A DNA stretch of 64,000 bases from Pyropia yezoensis (Eukaryota > Rhodophyta > Bangiophyceae > Bangiales > Bangiaceae), in contig CM020619.1 in the NCBI GenBank assembly GCA_009829735.1, forward strand, positions 32,374,685 through 32,438,684, written 5' to 3'. A model generated the notes under the pieces. That model was not told the origin of the DNA, did no database searches, and saw only the letters and a program-made list of their open reading frames with translations. A program made the translations under genes and the position numbers. Positions 1 through 64,000 of the stretch are shown here, piece by piece (position 1 is the first letter of the stretch; each line of letters begins with the position of its first letter).

Positions 1-815
1 ACGCCGCCACCCCCGCACGTGGCCGCGCGGCGCGGCCGCCCGGCGGCCTTCTGCCCATCCTTCTTGTACATAGGTACCCCCTGTCGCGACGCAGCTGACC
101 AATTTTTTCTTCTTATCAAGGTGGGGAGTGGGCGGAGATGGCGGCAACGGTGGGGTGGCGGCGACCATCGCCGACCGACCGCTTTGGTTCTTATCCATTT
201 TTTTTTTTGTGATGCTGTTGCTAGCCTGCTGCTCTGCCTGTTGCTTCTGCTGCTGCTTCTGTTGCTGCTGCTGTTGGGCCGCCGCCGGCCGGGGCGGTAT
301 GTACGTGACCAGCGCACCGCCCCGCCCGCCCCGTTGGACGCCCCATTGCACCCCCGCCCGGCGTCTGTGGAGGACCCACCTCGCCATCCCTCCCCTCCAG
401 CCGCGCCGCACCCCCCAAACGCCGCCGAGCCTGCCCGCTCATCCCTGCCACAGGGTGGCACACACGTGGCCCCCCCCTGGCGCCCTCTTCTGGCAGCGCT
501 GCAGGCGGCGCGGGTGGGTGGAGGGGGAAGAGGGGGGGGCGTGCCCCCAAACGGTCCGCCCGCCGCACCCGCGGCCCCACCGCCGGCGGGGTCAGCGTCA
601 GCGGCGGCAGCGGCAGGCACAGTGGGGTGGCTTCATATGCCAACGCCCCCGTCCCACGCACCCCCGACCCGTCTCTCCCCCCACCCCCTTCCGCCCCATA
701 CGCCATCGCCCTCCGGCCGCCGCTGCCGCCGCTGCGGGCCACCGTCACCGCTGCGGCCGGCTGCTGGCGACGGCGCGGGCCGTCGCGGCGTGTCTGCCAC
801 CGGCGGCGATCCCCC
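1..815. other. GC-rich low-complexity upstream region
   Basis: No gene is supported here. Long open frames exist on both strands but translate into Pro/Arg/Ala-rich low-complexity sequence, as expected from GC content above 70%. A CTG-rich stretch at about 207-280 reads as poly-Leu or Cys-rich depending on frame. The ribonuclease HII frame stays open upstream of its first ATG, so an unrecognised 5' exon or a targeting leader could lie here, but no splice sites were identified. Confidence 0.5.
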
Positions 816-2273
816 ATGGGCGGGCGTCGCCCCCCCCCCCTGCCGCGGGGGTGCGTCGGCTGGGCCGTCGCCCCCCCGCCCGTTGGGTGGGCGGCCGGGG
901 GGCGGTGGCGGACCCGCTCGGCCGCCGCCGCCGCCGCCGCCGCCACCCGCCGGGTGGCCCGGCGGCCAGTGGTGGCGGCCGCTCCCCCCCCCGCGCCCGC
1001 CCGGCTGCTGATGGTCCCCTGCAAGCGGCTAGCCGCCGCGGCGGCCGGCCAGACGGTGGCGGTCGAGGCGTGGCTCCACGCCGCCGGCTACCCGCGGGTG
1101 GCGGGCGTGGACGAGGCGGGCGTCGGCGCCATTGCGGGCCCGCTGGTGGTGGCGGCGGTGGTGCTGCACCCGCCGTTTGCGGGGGGGGAGGGGCAGGCGC
1201 CCGGGCCGCCCGCCCGCAAGCGGCCGGGCCACCGGCTTGACCTGTCGGGCGTGGGGGACTGCAAGGCGCTCAGCGCCGCCGCCCGGGCAGCGGTGGTGGC
1301 GCGCCTCCCACCGCCGACAGAGGTGGTGGTCTGGCGGGCCGTCCCGCTGTTGTCGCGCTTTGCCCGCTGGGCGCTCCTCGCCGACGCGGGCGGCGGGGTG
1401 GTGCCGCCCAAGGGCCCGCCAGCGCTGCCACGCGGCGGCGGCGGCGACGACGGCGGCGGCGTGCAGGTTGTGCGCCTCGGCGGGGGGGCCGCGGAGGGGG
1501 TGGAGTACGCGGTGGCGGTGGCGCCCGCCGCCCTGGTGGACCACCTCGGCCCGACCGCCGCGGCGGCCACGGCCATGGCCGCGGCCGTTGGGGCGCTGCC
1601 TGGCGGCCTCCCGGAGGCGCTGCTGATCGACGGGGACCCCCCGGGGGGGGCGAAAGTGTCCAAGACGGTGGCAGGGGTGCCCCCGGGCGTCGGGGCGGTC
1701 GTCTACTTGCGCAGCGGCGACCGCCTGGCCGCCGCCGTGTCCGTTGCGTCCATTCTTGCGCGCGAAACGCGGGACGAGGTCATGGCAGAGGCCGCCGCAG
1801 CGTGGCCCGGCTACGGCTTTGGCGACCACGGGGGGCACCCGGGGGAGGCGCACCTCGCGGCGCTCGCCGCCCGGGGGCCGTGCCCCATCCACCGGCGGTC
1901 GTGCAAGCCGGTCAAGCGGGCGGTGGCGACGCACGGCGGGCCGGGCGGGAAGGTGGAAGGCACCCAATCTGGTGCCGGCAAGACAAAGGGGGGGGGGGGC
2001 GCCGGGGGCGGTGCCGGTACCGCCAAGGGCAACGGGAGCGGCGGCGTCAAGGGAGGTGCCGGTACCGCCAAGAGCAACGGGAGCGGCGGGGTCAAGGGAG
2101 GTGCGGGTGCTGGCAAGGGGAGTGGGGGCGGTGCCAAGGACGTTGCTGGTATGGGCAAGGGGAAGGGGGCCCCCGGCGCTAAGGGCGGTCCTGGTGCCGG
2201 AAAGGGGAAGGGGGGGAGCGCTGCGGGTGCTTCTTGTGAACGAAACGGAAAGCTGGGCGGCGCTACCAAGTAG
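816..2273 (+). CDS. Ribonuclease HII with a Gly/Lys-rich C-terminal tail
   Basis: Type 2 ribonuclease H cleaves the RNA strand of RNA-DNA hybrids and starts removal of single ribonucleotides from DNA. Counting from the ATG at 816, the family motifs appear in order: GVDEAGVGAIAGP with the catalytic Asp-Glu at about D99/E100, the DCKALS version of the DSK-L motif near 148, LIDGD with D272, SGD with D302, SVASILARETRDEVM, and YGFGDHGG...HRRSCKPVK at the end of the domain. All four expected acidic residues are present. The last 100 or so residues are a Gly/Ala/Lys tail built of short repeats and are not part of the family. The ATG at 1011 lies just before the domain and is the main alternative start; the frame is open upstream of 816 but has no earlier ATG. 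The single-chain bacterial-type sequence in a eukaryote suggests an organelle role, which is inference. Confidence 0.88.
   Translation: MGGRRPPPLPRGCVGWAVAPPPVGWAAGGRWRTRSAAAAAAAATRRVARRPVVAAAPPPAPARLLMVPCKRLAAAAAGQTVAVEAWLHAAGYPRVAGVDEAGVGAIAGPLVVAAVVLHPPFAGGEGQAPGPPARKRPGHRLDLSGVGDCKALSAAARAAVVARLPPPTEVVVWRAVPLLSRFARWALLADAGGGVVPPKGPPALPRGGGGDDGGGVQVVRLGGGAAEGVEYAVAVAPAALVDHLGPTAAAATAMAAAVGALPGGLPEALLIDGDPPGGAKVSKTVAGVPPGVGAVVYLRSGDRLAAAVSVASILARETRDEVMAEAAAAWPGYGFGDHGGHPGEAHLAALAARGPCPIHRRSCKPVKRAVATHGGPGGKVEGTQSGAGKTKGGGGAGGGAGTAKGNGSGGVKGGAGTAKSNGSGGVKGGAGAGKGSGGGAKDVAGMGKGKGAPGAKGGPGAGKGKGGSAAGASCERNGKLGGATK
2008..2235 (+). repeat. Coding minisatellite in the ribonuclease HII tail
   Basis: A unit of about 45 bp reading GAGTAKGNGSGGVKG is present twice nearly identically around 2011-2100, followed by more diverged AGKGKG-like units to about 2235. 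It encodes the basic, flexible C-terminal tail of the ribonuclease HII gene. Confidence 0.7.
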
Positions 2274-3627
2274 GCGGAAGGCGGGGGGAGGGGGCGACGG
2301 CTGTGAGCGGTGGCGCCTCGCCGTCGAGTCGCGGGCGTGCCAGTTGACCTGTCCTTTCCAAGAACCCACGACCGGTGGGGCGGGCGTGGACTCTGCATGT
2401 ATGCAGGGGGGGCTCATCAGCCCCCAGCGGACGCGGGCATGGGTTTGCGGCTCAAGCTATAGAGCGCCAGCCGCGTTCATTCGTCAAGAAGCACTGGCAA
2501 TAGGGATACCAAGACAAAGAGAGACAGGCAGACACACCCGCGTTGCTGCCAATGCGCCTACGAGAGGCTGCACGCACAGAAGGCGGCGGACCGCGAGGGC
2601 AACCGAAACTCCTCATGGCCGTCATTCGCTGGTGGTTTCGGCGTTGCGGCTCACCTCATGTCGATAATATCGACATATTTTGTATAAGGCGGATGCAGAG
2701 CTCATTTTTAAAAACCAGTGCAATCAAATCCGACGAGCATTCACCATTGTCAACTATTTTGACATTTTTCTTTCTTTTAGAGAACAGCTAGAATGCGCCG
2801 ACTCTATACTTCGTAAAAATCATGACGACAAGATCGGACGTGTGTTGTGCGCGCATGGCAAGGCGACCAATCATTGATTGAGTGGCCGAGACGGACACGA
2901 GGGCTCTTTTCAGGTCTCGACCTGCAAGCAGAGCAACCATCGTCCTGATGGCCACCCTTGTCGCGCGCCGTGACGCCCTATCGCCTTTCCCACACCTAGT
3001 TAAGACCCCTTCTGAGGCGACATAGGGCTTTCGAACTCGCATCGAGTCCCCCATTGGACGCCTGCGAAAGCCGGTCCTGCTCGGAGCGTTGTGGTTGGCT
3101 GCCAGACGATCTGTCAGAACATCTCACATGCATGGGCACGGGCCTCCACAATTCTGATACGTGGCACGCTGGACCCCTTCCATCGGGCATCCCGGGGTGA
3201 TCCGCGCAATGAAACTTGACCCGAGGATGGAGCGCGGGCTGAGTTCTTGTCCGACACCTGAAAGATGCTTGGTCACAGTCAGGCCCGGACAGTCACGCTC
3301 GGGCGTCCACCCCCCCACGTCTGCACGCCCGCGTGGGCGGCAAGGGGTTTGGTCGCACAGCGCGAGGCCCTTATCTGAGCAAGAGCGCCAGACGTGCGCT
3401 GGACACTTTCCGGCGCGCGGCCCACTTGGGCAAGGACACGGCTGCCCGTCTCCGGCGGCGGGTGATGCCAGGGCTCAATGGTTGCCTTCCCTCGGGCAGG
3501 CCACAGTGGCGTGCACACCCAGCGGTCGGCCGTCAAAACGGAGTCGGCCAACGACAAGTCATGCAGGCTCGCGGCGAGGACTGTCTGCGCGCCCTCTAAC
3601 GATACACGCCCAGGCGTACAGTCCTCT
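2274..3627. other. Intergenic region without a recognised gene
   Basis: No gene is supported. GC content drops around 2650-2830, with AT-rich runs. A 19-nt perfect palindrome, ATGTCGATAATATCGACAT, lies at 2658-2676. The remaining short frames do not resemble proteins I know. Confidence 0.5.
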
Positions 3628-6091
3628 TTATCCAGAATAATCCTCAAGCAAACCCATCAAACTCGCAGTGTCTCCCTCCAGCAGCTCCCCATAAATGTCC
3701 GCGGCCGTAAACGGCGCGCCGTCGTCACCCGTGACGGCGACGCGAGGGACAGACGCGGGGACCCTCCCTCGATATGTCTCAATTTTTGTGACCGCCTCGC
3801 CCAGCATGTCTCGCGCCCACTTCTCTGCGTCGTCCTGCCTTTTTTGAGCACAGGAGTCGGCCATAAGGCGCGGTACACCAGCCAGTACCATCCCAGACGT
3901 CGTTCGCTTGTCGTCTGTCCGCTTGGCAGCGCGAGCTCCGGCCCCTGCCTTCGCTGGCGCCCATCTCTTACCCCGGTTGTGGGCCTCATCGCCTGGTGCC
4001 CGGGACATGGCCGACCGCGTGACGTACGACCGACAGCTCTCCAAAAACGTGCCAGCCGGGTGATGGACAGCGGTGTGGTTAAAGTGACCGTGCCACGCCT
4101 CGATCCCTTGTTCACTGTAACGCCCCAGACTACCAAAGCGGTTAAAAAAAGTCTGGAGCATGGCAGCAAAGCGCATGCAACTTGGGGGTAACCGTCGACC
4201 ACGGAAACGCATCTAGCAGGCCGTCCACAAAGGTGGTTGTGTGCCGCCGAAACTCAACGACCTCTGCTGGGGAGCTGGCCTGCACACGGGTCAGCACAGA
4301 AATAATCTCGCGCCAGGTAGTGCACGCGCCTGAAAACGCCGCCGCTGCCGCCTCTGGTACGTATCCAGCAATAAGAGTGCAAACCATCTCCATCCTACGG
4401 GCGATACGCTGGCACTGCCGTCCTTCAAAAGCGCCCCCAAAATATGGGGCGGGGCTGACACCCATAGACTGCCCGAGTAGACTGGCCAGCGCGGCCACGT
4501 AGGCCTGCCCTTGCTCCAATCCGTTATAGAAGTAAACGGCTTCAGTGGTCAATCGAAGCAGCCAGACTGTAACGCCCAAGGTGAGGTGCAACGGCATGGG
4601 GGAGATATGGTCGGGGGGGATGACCATGAGAGGGCGGCGCTCAGCAGAGAGGTGCTCCTCGAGTGTAAGACGCTTAGGGAGTGTATCATTGTTCCCCGTC
4701 GCATACGTTGCAGCCATCTTGGCAAAGTGGTCGGCTGTCCGCAGCGTGCCACGTGCTCTGCTGCCAGCTTGCATGTCTCCGTACTTGTCAACGAGCTCTC
4801 CATTGGTCGCCGTGCGACGACGCATGGCTGTGCACCACAGGCAGGGCATGCGGCTGCTTGCGCCGAGGTGGCCACACCAGGCCGTCAGGAAGCTGTAGTC
4901 ACCTGTCAAAATCAGCCGCACCGCTCGCCGGACGCCGTTCACGAGCAAGCCCGCCAATCGCAGGCCATCAATGTCTGGCATGTACACCTCCGCCATTTTG
5001 GACAGCACGCCGTGGTCGTCACTCCCACAGGGAAAAATACCGTAAAGTATGGTGTTCCCGCGGCTGCAAGGGCGCTCTTGATTGGCACAGGACACAACAG
5101 CTTTACAAGAGCTTTGTAACCCGCCCTTGTCCAATCCAAAGCATACCTGGACATCCGCCACGGTCGCCTCATGTACCTCCGCGGTAGACTCCTGTTCCAC
5201 GAATGGAGACACAGGCGCCACTTCGCGGCCGTCTTTGTCCCTTGTACACCTTTCCAAAAATTGATTGGTGTCTCGCAAGTCGTCCACGAGGGACTGGAGG
5301 GCGACAGGCAGGCTCAGCAGGTACGCACCTTGCCCGTTACACCCAACCGCCTTCCGCGGCTCTGCCCCAGCCAGCCGGCGGTCCTCCCGCAAGCGCTCCC
5401 GGCTGGCCAATCCGCTGGCGGGCCCGCCAAGTAGCAACCGAATCCGCTGCCACAGTGTGCCACTGACACAATTGTCAAGGACAAACTGGGTCTGCAAGCG
5501 CTCCGGCAGCGCGCCGCGGGCGACAGCAGCCGGAATGACAGCCACCCCCCCGCTCTGGTTGGCCCGCCGGACAATGTCAGCCAGCGCTGACGACAGCAGA
5601 CTTGGATCGTGATGGATGACCCTGGCGAACGCCTTGGTCGCCTCAGCAGCCCGCCGCTGGTTCTGGCGGACCCCAACCGTTGCCTTGCGCGGCACCGTTG
5701 TTCGTACGTACAGCCGGCGGCTACCTTTGTACGATGCAGTGAAACTGTCTGGGGTCGTCTTAGTTAAATGTAGTCCGAGAAGTGCCTCCACTTGCTCCAC
5801 GCAGGAGTCCTCCATGCTCGCATACGATTTGAGGATGAATCCAATAGCTTGACTTGGATTGGGCGCCACGTTCAACCCAATCACCGAGGAAGTCTCACAG
5901 CGGACCGGCGCCACCGCAAAGCCAGACAGACGGACGACGTCTCGGTGGAGTCCCGCCTCAGTCGAGGATACAGGAGCCGTGACGGGCTCGGTGACCTGTG
6001 GCCGGACACTGGGTGCAAGCTCACGAACTGGCGTTGATTGGATGGCGCGCCGGTCCACTCTATCAGCAGCCCCTCGTCTGCGGTTCTGCAT
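3628..6091 (-). pseudogene. Transposase-like gene broken by one frameshift
   Basis: A 649-codon frame runs from the ATG at 6091 to a stop at 4142, and the protein continues in another frame from about 4143 to 3628. The central part reads CFGLDKGGLQ...GNTILYGIF...GDYSFL...GASSRMPCLWC, and the end of the first frame reads TPKLHALCCHAPDFF. The next frame supplies GSLGRYSEQGIEAWHGHFN. This LDKG...GDYxFL...CLWC...KLH...EQG-E--H--FN layout matches, from memory, uncharacterised transposase-like proteins that are abundant in invertebrate genomes; I cannot name the superfamily with certainty. The break lies in a run of seven A (4144-4150 on the + strand), where one base fewer would join the two frames. 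No terminal inverted repeats were found by eye. It could be a mobile element relic, a domesticated gene with a sequencing error, or a recently dead copy. Confidence 0.6.
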
Positions 6092-6990
6092 GTAGCACGT
6101 GGCGCACAGCCCACGGGGCGTCCCTGGGCGTCGGTGCGCTCGAGAACGCTCCGTTTACGCACGGGGGCGAGGCCAGCGAGGGTGATAGCGGCTGAGCCCC
6201 AGATGATCCCCGACCGCACAGCATCCCTCCACCGCCTGGCCTTGACGTTGTCCTGTACGTATGGGGAGGCGCACTGTATGCAAACATACGCAAGGGGCTC
6301 CTTATCAAAGGCTTTTTGCACGAGGGTCGATGCGGCATCACTGAAGCCAGTCACCCACAGCCAAGTCAAGGCGAAGTAAAGACAGTGCCGCAGCGAAAAA
6401 ATGAGCATATAAAACCCAGGCACAAAATAGATGGGCGTGGTCAGCTCGTCGAACTGCGCCAGATGGTGCCGTCCACGTAAAAAAAAAAGGCATATACGCA
6501 CATGTTACCACGAGCGCCGTGTACGTACCAAAGAGCCGCCGATCCCTGACCGCTTCGGATCGACTGTTGCGGCATCCCCGCTGGCTACCGGGTACACCGG
6601 TGCAATCAGGTTCAGGCACTGTAGGCTGGGGAAGGTAGCTGGAGGTGTAGATGGCGAGTACAGGCACACTGAGGGCGAGGAGGGGGATCGGCGAAGTGCA
6701 ACAGCAGCAGAGGTCTGTGACGCCGGGAGAGCGACTGAAGGTCATTTCTCTGGTCAAAATCCACAACGTGGCACTGTAATGCAAAAGCGCCATGTCGCCC
6801 CTTAACTAGGTGTGTTCCCCGGCTGCTCCCCCCCTGTCCCGATGCACGCTGACGCACCGAGGTTCCCTCACGCCCTCAGAGCTCCTCTCGCGCGACGGTG
6901 TGCCCGACCACCCCACCGGCCACCTCCTCCCTCCCCCTCCCCCCCCCCCGACCCCCCGCGCCCCTGGTCCCACCGTACATTTACCCTCCG
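6092..6990. other. Spacer between the transposase-like gene and the MYND gene
   Basis: Minus-strand frames at 6501-5881 and 6793-6338 have hydrophobic stretches but no family resemblance. The first could be an upstream exon of the transposase-like gene, but I see no convincing splice junction. From about 6900 the sequence is C-rich, leading into the MYND gene. Confidence 0.4.
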
Positions 6991-9026
6991 ATGGAGGTCT
7001 TGTGGGCCCGGACGTCCCCGTCGGTGCGGCACCTCTGCGCCGCGATTGATGCTCCCTGGGCGGGTGCGATGGAAGCGCACATGGCCTTCTTTGATGCGCA
7101 CCCCCCCCGGTGGCACGAGCTGCTGACCGAGCCGGGGGTGGCCGCCGCCGTCGCCGCCGCCTTTACCGACGCCTTCCGCCCCTTCCTGTCGCCCCGGCCA
7201 CCCGCCGACACGCCGCCCGGCGGTGCGTTCCTCCACTGGTCGCGGCACGCGGGCAACGTGCTGGAGGCGGTCATCTACCAGGGCGCGGGCGCCTGCGCCT
7301 GCGCGGACGGGGTGCTCGTGGACGGCCTCGTGGCCGGCCTCGCGGACGTCTGCCCCCCTGCGCAGGTGGACGCGGTCCTCGCCTCTGCGCGGAGCGCCCC
7401 CTATCGTGCCATCCTCGAGTGCATGGTGGGCTGGGCGCTGACCGCGGCGGCGGCGCCCGGCAAGTCTGCCGCCCTCATGTCCCTCCCGCGCGGGGGCGGC
7501 GGCGGCTGCGGGCCCGCTGGGTCGGCCACGTCGGCGGCCCCGTACGCCGACGTGCGTGCGCGGGTGGCCCGGTGGGCGGCGCAGCCGTCGCTGCTGCAGT
7601 GGTCCGTCGCCTGTGCGCGGGCGCAGGTCCGGCAGGCGGTGGACACCGCCGCCGACGCGCTCAGCGACGGCACTGTCGTCGGTCGCCTGCAGGCGTTCAC
7701 CCCGTCGTTGCTGGCGTGGGCCACGCTCGCCCCGCGGCAGCTTCTGGACGCAGCGCCGGGCGTGGTGGCCCGCCTGGTGGACCTGACGGTGGAGCTGGCG
7801 TCCTCCCAGCCGCTCACCCACAACCTGCCACTCGTGCTGTCGCTCATGACGGCGGTGGAAAAGCTGTCCAACGTGGACCCGGGCCGCCTTAGGTCCGTGC
7901 CGTGCCTCCCGCGGGCGGTTGTCGCGGCCTCGTCCTACCTCACCGCCCAGCCTCGACCCTACGGCGCGCCGCACGAAACGGTAGCCTCTTCCGTGCTGGC
8001 GCTGCTGGGGTTGTACGCCCCCGCTGGCGTGCACCGGATGGCCGGCTGCCCCGAGCTTCTGGAGAAGATGATCGCCTGGGCGGCGCCCCCGCCGATGACG
8101 GGAGTGGCCGCCCGCACTCCTGGTTCGCTCTCGGCGCATGCCGCCGACGGCACGCTGGCGCCCGACGGCACGTGCCCAACCTGTCAGCCATCCTGCTGCT
8201 GTTTGTGGCCTTCGCCTCGCTGGGCAGCGGCGCCGAGCGCATCCCGCTGGCCCTGCGCTCGGCGGGCGCGCGGCGGACGTGGGCGCGCTTTGCCGCCAAC
8301 CGGCGCTACGTGGTGTGGCCAGTGTCCCACGCGCTGGCGGCGCTGTCCGCGCCCGCGTTTCGGGCGTCGACGGCGCCGCGGCGGCTGCTCGAGCCGTACT
8401 GGAAGCCCCGTCCCATCCCCAAAGAGGCCATCATCTGGGACGTGAGCGCGCCCCAGTGCTGGTGTTGTGGCTCGCCGTTCCGGCAGCCGCGGGCGGCGGC
8501 GCCGGATAGGCCCCTCCGCAAGTGCGGCAAGTGCCTCGTCGCGGTGTACTGTGGGGCACCCTGTGCGGCGGCTGGCTGGCCGGCCCACCGGGCCTCGTGC
8601 GGCCCGTGGCGGACGTACGTGGCGTCGAGGCAGCAGCGCGGGGACGGTGCCATGATGACCCGGCCGGGGCGGCCGCTTGCGGAGACAGGCCGCGACACGT
8701 CGCCCTTTAGTGAGGTCCTCCGCTCGCCCGCCCACCACGACCTGTCGGCGGACTGGCGGACGTGGGCGTGGCCGGCGGCAGAGGCGGCGGTGGTACTGGG
8801 GGCGGGCCTCTGCCTGGCCGACGTGGTGGCCCTCGTTGAGCCCGGCATTGGCCAGGTCATCCTGCTGCCGGACGCCGAGTACCGGCACCGCCCGGACCGC
8901 ATCGACGGCGACGCGATGGATGCGGCAGCGGCGAGCCACGGCGGCCGCGCGCTGCGCGTCGTCTTTCGCCAGCACCCGCCGCTGCTGCACACGTACGGGC
9001 CGCGGGCGCTTGGGCTGGTACCGTAG
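6991..9026 (+). CDS. MYND-type zinc finger protein (two frames, probable short intron)
   Basis: The first frame starts at the ATG at 6991 and gives an Ala-rich, mostly helical-looking region of about 377 residues. A second frame carries the C-terminal part to the stop at 9026. In it, 8457-8600 encodes a MYND zinc finger: CWCC, CGKC, VYCGAPC, GWPAH and HRASC supply the expected Cys/His ligands and the typical YC. MYND fingers bind peptide motifs in partner proteins and are common in transcription regulators and lysine methyltransferases; no SET domain is visible. The two frames join if 8123-8187 (65 nt, GT...AG with a TGTCAG acceptor) is an intron, giving a protein of 656 residues. The donor GTTCGC is weak, so a one-base sequence error near 8110-8170 is the alternative. 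The exact function is unknown. Confidence 0.75.
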
Positions 9027-11193
9027 CGCGCGCTCCGCAGCGGCCTCGGGCAGCAAACCTCCCCCCAGACCCCCCCTCTCCCCGCTCACGCTCCCGCCCC
9101 CCTCAGCTACGGCGGCAGCCCAAAGGCAGCTGTTTCATGTTGAGAGGCTGAAAACCAATTCCACCGGTGTGGCTGGCCAGGGGAGCTGAAACCGAGACGC
9201 CCACACCGCCCGCCCTCCACCTGCCCCTCCCGCTCCATCCCCCCCCCCCCATCCCCTCCCGCCAACCGCGCCTGGCCATCCGCACGCCCTGGGAAAGGAA
9301 ATCCTCACCGGCTTAGCGACGCTCGCCGCCGGCACCACCGCTGCCGTCGGCTGGACGGTGGGCGTCGCGGCGGCTGGCGTCGGCCGCCTGCCCTCAGCCG
9401 CCCGCCTCGCCGCGTGGGCGTCCGTCGCGGCGCCCGCGCTCGCCGCCTTTGCCGCGTGGGCGCCCGTCGCGGCGCCCGCGCTTGCCACAGCCGTGGCGCG
9501 GTCCTTGTCCTCCGCCACCGACGCGACGCTGGGAGGTGCAGCGGCAGTCGCTGCCACTGCCACTGCCATCGCTACCGCTACCGCCACCGCCACCGCCACC
9601 GTCGCCTGCGCCTCCACCGCTGCCGCCGCCGCTGCCGCCGCCGCTGCCGCCTCGGTGTCCCCGCCGCCGGGTGCGGTGGCGCCAGCGGTACCAGCGCTGA
9701 GGCAGGGAGGGGGGCTAGGGCACACGTTTCTCTTCAAAGACACCACCCCACCGTACAGAGCCATGAGGCGGGACAGGTCGCCCGCCGTGTCCACACGAGG
9801 CAGAAAGTGGCGGCAGCGGTAGAGGAGCCATCCCGCAAGACCCGCGGGGCAGAGGAACCAGCCGTGGTCGCCTAAGGAGGGGGAGGCAGTAGCGCCTGGT
9901 AGTCGGCGGGCCGCTGCGGCCACCTGTCGCGGGGAGGGGCGGTGGGAGGGGGGGGTGTCGAGGGGAGGGAAGGGGGGGGGGACGCCCCCCACTACGGGCA
10001 AGGTGGCGGCGGTAGATACGGTGGGGGGTGGTTGCTGCAAGCGGCTCCGGCAGCTGCAGGGATCTCCGCGGTGGTTGTCGTGGTGGCGGCGGCGACAGCA
10101 GTTGTGGCGGCGGCGGCGGGGCGCGCGGGCCCGCGCGCACCGTGGCGGCTTGACCCCGTGCGCATAGGAGGTGTGGCGGCAGCCGCCGCACCGGCGGCGG
10201 AGGGGGGTGGCGGAGGTGGTACAGTACCGTGGCGGGGGCAGTGGCTGTGGCGGGCGCGGCGGGCGCGGCGGGTGCGGCGGGCGGCGGGTGCGGCAGCTGC
10301 GGCTCTGGGGGGAGGCGGGCTGGGCCGTCCCCTGCGCCTCTCCCCCCGCTGTCGCAGTCCAAGACACAAAGACGGCAATGACGCAGGGATGACCGCGTCT
10401 GGCCTGGTGTTGGCCGGAGCCCAACTGCTCCCGCCGGCATTGTGGCAGTGGCGGCGTAGTCGACAACTAAAGGGAGGGCGGAGGTGGAGCGGGAGAGAGC
10501 AGCGACCAAGCCTGTGACAGTCGTGGCTGCCAGCATGTCCGTTGTTGGCGCTGTTCTGGCTAGTTTCTGCCTCCTGTCCTGCTACCGCCGTCCGTCTCCC
10601 CCCCCAACCGGGTCCCTGAGAGTCACCACCAGTCCCGATGTGGGCCCCGTCGCCCACGGTCGCCATGGAGCGGATTCTGCGTTCGCCGGCGGACGGGTGT
10701 AGGAGGTGCCGGCGTGTCCACCATGACCACGACGGCCTTCCCATTGAAGGGTGGTGGTGAGCCGCCTGGAACGGTCGCCGCCGCGGCGGCGGCGGCGCTG
10801 CCTGGCCGGGTCCCCCTGGCGACGCTGCGGCGCGACCTCAAGGTCACTGGGGGGCATGGCTGCATCTGGTCGCCGCTTCAGGGCTCCCGTCAGCCACGGT
10901 GGGCCATGTCGACAGGGAGGGGTGGTGGGGCTCCTTTGGCGCTATCTGAATAGTTGGCGAGGCGCGTGACGGGGCACGTAGACCAGGGAACGCTTTACAC
11001 GTGCCAGCCGGACCCTCGCACTGCACCCACCCAGACGGTCAAGAACACCACCAAAAACATGAACAAACGATGTCTGTGTACAAAGGCGCCTATCGGTACC
11101 ATCGCAAGAACAATCGAACGCAGAGGCAGCAGGATCGGAGGGTCACGCGTGCTCCAATCCCATATTCCACGGACACGACCGAACCGGCCCCCC
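9027..11193. other. GC-rich low-complexity intergenic region
   Basis: Dense GCC/GCT/CACCGC simple repeats at about 9540-9660 and GGCGGC/GCGGCGG repeats at 10060-10310 keep all frames open and give Ala-, Pro- or Arg-rich translations. A small frame with a good start context (ATG at 10723, 76 codons) and a minus-strand stretch near 9870-9700 that reads like folded protein are the only hints of genes. Neither could be supported. Confidence 0.5.
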
Positions 11194-12512
11194 TCACGGC
11201 TCCGGCAGGCGGCTAAATTCCTTGGACGGCGTGTAGGAAGACACAGGCTTGCTGATCATCGACGGCACTTGCGCGCACGCCCCGGGGCCCGACCCGGTCA
11301 TGGCCCACTTGGTCGTCTCCTTGGTCTCGCACCAGTACTTGCCCATAAAGTCGCATGAGTACGACGGCATCTTGTTGGGCTCCGACTTGCACTGCCCCGG
11401 CTTGCCGTCGACGGGCACCGTGGTGGTGGGTTGCGCCGCTTTCGCACCACACTGGCACCCGCAGCCAAGAGTCACCTCAGAAAAGAAGGCCGCCGCGTTG
11501 GGATCGTTGGCGCTCGGCTGAGTAATCGAATAGATAATGAGCAGCCGGTCAATCGGCTCTGGGTAGGTCACAAACGCCTTGCACTGGCCGGTCGGGTCAT
11601 TCATAAAGGGGCAGTCTGGGGGAGGGATACAAGAAGAGCAGACAAGGGTGGCGAGGCAGAAGACAGTGGGAATGACAAGGACCAACGTACCATCGCTTCA
11701 GTCAGCTGCGCTAATCTCCCGTACACCTGTCTGGGATGACCACGCGTCGCCTGGCAAGGCCACCAGGAGTCTCCCCTCACAGAGTCACACCGATGACGGA
11801 GATGAGCACTCGCCGTCCTCTTCCATCCCCATTCATTGACCCCTCCGCAAAACTTACTCTTGGTCTCGGTCCACGAGCTGTACGCCGCACCGTCAATGAG
11901 CAGGTCACTCCCTGGGAAGCCCACCTCTTTCAGCGACTCTCCCGGCATCCGGAACTGCTGCACCGCCACCAGCGACCCCTTCTTGGTCGTCATGATCGGC
12001 CGCACGACGGCACCGTCAGCCATCGCCAGGCTGCTCATCGTCTCGCGCCAGCCGTCGGCTGGGTTCTCCACAGGCTGCGCGTCAATGTCCTCCAGCACCA
12101 GGTCTGCAGAAAACTTGAAGCCGTTCGCCTCCACCAAGATGGCTTGGAAGCCCTTGTACGTCGGCATCTTTCCGTCGCGTCCCGTCCCCGTCACGCACTT
12201 GGCGTCATTCTCGTGGCTAACCACCGTGTAGTTGCTGCTGCTGTCGGGGTAGGCCAAGCCGGTGGGCAGGGCCGGCATGGTGGTGCACCCCCCCACATTG
12301 ACCTTGGTGCCCTTGAGCTCCCGACCGTCTTCCATCTTGTACACGCCTCCAGCCGACGCGAGGATGCGGTGGATGGGCACAAACTCGCACGACTTGGCGT
12401 CGGCCACCGACGCCGCGGCGAGGACGGACACGGCGACCGCGGCCGCCGCAGTGGTGAGCACCATGGGCAGCGTGCGCGCGCTCTTGGTCGGAGACCCCGT
12501 AGCCATGGCCAT
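11194..12512 (-). CDS. Secreted Cys-rich protein, two exons
   Basis: The start ATG is at 12512. Exon 1 (12512-11858) begins with a basic N-terminus, a hydrophobic run and a VADA cleavage-like site, a clear signal peptide of about 40 residues. The intron 11857-11616 (242 nt) has a GA|GTAAGT donor and a pyrimidine-rich CCCCCAG acceptor. Exon 2 (11615-11194) continues in the correct frame and is rich in Cys (CGCQCG, SYSCDFMGKYWC). The spliced product has 358 residues. The Cys content, Asn-X-Ser/Thr site (NYT) and absence of a transmembrane segment point to an extracellular or wall protein, probably stabilised by disulfides. I do not recognise the family. The intron model is strongly supported because the splice signals and frame agree. 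Confidence 0.8.
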
Positions 12513-13115
12513 CTTGTCCGTTGGGCAGAGGGCGCGGTCACAGCAGGGTATGGTTCAGGGAGGCAGGCAGGCACGCCGCACAGCCACGAGATAACGAGGA
12601 GAGGGCTGAGAAGCGAGGAGAGGAGGTGGGCGGCAGCGGTTGGGACCAGAGCGGGAGGTGGTGGGGTTGTGTGGCTATGAGGGTGATGAGGCCATTGAAC
12701 CACTGGGATGCCCTCCCGCTGTCCCTGAAATACCCTCACCGGCACAGGATCGCTGTCCCCCAAAGCCGCGGGCCTCATCCCGGCAGCGCCGCCCAGGCGC
12801 CGCCGCGCCCAGCCACCTTCCGCCCAGTCACAGCGCCCGGCACGCCACGTCCCGTAGCGTGACGAGGACCACGATGATGCCGCAGCGGGCATCGCTACGC
12901 CGCCACCCGCCCCCCCCCCTTCCCAGCCCCCCCCCTCCACCTTTCGGAGCAGTCAGTACGGCGATAGTGATTCCATCAACGGCGGGCTGGGGTGGCACAA
13001 CAAGAAGCGACACGAGCAGGTGCGCGGACGGGCTGTGGGGCGCGGTACCACGTCACCCGCTGGGCAGCCGCGCGGGATAGCCCGTGGAATTGACAGGCGG
13101 ACGAGGAGGAGGGGG
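12513..13115. other. Intergenic region upstream of the secreted-protein gene
   Basis: This is the upstream region of the minus-strand secreted-protein gene and presumably holds its promoter. No TATA-like element or other motif stands out. A C-rich tract lies at about 12907-12940. No gene is supported. Confidence 0.4.
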
Positions 13116-13944
13116 GGCGAAGGAGGGGAAGCGCTCATCGCCCCTCCGCTGCGCACTGCCCGGCACGGGGCGGGATGCGCCGGCGTTCCACCGTCACGGC
13201 ACACCATCAGAATGACGAAGTAGAGGCCCCCTGTGGCACCAACCCCCCCATCGCCTGTGGCAAAGGCGATGAGGCGTCATCAGGCCGGTGATGCGTCTTC
13301 GTCTTTGGCGGTGGCAGTGGGCGGAGGCGGTGGCGGTGGCGATTGCGGTGGCGATTGCGGTCTGAGGAAGCCCGCCGGGTCCCCCTCTGCCAGAACGCTC
13401 TGACGTGGGGCCGCCGAGACGGCTGCCGGCCGCTGCATCCCGTCGCGAGGCAGTGGCTGGCAAATTTCAATAGAATGCGTCGTCGGCCCCCAGCTCCTCT
13501 TGCTGTCGCCCCCCGTCGAGTACACTGTACGAACACTCGGGAACTGGTCGTGACGGACCCTGGGAGGTGGAACCGACTCTATCGCTCGCATCAGTATTTC
13601 GGTTGTAACCAATTTTCTTGACCCCATGATGAAAGACTTGCAGAGTTCCTGTACTAAGTACTGATTTGCACATTGAGCGCACAAAGAAGGGCTCACCTGG
13701 TCGCCGTCTCCATCAACTTGCCATCCCATAGCAGCGCGTCTCCCCCATAACCAATACCCTCATGCCCCGGCCCTGTTTCTCTTCTTTTCTGTTCACTCTC
13801 TCCCACCCCTTTGGGCCTCCGCCCTTGCAAAGAATCCACTTGGATCCGCTGCCGCGGCCCCCGCCTCAGCCGCCGCTGCTATCGGCACTGCCGTTGCCAT
13901 CACAATCCTCCCGACTCTCTATGAGACATGGAAGGCAACACGGC
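13116..13944. repeat. 829-bp tandem duplication, copy 1
   Basis: This block recurs 840-841 bp downstream with almost no differences; from 13181 to 13930 I see essentially one substitution. Each copy holds the same minus-strand 149-codon frame (13729-13280 in this copy), which contains a perfect CAG|GTGAGC donor-like sequence, so it may include an exon, but no family is recognisable. The left edge follows the G-rich run at 13109-13117. Confidence 0.9.
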
Positions 13945-13956
13945 ACAAGATCAGAG

Positions 13957-14784
13957 GGCGAAGGAGGGGAAGCGCTCATCGTCCCCCGCTGCGCACTGCC
14001 CGGCACGGGGCGGGATGCGCTGGCGTTCCACCGTCACGGCACACCATCAGAATGACGAAGTAGAGGCCCCCTGTGGCACCAACCCCCCCATCGCCTGTGG
14101 CAAAGGCGATGAGGCGTCATCAGGCCGGTGATGCGTCTTCGTCTTTGGCGGTGGCAGTGGGCGGAGGCGGTGGCGGTGGCGATTGCGGTGGCGATTGCGG
14201 TCTGAGGAAGCCCGCCGGGTCCCCCTCTGCCAGAACGCTCTGACGTGGGGCCGCCGAGACGGCTGCCGGCCGCTGCATCCCGTCGCGAGGCAGTGGCTGG
14301 CAAATTTCAATAGAATGCGTCGTCGGCCCCCAGCTCCTCTTGCTGTCGCCCCCCGTCGAGTACACTGTACGAACACTCGGGAACTGGTCGTGACGGACCC
14401 TGGGAGGTGGAACCGACTCTATCGCTCGCATCAGTATTTCGGTTGTAACCAATTTTCTTGACCCCATGATGAAAGACTTGCAGAGTTCCTGTACTAAGTA
14501 CTGATTTGCACATTGAGCGCACAAAGAAGGGCTCACCTGGTCGCCGTCTCCATCAACTTGCCATCCCATAGCAGCGCGTCTCCCCCATAACCAATACCCT
14601 CATGCCCCGGCCCTGTTTCTCTTCTTTTCTGTTCACTCTCTCCCACCCCTTTGGGCCTCCGCCCTTGCAAAGAATCCACTTGGATCCGCTGCCGCGGCCC
14701 CCGCCTCAGCCGCCGCTGCTATCGGCACTGCCGTTGCCATCACAATCCTCCCGACTCTCTATGAGACATGTATGGCAACACGGC
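13957..14784. repeat. 829-bp tandem duplication, copy 2
   Basis: This is the second copy of the block, separated from the first by about 12 bp. It differs near its left edge by one indel and a few substitutions and ends at GCAACACGGC, after which the flanks diverge. The near identity shows a recent duplication or an assembly duplication. Confidence 0.9.
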
Positions 14785-17410
14785 GCGAGGACATTACCGC
14801 CGGCAGTCAGGCCAGCACGTCGGTTCGGCGGCCGCCCCAAAACCACATCCAGCAGCGGCATACGACTTCGCTTTGCCAAGTAGCCTTCAGCCGCTGGACG
14901 CGGCACACCAAGCCGCTTGCCGCCGCTGGACGTGCTGCGAGACGGGTGCGGAAGGGCCGTAAAGAGGAGCGTAGAAAAACAGGTTGGCCGCCCCATGCGA
15001 GCACGGTTGCGCGGAGACTGTGGCGGCCACCATGCGGAGGAGGGACATCCGGGCATGCCTACGCCGCCAGCCACGTCGCGGACACAGCGCACTGTGTATC
15101 TTGTCCCCACCATGGCACTTGCGTTGACAGGGGCGGCGGCGAAGACCGCCTCCGCCGCCGCCGCCCGACAGGCAGCCCTCAGCTCTAAGCGTGGTGGGGA
15201 GTGTATGTGGTGCCACAGGGCCTGGTACGCCCCACTTCCCACGACGTGGCGCGGACCCAGTGACTGGCACGACGGGCGTCTTCCCCGACCATGTCCCTTT
15301 CCCCAGCCCACCCCTTTCACCCCCCCGGAGCACAGCATGGGGATGGTGATGAGGGGGAAGTCTCATTGAGAGGATGGCTACATGGGGATGGCCTTGGGGA
15401 GGAGCACGGGAAGGGGGGAAGGTAGCGCAGTGCTCGGCAGGGGCAACGGAGGCCCTTGCCCCGCGGCGGGGAGCGGTCCGAATGACACGGGGGCTCTCCC
15501 GGCGGTGCCACTCCCCCCACCGGCCGTCGTGGCAGTCGAAAGTGATCGGGCCGGTGACGCATCATCGTCAACGGTGGTGGTGGCTGTGGCGGTGGCGGTG
15601 GCAGTGGCGCGCCCCACCCTGAAGGGTGCCCTGGGATCGCAGGGTGGGACGATGCAAATACCCACGCTTCCCCGCGAGTGCCAACGATCTAGGTACTCTT
15701 CTCTATTTGTTTTTAATTCAGTGCCTCAATCTTGGAGACCAGAAGAGGCCGGCAGGCGTGGTCAGCTTTCCGCCCCCACCCGCCCAGCCCTACGGTGGCG
15801 CGTAGGTAGCTGGGGCAGATGCGGCACCGGAAGCTCTGACCGCGGCGGGCCCCCCGCCCTCCCGTCGCGACCCAGGGCGGCCTGCGGCCAGCTGTTCACC
15901 CGCCCGATGCCGCGCGCGCGCGGCTCTCCCCCCCCCGCCCCACCCCCCTCAACCCCCCCCACCGGACACAGTGGCCACTCCCCGTCGGCCATGGACTTCC
16001 CATGCAGCCCAGACGGCCAGCCCAGCTCTGCGCTGTGCAACCTGCCCCGCCGCCGTCTCGTCCCGGGCCATGGCAGCGTAGGCGCGGGTGCACCTCTCGA
16101 AATCTAGCTAGAGGTGCGGCCGCGCGATATGCAGCCGCCCGAGCTCTCCCTTCCCCCCCGCCCCCCCCCCCCCCCCCCGATAGGTACGGTTGAATTGCCT
16201 AACCACCGTACATCTCCCCACCCCCCCCCCCCCCTCCCATCTGGGGCACAACGGGGCTACAGCAGGAGCCGCTCCGCGTGCACCGCGCGCCGCGCGCTTG
16301 CCAATCGTCGTCCAGCCCGCTGAGGCTGGGCCGGCTGGCCCCGCCCCCTGCGCCGCCCCGCCCCCCGCACGGGTCGCCTCGCACGGGGCGCCGGCCCGAG
16401 AGTCGGCGCCAGCCCCCACCCGATCGGACGGGGCGCGTTCGACAGGGTAGAGAGGTGGCCGGGTCGTCACCGTACTGTACATGCAGTATGTCCACCTCGG
16501 AGGGGCGGGCGTGGCGTAGGGGTCAAGTCATCCACCCGGGTTTGCAGCACTCATCGAGACAATATCCTCGACACACCATCCCACGGGTGAGGAGCCCGTC
16601 CCGCGGCCTTTGCTGTCGCTGGGGGTGTGGCAGAGGTCGAGAGGTGACGAGGCGTCTGGGGGAGCCAGCAGGGCTTGGTCGTCGGCGGGCCCCACGCCCC
16701 CTTCGCCCGCCAACCCCTGCGTTCTCTCTGTGTCAGCCACACGGCGGCTGCGCCGTCTTTGCAGCGACCGGGGGCACAGAGGCGGAGGTGGGCAGGGGGG
16801 GGGAAGGAACCTCGGCTGCCAACAGGGAGCACCTTCGCCCGCCCACCCCACCTCCAACCCCAATCCCCACCCCACAGGGTCAGCCCCCGCCATGCCTGGC
16901 CGTCCTGTGGGACCCCGTGGCGGCCACGCCCACGGCTTTGCCACGGTGGCGCCTGCCAAGCATTTCCTGTCGCCCTGGCGACTGCCAGGCCACCAGGCTC
17001 GCACGATCATAATGGCGCCCCCCCTGGACGCACAGACGCCGGACCCTGCGGGCCGACTGCCCCCTTGGAGACGCTGCGGCAGCCGGAGGTACCTGCAGCG
17101 CGGTGGGGCCGGTCGCCCCGGCTGGCCCTCCAATTTGCACTCATGGAGGGGGGCGTGGGGAGGTCGAGGGGGAGCACCGGAACGTGTACAAAACGGCAGC
17201 TCGCCGGGCGCGCCCGCTGTGGTGGTGGCCATGCCCATCCGACGCACCAGCGCCGACGCCCCCCCTCACCAACCCCCCCCCCCCTGCGGCGCTCCACGCT
17301 CTCCTCCGAACGCCCGCGCACGCATCCTGTGAGCGTCTTTTGGTTTGCGGCGGGTCCGCTTTCGCGGCAACCCTCTCCTCCCCGTCTCTCTCTCCCGCAA
17401 CTCACGAGTG
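14785..17410. other. Intergenic GC-rich region with C tracts
   Basis: No gene is supported. Frames on both strands around 14772-15366 and 15382-17300 stay open mainly because of GC content. Homopolymer C tracts lie near 16150-16180 and 16218-16235, and (GGTGGC)n-like repeats near 15580-15606. A short AT-richer stretch lies at 15690-15730. Confidence 0.4.
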
Positions 17411-18109
17411 ATGGCGGCGGCGGCCAGCTCTCTGACCATGCCCGTGCGCCGCCGCAGGGCGGCCCCCACGGCGGTTGCCGCAGCGACAGCGATGGCCATC
17501 GTGCTGGTGTCCGCTGCCACCGTCACCAGCGCGGCGGTGGTGGCGGCCGTGACGCCCCCCCCCGCTGGTGGCTGGGCGCGGCAGCTGAGCACCAAGGTCG
17601 GCGCCACCCTTCCCTCTTTCCCCGCGGCTGGCGCCGTGGCGCGGCCGCTTGTGCCGGGCGTGTCGATTTTTACCGACGGGACGTACGGCCCCGTCCCTGG
17701 GGAGACGCCCCCGGCGGGGTGCCCCACCTCGTTTGCCATCACCGGGGACCTGGGCGCCACCAACAACTCCTTCCTCATCCCCGCCCCTCGGGTGAGTGTC
17801 AGTGGGGAAGCGTGTAGCGGGGAGGTGGGGCTGTTTGGCGTGTTTGGCCCCCGCCTGTCTGACCTGCTGAGCCCCAACAACACCGCAGAGCTGATTGGGC
17901 TGGACCCCAAGGGCGCCGCCGCCACCGGCGACGGCGGGCCGCTGACGTGTGGGGGTACGTCGTGGGCGGGGGAGGAACAGGGCTTTGTCTTTCTCCTCGT
18001 TGACACCACGCCGGTGCTACAATACTTTGGGGAACAAGAAGAACTCACCTGCATCCTAGGCATCTCCAACGGGGCCCCCGCGCCGTCGGCGACGCCGGCG
18101 CCAGCCTAA
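17411..18109 (+). CDS. Secreted protein of unknown function
   Basis: The frame from the ATG at 17411 encodes 232 residues. It opens with MAAAASSLTMPVRRRR followed by a long Ala/Val hydrophobic run ending near VTSAAVVAA, a signal peptide or signal anchor; a second in-frame ATG lies at 17438. The mature part is Gly/Pro-rich with a few Cys and two Asn-X-Ser/Thr sites (NNS, NNT) and ends in a Pro/Ala tail. Codon use and composition differ from the surrounding spurious frames, and the sequence reads as a folded protein. It is likely extracellular, like the minus-strand secreted protein at 12512-11194, but I see no clear homology between them and no known family. Confidence 0.65.
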   Translation: MAAAASSLTMPVRRRRAAPTAVAAATAMAIVLVSAATVTSAAVVAAVTPPPAGGWARQLSTKVGATLPSFPAAGAVARPLVPGVSIFTDGTYGPVPGETPPAGCPTSFAITGDLGATNNSFLIPAPRVSVSGEACSGEVGLFGVFGPRLSDLLSPNNTAELIGLDPKGAAATGDGGPLTCGGTSWAGEEQGFVFLLVDTTPVLQYFGEQEELTCILGISNGAPAPSATPAPA

Positions 18110-19313
18110 ACCCTAATTGGGCGTGCGGCCACGCAGGCGTGCCGTCGCCAGCAAGAGGACGGACGCCCGCGGTGCAGGTGGTGCCACGCAGGAGCAACGT
18201 CGGGTGGAGGGGCCGCCGTCCAGGGGGGGGCGCCCAAAGGGAGGAGAGAGGCCCTAGGGGGGGGGTGCAGGAGGGAGAAGAGGAGCGAAGGGACGGGCAC
18301 GGGAGGCGGGGGGGGAGCCAGAGGGGACAGGTGCAGATGAATGCGTGGTGCGTGAGTGCTGGCGTGCCGGGAGGATGGGGGCGGGGCGACCGTCGGCCGC
18401 ACCCGCTTTCAATGGGAATGGCGAGTGGGGTTGGGCACGGCCGCCCGTTGATGCATTGAGTTGACGTTGGTGTGCGTTTTTGTCTCCGCCTACGCCAGTC
18501 CGCCCCCATCCCCCCCCCCCGTCCTATCCGCTGGCGACGGCAAGTGTCAGCAGCAGGGCAAAGGAAACAGCCCGTCAGCTGTGCCGTGTCATGGCTTCCA
18601 ACCCCAGTTTCTCCCAGCGCTCGCCCTTCCAGCACCACACGTAAAGCTCGGCAAACACCTCCCCATTCCTCTCTCCCCCGGCGGCACCGCAGAGGCCACG
18701 CGCAGCACGCCGTCGGCCCACACTGCCAATGTGCCCCCGGCGGCGACACGGGAGTGGCTGGTGGGAAAGAAATGGACGGCAAAAAAATGGCGCCGCGCGT
18801 GCCGGGCAGGGGACCGGCTGTGGGCGCGGTCCGTCTTGTCCGAAGACAATCCATCGCTTCCCCCACCCGTCAAGGAATCACCACAATAGAGAAATTTGCA
18901 ACCAGGCCTAATCAAGGGTATCTCACTAAGGGTACTACTACACGTGTATCAAACAAGGCAGGGTTGTTAAAAAGTAAATAACTTTTTGTCGCGGCCTTGC
19001 CTTCAATTTTTCATTGTATCTGGTTGCTGTTCACGGCTTCGCCGAGCATGCTCTGTTGCAACCCGTGGGTGGCATCTGCTTCGTGCCTGTGGAGCTGGTT
19101 GCGAGCCGGCCCGCCCTCTCCCCAGAAAGTCCCGCGCGGTCTCCTTCGCACTTGCCCCTGCACATTGCTTCGTGTAGCGACGGATATGATGGACTCTCGC
19201 ACAGCTGCTGAGGTCGGAACCGGCGCACGAGCATCGAGCGAGTCTGGGGGTAGTGGTTGGATCGACACGTCAGCGAGTGCTGAGGCTGGAGAAGGATGTT
19301 AGGCGGGAGTCAG
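18110..19313. other. Intergenic region without a supported gene
   Basis: The left half is GC-rich. A minus-strand stretch near 18800-18590 reads in places like real protein (for example a YVWCWKGERWEKLG segment) but is split among frames, so it is not called. From about 18890 the sequence becomes AT-richer, without recognisable features, up to the solo LTR. Confidence 0.4.
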
Positions 19314-19675
19314 TGTAGCAATATGGATGACCGTACTGCGACCCCAACTTAGGGGGACTACTTGTAATTGTTAACTGTCAAGTTGGGAGTTCGTATTGGT
19401 CACGGTGTCTACGAGTTACGTATGACCAGAGGGACTTGCATCTGTGGTGGAGGGTAGTTAGTGGTGTCTCCGAGGGTTTATTAAGAGGGGGCCGGCGGCG
19501 AATCCACCGCCGGCCGTGGTAGAACAACAAACCCCTTCCATTTGGGCTCCCATCTTCGTCCCGTGGCTTGCGCTCCAAGGACAGCAACCTTGGCTTCCCG
19601 GTGACGTTGGTGCCGATCCCCCCCTGGTGGGTGCTCCCTGAGAGTAGACGAGCAACGGTTACCTATTGTGCTGCA
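19314..19675 (+). mobile_element. Solo LTR of retrotransposon family A
   Basis: This 362-bp sequence begins TGTAGCA and ends GTGCTGCA, and it aligns along its whole length with the LTRs at 23450 and 50440, including the GGCCGGCGG hairpin. It is flanked by the perfect 5-bp duplication GTCAG on both sides, with no internal region, as expected when two LTRs of one insertion recombine. Several substitutions relative to the full-length element show an older insertion. Confidence 0.95.
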
Positions 19676-21251
19676 GTCAGACAGGATTCGGATGATGGTG
19701 CTGGACGCTCAGGGCTCCCCGCCTCGCGCCTGAGCACCGGCTCTGACCGCAGGGCGAGTGACACGATGTTGGTGTTTAATTTTTTTGCTTGGAGTCGGGG
19801 CCTTTTGTCGCCTTTTAAACAAGCTGGTGAAGGACAAGCAGCTGACCGGGAATCAGCTTGCAAGACTTCTCTCGAACTGCGGCAAGTGTCGCCGCGCCTC
19901 TTGAGAAGGGGTGGGGAAGCGCCTGCTTAGCCCTTTCGCAGGGCCCTCGCGCAGTCTCGACGGGGGGGCTTTCGAAGATGGCAGTGAGCTGGGAGAGGGG
20001 TTGGCGCAGCGGCTGGCATGGCACGCGCGCGGAGAACCTGCCGAAACAACTACGACTCAAGCTTAAATTGTCCATGATTTTCAGTATAGGTGGTCACATA
20101 TGTAGTCAACCTATGAGTAGTGGTAGGCTTGTGCTGCACACCCCTTTTTCGGGGGCGTGCAGGCGTGACACGCCCTAGACACGCCTTAAGCACGCCCTCC
20201 AAAATTCATCCCGCCCTGCACGCCCGAAGAGCTTTTCACAATTTTACCAGACGGACGCACATTATAAACAGGTTCTGCCACCATGGACCGTTGCTTCAGG
20301 TAGTTGCTTGGATCACGCCGGACTCTTTCTGTCAGAAAAGAGCGCACTGGCTACGGTCACTCGTGGGAGCGCCCGTGAAGCAGACATGCCTGCGCTGGCC
20401 CCCACTGCGCCAAGAAAGCGAAGAAGCAAGACAGCCGCGTCCGGCGCGACTGCCTCGAAGGCACCACGACAACCACGACGTGTGCGTGAGCTGGGCGCAG
20501 GCAATCCCAGATTGGATGCATGCAGCATTGCTCCCGCCCCGTATACAGAACAGAATGGCCTCTCTGGCTGGGCCCATAATGACCACTCAATTTGGGTTTC
20601 ACTGTGCGATGCAAAGTCTCAGAATGTATGCAAGTCCATTAAAAGTACGATCCCACCAAAGTGCACGTCCCGATATCTCGGGCGTGCCGGCGTAACACGC
20701 TCTAAAACACGCCGTATCCAGCACGGGGCGTGCTGCTTACGTGGTGCACGCCCTTGGCGTGCACTAAGCCGAAATGATGGGTCTCTGAGACCCTTTAAGT
20801 AATGTATCCATGAATTAATGCATTAATCAAAAGTGAAAATAAACTCATTGAGCCCCCTGAAGGAAGGGTATCCGAAGAAGCCCGGCTGGATACCGGGAAA
20901 TCTGGAATGTACAGATGCCAACAGCTGTGGTACAGTCTGTATGCGGTTATCCATGGCCATGTGGCCAAGGTGTAGCCGATGCCCATGTTTGCTTTTCCAT
21001 GTGACTTGTGAGTCCATCGACGGAGTACTTGAGATAACCTAGAATCTGAGTATTCAGTTCCAATCAATACGTAATGATGTCAAGCAAGTCCAACATGGGG
21101 AAAGGCGTGCGAGGCTGTGCCGTGGTTCTCTCGCCCTTGACCGTGCGCGTCCGCGTGCGGACACGGGTCAACCTCACGGAGGCTGCCAGTAGTACTAGGC
21201 CTGGCCCCTGCTGTTTTGAGGCCTCGAGTGCCGCCAGAGGATCTGCGCTTT
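19676..21251. other. Intergenic region with CACGC-rich repeats and palindromes
   Basis: No gene is supported. Two imperfect direct repeats rich in GCGTG/CACGC lie at 20150-20198 and 20679-20726. Perfect palindromes occur at 20778-20792 (GGGTCTCTGAGACCC) and about 20813-20826 (ATTAATGCATTAAT). The region is AT-richer than the host half and may be an unclassified transposon relic. Confidence 0.5.
20150..20726. repeat. Paired CACGC-rich direct repeats
   Basis: The blocks 20150-20198 and 20679-20726 share the pattern GGCGTGC-GGCGT-ACACGC-CTA-ACACGCC in the same orientation, 529 bp apart. They could be the remnants of short LTRs or clustered binding sites. Confidence 0.5.
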
Positions 21252-21716
21252 TCAAACAGAGCTTTTCTGTTTATCGTCAAGCGTCGTCTTCCTCACACGC
21301 CAAAACCATGTCCACCGTCTCGTTAATGGCCTCGGAGTCGTCCTTGCGGCCAGCCAGCACCGGGCAGCCTGCTCTCTCTGCTCCCGCCCAAGTTCCTCAA
21401 ACTCATCAGACACAGCAGTGCAAGCCATCAGGGCCACTACCTCGCCGATATCGACCTGTTCCTTGTCCGTAAAGAGTTGCACCCCAGCAACGGCGTTGTG
21501 CAGCTCTGTCTGCGCTCCGGGAGGCAGGACATCGGCGTGCAGCCAGCAGCAAGCGATGTCCTCCGCTGAGACGGCGTCCCACTTCTCCACGAAAATCCGC
21601 GCTGAACGGCGGGCACACGTCATTGCCCACCACTCTTTGAACTTGACACGGTTATCAGCGTCGTACGGTTCTAAGTGCGCAACCAGGAATTTAGGTGTCA
21701 GAAGAGCATGAGTCAT
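21252..21716 (-). pseudogene. Pogo/CENP-B-like transposase C-terminal remnant
   Basis: The frame reads VKFKEWWAM...FVEKWDAVSAEDIACCWLHADVLPP, which resembles the end of the DDE_1 (pogo, Tigger, jerky) transposase domain, where a Trp and a VS-E-I--CW----I-P motif close the catalytic region. No catalytic Asp residues or N-terminal helix-turn-helix are visible, so only the C-terminus survives. It lies on the same strand as the remnant at 22480-21788 but is a separate copy, because both hold the same kind of motif. Confidence 0.5.
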
Positions 21717-21787
21717 GCACGAAAATGTTCAAATCTACACAAGAATGTTCAGTCGAGATCCGAGAAAGGAACAAGAAGAATAGCAGG

Positions 21788-22480
21788 TCATTCGCTCTCC
21801 TCCACCTCCACGCTGCTCACATCGTACTCGTCACTGGAGCTCGCCCGAGTGCACTCCCGATGATCCTTCGCGATCTCTGCGTTGCCAGCTGGCCCAACAG
21901 AGCACTCAGGGCACACCAAGTGCTCCGCACTATTGCACTCCATCCACCCGCGCCCCCCTCGGCGCGTCTTGCTCGTACAGACCCGGCAGGTGTTGTTCTT
22001 CCTTTCCGACAGGTGCTGGTCCTCAGCCTTGTCCTTGTCCGCCCTCTTGCGGAGACGCTTCTCCGATCCCTGCGCCTTCTCCATTTCCATCTTGTCCCGG
22101 GCGGCCTGCCGCGCTGGGGCCTGGGCAGTCGATGCAGCGCCCGAGTGAGGAACGGAGCTCTGCACCGACGCCTGACCCGTCGAGGTCCCCTTGCGGCTCG
22201 TAATGTTGCGCTGGGTGGCCTACGAGATGACGGCAGCCGCTGCGCTCTGCGCAACCTCCCGCGCGGAGGCGTCCTCCGCCACCATGCCGAGGTTGTCCTA
22301 GGCCCGCTGCAGCATTGTGGCCGGGCTGAATGGCCAGAGCCCGCACAGCTGGAAGGAGCCAACGATGGCTTCCGACGTGAAAGCCATCACCTCCGCCATG
22401 TAGGCGGCCCGCAGCAGCAAGTCGCGCTCGTTGGTCGACGACAAAACGCAGTCCATAATGGTGAGGAGCCACCCACACAT
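21788..22480 (-). pseudogene. Second pogo/CENP-B-like transposase C-terminus with zinc-ligand tail
   Basis: From 22480 the frame reads EVMAFTSEAIVGSFQLCGLWPFSP, the typical end of pogo/jerky-type transposases. It is interrupted by TAG stops at about 22298 and 22222, then continues in the same frame with a Lys/Glu/Arg-rich segment and a Cys cluster CRVC...MEC...HLVCPEC, a likely zinc-binding tail common at the C-terminus of such proteins. The catalytic half is missing upstream. Confidence 0.55.
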
Positions 22481-23240
22481 GGGCAGCCCTCAACATATTC
22501 GTGATGGTGTCAGCGACCCGTGCCAGCCAATAGGGCGACAGGGTGCGGGGAAGAGGACGGAGGTGGTGACGGTGGTGGGTCTGGGGAAGAGGACGGCGCG
22601 ACGTCGGTGGTGATCGAGGGGGGTTCAAAGGGTGAAGGTCGTCTTTGATCTGTGTCTGTGGTTGCCCGTCCGGTCTCCCCCGGTGGCGCCGACACTCACG
22701 CACTATATACTCGCGTCGGGGCACCCGAGGTGCCCCAAAGCATGCGTTTCCCCGTCGCGCCGCCGGTAGGCACAAAACGGCCGAAAAACCTAGCATGGCT
22801 CTCAAAAAAAAGCATGGGCGGGCGTGCGCACTAAAAAAGCGCAGCTCCAGATTGCCCCAAACAAAGGGGTCCGCCGTGCGGCGCCTAGTGCGCCGACCCA
22901 GCCGGCCCCAGACGCCAGTCGGTCCGAAGGCCCGAGAGGTGTGTAAGCACGGTTCGATAAAGTCGACCGAATAGACTTGCCCGCTAGCCAGTCACATCGC
23001 TGCAATGCTGCAGCGAGGACGTTCTAACGGACTCTCCAGTTGTGGCAGATGTGGCTCGTCATGGGTGCTGACGGTGGCGGCTTTCGACAGGCCATGATGG
23101 GCTGTCGATGGCTGCTGTCGTGCGGCCGGCAGACACCGTGAGACAGCGGCTGACTCATCTGGAGTCTGGAAGGTACACCGCGTCATGCCCAACAATACAA
23201 GGAGTCGATCCATGTTGCCAGGAGTTGGTTCGGTAGGATC
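22481..23240. other. Region without a supported gene
   Basis: Overlapping frames on both strands show no family resemblance. A TATATA-containing stretch at 22703-22711 could be a promoter remnant, without other support. The region leads into the short LTR of element D. Confidence 0.4.
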
Positions 23241-23306
23241 TGTAAGGAGAGGTCCCAGAGATTATCCCTTAGGTATTAGGCATGGGATTAGGGGGAAGTC
23301 CTTACA
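23241..23306 (-). repeat. Possible very short 3' LTR of element D
   Basis: On the minus strand this 66-bp segment begins TGTAAGGA and ends TCCTTACA, a perfect 8-bp inverted terminal repeat with TG...CA ends. It follows directly after the polypurine tract AAGGGGGGGAGG (23307-23318) and the stop of the element D pol remnant. An LTR of this size is unusual, so the call is tentative. Confidence 0.4.
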
Positions 23307-23316
23307 CCTCCCCCCC

Positions 23317-23449
23317 TTAGGACGTGCGTCGAAGGAAAGCGTCGAGAACCTCAGGTGCGTTCGCAAGGTCTTTGCGTCGTTAGCGACGTGTTCTTGCTGA
23401 CATCGCATCCTTTCCACTTGACCAGGTACTGCAGTCGTCCACGGCGTCT
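23317..23449 (-). pseudogene. Element D: chromodomain end of a Ty3/gypsy pol
   Basis: Reading from 23449 down, the frame gives RRGRLQYLVKWKGCDVSKNTS, a chromodomain with the Tyr and Trp-Lys-Gly typical of chromoviruses. A frameshift follows, then DLANAPEVLDAFLRRTS and the stop at 23317. It is the direct continuation of the fragment at 51349-50803, split off by the insertion of element A: both sides carry CGTCT, and the frame continues across. Confidence 0.85.
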
Positions 23450-23812
23450 TGTAGCAATATGGTTGTCCGTATTGTGACCCTAATATTAGGGGGGCTACTT
23501 CTAATCCTTAACTTTCAATTTGAGAGTCCGTACTGGTCACGGTATCTATAAGTTACGTATGACCAGAGGGACTTGCATCTTGGGGTGGAGGGTAGTTAGT
23601 AGTGTCTCCGAGGGTTTATAACGAGGGGGCCGGTGGCGAATCCACCGCCGGCCAAGGTAGAACAACAAACCCCTCCCATTTGGGCTCCCATCTTGGTCCC
23701 GTGGCTTGCGCTCCAAGGACAGCAACCTTGGCCTCCCGGTGACGTTGGTGCCGATCCCCCTTGGTGAGTGTTCCCTGAGAGTGGACGCGCGACGGATTCC
23801 TATTGTGCTACA
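23450..23812 (+). mobile_element. 5' LTR of element A
   Basis: The LTR carries the likely promoter of the sense transcript: a TTTATAA box at 23615-23621 followed by a GC-rich hairpin at 23628-23653 that is kept in all family A LTRs. The ends are TGTAGC and GCTACA. Confidence 0.95.
23615..23653 (+). promoter_or_regulatory. TATA-like box and conserved hairpin in LTR A
   Basis: TTTATAA at 23615-23621 is followed 6 nt later by GGCCGGTGG-CGAATCCA-CCGCCGGCC, which forms a strong hairpin. In the solo LTR (19314) and the LTR at 51355 the stem is perfect (GGCCGGCGG). The position fits the start of the transcript leader. Confidence 0.55.
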
Positions 23813-23813
23813 T

Positions 23814-23832
23814 TGGTGGAGAAGCAGGGGAC
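23814..23832 (+). other. Primer binding site of element A
   Basis: TGGTGGAGAAGCAGGGGAC begins with TGG one base after the LTR end, as expected for pairing to a tRNA 3' CCA end. Element B has the same sequence with one difference. The tRNA was not identified. Confidence 0.75.
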
Positions 23833-24037
23833 GGGTTTCCGTCACCCTTGTGGTGACGCCGTCTTCGGCCCTGGCACACGGATAGGGATCCGGTCCTTTT
23901 CTTGTACTCGTGGTGTTGCGACCTGATCGATTGTGTTGAGCTTTTACCTGTGACTGTGACCTACTGTTACTCTCCCCAATCTACCCCCTCGCTCTCTTAT
24001 TCGTGGTGGTCGTTGCGTCGGTTGACTGATTGTGACC

Positions 24038-25783
24038 ATGTCTACCCAAGAGACGGGGAACGTTCAAGATGACGGATCGGCGTCGACGCCGACCCCGGAG
24101 GTGACTACGGGAACCGGGATCGGGAACCCGATCGATAACATTGAGACGCCAATGCTTTCCGGTGCCGGATCGACGTTTGGCACGGCTCGGACGGCAGGAG
24201 GCGGGGGCCCGCCTCAACTGTCGTCGACCGACCTCACTCCGCCGCCTCCTTCACCAGGGGATTCCCTGATGGCATCATTGGCCCGCATCGAGGCCCGGTT
24301 TTCCGGGCTCGACGCCCGTCAAGATCGGACGGAGGACGCAATGGCAGTGTTGATGTCAACACGGCACACGACGGGACCCCGTCGTGTTCCTCCCACACCG
24401 GTACGGTTCGAACCGGCCGGACTACTTTCGGAGTCCACCAGGGTCAACCCCGGTGTTGCTACTCCTGGACAACCCCCGGACACAATGGGGTATGGGTCCG
24501 ACTCGTCGGCAGAGTTGGAACGGAGTCACACGGAGCGATACGCTCGGAGCACCCGAAGCGGACTCCGCGGACACGACCCGGCGGATACGTACGCCGGGGA
24601 AGAGTCGGTTATTGGGGGAGGGGGTACCCTCTCGCAGTACCCCCACGACGAAGGAGGCCCGGCAACTCGGGTTCCCGAGGTGCCGACGCCTGAAGTACCA
24701 TCTTCAGTGGTGGAAGCTATGACCGCGCAGGTAACTGCGAGCCTACTGAAGCGGATGGAGTCCGATGAGTTCGCTCATCAACTGGCTAAGCGACTGGATA
24801 TCCAGGACGCTGACACGGAGATCGTCAACGAGGTCTTCCGGTCGGTTCTTACTCCGGAACGTTATCGTTTGGAGGACCGCTCTACCACCGTATCGGAATC
24901 GATGCGTAATACGTCGCATCGGGCGATCCGCTCTATGCAGACCCTTATGAAGGGAGTCCCTATGTTCGGGGGGCCGAACGGACGCCCGTTGGCAGTCATC
25001 GGCTTCTTGACTAGCTTCAAGGCAGCCGCAGACAAGGCGCTCGTTAACGAGGGGCTGGCCCTGGAGATCCTCCCGTTCTTTGTTGATGAACGGGTGCGAG
25101 GCATTCTTCGCCAGGCATCCCCGATGCCGGGAATGAGGGTCGCGGCCACCCCCATGGATTACCGTGGGATATTGAAGGAGCTGCTGAGCAGCTACCTCAG
25201 TGAGGACAAGTGCGAGGACCACTATCGGGCCCTTCGCACTGCCACCGCCCAGTCCTGGGAGGATGAGGAGATGTTTGGACGCCGGATCCAAGAGCTCGAC
25301 TACGAGCTGGGGAAGCTCCTCGGAGAAGGGGAGCTACGGGCCATCCTGTTCGCAGGAGTACCCAACTACGTGCGGATATCCGCACGGGGCGCCAACACGG
25401 CACGGACGAACTTCAGTCGACTGATGCATATGTGCAAGTCCCTAGGGGACGCCTACCGGGTTCTACACCCGGAGTGTGCCTTGGCCCCGAAGCCCAAGGG
25501 TGAGGGAGGCAAGCCCAGTCTTACCCCGGTACCGAGGCAAGAGAAGGTGGAACGTAAGGCCGCACCAGTACTGGTGGCGACCGAACATACCCCTATTGGT
25601 GAGGGTGACCCTCTAGTCGACCAACAGGGCCACCTGTTGCTACCGGCGACGCCGGTGATTGATGAACATGGTACGGTAGCGTACATCGCCCCGGCTGGAA
25701 CCCAGTTCCAGGTCAACGAAGGAACGGGACGGCGCGTCCCGTATGTGCGGACTACGGGGTACTCCCCGGTGACGGGTAACCCT
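24038..25783 (+). CDS. Gag of element A, N-terminal part (split by element B)
   Basis: Gag forms the particle that packages the element RNA. The frame starts at the ATG at 24038 (GACCATG context) and runs 582 codons to the ACCCT target site, where element B interrupts it. The first 200 or so residues are Thr/Pro/Gly-rich and disordered. The region from about 230 to 480 is helical with the compact character of a retrotransposon capsid (for example MEYRGI-like and YRALRTATAQSWEDEEMF segments). The reading frame resumes exactly after the nested element at 42312, so the gene was intact when B inserted. The last codons before the next stop inside element B (to 25852) belong to LTR B. Confidence 0.85.
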
Positions 25784-26251
25784 TGTGGCAGTATTGACCC
25801 CCAGGTAGGGGGCAACACGTGCCATGCAAGGGGCGGCAGGCCACTAGCCTGATCCGTTCCTCCCCCTGCATTTGGGTCCATATTCCCTAAGTTCGGGATA
25901 GTTAGCTTAGTAGTAAATCCAACTTGGATTTAAGGGTTTTCTGCATTTATCGTCTTGAATTTTCGTGTGGCCCGGTGGGCAGGTGCTGGGGTGGGAGATT
26001 CTGAGTGGCGAGATTCTGAGTGGACCCTGGGGGGATAAGGGGAGGGACAGCGGGGCTTGGCCCTGCGTCCCCGTCCCGACCAAGAAACTGTTGGACCACA
26101 CACCATCTTCTTGTTTGTCCGTGGGGGGATTGCCCCACAACAGGGATAGAGTGTGTGCGACTTGCACTTCTTCCGGTTCCCCCGACACGGGAGGCAGCCC
26201 TCGCACACCGCCCCAACTTGGGTACTGTGTGTGCGAGTGGTTTTTGCCACA
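25784..26251 (+). mobile_element. 5' LTR of element B
   Basis: 468 bp, with TGTGGCA...TGCCACA termini. It contains a 17-nt palindrome at 25915-25931 and a 15-bp tandem repeat GAGATTCTGAGTGG(C) at 25995-26023. No clear TATA box was seen. Confidence 0.95.
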
Positions 26252-26253
26252 TT

Positions 26254-26272
26254 TGGTGGAGCAGCAGGGGAC
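26254..26272 (+). other. Primer binding site of element B
   Basis: TGGTGGAGCAGCAGGGGAC lies 2 nt after the LTR and differs by one base from that of element A, so both families probably use the same tRNA primer. Confidence 0.75.
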
Positions 26273-26370
26273 AGAGGTAAACTTTACCTCCGGGTGCACC
26301 CGGGTGTAGGGGGCCCTCTGTCTCAGAGGAACGGTGGACTTGGACCGTGTCATACGGATCGTTAGCCAAC

Positions 26371-28317
26371 ATGGCTAGCTCGGACCCCCCGTCGTCCGGG
26401 GAGTACGCGGGTGACGCACGTACTTCAGTGCCTTTGAATACTGGTGAGACACAGGTGGGTTTACCTGGGGTCGCAGAGGGACTAGAGGTCCCTCAAGCCA
26501 GCAGGACTGGAAGTACGGGCGGGCAACAGGCCACCCCGACTCAGTCGGGAGTTCACTCGGGTGACACTTCTGACGTGGGTGGGCCGAAGTCTGGCCACCG
26601 CGTGGTATACTCAACGGGAACGTCCCAAGGGGTGAGGACTGTCCCCGCGAGTTCCACTCGGGTTGGAGCCAACTTTGGCATGGAGCCATCGCCAACTAGG
26701 CTTTCGGAGGACGGCGGACCTCCGTTGGTCGGCGATGGGCTCGCGCCCATGCCCCCGGTTGAGACCCCTGAGGAACGTGGTTACCCCTCAGGTGGACTCC
26801 CGGAGGCGGACCGAGACTCAACTGGAGTCGTCAATCCACTCCTCGCGGAAACTGTCCGTCGGGAGGCGACCAATGTGTTGCGGCAGACTTTGCCGGACCT
26901 GGTGGTCACGATGACGAATACTATTCTGAATCAGATTGTAGCGAGTTTGCCAGATGGCCTGAATGTCCAGACCGGATTGGGGCTTTCGAGCCCACAGGCG
27001 CAGGGGGAATCCCTCCCCACGCCTATCTCGGGTCGCCCCGAACTGGGGGCGACACCTGTGACTCCCAACGAGGGAGCCACACCATACGCGGTGGGGCGTA
27101 CGCCCTTCACGGGGGAGTTCCCCTCGGAAACGCCGGCGGCTACACCAAGCTCGCCGTACCAGACTACAGGCACTGAGGGTGGACTTACCCCAGTGCCACA
27201 GCGGCTGTTCCCTCAACGTGAGGTGCCGCCCAAGATTCAGGTAGCCAACCCGGTCTACCAGCGGATCTTTGACTGTGAGACCTACGCCCTCCACAACAAG
27301 TCGGTGGCGTATGGTCCTGACCAGGCCCGAGCCATGGGCCGTGCCAAGAAGAATGCACTTCATTCTTTTGGGCACAGAGCGGAGTGGGATGGAACTCCCC
27401 CCCTCCGTGTCTTTGAGTTCCTACGTCGTTTCACAAAAGCCTGTGACGACAATGCCATAAGTGAAGGCATGGCTTTTTACATGCTACAGGAGTTTACGAA
27501 GGGAGACCTGCGGACAGAACTTATGTCCGTCATGCCCAGCTCCTCAAGTGGAGGCGCTGGGGAGGTGACGTCCTATTTGGAGCTCGTCAACTGGTTGTTG
27601 AGGGCCATGGTTGATGAAGCGGCGTTGGCTTCTCAAGTCGAGGAGTTTACGCAAGCCCATCAGGAAGAGGCGGAGGACGAGTTGTCCTTTGCGGAGCGAG
27701 TCCGTAAGCTCAACAATCTTTGTGGGTTTCTTCATCCACAAGCTGTGGTGAAGAGTCGGTTTGTGGAAGGACTCCACTGGTCAGTCCGGATGGAGACCCG
27801 GGAGCATAACACTGCCCGGGCGACCCTGGCCGAGTTGGCTAGGTTCGCCTACCGCAGAGGCGAGGCCTACCGCAAGTTGCGGGAAGAACAACGCCAGGAG
27901 CGTCAGGCCGAGTTGGCCAAGGAACGGGAAGAGGCGCGCCAGGCCAGAGAGTTGCGAGAGGCACGCCGAATCCGCAAGGAGAGGGTGGTAGCTGCCGTGG
28001 GAACTTCCCAAGGTACCTCGTCGTCTTCCCCAGTTGGGAAGACCCCTCCGGGAACTGATCATCGGTGTTGGAACTGCAACTCCGATGGTCACTGGGCATA
28101 TGATTGCCCCAAGTTGAGTAAACGCATCCAACAGCTTGTTAGGAATGCGAGTAAGAAGTCGGCTACGAACGAAGTGCGTTCACGCCGCGAGGGTGGGTCT
28201 CGACCAGTGGTGGCGGTCGCCACACCCTCGACGGAGGGGGCGGACACGTCGTCCTCGGACTCGTCGTCGTCCCCTTCGCCCTCAGATTCGGACGCCAAGT
28301 CGGCGGGAAACGAATGA
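26371..28317 (+). CDS. Gag of element B
   Basis: The ATG at 26371 has a strong context (AACATGG) and opens a 648-codon frame. The first 290 residues are Thr/Pro/Gly-rich. Next comes a helical capsid-like region, a Lys/Glu/Arg-rich coiled-coil-like stretch (REEQRQERQAELAKEREEA), and near residue 566 a CCHC zinc knuckle, CWNCNSDGHWAYDC, that binds RNA. A Ser/Asp-rich acidic tail follows. The stop TGA overlaps the pol start as ATGA, so pol may be translated by termination and reinitiation. The copy in element F is similar throughout. Confidence 0.92.
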   Translation: MASSDPPSSGEYAGDARTSVPLNTGETQVGLPGVAEGLEVPQASRTGSTGGQQATPTQSGVHSGDTSDVGGPKSGHRVVYSTGTSQGVRTVPASSTRVGANFGMEPSPTRLSEDGGPPLVGDGLAPMPPVETPEERGYPSGGLPEADRDSTGVVNPLLAETVRREATNVLRQTLPDLVVTMTNTILNQIVASLPDGLNVQTGLGLSSPQAQGESLPTPISGRPELGATPVTPNEGATPYAVGRTPFTGEFPSETPAATPSSPYQTTGTEGGLTPVPQRLFPQREVPPKIQVANPVYQRIFDCETYALHNKSVAYGPDQARAMGRAKKNALHSFGHRAEWDGTPPLRVFEFLRRFTKACDDNAISEGMAFYMLQEFTKGDLRTELMSVMPSSSSGGAGEVTSYLELVNWLLRAMVDEAALASQVEEFTQAHQEEAEDELSFAERVRKLNNLCGFLHPQAVVKSRFVEGLHWSVRMETREHNTARATLAELARFAYRRGEAYRKLREEQRQERQAELAKEREEARQARELREARRIRKERVVAAVGTSQGTSSSSPVGKTPPGTDHRCWNCNSDGHWAYDCPKLSKRIQQLVRNASKKSATNEVRSRREGGSRPVVAVATPSTEGADTSSSDSSSSPSPSDSDAKSAGNE

Positions 28318-31300
28318 CCGTTGGAGCTGGTCGTCCGAAGCTCACAACGGCAGCCTCGGCCAAGTGGGCCAAGAGGACGAACCAACCGTGTCGGATACTG
28401 CGGCGACCTAAGGGAGTCCGCCCACCTCGGGTGGGACTTCCCAAGAACGTAAACCCACGTCGGGTCATCGCGGTGCTGACGGGTGAGAACTTCCAGGTGG
28501 CTGGACGGGTGCAACTTGCCCCCGGCCGCGCCTGTTGTGCCCGTATCGTACTTGATACCGGGTCAGGAGCCTCCTTGATACGCAAGTCGCTATTACCAAA
28601 GGGGATGAGGCTCCAACGCTGGAAGTCTAAAGCTGACCATCTGATCGATATCAATGGTGGGGTACTTCCCATCGTTGGTGCCGTGACCCTACCAACTCGG
28701 TTGGGGACCCATGAGGTCGACGTGACCTATGGTGTAGTTGAGAATATATCGGTACCCCTGCTTCTGGGTACCCCTTATGTCGTAACACAAGTGCCTTTGA
28801 TTTGTGGCCCTGAGTACTGGGTCAAGTTGATGAATGGGGAGACTATCCCCATCCTTGGTAAGGGAAAGTCTGTGGCTCCTGTGACAGTTTCACAGTCGAA
28901 GCCTGTTTGTTCTGTGAGGGAAGGGTTTACTGCTACTCTGCGTTTAGCCCGTAAAGTCACGTTGCCCCCCAACTCGGTGGCGCACGTGGATGTTGTAACT
29001 GATTATGCGGGGAACGGGTTGGTGCACCCTAACCCCCGTCTTGCTCGCAAGCACCAAGTGCATGTTGCCCTTGGCACGATGGACTCCAAAGCCGGAGTCC
29101 CGTGGAGGATCCAGGTGATGAACCTGAGCTCGTCGCCCAAGTTCTTCAAGTCGGGGGCCAAGTTCGGCTATATCGACCAACACGAGGGACCGGTAGTAGC
29201 GGTCACCCTCAGCGCGGGCGCAAGTAGCGACCCGAAGTCCGGAAAGGAGAAGCATCAAGCCAAGTCGGCCGCCTCTCCTCGGCCCCAGGTAAACATGGAG
29301 GGTGTTCCACCCAGGTTGAGGGTTCAAGTTGAACGCCTCTTGGACCAATATCACAAGTTGTGGGATGGTCAATTGGGACTCATGAGAGCTACCCAACACC
29401 GGATCGAGTTGAAACCCGGTGCGCCCCCTATACGCCAACAACCGTATAGGGGGGGACCCCGTTCAAGGGCCCTCGTTAAGGAGCAAGTTGCTCGCATGGA
29501 GGCCCTCGATGTGATCGAGGCCAGCAACGCCGAGTGGGCGAGTCCGGTGGTGATCGTCCCCAAAGTTGATGGGACCCCCCGGTTCTGTATCGACTACCGT
29601 AAGCTCAACGAGAGCACGGTGAAGGATAGTTATCCCCTACCTCGGATGGATGACTGCCTGGACTCTCTGGGGGAGGCAAACGTGTTCTCTACCCTGGACT
29701 GTAACGCGGGGTACTGGCAAATTCCCATTGCCCCGGAGGACAGGCATAAAACTACCTTTACCTGTCACTGTGGTACCTACCAGTGCAAGCGTCTACCGTT
29801 TGGCCTGTGTAACGCGCCGGCAACTTTCCAGCGCGCTATGGACATGATTCTGGCCGGAGTACGGTGGCAGATCTGTCTCGTGTACCTAGACGATATCATT
29901 GTGTTCTCCCGAAGTCCGGAGGAACACATTGGCCATCTTGGCCAGGTGTTCAAGCTACTTGCTGACGCCGGAGTGTCACTGAAGGCGAGTAAGTGCCACC
30001 TCTTCACTCAAGAGGTGGAGTACTTGGGACATGTTGTCCGTCCGGGGCGTCTCAGTGTCAACGAGAAAAACTTGAGGGCCATCCGCAAGGCTCAGTACCC
30101 CCGGACCCAGACCCAGATGAGGAGCTTCCTCGGGATGTGTAACGTGTACCGACGTTTCACTAAGGGCTTCGCCAAAGTGGCGAAGCCGTTGAATGAGTTA
30201 GTGAGCTCAACGCTACCGAAGAACCTGCCTCCCCCAAGTCGGGTGGAGCAGGAATCCTTTGAGACTCTTCGGGACCTTCTGCTGAAGCCCCCTATCCTGG
30301 CTATTCCCAGGTTGGGAGGCCACTACATCCTGGATGTGGACGCTAGCTACGACCAACTTGGTTGTGTGTTGCTTCAGCAACAGCCGGACAAGGAGTACTT
30401 GCCGGTGGGATACTTCAGCAAGGGGCTAAACTCGGCTGAGAAGAACTACGGAGTCACCGAGTTGGAAGGACTCGCAGTGGTATGGGCGGTGACGTCACTT
30501 CGTCACTACCTAGAGGGTGAGAAGTTCCTCATCCGCTGTGACCACCGCGCGTTGCAGTTCATCTTCAAGACGGACTGTACGAACACTCGTCTCAACCGGT
30601 GGAGGGTGCGACTTGCACCCTTCAACTTTGATATTGAGTACCGACCTGGCAGGCAACATGCCCTTGCCGACGGCCTCTCTCGGGTACCTACCGAGGGACT
30701 GGACACCACCCCAGTCGATGAGGACATCCCCATCGTGGGGGTAGTCACGCGCTCGGGTCAGGCGTTGAATCCCGAGGCGCCAGGGAACAAGAAGTACTTG
30801 CCCCTGTCCCTGGACGAAGTAGTGAAGGCCCAGGCCGAGGATCCCTTCTGCAAGTCGCAGAGGGATACCCTGGATACAGTGGCGGAGACGCGGTTCTTCC
30901 TGGGAGACGATGGCCTCCTCATGAGGAGGGGGGTATTCCAGGGGACCGAACAACTTGTCGTCCCCGCATCCCTCAAGGACAGTATCCTTGAGAGGGAGCA
31001 TAACGCTCCCACGGGTGGACACCTGGGGTCTAGTAAACTATACCAGACCCTGAGGACCAGGTACTACTGGCCGTCCATGGTGGTGGACATCTACAGTTGG
31101 GTGGCTGCCTGCACAAGTTGTGCACAGAACCGTCTGATGGAACGGCGGCCTAGTACGGCTATGCTATTGTTCCCGGCCAAGGAGCCCTTCGCCGCGTTGG
31201 CGATGGACATCCTTGGGCCACTGCCAGTGACCGAGGAGGGCAACCAGTACCTCCTGGTCATCTGTGACCGCTTCACGAAACTTACGCGAGCGATCCCACT

Positions 31301-32297
31301 GGCAGAGATCACGGCCATGTCGGTCGTGTCAGCCTTCCTAGATCACTGGGTTGCCGCGTATGGCATTCCGGATAGTACACTATCGGACAATGGACCGCAA
31401 TTTGCGTCTGTACTGTTTCAAGGAGTGCTGGATATGTTGGGGGTTAAGGCAAACTATGCCACCCCCTACCACCCACAAACTAATGGGCAGGTGGAGCGCT
31501 TCAACAAAACTATTGTTAGGCAGCTGCGCCATTATGTGAGTGAGCACGTGAAGACGTGGGACCAATACATTTCTATTCTGACCACTGCCTACAATTCGCA
31601 GGTTCACTCATCTACCGGGGAAGTACCCCTCGCTTTTGTGACCCCCCGTCGCGTGCGGTCTATTGCCGTGCGGCGGCCGCTCCCAACTAGGGAGGATGGT
31701 GGCAGTGCGCCCACTCCTACTGAGAGTAAGGCGGAGTTCGCTGCTAGGCTTGAAAACCTCATCCCTAAAGTCAGGGCTGAGATGGACAAAGCACAAAAGC
31801 GCTACAAGCGTACCTTTGACAAAAAGGTGCGCAACGCCAAGCATGTCCCCGAGCAGGGTGACTGGGTATTGGTCCACTCACACACCCCAACTGGGGGTAA
31901 GTTGGTGTTCCAGACGAAGGGGCCGTACCAGGTCCTTCGTACTGATGGGCGGCGCTTCACCATCGAAAGTGACGATGGGGTCCGCACAGTGAACGGACAG
32001 GACGTGGTCAAAGTTGCACCACCGCCTGCAGGCGACCCAGCTTGGGCGCGTGCTTTGAAAACGTGGCGCCTGCCCTCGCTGCCTGCAGCCAAACAGGGCC
32101 CGCAGGAGTACGTGTTCGACAAGTTCATCGACCACGGCTGGGATGAGGATACTGACCGCCTCATGTTGAGGGTGCGTTGGTTTGGCTACAAAGCCAAGGA
32201 TGATACGTGGGAGTATGTGGAGGACCTTCCTGCTGAGAAGGTCCGGGCGTACTGTGCCCGGAACGAGATAGACCCTAACAGCCCTCCCTCAACGTGA
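28314..32297 (+). CDS. Pol polyprotein of element B
   Basis: The intact frame of 1327 codons starts at the ATG inside the gag stop. Domains in order: aspartic protease with LDTGSGAS at 80-87; reverse transcriptase about 420-600 with [23 protein letters not shown] and YLDD at 524-527; RNase H from about 670 (ILDVDASYDQLG); integrase with a His2-Cys2 finger near 893-940 and catalytic Asp, Asp, Glu around 965, 1025 and 1060 (AMDILG, LSDNGPQF, GQVERFNK); and a C-terminal chromodomain near 1266-1312 (FDKFIDHGW...RVRWFGYK..DTWEYVEDL). The chromodomain places it among chromoviruses, where this module guides integration to certain chromatin. All catalytic residues seem present, so this copy may be functional. 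Confidence 0.96.
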   Translation: MTVGAGRPKLTTAASAKWAKRTNQPCRILRRPKGVRPPRVGLPKNVNPRRVIAVLTGENFQVAGRVQLAPGRACCARIVLDTGSGASLIRKSLLPKGMRLQRWKSKADHLIDINGGVLPIVGAVTLPTRLGTHEVDVTYGVVENISVPLLLGTPYVVTQVPLICGPEYWVKLMNGETIPILGKGKSVAPVTVSQSKPVCSVREGFTATLRLARKVTLPPNSVAHVDVVTDYAGNGLVHPNPRLARKHQVHVALGTMDSKAGVPWRIQVMNLSSSPKFFKSGAKFGYIDQHEGPVVAVTLSAGASSDPKSGKEKHQAKSAASPRPQVNMEGVPPRLRVQVERLLDQYHKLWDGQLGLMRATQHRIELKPGAPPIRQQPYRGGPRSRALVKEQVARMEALDVIEASNAEWASPVVIVPKVDGTPRFCIDYRKLNESTVKDSYPLPRMDDCLDSLGEANVFSTLDCNAGYWQIPIAPEDRHKTTFTCHCGTYQCKRLPFGLCNAPATFQRAMDMILAGVRWQICLVYLDDIIVFSRSPEEHIGHLGQVFKLLADAGVSLKASKCHLFTQEVEYLGHVVRPGRLSVNEKNLRAIRKAQYPRTQTQMRSFLGMCNVYRRFTKGFAKVAKPLNELVSSTLPKNLPPPSRVEQESFETLRDLLLKPPILAIPRLGGHYILDVDASYDQLGCVLLQQQPDKEYLPVGYFSKGLNSAEKNYGVTELEGLAVVWAVTSLRHYLEGEKFLIRCDHRALQFIFKTDCTNTRLNRWRVRLAPFNFDIEYRPGRQHALADGLSRVPTEGLDTTPVDEDIPIVGVVTRSGQALNPEAPGNKKYLPLSLDEVVKAQAEDPFCKSQRDTLDTVAETRFFLGDDGLLMRRGVFQGTEQLVVPASLKDSILEREHNAPTGGHLGSSKLYQTLRTRYYWPSMVVDIYSWVAACTSCAQNRLMERRPSTAMLLFPAKEPFAALAMDILGPLPVTEEGNQYLLVICDRFTKLTRAIPLAEITAMSVVSAFLDHWVAAYGIPDSTLSDNGPQFASVLFQGVLDMLGVKANYATPYHPQTNGQVERFNKTIVRQLRHYVSEHVKTWDQYISILTTAYNSQVHSSTGEVPLAFVTPRRVRSIAVRRPLPTREDGGSAPTPTESKAEFAARLENLIPKVRAEMDKAQKRYKRTFDKKVRNAKHVPEQGDWVLVHSHTPTGGKLVFQTKGPYQVLRTDGRRFTIESDDGVRTVNGQDVVKVAPPPAGDPAWARALKTWRLPSLPAAKQGPQEYVFDKFIDHGWDEDTDRLMLRVRWFGYKAKDDTWEYVEDLPAEKVRAYCARNEIDPNSPPST

Positions 32298-32408
32298 GGG
32301 AAGGCCGAGCAACAGTGCCAAGAGAGTGCTTCAAGTCGAAGTGGTACGCAGAGTGGCTTTAAACTACAGCCCTAACCCTCACACTCTCACAACAAAGGCA
32401 GCTGCCAA
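32298..32408. other. Spacer between the convergent pol and antisense genes of B
   Basis: Only 111 bp separate the pol stop from the end of the antisense ORF on the opposite strand. It must hold any 3' processing signals for both transcripts, or the two transcripts overlap. No AATAAA-like signal was recognised. Confidence 0.6.
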
Positions 32409-34352
32409 CTAGGCACGCATGCTAGACTCTCCCACTCCACGGCCCTCGCCCTCACGTGGAGGCGAGCGGCGAGACCCACGCCGATAACGGTCTCCACTCG
32501 TTGGAAGGGGCGGCGGCTCCAAGTCGGAACCGTCGCGCCCCTCACGGTCGCGCAAGTGGCGCCGACCGTGGCTACTCTTCTGCCTGGTCTTGCGCGCAAG
32601 TTTGCGACGCAGACGCTGGACAGACTCCGTCTCCGATGGGGTAGAGGACTCCGAGACGGAGTAAGACAACTCGTCTTCCGACACGGAGGGAGAGCGCCGC
32701 GAGTGACGGCGACGACGGCGAGGAGGCGAGTATGCCCGGCTCGCACGACGCTTGCCACGCCCAAGTGGGGTTGGCTGGGGCATAATAGCCCCAATGCGAG
32801 CCAACTCGGCCGTCATAAACTCCGCCACCGACTCGCAACTCGCGGTCGCCACTGCAGTACGAACGCGCTCCTCAAGTTGAGGAGTCTCGGAACTTTGGAG
32901 GGTTGCGGTCGACGCGGCCAACCAGGAAATGGTGCGCACCAACGTGGTGATCATCATCTCTGAGGTTAGAGGCGTGGGCGGTAACACCAACTTGGGGTAT
33001 ACCGTCAGGAGGGTGGCCCCCAAGTTGGGAGACACCGGTGTGGATGACTCCACGGCCACGCTGATCGGGATGTTCCCGTGAGGCTGGAAAGGAACAGGAG
33101 GAAGCGGAGGGGCACGCCGAGGTGGCGGTACCCGGGTGTAACTGCGACCCCGACTTGGGGCCCCCGCAGTAGGTTGAGTCATATGGTCATCATATGAGGG
33201 CACAGCCATAACTATGGGCTTGTCCGGGGGTGGCGCAGTGTGACGATCCACCCCCGGGGCATACGGGTAGTCCCCGATGCCCAACCCCTCTCGTAGGACC
33301 ACACGGCCGTCGTGAAGTTCACGAGCGACCCACACGAACTGGCGAAGTGCGCCATCGTCCTTGGGCCCCCGAGTGGGGCGGCGCAACTTGTGCTCAATGC
33401 TCTCCCACTCGATAAACTTGTGGAGGCGGAGCATCTCCTCAAGTAGAGTGAGTTGTCCTGACGAGCACCCCTCAGCAACTAGCTGAGGGGTGAGCTGTTC
33501 CAAACCCTGGATGAGCCGGAGGGGGAGATGCCAGAGCATCCCCCGCCGCTGAACACATGACACCCAGGTCGACATGACCTCGAGGAGCCACTGGGTGGCC
33601 AACATGGCCCACACCAGATGATCAGGGCCAGCCGTCAACATGACGGAGCCGAAGTGGTCAAGCAACCGTGGCAACAATGCCGGGAACCCGTAGGGGACCT
33701 CAACTTGAGGCCACCACTCGGGCTTCTTCGGGTAGTATTGCTCCTTACTGGCAGCAGACTGCTGAGGAAACTCAAGTTGAGCCGAGGTCACCAAGTAGGG
33801 ACCTCGCCGGAAGTCCTTCTCCATCCGCACATCAAAGTGATGAGTGTGCGGATCGGCCTCGTGAAGGTACGGGGGGCGAGTTGCCACCGCGTCCCAAGTG
33901 AAGGTCGGCAAGTCGCCGGGACCCGGGATAGTTCCCCCGCGGTCCACCATGGCCTTGGCCCGCTGCACGTCCTCGACCTCCTCGTCGTCCAGGAAGGCAA
34001 ACTGGTCCGTCCTGAAGCCGGCAGGGAACCCGACCCTACGGGGATACTTCTCCCGTAGGCGGTCCCATACCCGACCCATCGCTGCGCCGAGTCGGCCACA
34101 GCGAAGAACAGTCAACCCCTCCTCATACAGAGGCCAAGCGGGGTAAAACCACCGCCCCAAGGCCTCACGCGGGACAACTTGTCCCGCCTCCGGGGGAGAT
34201 CCTGCCGTCAACCCAAAGCCGGGTGACGCGGGAGTCCCACCCCCCGGAGCGATCGCGGAGCCCCCGCCGGAAGTCCCGGCAGGCGCTGCACCGTAGGAGG
34301 TGTCCTCCATACGCTCATCGAGAGAGTCCGTCTCCACTCCCGGAGTCGCCAT
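32409..34352 (-). CDS. Antisense accessory gene of element B
   Basis: This frame lies on the strand opposite to gag and pol, between pol and the 3' LTR. The ATG at 34352 has an excellent context (GAGCCATGG) and gives 647 codons; the frame is open 57 codons further up but has no ATG there. Residues 1-60 are Gly/Pro-rich; 60-330 read as a folded, mostly helical domain rich in Trp and Leu (WFYPAWPLYEEG, HFGSVMLTAGPDHL, GMLWHLPLRL); 430-530 has Leu-rich helices; and residues 530-647 form an Arg/Ser-rich tail (RRRRRRHSRRSPS...) similar in composition to splicing-factor RS domains. There is no signal peptide or transmembrane span, so it is not an envelope protein. The same ORF recurs at 41497-39554 and, frameshifted, at 53058-55002. 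The function is unknown. Confidence 0.8.
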   Translation of the reverse strand: MATPGVETDSLDERMEDTSYGAAPAGTSGGGSAIAPGGGTPASPGFGLTAGSPPEAGQVVPREALGRWFYPAWPLYEEGLTVLRCGRLGAAMGRVWDRLREKYPRRVGFPAGFRTDQFAFLDDEEVEDVQRAKAMVDRGGTIPGPGDLPTFTWDAVATRPPYLHEADPHTHHFDVRMEKDFRRGPYLVTSAQLEFPQQSAASKEQYYPKKPEWWPQVEVPYGFPALLPRLLDHFGSVMLTAGPDHLVWAMLATQWLLEVMSTWVSCVQRRGMLWHLPLRLIQGLEQLTPQLVAEGCSSGQLTLLEEMLRLHKFIEWESIEHKLRRPTRGPKDDGALRQFVWVARELHDGRVVLREGLGIGDYPYAPGVDRHTAPPPDKPIVMAVPSYDDHMTQPTAGAPSRGRSYTRVPPPRRAPPLPPVPFQPHGNIPISVAVESSTPVSPNLGATLLTVYPKLVLPPTPLTSEMMITTLVRTISWLAASTATLQSSETPQLEERVRTAVATASCESVAEFMTAELARIGAIMPQPTPLGRGKRRASRAYSPPRRRRRHSRRSPSVSEDELSYSVSESSTPSETESVQRLRRKLARKTRQKSSHGRRHLRDREGRDGSDLEPPPLPTSGDRYRRGSRRSPPREGEGRGVGESSMRA

Positions 34353-34680
34353 GGCTCTCCCCAAGTTGGGGAGAGACGTCCTGGCTATCGCGGCACGAGA
34401 CCCGCCTCGAGTTGAGGGGGACTCGGATCGTGGGTAAACGGGTGGCCTCCCCAGCGTGGGGTGGCCCCGTGTAAGGTGAAGGAGAAGTGGTGGTGGTGGT
34501 GAGGTGTGAACCGAGGAGAGCAAGCTGCCAAGTGGGCAAGCTTGAGGAGAGGGGCGGCCAACGTGACCGCCTCCACATCCGCGTTACGTACTCAAGGGGG
34601 GACAGCAAGTCGCGTCCCCCCCAACGCCGAGACGTGCGTTTACGCACCCCCTCACAGGGCCGACCGGGTCGGTCGGAACT

Positions 34681-34693
34681 GAGGAGAGGGGAG
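34681..34693 (+). other. Polypurine tract of element B (first unit)
   Basis: GAGGAGAGGGGAG lies directly before the LTR start TGTGGCA, the usual place for the plus-strand primer. Confidence 0.8.
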
Positions 34694-35116
34694 TGTGGCA
34701 GTATTGACCCCCAGGTAGGGGGCAACACGTGCCATGCAAGGGGCGGCAGGCCACTAGCCTGATCCGTTCCTCCCCCTGCATTTGGGTCCATATTCCCTAA
34801 GTTCGGGATAGTTAGCTTAGTAGTAAATCCAACTTGGATTTGAGGGTTTTCTGCATTTATCGTCTTGAATTTTCGTGTGGCCCGGTGGGCAGGTGCTGGG
34901 GTGGGAGATTCTGAGTGGCGAGATTCTGAGTGGACCCTGGGGGGATAAGGGGAGGGACAGCGGGGCTTGGCCCTGCGTCCCCGTCCCGACCAAGAAACTG
35001 TTGGACCACACACCATCTTCTTGTTTGTCCGTGGGGGGATTGCCCCACAACAGGGATAGAGTGTGTGGCGACTTGCACTTCTTCCGGTTCCCCCGACACG
35101 GGAGGCAGCCCTCGCA
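34694..35116 (+). mobile_element. Middle LTR of the B tandem, truncated by the gap
   Basis: It matches the 468-bp LTR until the N run, with one substitution near 34842 and one extra G near 35068, close to the gap edge. About 46 bp of the LTR lie in the gap. Confidence 0.9.
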
Positions 35117-35616
35117 NNNNNNNNNNNNNNNNNNNNNNNNNNNNNNNNNNNNNNNNNNNNNNNNNNNNNNNNNNNNNNNNNNNNNNNNNNNNNNNNNNNN
35201 NNNNNNNNNNNNNNNNNNNNNNNNNNNNNNNNNNNNNNNNNNNNNNNNNNNNNNNNNNNNNNNNNNNNNNNNNNNNNNNNNNNNNNNNNNNNNNNNNNNN
35301 NNNNNNNNNNNNNNNNNNNNNNNNNNNNNNNNNNNNNNNNNNNNNNNNNNNNNNNNNNNNNNNNNNNNNNNNNNNNNNNNNNNNNNNNNNNNNNNNNNNN
35401 NNNNNNNNNNNNNNNNNNNNNNNNNNNNNNNNNNNNNNNNNNNNNNNNNNNNNNNNNNNNNNNNNNNNNNNNNNNNNNNNNNNNNNNNNNNNNNNNNNNN
35501 NNNNNNNNNNNNNNNNNNNNNNNNNNNNNNNNNNNNNNNNNNNNNNNNNNNNNNNNNNNNNNNNNNNNNNNNNNNNNNNNNNNNNNNNNNNNNNNNNNNN
35601 NNNNNNNNNNNNNNNN
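35117..35616. other. Assembly gap of exactly 500 N
   Basis: The run is exactly 500 N, a size often used for gaps of unknown length. By alignment with the first B unit, 2264 bp are missing here (equivalent to 26206-28469): the LTR end, primer binding site, all of gag and the start of pol. Confidence 0.95.
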
Positions 35617-38600
35617 GCGGTGCTGACGGGTGAGAACTTCCAGGTGGCTGGACGGGTGCAACTTGCCCCGGCCGCGCCTGTTGTGCCCGTATCGTACTTG
35701 ATACCGGGTCAGGAGCCTCCTTGATACGCAAGTCGCTATTACCAAAGGGGATGAGGCTCCAACGCTGGAAGTCTAAAGCTGACCATCTGATCGATATCAA
35801 TGGTGGGGTACTTCCCATCGTTGGTGCCGTGACCCTACAACTCGGTTGGGGACCCATGAGGTCGACGTGACCTATGGTGTAGTTGAGAATATATCGGTAC
35901 CCCTGCTTCTGGGTACCCCTTATGTCGTAACACAAGTGCCTTTGATTTGTGGCCCTGAGTACTGGGTCAAGTTGATGAATGGGGAGACTATCCCCATCCT
36001 TGGTAAGGGAAAGTCTGTGGCTCCTGTGACAGTTTCACAGTCGAAGCCTGTTTGTTCTGTGAGGGAAGGGTTTACTGCTACTCTGCGTTTAGCCCGTAAA
36101 GTCATGTTGCCCCCCAACTCGGTGGCGCACGTGGATGTTGTAACTGATTATGCGGGGAACGGGTTGGTGCACCCTAACCCCGTCTTGCTCGCAAGCACCA
36201 AGTGCATGTTGCCCTTGGCACGATGGACTCCAAAGCCGGAGTCCCGTGGAGGATCCAGGTGATGAACCTGAGCTCGTCGCCCAAGTTCTTCAAGTCGGGG
36301 GCCAAGTTCGGCTATATCGACCAACACGAGGGACCGGTAGTAGCGGTCACCCTCAGCGCGGGCGCAAGTAGCGACCCGAAGTCCGGAAAGGAGAAGCATC
36401 AAGCCAAGTCGGCCGCCTCTCCTCGGCCCCAGGTAAACATGGAGGGTGTTCCACCCAGGTTGAGGGTTCAAGTTGAACGCCTCTTGGACCAATATCACAA
36501 GTTGTGGGATGGTCAATTGGGACTCATGAGAGCTACCCAACACCGGATCGAGTTGAAACCCGGTGCGCCCCCTATACGCCAACAACCGTATAGGGGGGGG
36601 ACCCCGTTCAAGGGCCCTCGTTAAGGAGCAAGTTGCTCGCATGGAGGCCCTCGATGTGATCGAGGCCAAGCACGCCGAGTGGGCGAGTCCGGTGGTGATC
36701 GTCCCCAAAGTTGATGGACCCCCCGGTTCTGTATCGACTACCGTAAGCTCAACGAGAGCACGGTGAAGGATAGTTATCCCCTACCTCGGATGGATGACTG
36801 CCTGGACTCTCTGGGGGAGGCCAAACGTGTTCTCTACCCTGGACTGTAACGCGGGGTACTGGCAAATTCCCATTGCCCCGGAGGACAGGCATAAAACTAC
36901 CTTTACCTGTCACTGTGGTACCTACCAGTGCAAGCGTCTACCGTTTGGCCTGTGTAACGCGCCGGCAACTTTCCAGCGCGCTATGGACATGATTCTGGCC
37001 GGAGTACGGTGGCAGATCTGTCTCGTGTACCTAGACGATATCATTGTGTTCTCCCGAAGTCCGGAGGAACACATTGGCCATCTTGGCCAGGTGTTCAAGC
37101 TACTTGCTGACGCCGGAGTGTCACTGAAGGCGAGTAAGTGCCACCTCTTCACTCAAGAGGTGGAGTACTTGGGACATGTTGTCCGTCCGGGGCGTCTCAG
37201 TGTCAACGAGAAAAACTTGAGGGCCATCCGCAAGGCTCAGTACCCCCGGACCCAGACCCAGATGAGGAGCTTCCTCGGGATGTGTAACGTGTACCGACGT
37301 TTCACTAAGGGCTTCGCCAAAGTGGCGAAGCCGTTGAATGAGTTAGTGAGCTCAACGCTACCGAAGAACCTGCCTCCCCCAAGTCGGGTGGAGCAGGAAT
37401 CCTTTGAGACTCTTCGGGACCTTCTGCTGAAGCCCCCTATCCTGGCTATTCCCAGGTTGGGAGGCCACTACATCCTGGATGTGGACGCTAGCTACGACCA
37501 ACTTGGTTGTGTGTTGCTTCAGCAACAGCCGGACAAGGAGTACTTGCCGGTGGGATACTTCAGCAAGGGGCTAAACTCGGCTGAGAAGAACTACGGAGTC
37601 ACCGAGTTGGAAGGACTCGCAGTGGTATGGGCGGTGACGTCACTTCGTCACTACCTAGAGGGTGAGAAGTTCCTCATCCGCTGTGACCACCGCGCGTTGC
37701 AGTTCATCTTCAAGACGGACTGTACGAACACTCGTCTCAACCGGTGGAGGGTGCGACTTGCACCCTTCAACTTTGATATTGAGTACCGACCTGGCAGGCA
37801 ACATGCCCTTGCCGACGGCCTCTCTCGGGTACCTACCGAGGGACTGGACACCACCCCAGTCGATGAGGACATCCCCATCGTGGGGGTAGTCACGCGCTCG
37901 GGTCAGGCGTTGAATCCCGAGGCGCCAGGGAACAAGAAGTACTTGCCCCTGTCCCTGGACGAAGTAGTGAAGGCCCAGGCCGAGGATCCCTTCTGCAAGT
38001 CGCAGAGGGATACCCTGGATACAGTGGCGGAGACGCGGTTCTTCCTGGGAGACGATGGCCTCCTCATGAGGAGGGGGGTATTCCAGGGGACCGAACAACT
38101 TGTCGTCCCCGCATCCCTCAAGGACAGTATCCTTGAGAGGGAGCATAACGCTCCCACGGGTGGACACCTGGGGTCTAGTAAACTATACCAGACCCTGAGG
38201 ACCAGGTACTACTGGCCGTCCATGGTGGTGGACATCTACAGTTGGGTGGCTGCCTGCACAAGTTGTGCACAGAACCGTCTGATGGAACGGCGGCCTAGTA
38301 CGGCTATGCTATTGTTCCCGGCCAAGGAGCCCTTCGCCGCGTTGGCGATGGACATCCTTGGGCCACTGCCAGTGACCGAGGAGGGCAACCAGTACCTCCT
38401 GGTCATCTGTGACCGCTTCACGAAACTTACGCGAGCGATCCCACTGGCAGAGATCACGGCCATGTCGGTCGTGTCAGCCTTCCTAGATCACTGGGTTGCC
38501 GCGTATGGCATTCCGGATAGTACACTATCGGACAATGGACCGCAATTTGCGTCTGTACTGTTTCAAGGAGTGCTGGATATGTTGGGGGTTAAGGCAAACT

Positions 38601-39442
38601 ATGCCACCCCCTACCACCCACAAACTAATGGGCAGGTGGAGCGCTTCAACAAAACTATTGTTAGGCAGCTGCGCCATTATGTGAGTGAGCACGTGAAGAC
38701 GTGGGACCAATACATTTCTATTCTGACCACTGCCTACAATTCGCAGGTTCACTCATCTACCGGGGAAGTACCCCTCGCTTTTGTGACCCCCCGTCGCGTG
38801 CGGTCTATTGCCGTGCGGCGGCCGCTCCCAACTAGGGAGGATGGTGGCAGTGCGCCCACTCCTACTGAGAGTAAGGCGGAGTTCGCTGCTAGGCTTGAAA
38901 ACCTCATCCCTAAAGTCAGGGCTGAGATGGACAAAGCACAAAAGCGCTACAAGCGTACCTTTGACAAAAAGGTGCGCAACGCCAAGCATGTCCCCGAGCA
39001 GGGTGACTGGGTATTGGTCCACTCACACACCCCAACTGGGGGTAAGTTGGTGTTCCAGACGAAGGGGCCGTACCAGGTCCTTCGTACTGATGGGCGGCGC
39101 TTCACCATCGAAAGTGACGATGGGGTCCGCACAGTGAACGGACAGGACGTGGTCAAAGTTGCACCACCGCCTGCAGGCGACCCAGCTTGGGCGCGTGCTT
39201 TGAAAACGTGGCGCCTGCCCTCGCTGCCTGCAGCCAAACAGGGCCCGCAGGAGTACGTGTTCGACAAGTTCATCGACCACGGCTGGGATGAGGATACTGA
39301 CCGCCTCATGTTGAGGGTGCGTTGGTTTGGCTACAAAGCCAAGGATGATACGTGGGAGTATGTGGAGGACCTTCCTGCTGAGAAGGTCCGGGCGTACTGT
39401 GCCCGGAACGAGATAGACCCTAACAGCCCTCCCTCAACGTGA
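35617..39442 (+). pseudogene. Pol of the second B unit, 5' end in the gap
   Basis: From about 36830 to 39442 the sequence is essentially identical to the first unit and holds reverse transcriptase (YLDD), RNase H, integrase and chromodomain in one open frame. Between 35617 and 36830 at least six one-base indels, mostly in homopolymers (near 35668, 35838, 36180, 36590, 36716 and 36822), break the frame. They are confined to the gap side, so they look like unpolished contig-end errors and not genuine decay. If that is right, the gene may be intact. Confidence 0.8.
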
Positions 39443-39553
39443 GGGAAGGCCGAGCAACAGTGCCAAGAGAGTGCTTCAAGTCGAAGTGGTACGCAGAGTG
39501 GCTTTAAACTACAGCCCTAACCCTCACACTCTCACAACAAAGGCAGCTGCCAA

Positions 39554-41497
39554 CTAGGCACGCATGCTAGACTCTCCCACTCCACGGCCCTCGCCCTCAC
39601 GTGGAGGCGAGCGGCGAGACCCACGCCGATAACGGTCTCCACTCGTTGGAAGGGGCGGCGGCTCCAAGTCGGAACCGTCGCGCCCCTCACGGTCGCGCAA
39701 GTGGCGCCGACCGTGGCTACTCTTCTGCCTGGTCTTGCGCGCAAGTTTGCGACGCAGACGCTGGACAGACTCCGTCTCCGATGGGGTAGAGGACTCCGAG
39801 ACGGAGTAAGACAACTCGTCTTCCGACACGGAGGGAGAGCGCCGCGAGTGACGGCGACGACGGCGAGGAGGCGAGTATGCCCGGCTCGCACGACGCTTGC
39901 CACGCCCAAGTGGGGTTGGCTGGGGCATAATAGCCCCAATGCGAGCCAACTCGGCCGTCATAAACTCCGCCACCGACTCGCAACTCGCGGTCGCCACTGC
40001 AGTACGAACGCGCTCCTCAAGTTGAGGAGTCTCGGAACTTTGGAGGGTTGCGGTCGACGCGGCCAACCAGGAAATGGTGCGCACCAACGTGGTGATCATC
40101 ATCTCTGAGGTTAGAGGCGTGGGCGGTAACACCAACTTGGGGTATACCGTCAGGAGGGTGGCCCCCAAGTTGGGAGACACCGGTGTGGATGACTCCACGG
40201 CCACGCTGATCGGGATGTTCCCGTGAGGCTGGAAAGGAACAGGAGGAAGCGGAGGGGCACGCCGAGGTGGCGGTACCCGGGTGTAACTGCGACCCCGACT
40301 TGGGGCCCCCGCAGTAGGTTGAGTCATATGGTCATCATATGAGGGCACGGCCATAACTATGGGCTTGTCCGGGGGTGGCGCAGTGTGACGATCCACCCCC
40401 GGGGCATACGGGTAGTCCCCGATGCCCAACCCCTCTCGTAGGACCACACGGCCGTCGTGAAGTTCACGAGCGACCCACACGAACTGGCGAAGTGCGCCAT
40501 CGTCCTTGGGCCCCCGAGTGGGGCGGCGCAACTTGTGCTCAATGCTCTCCCACTCGATAAACTTGTGGAGGCGGAGCATCTCCTCAAGTAGAGTGAGTTG
40601 TCCTGACGAGCACCCCTCAGCAACTAGCTGAGGGGTGAGCTGTTCCAAACCCTGGATGAGCCGGAGGGGGAGATGCCAGAGCATCCCCCGCCGCTGAACA
40701 CATGACACCCAGGTCGACATGACCTCGAGGAGCCACTGGGTGGCCAACATGGCCCACACCAGATGATCAGGGCCAGCCGTCAACATGACGGAGCCGAAGT
40801 GGTCAAGCAACCGTGGCAACAATGCCGGGAACCCGTAGGGGACCTCAACTTGAGGCCACCACTCGGGCTTCTTCGGGTAGTATTGCTCCTTACTGGCAGC
40901 AGACTGCTGAGGAAACTCAAGTTGAGCCGAGGTCACCAAGTAGGGACCTCGCCGGAAGTCCTTCTCCATCCGCACATCAAAGTGATGAGTGTGCGGATCG
41001 GCCTCGTGAAGGTACGGGGGGCGAGTTGCCACCGCGTCCCAAGTGAAGGTCGGCAAGTCGCCGGGACCCGGGATAGTTCCCCCGCGGTCCACCATGGCCT
41101 TGGCCCGCTGCACGTCCTCGACCTCCTCGTCGTCCAGGAAGGCAAACTGGTCCGTCCTGAAGCCGGCAGGGAACCCGACCCTACGGGGATACTTCTCCCG
41201 TAGGCGGCCCCATACCCGACCCATCGCTGCGCCGAGTCGGCCACAGCGAAGAACAGTCAACCCCTCCTCATACAGAGGCCAAGCGGGGTAAAACCACCGC
41301 CCCAAGGCCTCACGCGGGACAACTTGTCCCGCCTCCGGGGGAGATCCTGCCGTCAACCCAAAGCCGGGTGACGCGGGAGTCCCACCCCCCGGAGCGATCG
41401 CGGAGCCCCCGCCGGAAGTCCCGGCAGGCGCTGCACCGTAGGAGGTGTCCTCCATACGCTCATCGAGAGAGTCCGTCTCCACTCCCGGAGTCGCCAT
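39554..41497 (-). CDS. Antisense accessory gene of the second B unit
   Basis: This is a second copy of the 647-codon antisense gene, with the ATG at 41497 and the same strong start context. It differs from the first copy by very few substitutions, including an Asp/Gly change in the RVW(D/G)RLREK segment and a silent G/A near 40349. The differences show that the two copies are not simply one sequence placed twice, unless they represent two haplotypes. The protein is described at 32409-34352. Confidence 0.8.
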   Translation of the reverse strand: MATPGVETDSLDERMEDTSYGAAPAGTSGGGSAIAPGGGTPASPGFGLTAGSPPEAGQVVPREALGRWFYPAWPLYEEGLTVLRCGRLGAAMGRVWGRLREKYPRRVGFPAGFRTDQFAFLDDEEVEDVQRAKAMVDRGGTIPGPGDLPTFTWDAVATRPPYLHEADPHTHHFDVRMEKDFRRGPYLVTSAQLEFPQQSAASKEQYYPKKPEWWPQVEVPYGFPALLPRLLDHFGSVMLTAGPDHLVWAMLATQWLLEVMSTWVSCVQRRGMLWHLPLRLIQGLEQLTPQLVAEGCSSGQLTLLEEMLRLHKFIEWESIEHKLRRPTRGPKDDGALRQFVWVARELHDGRVVLREGLGIGDYPYAPGVDRHTAPPPDKPIVMAVPSYDDHMTQPTAGAPSRGRSYTRVPPPRRAPPLPPVPFQPHGNIPISVAVESSTPVSPNLGATLLTVYPKLVLPPTPLTSEMMITTLVRTISWLAASTATLQSSETPQLEERVRTAVATASCESVAEFMTAELARIGAIMPQPTPLGRGKRRASRAYSPPRRRRRHSRRSPSVSEDELSYSVSESSTPSETESVQRLRRKLARKTRQKSSHGRRHLRDREGRDGSDLEPPPLPTSGDRYRRGSRRSPPREGEGRGVGESSMRA

Positions 41498-41825
41498 GGC
41501 TCTCCCCAAGTTGGGGAGAGACGTCCTGGCTATCGCGGCACGAGACCCGCCTCGAGTTGAGGGGGACTCGGATCGTGGGTAAACGGGTGGCCTCCCCAGC
41601 GTGGGGTGGCCCCGTGTAAGGTGAAGGAGAAGTGGTGGTGGTGGTGAGGTGTGAACCGAGGAGAGCAAGCTGCCAAGTGGGCAAGCTTGAGGAGAGGGGC
41701 GGCCAACGTGACCGCCTCCACATCCGCGTTACGTACTCAAGGGGGGACAGCAAGTCGCGTCCCCCCCAACGCCGAGACGTGCGTTTACGCACCCCCTCAC
41801 AGGGCCGACCGGGTCGGTCGGAACT

Positions 41826-41838
41826 GAGGAGAGGGGAG
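41826..41838 (+). other. Polypurine tract of the second B unit
   Basis: GAGGAGAGGGGAG directly precedes the 3' LTR, as in the first unit. Confidence 0.8.
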
Positions 41839-42306
41839 TGTGGCAGTATTGACCCCCAGGTAGGGGGCAACACGTGCCATGCAAGGGGCGGCAGGCCACT
41901 AGCCTGATCCGTTCCTCCCCCTGCATTTGGGTCCATATTCCCTAAGTTCGGGATAGTTAGCTTAGTAGTAAATCCAACTTGGATTTAAGGGTTTTCTGCA
42001 TTTATCGTCTTGAATTTTCGTGTGGCCCGGTGGGCAGGTGCTGGGGTGGGAGATTCTGAGTGGCGAGATTCTGAGTGGACCCTGGGGGGATAAGGGGAGG
42101 GACAGCGGGGCTTGGCCCTGCGTCCCCGTCCCGACCAAGAAACTGTTGGACCACACACCATCTTCTTGTTTGTCCGTGGGGGGATTGCCCCACAACAGGG
42201 ATAGAGTGTGTGCGACTTGCACTTCTTCCGGTTCCCCCGACACGGGAGGCAGCCCTCGCACACCGCCCCAACTTGGGTACTGTGTGTGCGAGTGGTTTTT
42301 GCCACA
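41839..42306 (+). mobile_element. 3' LTR of element B
   Basis: 468 bp, identical by eye to the 5' LTR at 25784, and followed by the target duplication ACCCT (42307-42311). Confidence 0.95.
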
Positions 42307-42749
42307 ACCCTCACCAACCCTTGCCAACATGGGCGGTGCGCACGGAGGCACCCCCGCAGATTGCGGGCCGACCCAACCGGTTGGGGGAGTCCATGTTCCG
42401 GTTGACCCAAGGACCCAAGGCCTACCAGGGAGCAGGCACTCGGGCGCCCGAGGGAGGCAACCGTAGCTACGGGGCTACCCCGATGCGACCTCATGGGGGG
42501 ACCGGCACGTCCGGATGTATGTTGTGTGGGGATCCCCAGCACTGGGTGTCTTCCTGCCCACTCATCCCCGAGGAGTCTCGGCGGGCAGCGGCGCAACGCA
42601 AGGCATCCACCGGGGGGTATCCCCCCCGAGCATCCGGACCCGCACCGGGTAGGCAGCCAGCTCCAGGTGGAGTACTGGCCGTCGAGGGGGCACCTCCTCA
42701 GCCGGATGTCCCGGCGGACAGCACCCTACCAAGGGCGGGAAACGAGTAA
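42307..42749 (+). CDS. Gag of element A, C-terminal part
   Basis: After the duplicated ACCCT the Gag frame of element A resumes without a break. It contains a CCHC zinc knuckle, CMLCGDPQHWVSSC, then a Pro/Gly-rich tail, and ends with TAA at 42747-42749. Together with 24038-25783 it makes a Gag of about 728 residues. The pol ATG follows 8 nt after the stop in another frame, so pol may be reached by reinitiation. Confidence 0.85.
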
Positions 42750-42757
42750 GAGGAAGG

Positions 42758-45700
42758 ATGACCGGGGGGCGCTGGGGTCACCCAAGCAAGCCACCCCGGA
42801 GTACCGCGGGGAAAGCCCCACGGAGAGCGCGGTTGAGCCGACGCCGCATCAACCCCCGGGTACACCTTCCGGCCCCGACGACACGGCGTCAGGGGATTGA
42901 TGACCAACCTCCGAGGTTGGGAGGAGAGGACGGGAAGCCCCGTCACGTTGAACCTGACAAGGGCCCCGTTCAGGATGCCCGAGCTACACCGGATATCGGT
43001 GTAGGACATGTGTTGTTTACCTTGGAGAACTTCAAGGTATCAGCCACACTGGGGGTTGACCCCCAGTCGACACGATCGTACTACCCTGTACTGGATACAG
43101 GGGCTGGACCCAACCTTATCCGGAAGGATACCCTCCCGGACAAGTGGCTTCCACGAGTCAGAGTGACTCGGGGACCCACCATCAAGGACGCGAATGGTCG
43201 ACTCATTCGTACGACCGCAGCGATGTCGCTGCAGGTTACCATCGGGGATCTCACCACGGAAGTTGACTTCCTGGTATGTGAAACGCTATCGGTGCCCTGC
43301 ATACTGGGGTGCACCTTCATCAACGTTCACGTTGATGCAATCCGGCCAGGCCGGAGGACCGTCGAGCTTCAAGAAGCCGACGGGACGAAGCGAGGACATA
43401 CGGCTATCGTCAGGGACCTGACGCTACAAGGAAGCCACGTTAACGTGGCTGAGGTGTACGCAAGCGTCGAGCCGAAGACACTTCGGTTGGCCAAGCGAAC
43501 TCGCTTTGAGCCGTTGTCAGAGACAGTCCTCCCGGTTAACTGTGACCTCGCAGGCATCTGCAGAGTCAAGTCCAACTTGCGGACGTACAAGCGCCATGGG
43601 TTGACCATGGCCAACGGTCTCATAGACCTCCCATCAGAAGGGTCGTCCCTCCTAGTGATGGCGAACTACCGCCGTAAGGCAGTCACCATCCCGAAGGGAA
43701 CTATCCTCGGGATTGCCGAACTCTACGAAGGAGATATCCTTACCCCTGATAAGGAAGGTCAAGTGGAACCACTTGAAGTACTGGCGGTCGCCGAGACCAC
43801 CGAGCGACAGCAACCCGATGACGGGAAGCCTAACCCATCGGCGGCTCCGGCGGACCTGCCGCCAAAGGACCAAGAGGCCTTGAAGGCACTGGCCGAGGCT
43901 GACCTCGACCACCTTCCCCCTTCGGTAGCCGAAGGGGTACGACGGATGCTAAGAAAGCATGACGTTATGTGGACAGGCGGGGCCTTGGGGACCATTGGGG
44001 CAACCCAACATCGTATAGACCTGGTACCAGGCGCACGACCCGCCCGCTCACAACCGCACCGAGCGGGACCTATGCAACGAGAGATCGTTGATGGAGAAGT
44101 GAAGAGGATGAGTGAAGCTAAGGTGATCCGACCTTCGATGTCGGAATGGGGTGCCCCAGTCGTTATTGTGCCGAAGAAGGATCAAACCCCTCGGTTTTGC
44201 ATCGATTATCGACGCCTCAACTTGGTTACTAAGAAGGACTCATACCCTTTACCAAGGATGGATGAATGCATCGACTCCCTGGGGGAGGCTACGGTGTTTA
44301 CCACCATCGACTGTAACGCCGGATACTGGCAGATCCCGGTGGCGGACGAGGATATCCCCAAGACGGCATTCGTCTGTCACAGTGGAGTGTACGAGTTCCT
44401 AAGGATGCCCTTCGGATTGTCCAACGCCCCCGCTACATTCCAGCGGGCTATCGACATCATACTGTCTGGGGTGAAGTGGCGTAACTGCCTAGTGTACCTC
44501 GATGACGTCATCGTCTTCTCGCGTAACATGGATGACCATGTACAACATGTTGACGAGGTACTCACCCTCTTGAGGAACGCCGGGGTAACCCTGCGTCTGA
44601 AGAAGTGCGCCTTCTTCCAACAGACGGTCGAGTATCTGGGCCACCAGATAACCCCTGGTAAACTAGGGGTACTCGAAGCCAATACCCGGGCACTCCGGGA
44701 TGCCCGGTTCCCTAACACCCAGACGCAGCTCAAGAGCTTCCTGGGAATGTGCAATGTATACCGACGGTTCGTCAAGGACTTCGCTCGGATAGCTAAACCG
44801 TTAACGGTTCTTACGAGCAGTACCTTACCCAAGGTACTCCAACCCCCTTCGCCTAGCGAAGAGGAGGCATTCGAGTCGCTGAAGCGAGCCCTACTAGCCC
44901 CACCCGTCCTTGCGTTACCGCATAGACGGGGTACCTTCGTCATCGATGTCGATGCATGTGATACACAAGTGGGATGCACCCTGTTACAGGGAGAGACGTT
45001 GATCGGTACCGATAACGTTATCCCGGACCTACGTCCGGTAGGGTACTTCAGCCGGACACTCAACCCGGCTGAGCGGAACTATAGTGCCACCGAGCGTGAA
45101 TGCCTCGGAGTCATATGGGCAGTGCAACTGCTCCGTCCATACCTGGAGGGCTCCAGGTTCATCGTGAGGTCCGACCACGAACCCCTACGATGGCTCCTCA
45201 ACATTGGTGACAAGGATTCCGATAGCCATGGGAGGCTAGCCCGATGGAGGCTGAAGATGGCCGAGCACGACTACCGCACGGTGTATAAGGCTGGGTCAAC
45301 CCACCACCTCGGAGACGCGTTGTCTCGACTCGACACCCCGAGCGGGGATACCCGCCCGGTGGACGAGGACATCCCGGTAGTACCGGTGTGCATGGTGGGT
45401 AATGCTACCCAGGGTATGGCTGACCATACCATGGCACACCTTGCGTGCCCATTGACCCTCGCGGACTTCCGCGAGGCACAGGCCAACGACGATGACTGTA
45501 GACGTCATCGTGCTAACCTCCTGGCCGGTACGGCCGGCATCTTCTCCGAGAACGAAGACGGACTCATATACCGGCGGGCACCCGCCGATGGACGACATCA
45601 AGTCGTGGTTCCCGTGTCCTTACGGCAAGCCGTCATGGAACGAGAACATGAGAACCCTACAGCCGGACACCCGGGGGGTTCACGTATGTTCGCAGCAATG

Positions 45701-46924
45701 CGAAGGTTCTTCTACTGGCCAGCAATGGCCGTCGACGTGGTCGACCACGTAAGGGGATGCCACCCCTGTGCGCGTAACCGCATGAGTCTACATAGGCAGG
45801 CGTCTGCCATGAAGCTATTCCCACCCGATGGGCCCAACGAGCAAGTCGCTATCGACATACTCGGGCCACTTCCGGTAACGGAAGAAGGGAACAGGTACAT
45901 CCTGGTCATGTCTGACCGATTCACCAAGCTGTCACGAGCGGCAGCCATCCCGAATGATACGGCATACACGATCATGAACGCAGTGGTTGACCACTGGATC
46001 AGTGCATACGGAGTCATGAAGCAACTCCTCTCCGATAACGGAGCAAACCTTACGTCGGCATTCTGCACTAAGGTCCTGGGCATGTTCGGTATCGAACCAC
46101 GTCGGGCATCCGACTACCACCCGCAGTCCAACGGGCAGGTGGAGCGGTTCAACCGCACCATCGTAAAGATGCTACAGTGCTACGTGGCCGAGCACACGAA
46201 CACTTGGGACAGGCTTCTGTCCGTACTCACCCTGGCATACAATGCCAGGCCACATCGGAGCACAAACATTGCTCCGCTGGAGTGGGTCATGCCACTAGGC
46301 GTCGGTAACCTGACGCTGCCACCCGGCAGGTGCACTCGGTATGATACACCGAAGGGCCGACCCGCCGAACGCATCCACCTAGCTTGGTTGGCCAAGCTAT
46401 CGTGGATGATTCCTAAGCTCAAGGGTGCCCTTGACAGAACACAACTTCGATACAAGAAGAACTTCGACGCCCGACTACGGGTGCGCAACGCAACCCTGGT
46501 AACAGGTGACTGGGTCTATATCAGACACCAGAAGTTCCGAGGGAACAAGCTTATGCAACCGGTCAAGGGACCGTACCAGATCCTCCACAGAGATAACCAC
46601 TCTGTTATCTTACACTCCGATACGGAGATCCAACGCATCAGTATGAATGATGTCACACCTGCTCCGAAGCCGGAACAGCCTCAGCCGGTACCGGATGGGT
46701 TGCTACATGAAGCTCTTACAACCCACCGGTCAGATGACCCGGTGGGACCGGATGGGATTCCATACCAAGTAGAGAGCGTGGTCGGACACACCGACCCGGA
46801 CCTACCAGGACCCTGGTACGTCAAGGTTATGTGGGTCGGATACGACTCACCCACTTGGGAACAGGCGGCAAATATACCCCGCCAACTACTCATGCCTTAC
46901 ATGAGGCGACGACGCCTACTGTAA
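42758..46924 (+). CDS. Pol polyprotein of element A
   Basis: One intact frame of 1388 codons from the ATG at 42758. Protease: VLDTGAGPN around 111-119. Reverse transcriptase: about 470-650, with FCIDYRRLN, MPFGLSNAPATFQR and YLDD at 580-583. RNase H: from about 728 (VIDVDACDTQVG). Integrase: His2-Cys2 finger near 963-1007, catalytic residues near 1032, 1093 and 1128 (AIDILG, LSDNGANL, GQVERFNR). A chromodomain-like end lies near 1335-1388 (YQVESVVGH...KVMWVGYDSPTWEQ). It is clearly related to the pol of element B but diverged over its whole length, so A and B are separate lineages. No broken frames or lost catalytic residues were seen, in line with recent activity. Confidence 0.96.
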   Translation: MTGGRWGHPSKPPRSTAGKAPRRARLSRRRINPRVHLPAPTTRRQGIDDQPPRLGGEDGKPRHVEPDKGPVQDARATPDIGVGHVLFTLENFKVSATLGVDPQSTRSYYPVLDTGAGPNLIRKDTLPDKWLPRVRVTRGPTIKDANGRLIRTTAAMSLQVTIGDLTTEVDFLVCETLSVPCILGCTFINVHVDAIRPGRRTVELQEADGTKRGHTAIVRDLTLQGSHVNVAEVYASVEPKTLRLAKRTRFEPLSETVLPVNCDLAGICRVKSNLRTYKRHGLTMANGLIDLPSEGSSLLVMANYRRKAVTIPKGTILGIAELYEGDILTPDKEGQVEPLEVLAVAETTERQQPDDGKPNPSAAPADLPPKDQEALKALAEADLDHLPPSVAEGVRRMLRKHDVMWTGGALGTIGATQHRIDLVPGARPARSQPHRAGPMQREIVDGEVKRMSEAKVIRPSMSEWGAPVVIVPKKDQTPRFCIDYRRLNLVTKKDSYPLPRMDECIDSLGEATVFTTIDCNAGYWQIPVADEDIPKTAFVCHSGVYEFLRMPFGLSNAPATFQRAIDIILSGVKWRNCLVYLDDVIVFSRNMDDHVQHVDEVLTLLRNAGVTLRLKKCAFFQQTVEYLGHQITPGKLGVLEANTRALRDARFPNTQTQLKSFLGMCNVYRRFVKDFARIAKPLTVLTSSTLPKVLQPPSPSEEEAFESLKRALLAPPVLALPHRRGTFVIDVDACDTQVGCTLLQGETLIGTDNVIPDLRPVGYFSRTLNPAERNYSATERECLGVIWAVQLLRPYLEGSRFIVRSDHEPLRWLLNIGDKDSDSHGRLARWRLKMAEHDYRTVYKAGSTHHLGDALSRLDTPSGDTRPVDEDIPVVPVCMVGNATQGMADHTMAHLACPLTLADFREAQANDDDCRRHRANLLAGTAGIFSENEDGLIYRRAPADGRHQVVVPVSLRQAVMEREHENPTAGHPGGSRMFAAMRRFFYWPAMAVDVVDHVRGCHPCARNRMSLHRQASAMKLFPPDGPNEQVAIDILGPLPVTEEGNRYILVMSDRFTKLSRAAAIPNDTAYTIMNAVVDHWISAYGVMKQLLSDNGANLTSAFCTKVLGMFGIEPRRASDYHPQSNGQVERFNRTIVKMLQCYVAEHTNTWDRLLSVLTLAYNARPHRSTNIAPLEWVMPLGVGNLTLPPGRCTRYDTPKGRPAERIHLAWLAKLSWMIPKLKGALDRTQLRYKKNFDARLRVRNATLVTGDWVYIRHQKFRGNKLMQPVKGPYQILHRDNHSVILHSDTEIQRISMNDVTPAPKPEQPQPVPDGLLHEALTTHRSDDPVGPDGIPYQVESVVGHTDPDLPGPWYVKVMWVGYDSPTWEQAANIPRQLLMPYMRRRRLL

Positions 46925-47404
46925 CAACCCAACCGACACCGACTTCGGCTGTTGGGGGGTGAGGCTTATACCTACTAAGTAGGGTGTGACATGGTTACGG
47001 CAGACTTAGGTTTCTAAGTCAAATCAGACTTAGGTTTCTAAGTCGAACCAAGCTTAGGTAACTAAGTAGAGCTAAGCTTAGGTAGCTAAGTAAAAACCTG
47101 AACCTTAATAAGGTAACTTAAAGGTAAAGGCTAACTCCGATAATATCGAAGTAACTAGGAGGCTTACACGGGAGGATGACCTCCCAAAGCCAAGACACAA
47201 AGTGAGGGAGGATAACCTCCCCAAGCATGAACCAACCGGAAGAAGTTGGACGGGAGGCAAGGCACCACTGAGCCAGAAGGGGTACTCCCCAGGGCAGCAA
47301 CCAGAGGCAAGCAATGCCCCCAGCGGGGGATGAGTTTATACTCACTACTACCCGGCTACCATAAGGGTTGCCGGGGCCCTCTCCCGCACAAACAATAGCA
47401 CTCC
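46925..47404. other. Spacer between convergent pol and antisense ORFs of A
   Basis: This 480-bp spacer holds four 24-bp palindrome repeats at 47003-47090 and no ORF of note. It is where the sense and antisense transcripts would meet. Confidence 0.6.
47003..47090. repeat. Four 24-bp repeats, each with a CTTAG-N4-CTAAG palindrome
   Basis: CTTAG begins at 47005, 47029, 47053 and 47077, an exact 24-bp period. Units 1 and 2 contain GACTTAGGTTTCTAAGTC; units 3 and 4 have CTTAGGTAACTAAG and CTTAGGTAGCTAAG. Each can form a short hairpin in either strand or bind a dimeric protein. The position between two converging genes suggests transcript 3' ends, which is inference. Confidence 0.9.
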
Positions 47405-48586
47405 TCAGTGGGTAGACCCACTGCCCGAGGGAGGCCACTCACGCGTAAGCGCGTAGACCTCCGTGCTCCACCGGTCGGCAACGTCACGACGGTCGACCAC
47501 CCGAGTTACCTCGGTGCATAGCTGGACGAGGGTGCTGCGGCCAGCCTCCACGTCCTCCAGAGCTTTCTGGAGGCGGTCCAGCACGCCACCGAAGCAACGC
47601 GCTGACCCAACCAGCGCAGCACCTGGGGGGATATCCCCCCAGCTAACAGAGAGACCCCCACGCATGGCGCGGGTAACAAGGGCGTCAACGCCCTCATACC
47701 AGAGACGGGGACCCCCGTCATGTAGGACAGGGGCGGGAGGTGACACTGGCGCAGCCAGAGGAGCCATAGGAGCCGACACGGCTACCACCGGAGCCGGTGG
47801 CACCTGATACGAGGCCCGGTAGGACCCTACCGAAGGGGCTCCACCGTAACCACGGCGGTACTCCGCCCGACGACGGGACACCTCACGCTCCCCACCCACA
47901 GAGCCCCACTCTCGGGGACGACGGCCAACCGCCGCCGGCATCGGGTTACCGAACCACGGAGCAAGGACCTGAAGAGGGTCATGGATAACCATGGGAATAC
48001 CCAGGTCAGGAACGGCCTCGGTGGACGCCCACCCATGGCAACTAGGCTCACCCGGCTGAGTACGCCGGACACGCAACGAGTGACGAGGCAAGGGGGAAGC
48101 CCCAGCCTGCGGGTCCCGGTACGGGGGAAGGGCCAACACCCCAGCCCAGTTCACGGCATCGTGAACAGCCAGCAGGGCTTCGAACTCCCGGGCCAACCCG
48201 GTCTTGGCAGCTATCAGATCCACGCCCAACTGCGCGATGTGCCGACGGACACCCGTCGGAAGATGAAACAGACGACCCTGCCGGCGGACGGACAGCAAGA
48301 AGGATGAAGCCTGCCCGAGGGTAACCTCAAGGGTGAAGGTACCCTGCAACGGGTGGACCGGCCGGGAGGCCAACACACTCCCGAAGTATCGGAGGCAGGA
48401 GCCGGTGTCAAACCGGAAAGCAGGGGCGGGTTCCCACCCCTCCTGCCATAGCGGCGGGCGCACGGGAGTGTATACCGGAGCACGACCGTTGCCGGTCTGC
48501 AACGCACACGTTATATCCGTGCGGAACGCATCGGCCATGACACCATGGTTACGTCGCCAACTCGACGCCGACTTCAACCCCGCCAT
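47405..48586 (-). CDS. Antisense accessory ORF 2 of element A
   Basis: From the ATG at 48586 this minus-strand frame has 393 codons. A folded region at about 35-150 contains CLRYFGSVLASRPVH, GRLFHLPTGVRRHI and AVNW; by eye this aligns with residues 232-316 of the antisense protein of element B. A Pro/Ala-rich linker follows and then a helical end (GGVLDRLQKALEDVEAGRS). It lies in the same frame as ORF 1, with only one TAA and 16 sense codons between, so the two may be one gene with a nonsense mutation or a readthrough stop. Confidence 0.65.
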   Translation of the reverse strand: MAGLKSASSWRRNHGVMADAFRTDITCALQTGNGRAPVYTPVRPPLWQEGWEPAPAFRFDTGSCLRYFGSVLASRPVHPLQGTFTLEVTLGQASSFLLSVRRQGRLFHLPTGVRRHIAQLGVDLIAAKTGLAREFEALLAVHDAVNWAGVLALPPYRDPQAGASPLPRHSLRVRRTQPGEPSCHGWASTEAVPDLGIPMVIHDPLQVLAPWFGNPMPAAVGRRPREWGSVGGEREVSRRRAEYRRGYGGAPSVGSYRASYQVPPAPVVAVSAPMAPLAAPVSPPAPVLHDGGPRLWYEGVDALVTRAMRGGLSVSWGDIPPGAALVGSARCFGGVLDRLQKALEDVEAGRSTLVQLCTEVTRVVDRRDVADRWSTEVYALTREWPPSGSGSTH

Positions 48587-48634
48587 GGGCGGGTAGGGAG
48601 CCGTCAACGACAGATACGGGGGTTCCCCCGGGTA

Positions 48635-49852
48635 TTAGTCAAAGTCGGGATACCGACCGGTACGGCTCACCGTCTCCCCAAACGCAACCGGCTCCGCCGC
48701 CGCCGCAATCCCCCGAGCACTAGCCGGGTAGTCAATCTCCCGCGGCAACGCGGGGGCAATCAAGTCGCAGACCCCGAAGTTGGGGTCGAGGTAGACCTCA
48801 CCCCGTCCCACCCGGGTGCGCCAGAGCTGCGCATGCCGGTCGTCCGGCTGACTCAGGATCCAATGGTGTTCCACCCGGACCGCGTTCGGCTGGTTGACCA
48901 GCCGCACCAACTCCCGCTCCCAGCACGGGTCCACCTTGACGCGCCGGGAGGATTCTCCACGGGGATGCACCAGGTGGAAGTCCACCCGCATACGCCCATC
49001 GGACTCCATCGACTCTTGCACCGTGAGGCCTCGAACCCGAGCCACCAAGTCGGACACCGACATGGCGGGTTGACCCGCCGCCACGGCGACGCCGCCACCC
49101 AACGGGGCAACCCGGGCAGGACCAGGAAGAATCGGGGGCGCCGGGGGACGCACCACCGGCAGAGGGGCCGACGTCGGAGATGGACGAGGCCGAGGAGGAA
49201 GAAGAAGGGCGGGCGCCCGCCCGGAGTAACTCCCGGTGTCAACCGCCATGGGAGAAGGAGCGTCTTGACCGCTCGACACCCGCGGCACCGCAGGTATGGT
49301 ACCGGCACCGGCACCACCCGTCGGCGTAGCCCCCGCCTCGGAACTGGAAGGCACTTGGACAGCCTCCGGAGCCGGAGCCCCGGCCGTGCGGACACCCGCA
49401 CCGTCTTGACCCACCGCACCGGGTGTCGCACCGCCACCACCACCCGCGTCAACGTCGAGACCGCCTCGAGGAGTCACCGCCCGGACCCCCGGACCACCGT
49501 GACCAGCCGGAGTCGGCTGCGGGTCGCCACCTCCGCCGCAGGGCGGACCATCTTGAGGTAGCTGCGGTGAGCCGGCACCGGCACCAGGCTCCATCCGGGC
49601 AGCCGGCAGAGAGGGGGTAGAAGCCGCCACGCGCGGTTGACCGCCGGGTTGACCTCCGGCCGACGGCACCGTCGTGCCGCTGCACACGGACGACAGTCCT
49701 CCGGCCGACAGACGGACGGACACCGCAGGCCCGTCGTCGTCAGACGAGCTCACCCCGTAACGCGCGGCGTCGGGACCGACAGGCGCGTCGTCCTCCATCT
49801 CCTCCCCGATCAGGAGGTCTTCCTCCTCTTCAAGCACCTGGGGATAGGACAT
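48635..49852 (-). CDS. Antisense accessory ORF 1 of element A
   Basis: The first ATG in this minus-strand frame is at 49852 and gives 405 codons. The start is acidic (VLEEEEDLLIGEEMEDD), followed by about 230 residues rich in Gly, Ala, Pro and Ser, and a folded C-terminal region from about 265 (SVSDLVARVRGLTVQES, VDFHLVHPRGESSRR, LDPNFGVCDLIAPALPREID). It ends in TAA at 48635. The frame is open upstream to 50134 without an ATG. The layout of a disordered start before a folded part is like the element B antisense protein. No known domain was recognised. Confidence 0.6.
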   Translation of the reverse strand: MSYPQVLEEEEDLLIGEEMEDDAPVGPDAARYGVSSSDDDGPAVSVRLSAGGLSSVCSGTTVPSAGGQPGGQPRVAASTPSLPAARMEPGAGAGSPQLPQDGPPCGGGGDPQPTPAGHGGPGVRAVTPRGGLDVDAGGGGGATPGAVGQDGAGVRTAGAPAPEAVQVPSSSEAGATPTGGAGAGTIPAVPRVSSGQDAPSPMAVDTGSYSGRAPALLLPPRPRPSPTSAPLPVVRPPAPPILPGPARVAPLGGGVAVAAGQPAMSVSDLVARVRGLTVQESMESDGRMRVDFHLVHPRGESSRRVKVDPCWERELVRLVNQPNAVRVEHHWILSQPDDRHAQLWRTRVGRGEVYLDPNFGVCDLIAPALPREIDYPASARGIAAAAEPVAFGETVSRTGRYPDFD

Positions 49853-50332
49853 GATAACGGGTGCGGAGTCCCCCGCGCCCACAAGCCGTCGACGGCTACA
49901 ACCCGGTACGGTGGGATAACCGGGACGAGCCAGGGAAGCGGGGACACCCGCGCTTATGACCACAAACGGCCACGAGAAGCGCCGCAGGCACGCGGGTCGA
50001 CCCGCGCCCCACGGGGCTACGACCGCGCTCCACCCAGGCACCTGGGCGGGACGGAGCCACACCCACACACGGGGTAAGCAAGGGGGGTCACCCCCAACCG
50101 CCCCCACGCAACGCGGGCAGCCCCCGCCCCCCACTCAATCGTCCACACGAGAGGGGCCCCCCTACCACCAGGCACCTGGTGGCGGATCCGCTTGCACCAC
50201 CCCTCGGAAAGGGGGGGCGTGAACAGCAACCCGCATCGGGAATTTAACGGTCCGGAAAACGGATCGTGTGTGTGTACCACGCAAAGGGGGGCACCCCCCT
50301 GAGACAACCTCGAAAAGGGGTGTCTGTCGCGA

Positions 50333-50385
50333 CGGGGCGCAAAGCCCCACCCGACGGGTAAACGGTCACGCGACCCACTTACATT
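50333..50385 (-). promoter_or_regulatory. Conserved block upstream of the antisense gene (family A)
   Basis: The minus-strand sequence GACCGTTTACCCGTCGGG and the nearby GGCTTTGCGCCC are conserved in the diverged family A copy at about 51785-51825, while the flanks differ more. Lying between the 3' LTR and the antisense ORFs, it could belong to an antisense promoter or leader. This is inference from two copies. Confidence 0.35.
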
Positions 50386-50427
50386 CGGTACCCCGAATGC
50401 AACTCGACCCGAGGACGGGCCGAATCT

Positions 50428-50439
50428 AAGGGGGGGATA
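50428..50439 (+). other. Polypurine tract of element A
   Basis: AAGGGGGGGATA directly precedes the 3' LTR start TGTAGC. Confidence 0.8.
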
Positions 50440-50802
50440 TGTAGCAATATGGTTGTCCGTATTGTGACCCTAATATTAGGGGGGCTACTTCTAATCCTTA
50501 ACTTTCAATTTGAGAGTCCGTACTGGTCACGGTATCTATAAGTTACGTATGACCAGAGGGACTTGCATCTTGGGGTGGAGGGTAGTTAGTAGTGTCTCCG
50601 AGGGTTTATAACGAGGGGGCCGGTGGCGAATCCACCGCCGGCCAAGGTAGAACAACAAACCCCTCCCATTTGGGCTCCCATCTTGGTCCCGTGGCTTGCG
50701 CTCCAAGGACAGCAACCTTGGCCTCCCGGTGACGTTGGTGCCGATCCCCCTTGGTGAGTGTTCCCTGAGAGTGGACGCGCGACGGATTCCTATTGTGCTA
50801 CA
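50440..50802 (+). mobile_element. 3' LTR of element A
   Basis: 363 bp, no difference seen from the LTR at 23450-23812, followed by the target duplication CGTCT. Confidence 0.95.
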
Positions 50803-51349
50803 CGTCTTCGTGACCGTGTAATTGAGTCCACTTCGTACTCAACCGAACCGTCCGGAAATGCTCCCGGAGGTGGAGCGGGATATAGTTGACTATACAGATC
50901 AGCGCTGTACGGCTGCAGTAGACTGGCGTAAAAGGCGTTTTGTACCTTTCGATCAAGGACTGCTTGACGAAGATCCAGACGGAACGTACCACCGTTGATG
51001 CTTTCAGTCACTCGGTATGGTCCCGAAAACTAGGGCATCAACTGGTGAGCGCCTTGAAAGGCGTCCTTCATCAGGTTCTTGGTCCTTAGAAGCACGAGAT
51101 CGTCGACAGCGATCGTGCACGGTCGGCGTCGGCGGTTAGCGTGCGCCGAGCGAGTCTCATTGGCCTTGTTAACGGCGGTAATGGCAGTTTCCTGAGCTTC
51201 ATGAAGACTGCTTAGCCAATCTGAGAATGCTGGTAGCTTCGCTTCCTTGCTGTCGAGGATGTCCACAGAGACCGTTCTTGGTTCAAGCCCATAGTTCAGG
51301 AAGAATGCGGAGGACGTCGTGACCGCACTGGGTGACCGGTTGTAAGCAA
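50803..51349 (-). pseudogene. Element D: integrase C-terminus and start of chromodomain
   Basis: Reading down from 51349, the frame gives EVAYNRSPSAVTTSSAFFLNYG, ANRRRRPCTIAVDDLVLLRTKNL and HQLMP, then a TAG, then GPYRVTESINGGTFRLDL, FYASLLQPY and VEYEVDSITRSRR. This is the typical end of a Ty3/gypsy integrase followed by a chromodomain. It continues into 23449-23317 across the element A insertion. The left part of the integrase should lie beyond the reverse-strand insertion starting at 51355. One in-frame stop near 51028 and the frameshift in the other fragment show that it is long dead. Confidence 0.85.
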
Positions 51350-51354
51350 CTTCT

Positions 51355-51717
51355 TGCAGCACCATAGGGAACCGTTGCTCGTCCATTCTCAGGGAACACT
51401 CACCAGGGGGGGATCGGCACCAACGTCACCGGGAAGCCAAGGTTGCTGTCCTTGGAGCGCAAGCCACGGGACGAAGGTAGCAGCCCAAATGGGAGGGGTT
51501 TGTTGTTCTACCATGGCCGGCGGTGGATTCGCCGCCGGCCCCCTCGTAATAAACCCTCGGAGACACCACTAACTACCCTCCACCACAAGATGCAAGTCCC
51601 TCTGGTCGTACGTAACTCGTAGACACCGTGACCAATACGAACTCCCAACTTGACAGTTAACCATTACAAGTAGTCCCCCCGAATTAGGGTCGCCATACGG
51701 TCATCCATAATGCTACA
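51355..51717 (-). mobile_element. 3' LTR of a reverse-strand family A element (C)
   Basis: On the minus strand it runs from TGTAGCA at 51717 to GCTGCA at 51355 and is 363 bp, aligning fully with the other A LTRs and closest to the solo LTR at 19314. A polypurine tract (AACGGGGGGAATA, 51718-51730) lies on its 5' side, so it is the 3' LTR. The presumed target duplication is CTTCT at 51350-51354; the partner lies outside the window. Confidence 0.9.
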
Positions 51718-52254
51718 TATTCCCCCCGTTAGATTTGGGCCGTCCTCGGGTCGATCCGCATTCGGCTTTCCAAATGTAAATGTGCCGCGCGACCGTTTAC
51801 CAGTCGGGCAAGGCTTTGCGCCCGCTTACGGAAGCCACTCCATTCCGGGGTCGGTTCAGGGGGGTGCCCCCCCTTCGTGTGGTGCGTAAGCGATCCGTTT
51901 TCCGGATCGTTGAATTTCCCGATGCGGGGGTCGGGTCAGGACCCCACGGAGGGGTTGCTGCAAGCGGATCTGCCACCAGGGGTCTGGTGGTGGGGGCGCC
52001 CATCTCGTGTGGGCGAGTGAGGTAATAACGCCCGCGTTGCGCGGGGGTGGCTGCTGAGGTCACCCCTCTGATTCACCCCGTGAGAGGGTGGGTCGTGGGC
52101 CCAGGTGCCTGGGTGGAGCGCCATTGTAGCTCTGTGGGGCCCGAGTCGACTTGCTTGCCTTGTTGCCCATCGCTGGGTGACGGTGTTCATAAGTGCGGGT
52201 GCCCGCGCTTCCCCGGCTTCTCCAGGTTGTCATACTGTACTGGGGCGTAGCCGG
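51718..52254 (-). mobile_element. Internal 3' part of element C (family A)
   Basis: This stretch is a diverged reverse complement of 49900-50439 of element A: polypurine tract, the conserved GACCGTTTACC block, the GGGGGG/CCCCCC palindrome and the leader of the antisense gene. It is cut at about 52254 by the insertion of element E. Confidence 0.8.
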
Positions 52255-52721
52255 AGGGGCAAAAACCACTCGCACACGCGACACCCAAGTTGGGGCGGTG
52301 CGCAAGGGCTGCCTCCCGTGTCGGGGGAGCCGGAAGAAGTGCAAGTCGCACACACTCTGTCCCTGTTGTGGGGCAATCCCCCCACTGACAAACAAGAAGA
52401 TGGCGTGTGGGCCAACAGTTTCTTGGTCGGGACGGGGAAGCAAGGCCAAGCCCGGCTGTCCCTCCCCTTATCCCCCCAGGGTCCCCTCAGAATCTCGCCA
52501 CTCAGAATCTCCCACCCCAGCACCTGCCCACCGGGCCACACGAAAATTCAAGACGATAAATGCAGAAAACCCTCAAATCCAAGTTGGATTTACTACTAAG
52601 CTACCTATCCCAAACTTAAGGAATATGGACCCAAATGCAGGGGAAGAACGGGTCAGGCTAGTGGCCTGCCGCCCCTTGTATGGCACGTGTTGCCCCCTAC
52701 CTGGGGGTCAATACTGCCACA
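52255..52721 (-). mobile_element. 3' LTR of element E (family B)
   Basis: About 467 bp, aligned over its whole length with the B LTRs but with many substitutions. The outer end has decayed from TGCCACA to a form reading AGGGGC on the + strand. The inner end is TGTGGCA, flanked by the polypurine tract. Confidence 0.9.
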
Positions 52722-53057
52722 CTCCCCTCTCCTCAGTTCCGACCGACCCGGTCGGCCCTGCGAGGGAGCGTATAAACGCACGTCTCGGCGTTGGGGGCGC
52801 GAAATTGCTGTCCCCCGGGAACGTGACGTGGACGTGGAGGAGGTCACGTTGACCGCCCCTCTCCTCAAGCTTGCTCATTTGCCAGCTTGCTCTCCTCGGT
52901 TCTCACCGCACCACCACCAACACATCCCCTTTACTTTACCCTGGACCGCCCCACGCTGGGGAGGCCACCCATTTACCCGCGATCCGAGCCACCCTCAACT
53001 CGAGGCGGGTCTCGTGCAGCTGCAACCGCCCTGCCTCTTCCTAAATTGGAGAGGGTC

Positions 53058-55002
53058 ATGGCGATCCAGGGGTTGGAGTCTGACTCCCTGGTCGAGCGTA
53101 TGGAGGACACCTCTTACGGTGTAGCGCCCGCCGGGACTTCCGGCGGGGGCTCCGCGATCGCTCCGGGGGATGGGACTCCCGCGTCACCCGGATTTGGGTT
53201 GGCGGCGGGATCTCCCCCGGAGACGGGCCGCGTCATCCCACGGGAGACCTTGGGACGGTGGTTTTACCCCGCTTGGCCTCTATATCAGGAGGGGTTGACT
53301 GTTCTCCGCTGTGGCGGACGTGGCACAGCGATGAGTCGGGTATGGGACCGCCTGCGGGAGAAGTTCCCCGGTAGGGTCGGGTTCCCTCCCGACTTCAGGA
53401 CGGACCAGTTTGCCTTCCTGGACGAGGACGAAGTCGAAGACGTGCAGCGGGCCAAGGCCATAGTGGACCGCGGGGGAACTATCCCGGGCACCGGCGACGT
53501 GCCAACCTTCACTTGGGACGCGGTGACAACTCGTCCCCCGTACCTTCGCGAAATCGATCCGCACACTCATCACTTCGATGTGCGGATGGAGAAGGACTTC
53601 CGGCGAGGTCCCTACCTGGTGACCGCGGCTCAACTTGAGTTTCTGCAGCAGTCCGCTGTTAGCAAGGAGCAGTACTATCCCAAGAAGCCCGAGTGGTGGC
53701 CTCAAGTTGAGGTCCTCTACGGGTTTCCGGCGTTGCTACCACGGTTGCTTGACCACTTCGGCTCCGTCATGTTGACGGCTGGCCCTGATCACCTGGTGAT
53801 CGCCATGTTGGCAACCCAGTGGCTCCTCGACGTCATGTCGACCTGGGTGTCTTGTGTTCAGCGGCGGGGGATGCTCTGGCATCTTGCCCCCCCGGCTTAT
53901 CCAAGGTTTGGAACAGCTCACCCCTCAGCTAGCTGCTGAGGGGTGCTCATCAGGACAGCTCACTCTACTTCAGGAGATGCTGCGCCTCCACAAGTTCATC
54001 GAGTGGGAGAGCATTGAGCACAAGTTGCGCCGCTCCTCCCGCGGGCCCAAGGACGATGGCGCACTTCGCCAGTTCGTCTGGGTCGGTCGTGAACTTCACG
54101 ACGGCCGTGTAGTACTTCGAGAGGGGTTGGGCATCGGGGACTACCCGTATGCCCCCGTGGTGGATCGCAACACTGCGCCGCCCCCGGACAAGGCAATCGC
54201 GATGGCTGTGCCCTCTCACGATGACTACATGACTCAGCCCACTGCGGGAGCCCCGAGTAGGGGTCGCAGTTACTCTCGGGCTCCGCCAACTCGGCGAGCC
54301 CCTCCGCTTCCTCCTGTCCCTTTCCAGCCGCACGGGGACATCTTGATAAGCGTGGCCGTTGAGTCGTCCACCCCGGTGTCCCCCAACTTGGGGGCCACCC
54401 TCTTGACGGACTATCCCAAGCTGGTGTTGCTGGGCACGCCCTTGACCTCAGAGATGATGATCACCACGTTGGTGCGCACCATTTCTTGGTTGGCCGCGTC
54501 GACTGCAACCCTTCAATTTTCCAAGACTGCTCAACTTGAGGAGCGCGTTCGTACTGCGGTGGCGACCGCGAGTTCCGGGTCGGTGGCGGGGTTTATGACG
54601 ACCGTGTTGGCTCGTACTGGGTCTATTGTGCCCCAGCGAGCCCCACTTGGGCGTGGCAAGCGTCGGGCGAGCCGGGCATACTCGCCTCCTCGCCGTCGTC
54701 GCCGACACTCGCGGCGCTCTCCCTCCGTGTCGGAAGACGAGTTGTCTTACTCCGTCTCGGAGTCCTCTATACCGTCGGAGTCGGAGTCGGTCCGGCGTCT
54801 GCGTCGCCAACTTGCGCGCAAGATAAAGCAGAAGGGCCGCCGCGGGCGTCGCCACTTGCGCGACCGTGAGGGGCGCGGCGGTTCCGACTTGGAGTCGCCG
54901 GCCCCGCCGACTGGTGGGGAGCGTTATCGCTGTGGGTCTCGCCGCTCGCCTCCACGTGATGGCGAGGGCCGTGGGGTTGGAAAGTCTAGCATGCGTGCCT
55001 AG
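53058..55002 (+). pseudogene. Antisense accessory gene of element E, one frameshift
   Basis: The homologue of the element B antisense gene starts at the corresponding ATG, 53058. It follows the B protein closely until the run of seven C at 53887-53893, where one extra base shifts the frame (stop at 53939). The protein continues in the other frame from about 53894 to 55002, including the full Arg/Ser-rich tail. Most differences from B are single-residue replacements, many conservative, and no stop is present apart from the shift. The long-term preservation supports a protein-coding role. Confidence 0.8.
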
Positions 55003-55098
55003 TTGGCAGTTGCCTTTGTTGTGAGAGTGTGAGGGTTAGGGCTGTAGTCAAAAGCTACTCAGCATACCACTTCGACTTGAAGCACTCTCTTGGCACTG

Positions 55099-58000
55099 TC
55101 ACTCGGCCTTCCCTCGCGTGGAGGGAGGGCTGTTAGGGTCTATATCTTTCCGGGCACAGTATGCCCGGACCTTTTCAGCGGGAAGGTCCTCCGCGTATTC
55201 CCACGTATCATCCTTGGCCTTATGGCTGAACCAATGCGCCCTCAACATGAGGCGGTTAGTGTCCTCATCCCACCCGTGGTCGATGAACTTATCGAACACG
55301 TACTCCTGCGGGCCCTGATTGGCCGCAGGTAGCGAGGGCAGGCGCCACGCTTTCAGCGCACGCGCCAAAGCCGGGTCGCCTGCTGGAGGTGGTGCAACGT
55401 TTACCACGTCCTGTCCGTTTACGGTGCGGACCCCATCGTCACTTTCGATGGTGAAGCGCCGCCCATCAGTACGAAGGACCTGGTACGGCCCCTTCGTCTG
55501 GAGTACCAACTTACCCCCAGTTGGGGTGTGTGAGTGGACTAATACCCAATCACCCTGCTCGGGGACATGCTTAGCATTGCGCACCTTTTTGTCAAAAGTA
55601 CGCTTGTAGCGCTTTTGTGCTTTGTCCATCTCAGCCCTCACGTTAGGGACGAGTTTTTCGAGCCTAGAAGCGAACTCCGCCTTACTCTCAGTGGGAGTAG
55701 GCGTACTGCCATCGGCCTCCCTAGTTGGGAGCGGCCGCCGCACAGCAATAGACCGCACACGACGGGGGGTCACAAAAGCGAGGGGTACTTCCCCGGTAGA
55801 TGAGTGAGCCTGCGAATTGTAGGCAGTAGTAAGAATAGAAATGTATTGGTCCCACGTTTTCACGTGCTCACTCACATAGTGGCGCAGCTGCCGAACAATA
55901 GTTTTGTTGAAGCGCTCCACCTGCCCGTTAGTTTGTGGGTGGTAGGGGGTGGCATAGTTTGCCTGAACCCCCAACATATCCAGCACTCCCTGAAACAGTA
56001 CGGACGCAAATTGCAGTCCATTGTACGATAGTGTACTGTCCGGGATTCCATACGCGGCAACCCAGTGATCTAGGAAGGCTGACACGACCGACATGGCCGT
56101 GATCTCTGCCAGTGGGATCGCTCGCGTAAGTGTCGTGATGCGGTCACAGATGACCAGGAGGTACTGGTTGCCCTCCTCAGTCACTGGCAGGGGCCCAAGG
56201 ATGTCCATTGCCAACGCGGCAAAGGGCTCCTTGGCCGGCAACAGTAACATAGCCGTAGTAGGCCGCCGTTCCATCAGACGGTTCTGTGCACAACTTGTGC
56301 AGGCAGTCACCCAACTGTAGATGTCTACTACCATGGACGGCCAGTAGTACCTGGTCCTCAGGGTCTGGTACAGTTTACTAGACCCCAGGTGTCCACCGGT
56401 GGGAGCGTTATGCTCCCTCTCAAGAATACTGCCCTTGAGGGATGCGGGGACGACAAGTCGTTCGGTCCCCTGGATTACCCCCCTCCTCAAGAGGAGGCCA
56501 TCGTCTCCAATAAAGAGCCGCGTCTCCGCCACCGTATTGAGCGTATCCCTCTGCGACTTGCAGAAGGGGTCCTCGGCCTGGGCCTTCACCACCTAGTCCA
56601 GGGACAGGGGCAAGTACTTCTTGTTCCCTGGCGCCTCGGGGTCCAACGCCTGACCCGAGCGCGTGACTACCCCCACGATGGGGATGTCCTCATCGATTGG
56701 GTTAGTGTCCAGCCCCTCGGTAGGTACCCGAGAACGGTCGTCGGCAAGGGCATGTTGCCTGCCAGGCCGGTACTCAATATCAAAGTTGAAGGGTGCCAGT
56801 CGCACCCTCGACCTGTTGAGGCGGGTGTTCGTACAATCCGTCTTGAAGATGAACTGCAACGCGCGGTGGTCACAGCGGATGAGGAACTTCTCACCCTCTA
56901 GGTAGTGACGAAGTGACGTCACCCCCCACACCACTGCGAGTCCTCCCAACTCGGTGACTAAGTAGTTCTTCTCGGCCGAGTTCAGCCCCTTACTGAAGTA
57001 TCCCACCGGCAAGTACTCTTTGTCCGGCTGCTGCTGAAGCAACACACAACCAAGTTGGTCGTAGCTAGCGTCCACATCCAGGATGTAGTGGCCTCCCAAC
57101 CTGGGAATAGCCAAGATGGGGGGCTTCAGCAGAAGGTCCCGAAGAGTCTCAAAGGATTCCTGCTCCACCCGACTTGGGGGAGGCAGGTTCTTCGGTAGCG
57201 TCGAGCTATCTAGCTCATTCAGCGGCTTCGCCACCTTGGCGAAGTCCTTGGTGAAACGTCGGTACACGTTACACATCCCGAGGAAGCTCCTCATCTGGGT
57301 CTGGGTCCGGGGGTACTGAGCCTTACGAATGGCCCTCAAGTTCTTCTCGTTGACACTGAGACGCCCCGGACGGACAACATGTCCCAAGTATTCCACCTCT
57401 TGAGCAAAGAGGTCGCACTTACTCGCCTTCAGTGACACACCGGCGTCAGCAAGTAGCTTGAAACACCTGGCCAAGATGGCCAATGTGTTCCTCCGGACTT
57501 CGGGAGAACTCAATGATATCGTCTAGGTACACAAGACAGATCTGCCACCGTACTCCGGCCAGAATCATGTCCATAGCGCGCTGGAAAGTTGCCGGCGCGT
57601 TACACAGACCAAACGGTAGGCGCTTGCACTGGTAGGTACCACAGTGACAGGTAAAGGTAGTTTTATGCCTGTCCTCCGGGGCAATGGGAATTTGCCAGTA
57701 CCCCGCGTTACAGTCCAGGGTAGAGAACACGTTCGCCTCCCCCAGAGAGTCCAGACAGTCATCCATCCTAGGTAGGGGATAACTGTCCTTCACCGTGCTC
57801 TCGTTGAGCTTACGGTAGTCGATACAGAACCGGGGGGTCCCATCAACTTTGGGGACGATAACCACCGGACTCGCCCACTCGGCGTTGCTGGCCTCGATCA
57901 CATCGAGGGCTTCCATGCGAGCGACTTGCTCCTCAACGAGGGCCCTTGAATGGGGCCTTCCCCTGTACGGCTGTTGGCGTATAGGGCGTGCACCGGGCTT

Positions 58001-58123
58001 CAACTCGAACCGGAGTTGGGTGGCTCTCATGAGCCCCAATTGACCATCCCACAACTTGTGATGTTGGTCCAAGAGGCGTTCAACTTGATCCCTTAACCTC
58101 GGTGGAACATTCTCCATGTTCAC
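55099..58123 (-). pseudogene. Pol of element E, 5'-truncated, broken
   Basis: Reading down from 58123: the connection before reverse transcriptase, reverse transcriptase with YLDD, then a frameshift at about 57465 (extra T in GTGTTTCAAGC), the rest of reverse transcriptase and RNase H (to 56593), an in-frame TAG, and integrase plus chromodomain (56592-55099). The protease is missing because the element is cut at 58134. The residue after YLDDII is Glu instead of Val. The frameshift and this change are shared with element F. Confidence 0.92.
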
Positions 58124-58134
58124 ATGGGGCCGAG

Positions 58135-58246
58135 TGTAGCAATATGGTTGGCCGTATTGTTACCCTAATACTAGGGGGGCTACGTTTAACCCTTAAGTTT
58201 CAATTTGGGAGTCCGTACTGGTCACGGTATCTATAAGTTATGTATG
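58135..58246 (+). mobile_element. 5' stub of a family A LTR
   Basis: The stub begins exactly at the LTR terminus TGTAGCAATATGG and matches the first 112 bp or so of LTR A up to TATGTATGAC, where it joins family B gag with a 3-nt overlap (GAC). It lacks the TATA-like box. It marks an insertion into element E followed by a deletion or template switch. Confidence 0.9.
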
Positions 58247-60115
58247 ACACAGGTGGGTTTACCTGGGGTCGCAGAGGGACTAGAGGTCCCTCAAGCCAGC
58301 AGGACTGGAAGTGCGGGCGGGCAACAGGCCACCCCGACTCAGTCGGGAGTTCACCAGGGTGACACTTCTGATGTGGGTGGGCTGAAGTCTGGCCACCGTG
58401 TGGTACACTCAACGGGAACGTCCCAAGGGGTGAGGACTGTCCCCGCGGGTTCCACTCGGGTTGGAGCCAACTTTGGCATGGAGCCGTCGCCAGCTAGGCT
58501 TTCGGAGGACGGCGGACCTCCGTTGGTCGGCGATGGGCTCGCGCCCATGCCCCCGGTTGAGACCCCTGAGGAACGTGGTTACCCCTCAGGTGGACTCCCG
58601 GAGGCGGACCGAGACTCAACTGGAGTCGTCAAGCCACTCCTCGCGGAAACTGTCCGTCGGGAGGCGACCAATGTGTTGCGGCAGACTTTGCCGGACCTGG
58701 TGGTCACGATGACGAAAACAATTCTGAATCAGATTGTGGCGAGTTTGCCAGATGGCCTTAATGTCCAGACCGGATTGGGGCTTTCGAGCCCGCAGGCGCA
58801 GGGGGAATCCCCCCTCACGCCTATCTCTGGTCGCCCCGAGCTGGGGGCGACACCTGTGACTCCCAACGAGGGAGCCACACCGTACTCAGTGGGGCGTACG
58901 CCCATCATGGGGGAGTTCCCCCCGGAAACGCCGGCGGCTACACCAAACGCGCCGCGCCGGACTACAGGCACTGAGGGTGAACTTACCCCAGTGCCACAGC
59001 GGCTGTTCCCTCAACGTGAGGTGCCGCCCAAGATCCAGGTAGCCAACCCGGTCTACCAGAGGATTTTTGACTGTGAGACCTACGCCCTCCACAACAAGTC
59101 GGTGGCGTATGGTCCTGACCAGGCCCGAGCCATGAACCGTGCCAAGAAGAATGCACTTCATTCTTCTGGGCACAAAGCGGAGTGGGATGGAACCCCCCCC
59201 TTCCGTGTCTTTGAGTTCCTACGTCGTTTCACAAAAGCCTGTGACGACAATGCCATAAGTGAAGGCATGGCTCTCTATATGCTAAAGGAGTTTACGAAGG
59301 GCGACCTACGGACAGAACTTATGTCCGTCATGCCCAGCTCCTCAAGTGGAGGCGCTGGTGAGGTGACGTCCTATTTGGAGCTCGTCAACTGGTTGTTGAG
59401 AGCCATGGTTGATGAGGCAGCGTTGGCTTCTCAAGTCGAGGAGTTTACGCAAGCCCATCAGAAAGAGGCGGAGGACGAGTTGTCCTTTGCGGAGCGAGTC
59501 CGTAAGCTCAACAATCTTTGTGGGTTTCTTCATCCACAAGCTGTGGTGAAGAGTCGGATTGTGGAGGGGCTCCATTGGTCAGTCCGGATGGAGACCCGGG
59601 AGCATAACACTGCCCGGGCGACCCTGGCCGAGTTGGCCAGGTTCGCCTATCGCAGAGGCGAAGCCTACCGCAAGTTGCGGGAGGAACAACGCCAGGAGCG
59701 TCAGTCCGAGTTGGCCAAGGAACGGGAGGAGGCGTGCCAGGCCAGAGAGTTGAGAGAAGCACGCCGAATCCGCAAGGAGAGGGTTATAGCTGCCGTGGGA
59801 GCTTCCCACGGTATCTCCTCGTCTTCCCCAGTTGGGAAGACCCCTCCCGGCACAGACAATCGGTGTTGGAACTGCAACTTCGACGGACACTGGGCATATG
59901 ATTGCCCCAAGTTGAGTAAACGCATCCAACAACTTCTTAGGAATGCGAGTAAGAAGTCGGCTACGAACGAAGTACGTTCACGCCGCGAGGGTGGGTCTCC
60001 ACCGGTCGTCGCGGTCGCCACACCCTCGGCGGAGGAGGCGGACACGTCGTCTTCGGACTCGTCGTCTTCCTCCCTGCCCTCAGATTCGGACGCCAAGTCG
60101 GCGGGAAACGAATGA
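58244..60115 (+). CDS. Gag of element F (family B), 5' end replaced by LTR A
   Basis: The ATG at 58244 lies in the LTR A stub and is in frame with the Gag of family B, which begins at TQVGLPGVAEG. It replaces the first 27 or so residues of the normal B Gag. The frame is open for 623 codons to the TGA at 60115, with the capsid-like region, the coiled-coil-like stretch and the zinc knuckle CWNCNFDGHWAYDC intact. It overlaps the pol start by ATGA as in element B. The open Gag contrasts with the broken pol behind it. Whether it is transcribed is unknown, because the LTR stub lacks a promoter box. Confidence 0.8.
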   Translation: MTQVGLPGVAEGLEVPQASRTGSAGGQQATPTQSGVHQGDTSDVGGLKSGHRVVHSTGTSQGVRTVPAGSTRVGANFGMEPSPARLSEDGGPPLVGDGLAPMPPVETPEERGYPSGGLPEADRDSTGVVKPLLAETVRREATNVLRQTLPDLVVTMTKTILNQIVASLPDGLNVQTGLGLSSPQAQGESPLTPISGRPELGATPVTPNEGATPYSVGRTPIMGEFPPETPAATPNAPRRTTGTEGELTPVPQRLFPQREVPPKIQVANPVYQRIFDCETYALHNKSVAYGPDQARAMNRAKKNALHSSGHKAEWDGTPPFRVFEFLRRFTKACDDNAISEGMALYMLKEFTKGDLRTELMSVMPSSSSGGAGEVTSYLELVNWLLRAMVDEAALASQVEEFTQAHQKEAEDELSFAERVRKLNNLCGFLHPQAVVKSRIVEGLHWSVRMETREHNTARATLAELARFAYRRGEAYRKLREEQRQERQSELAKEREEACQARELREARRIRKERVIAAVGASHGISSSSPVGKTPPGTDNRCWNCNFDGHWAYDCPKLSKRIQQLLRNASKKSATNEVRSRREGGSPPVVAVATPSAEEADTSSSDSSSSSLPSDSDAKSAGNE

Positions 60116-63100
60116 CCGTTGGAGCTGGCCGTCCGAAGCTTACAACGGCAGCCTCGGCCAAGTGGTCCAAGAGGACGAACCAACCGTGCCGGATACTGCG
60201 GCGACCTAAGGGAGTCCGCCCACCTCGGGTAGGACTCCCCAAGAACGTAAACCCACGTCGGGTCATCGCGGTGCTGACGGGAGAGAGCTTCCAGGTGGCT
60301 GGACGGGTGCAACTTGCCCCCGGCCGCGCCTGCTGTGCCCGTATCGTACTTGATACCGGGTCAGGAGCCTCCTTGATACGCGAGTCGCTATTACCAAAGG
60401 AGGTGAAGCTCCAACGCTGGAGGTCCAAAGCTGACCATATGATCGATATCAATGGCGGGGTACTTCCCATCGTTGGTGCCGTGACCCTACCAACTAGGTT
60501 GGGGACCCATGAGGTCGACGTGACCTATGGTGTAGTTGAGAACATATCGGTACCCCTGCTTCTGGGTACCCCTTATGTTGTTACACAAGTGCCTTTGGTT
60601 TGTGGCCCTGAGTACTGGGTCAAGTTGATGAATGGGGAGACTATCCCCATCCTTGGTAAGGGAAAGTCTGTGGCTCCTGTGACAGTCTCACAGTCGAAGC
60701 CTGTTTGCTCCATGAGAGAAGGGTTTACTGCTACTCTGCGTTTAGCCCGTAAAGTCACGTTGCCCCCCAACTCGGTGGCACATGTTCACGTTGTAACTGA
60801 TTATACGGGGAACGGGTTGGTGCACCCTCACCCCGGTCTTGCTCGCAAGCACCAAGTGCATGTTGCCCTTGGCACGATGGAGTCCAAAGCCGGAGTCCCG
60901 TGGAGGATACAGGTGATGAACCTGAGCTCTTCGCCCAAGAACGTCAAGTCGGGAGCCAAGTTCGGCTATATCGACCAACACGAGGGACCGGTAGTAGCGG
61001 TCACCCTCAACGCGGGCGCAAATAGCGACCCGAAGTCCGGAAAGGAGAAGCATCAAGCCAAGTCGGCCGCCTCTCCTCGGCCCCATGTGAACATGGAGGG
61101 TGTCCCCCCCAGGTTGAGGGTTCAAGTTGAACGCCTCTTGGACCAACATCACAAGTTGTGGGATGGTCACTTGGGACTCACGAGAGCCACCCAACACCGG
61201 ATCGAGTTGAAGCCCGGTGCACCCCCTATACGCCAACAACCGTATAGGGGAGTACCTCGTTCAAGGGCCCTCGTTAAGGAGCTAGTTGCTCGCATGGAGG
61301 CCCTCGATGTGATCGAGGCCAGTAACGCCGAGTGGGCGAGTCCGGTGGTTATCGTCCCCAAAGTTGATGGGACCCCCCGGTTCTGTATCGACTACCGTAA
61401 GCTCAACGAGAGCACGGTGAAGGACAGTTATCACCTACCTAGGATGGATGACTGTCTGGACTCTCTGGGGGAGGCGAACGTGTTCTCTACCCTGGACTGT
61501 AACGCGGGGTACTGGCAAATTCCCATTGCCCCGGAGGACAGGCATAAAACTACCTTTACCTGTCACTGTGGTACCTACCAGTGCAAGCGCCTACCGTTTG
61601 GTCTGTGTAACGCGCCGGCAACTTTCCAGCGCGCTATGGACATGATTCTGGCCGGAGTACGGTGGCAGATCTGTCTTGTGTACCTAGACGATATCATTGA
61701 GTTCTCCCGAAGTCCGGAGGAACACATTGGCCATCTTGGCCAGGTGTTTCAAGCTACTTGCTGACGCCGGTGTGTCACTATAGGCGAGTAAGTGCCACCT
61801 CTTCACTCAAGAGGTGGAGTACTTGGGACATGTTGTCCGTCCGGGGCGTCTCAGTGTCAACGAGAAGAACTTGAGGGCCATCCCTAAGGCTCAGTACCCC
61901 CGGACCCAGACCCAGATGAGGAGCTTCCTCGGGATGTGTAACGTGTACCGACGTTTCACCAAGGGCTTCGCCAAGGAGGCGAAGCCGTTGAATGAGCTAG
62001 TGAGCTCAACGCTACCGAAGAACCTGCCTCCCCCAAGTCGGGTGGAGCAGGAATCCTTTGAGACTCTTCGGGACCTTCTGCTGAAGCCCCCCATCTTGGC
62101 TATTCCCAGGTTGGGAGGCCACTACATCCTGGATGTGGACGCTAGCTACGACCAACTTGGTTGTGTGTTGCTTCAGCAGCAGCCGGAAAAGGAGTACTTG
62201 CCGGTGGGATACTTCAGTAAGGGGCTGAACTCGGCCGAGAAGAACTACGGAGTCACCGAGTTGGGAGGACTCGCAGTGGTGTTGGCGGTGACGTCACTTC
62301 GTCACTACCTAGAGGGTGAGAAGTTCCTCATCCGCCGTGACCACCGCGCGTTGCAGTTCATCTTTAAGACGGACTGTACGAACACTCGTCTCAATCGGTG
62401 GAGGGTGCGACTGGCACCTTTCAACTTTAACATTGAGTACCGGCCTGGCAGGCAACATGCCCTTGCCGACGACCGTTCTCGGGTACCTACCGAGGGGCTG
62501 GACACTAACCCAATCGATGAGGACATCCCCATCGTGGGGGTAGTCACGCGCTCGGGTCAGGCGTTGAACCCCGAGGCGCCAGGGAACAAGAAGTACTTGC
62601 CCCTGTCCCTGGACGAGGTGGTGAGGGCCCAGGCCGAGGATCCCTTCTGCAAGTCGCAGAGGGATACACTGGATACAGTGGTGGAGACGCGTTTCTTTCT
62701 GGGAGACGATGGCCTCCTCATGAGGAGGGGGGTATTCCAAGGGACTGAACAACTTGTCGTCCCCGCATCCCTCAAGGACAGTATTCTTGAGAGGGAGCAC
62801 AACGCACCCACGGGTGGACACCTGGGGTCTAGTAAACTGTACCAGACCCTGAGGACCAGGTACTACTGGCCGTCCATGGTAGTAGACATCTACAGTTGGG
62901 TGACTGCCTGCACAAGTTGTGCACAGAACCGTCTGATGGAACGGCGGCCTACTACGGCTATGCTATTGTTCCCGGCCAAGGAGCCCTTTGCCGCGTTGGC
63001 GATGGACATCCTTGGGCCCCTGCCAGTGACCGAGGAGGGCAACCAGTACCTCCTGGTCATCTGTGACCGCTCCACGAAACTTACGCGAGCGATCCCACTG

Positions 63101-64000
63101 GCAGAGATCACGGCCATGTCGGTCGTGTCAGCCTTCCTAGATCACTGGGTTGCCGCGTATGGCATCCCGGATAGTACACTATCGGACAATGGACCGCAAT
63201 TTGCGTCTGTACTGTTTCAGGGCGTGCTGGATATGTTGGGGGTTAAGGCAAACTATGCCACCCCCTACCACCCACAAACTCATGGGCAGGTGGAGCGCTT
63301 CAACAAAACTATTGTTAGGCAGCTGCGCCACTATGTGAGTGAGCACGTGAAGACGTGGGACCAATACATTTCTATTCTTACTACTGCCTACAATTCGCAG
63401 GTTCACTCATCTACCGGGGAAGTACCCCTCGCTTTTGTGACCCCCCGTCGTGTGCGGTCTATTGCTGTGCGGCGGTCGCTCCCAACTAGGGAGGACGGTG
63501 GCAGTACGCCTACTCCTACTGAGAGTAAGGCGGAGTTCGCTGCTAGGCTTGAAAACCTCATCCCTAAAGTCAGGGCTGAGATGGACAAAGCGCAAAAGCG
63601 CTACAAGCGTACTTTTGACAAAAAGGTGCGCAATGCTAAGCACGTCCCCGAGCAGGGTGACTGGGTGCTGGTACACTCGCACACCCCAACTGGGGGTTAG
63701 CTGGTATTCCAGACGAAAAGGCCGTACCAGGTCCTTCGTACTGATGGGCGGCGCTTCACCATCGAAAGTGACGATGGGGTCCGCACAGTGAACGGACAGG
63801 ACGTGGTCAAAGTTGCACCACCGCCAGCAGGCGACCCAGCTTGGGCGCGTGCGTTGGAAGCGTGGCGCTTCCCCTCGCTGCCTGCGGCCAAATAGGGCCC
63901 GCAGGAGTACGTGTTCGATAAGTTCATCGACCACGGATGGGATGAAGACACTAACCGCCTGATGTTGAGGGTGCGTAGGTTTGGCTACAAAGCCAAGGAC
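60112..64000 (+). pseudogene. Pol of element F, broken, runs off the window
   Basis: Protease (LDTGSGAS) and reverse transcriptase up to YLDDII are in the first frame, which ends at 61764 after an extra T in GTGTTTCAAGC. A TAG follows near 61780 where B has Lys. From 61814 the reading frame is open through RNase H and integrase to a TAG at 63698-63700; another TAG lies near 63892. The chromodomain part continues to the end of the window. The zinc finger and catalytic residues of the integrase are kept, but several other positions are changed, for example Trp to Arg near 63976. Confidence 0.92.

Follow-up and report, generated by a model that had tools for sequence, protein, structure and literature searches.

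Antisense open reading frames (ORFs) are known in a few plant LTR retrotransposons, as the original prediction had noted: Grande, with gene23, RIRE2, and Retand are the examples described in PMC11963269 and PMC7264820. In the accounts given there, 97% of Retand element clusters include a TRP28-coding antisense ORF, and the function of the Retand, Grande, and RIRE2 ORFs is presented as unsolved, with a regulatory role proposed; Grande gene23 is described as having its own antisense promoter and encoding a nuclear protein (PMC7264820). The LTR element Boty/BcGypsy1 of Botrytis cinerea carries an antisense gene, brtn (PMC7264820, PMC8365987). REM1 of Chlamydomonas reinhardtii, like the elements considered here an algal Ty3/gypsy element, has a reverse-frame coding region, reported to be a truncated integrase that keeps the GPY/F module and chromodomain (PMC2774666), and the HBZ-type genes of HTLV, mentioned in PMC11963269, are antisense regulatory genes near the 3′ LTR.

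The DNA considered here (the window) is a 64,000 nt stretch of the red alga Pyropia yezoensis (GCA_009829735.1, contig CM020619.1, 32,374,685–32,438,684, forward strand), from an assembly described as 48% repeats, with LTR elements predominant, and as drawing on PacBio, BioNano, and Hi-C data and homozygous thalli (PMC7423979). Two of its elements, designated B and C, have the layout of the plant Tat/Retand aORF-3R, in which an antisense gene follows pol and precedes the 3′ LTR. There are differences from each of the described systems, however. Retand is described as a non-chromovirus (PMC11963269), while in B pol a chromodomain was matched, though weakly, and the host here is a red alga. No match to TRP28 (PF04195) was found at E ≤ 10 for P0001 and two pieces of the C protein, or at E ≤ 1 for seven C-type proteins (the HMMER filters drop most matches above 0.1); because this domain was not found, the Pyropia protein is not placed in the plant Retand/TRP28 group. 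The Botrytis element has a fungal host and is likened by layout only, as are the HBZ-type genes. Unlike the REM1 reverse frame, the Pyropia antisense proteins scanned have no match to integrase or chromodomain Pfam models. No account of a red-algal or Pyropia element with an antisense ORF, or of this protein, was found among open-licence titles and abstract openings, and a prior description is possible.

The antisense protein is under purifying selection. Families B and C both have it, as does a diverged lineage resembling C, termed F, and it has relatives in Pyropia vietnamensis. Antisense accessory genes have been reported in flowering plants and, for example, Botrytis, with their function described as unsolved (PMC7264820); the red-algal protein differs from these. 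The red-algal lineage, with many copies that are nearly identical, frames that are intact, and divergence at the level of families, would offer an independent system for examining residue-by-residue constraint and for tests of function.

Element B and its antisense frame

Element B is a Ty3/gypsy LTR retrotransposon, with TG..CA LTR ends, a target-site duplication, and the pol order RT–RNase H–integrase. Its 5′ LTR (25784–26251, forward strand; TGTGGCA...TGCCACA) is followed by TGGTGGAGCAGCAGGGGA, which we take to be primer-binding-site-like. Gag (26371–28317, forward strand) includes a zinc knuckle, and pol (28314–32297, forward strand) has RT, RNase H, and integrase in Ty3/gypsy order. The chromodomain match (PF00385) in B pol, at E = 0.00096, is below the curated cut-off; C pol has none at E ≤ 0.01, the two being similar by eye. 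The 3′ LTR (34694–35116, forward strand) is cut by a gap of 500 N (35117–35616). A 5-bp repeat, ACCCT, is found on both sides of the entire block 25784–42306, and B is nested inside element C.

The antisense gene (32409–34352, reverse strand) has 647 codons, from an ATG at 34352, in the context GAGAGCCATGGCG, to a stop at 32409. It lies opposite to gag and pol in strand and is placed between pol and the 3′ LTR; it converges on pol, with 111 bp between the pol end at 32297 and the antisense stop. Its coordinates, strand, length, and convergence on pol are as originally described. Among 2000 first-order Markov draws for the same strand, the longest ATG ORF had a median length of 123 codons and a maximum of 432. 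A single frame of the opposite strand was read across the same stretch, and it has many stops.

The original prediction counted three copies of this ORF in the window. The gap separates B (B1) from a near-identical repeat, B2: the DNA past the 500 N repeats 28470–35116. There are 14 differences, of which 10 fall within 1.2 kb of the gap and two in the antisense ORF, which is indeed present at 39554–41497 (reverse strand). The tandem could be an artefact of assembly, and B2 is not counted as independent support, leaving two independent copies. The second of these, in the inverted element E, is an independent and older copy, with its antisense ORF at 53058–55002 (forward strand) and an LTR at 52258–52721 (reverse strand) that is 95% identical to the B LTR. 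Its frame is broken, as predicted, by a single homopolymer frameshift, where a run of C is longer by one base; apart from this, 202 sites of the ORF differ from B (89.6% identity). The further claim, that in E the antisense ORF had been kept better than the LTR and pol, has to be reversed: with the LTR at 95% and the compared part of pol at ~94% (177 of 3012 sites differing), the ORF is the most diverged part at the DNA level.

Copies in the genome and constraint on the frame

In the genome, all of the 40 DNA matches to the B ORF that were scored, out of 1518 first-look candidates, are full-length at ~100% identity. Twenty loci, best matches by choice and including the window's own, were fetched, and the frame is intact in all of them. 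Copies resembling E (89–94% identical to it) form an older set, 12 of which were fetched out of 39 listed besides E; three of these have an intact frame (L051, L059, and L062) and nine are broken. A frame lost from most copies in the genome had been named beforehand as evidence against a gene. Such loss is found among the old E-like copies, where it fits decay after insertion. In four of 13 diverged copies a base has been added in or close to the same run of C, at about base 830 of the ORF, with E and L053 sharing one alignment column and L060 and L061 another; this could be inherited, or reflect repeated slippage or sequencing error.

The codon-level comparison proposed for B and E gives a dN/dS of 0.26 (method of Nei and Gojobori), with 108.5 synonymous and 93.5 replacement changes and 110 of the 202 differences at third positions, and so bears out the prediction of coding. 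For the three intact diverged copies the ratios to B are 0.13 (L059), 0.26 (L051), and 0.29 (L062). Each of these four pairs was compared with a null in which the same substitutions were dropped at random on matching bases, 1000 draws per pair: the null means were 0.85–0.88, and none of the 1000 draws was as low as the observed value in any pair. Ratios to B of three non-intact copies (L055, L056, and L058) are 0.23–0.26. Across these seven B pairs the constraint is specific to frame, with 0.13–0.29 for the antisense frame, 0.17–0.39 for its mirror frame, and at least 0.99 for the other four; the low ratio of the mirror frame is explained by the third positions it shares with the antisense frame. 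Known genes of these elements, treated by the same method, yield 0.14 for pol (B–D), 0.16 for the pol part (B–E), and 0.40 for gag (B–D). Among the E-like copies and E themselves the ratios are higher, at 0.67 for L051–L062, 0.63 for L051–E, and 0.62 for L062–E, with L059 giving 0.31–0.33 to the same three copies.

Two simple explanations for the frame can be set aside. A frame open by chance is ruled out by the dN/dS values, by the random-substitution null, and by the Markov ORF lengths. A mirror of a sense-strand gene is ruled out by the many stops in the opposite-strand frame read and by the shared third positions that account for the mirror ratio. The B ORF is almost certainly protein-coding.

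Families B and C, lineage F, and relatives in Pyropia vietnamensis

Element C has a 5′ LTR at 23450–23812 and a 3′ LTR at 50440–50802 (both forward strand), which are 100% identical to one another, have the ends TGTAGC...GCTACA, and are associated with a 5-bp repeat, CGTCT. Its pol (42758–46924, forward strand) is 42% identical to B pol at the amino acid level. The antisense gene (47405–49852, reverse strand; 815 codons) is in the same place as in B, between pol and the 3′ LTR and convergent with pol; the window copy has an in-frame stop at 48635–48637. Across 30 fetched C loci, the window's included, the frame is open in 20, interrupted by a stop in three, and without an in-frame start motif in seven, and within the second part of the ORF four of 102 scored matches have a stop. 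Strong AT skew (0.23–0.27) was noted at 46001–50000, over the end of family C pol and the antisense gene.

The B and C antisense genes are related as proteins. When all six frames of one were compared with all six of the other, antisense with antisense was the sole significant pair (E = 1e-8, against 0.53 for the runner-up), and for E with C this pair again stood out (E = 5.6e-5, against 0.65); at the DNA level, blastn found no significant match between the B and C regions (best E = 0.30). BLASTP aligned the two proteins with 41 of 165 residues identical (E = 5e-9), and a profile–profile comparison of the B and C groups aligned 204 columns (E = 1.4e-6, probability 90.5%). The likeness is confined to a core, with ~25–27% identity; B has nothing that matches the 499-codon piece from the N-terminal end of C.

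Lineage F (L063–L066) has ~73% DNA identity to C over the antisense gene. Three of its members (L063–L065) are open to a common natural stop, L066 has one earlier stop, and in L063 the ORF is convergent on pol. C–F comparisons over 618–619 codons give dS 0.71–0.75 and dN 0.19–0.20, a ratio of 0.25–0.28, falling to 0.18–0.22 in the core. By pol, however, with 94% amino acid identity to C over the last 338 codons, F would count as a C subfamily, and its antisense gene makes it look more independent of C than it is. Within F, ratios are 0.66 (L063–L064), 0.69 (L063–L065), 1.76 (L064–L065), and 0.34–0.39 (L066 with the others); the high values here, and those among E-like copies, are read as neutral decay after insertion. 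Within family C, replacement changes are likewise fewer than expected: singleton changes number 43 nonsynonymous and 60 synonymous (70.8 and 32.2 expected) and shared changes 17 and 17 (23.7 and 9.5 expected), with no difference between the two classes (p = 0.43); these counts are given little weight, because protein score was used to choose the loci and no more than 24 of the 30 are ungapped.

Two structural observations concern the same sequences. Between L021 and L063, dS is 0.23 at the pol end and ~0.72 in the adjoining antisense gene, suggesting either an exchange of parts between families (a mosaic produced by recombination) or very uneven constraint. Elsewhere in the genome (G000 C2:9880067–9892399), the C-type antisense region is repeated four times with a period of 3489 bases, apparently as a tandem array.

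Relatives outside P. yezoensis come from P. vietnamensis, where they are known as predicted proteins. Each protein search scored the 7993–7998 candidates sharing most words. With the C core there were six matches, including four “hypothetical proteins” of P. vietnamensis at 50–63% identity; a combined B and C profile found 16, of which 12 are from P. vietnamensis, the sole organism named. Used alone, the B protein matches proteins of P. vietnamensis as well, with a best E of 6e-7; a single-sequence search with it found one near-identical relative only. This suggests that some P. vietnamensis “hypothetical proteins” are element genes, perhaps encoded on the reverse strand. One of them, P0018 (MMPV_000838), combines an antisense N-terminal part (91% identical to P0005 over 172 residues) with a segment 56% identical to B gag, and is probably an annotated gene that spans nested elements.

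Protein features and possible functions

The B protein consists of a Pro/Gly/Ser-rich N-terminus, a core in common with C (aa 95–320), and an Arg-rich, RS-like C-terminus. The N-terminus can also be described as Pro/Gly/Ala-rich, with an acidic start in the C protein. Basic clusters in the C-terminal part are strong in B, number one in C, and by the same count are absent from F and from P. vietnamensis P0005; since B alone has a pronounced tail of this kind, the clusters do not establish a nuclear signal common to these proteins. The original prediction recognised no family for the protein, and the searches made agree: no Pfam model scored above its cut-off for the antisense proteins scanned, and no relative was found among PDB sequences. 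A candidate match to DUF6214 (two of seven members, best E 0.014) was dismissed as lying in the low-complexity C-terminal part, the C profile has no similarity to the 649-aa ORF at 4142–6091, and 87 pattern matches in IMG/VR contigs yielded no confirmed relative. AlphaFold models of the C and B cores have mean pLDDT values of 39.8 and 40.8. They suggest helices around a conserved FGSV...HLP...H...W region, but at a pLDDT of ~40 the models are unusable and no fold supports any function.

The gene is very probably an accessory gene of the elements' own. The reading we favour, and consider moderately probable, is that the B ORF is the third gene of a Ty3/gypsy group in P. yezoensis and encodes a nuclear accessory protein that regulates the element. 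The gene would be transcribed from an antisense promoter of its own, situated between the ORF and the 3′ LTR. The product would be a nuclear protein with a Pro-rich N-terminus, a perhaps helical core of ~200 residues, and basic C-terminal stretches in B and C, and it might act on the element's transcription, RNA fate, or silencing, as proposed for the plant Grande/Retand antisense genes. The nuclear regulatory role itself is somewhat short of probable. More tentatively still, the red-algal genes may represent an undescribed family, an antisense third gene in several bangialean Ty3/gypsy lineages that arose independently of those in flowering plants and fungi. If so, antisense regulation would be a solution reached repeatedly by LTR elements, here possibly against red-algal silencing.

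The chief rival is a structural or particle-associated factor, an RNA/DNA-binding chaperone or a second capsid-like protein, acting in the virus-like particle. The core is conserved and, at low confidence, predicted to be helical; the tail of B, RS-like and rich in Arg, could be a nucleic-acid-binding segment; and the B–E ratio lies between the values for pol (0.14–0.16) and gag (0.40). Against it, two profile comparisons showed no similarity to gag (E 0.57 for the C profile with B gag and 0.43 for a mixed profile with C gag), and an antisense gene would be an unusual way to make a particle protein. We regard this explanation as unlikely, though worth retaining beside a nuclear accessory protein.

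That the ORF is a captured host gene, carried by chance and no longer needed by the elements, is improbable. The lack of a Pfam match above cut-off would be compatible with such an origin, and a single-copy host relative may have escaped the genome searches, which scored the best candidates only. The gene is found in the same position in B and C, however, despite their pol proteins being so far apart, and is still constrained between C and F, which fits an old, retained element gene.

An antisense transcript rather than a protein could conceivably be what matters, pairing with gag-pol RNA and triggering or tuning silencing, with the frame incidental. The B genes do converge closely enough that their transcripts could overlap, and control by double-stranded RNA is discussed for plant antisense ORFs in PMC7264820. 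As a sole explanation this is very improbable in view of the dN/dS of 0.13–0.29, the frame-specific homology of B and C where blastn finds no DNA match, and the amino acid conservation in another species; an RNA role could exist beside that of the protein. Least probable of all is an envelope-like or membrane protein of the kind encoded by sense-strand env-like genes, which occupy the same place between pol and the 3′ LTR: the orientation is antisense, and the best 19-residue Kyte-Doolittle means in the four proteins examined (B, C, F, and P. vietnamensis) are 1.2–1.4, with none above 1.4 and the usual membrane threshold at ~1.6.

Apart from the elements, the window includes two ORFs, at 627–2270 and 7902–9023, with RNase HII and MYND-finger matches, which are likely host genes, and a tandem duplication of ~830 bases (13115–14784) whose copies are 99.4% identical.
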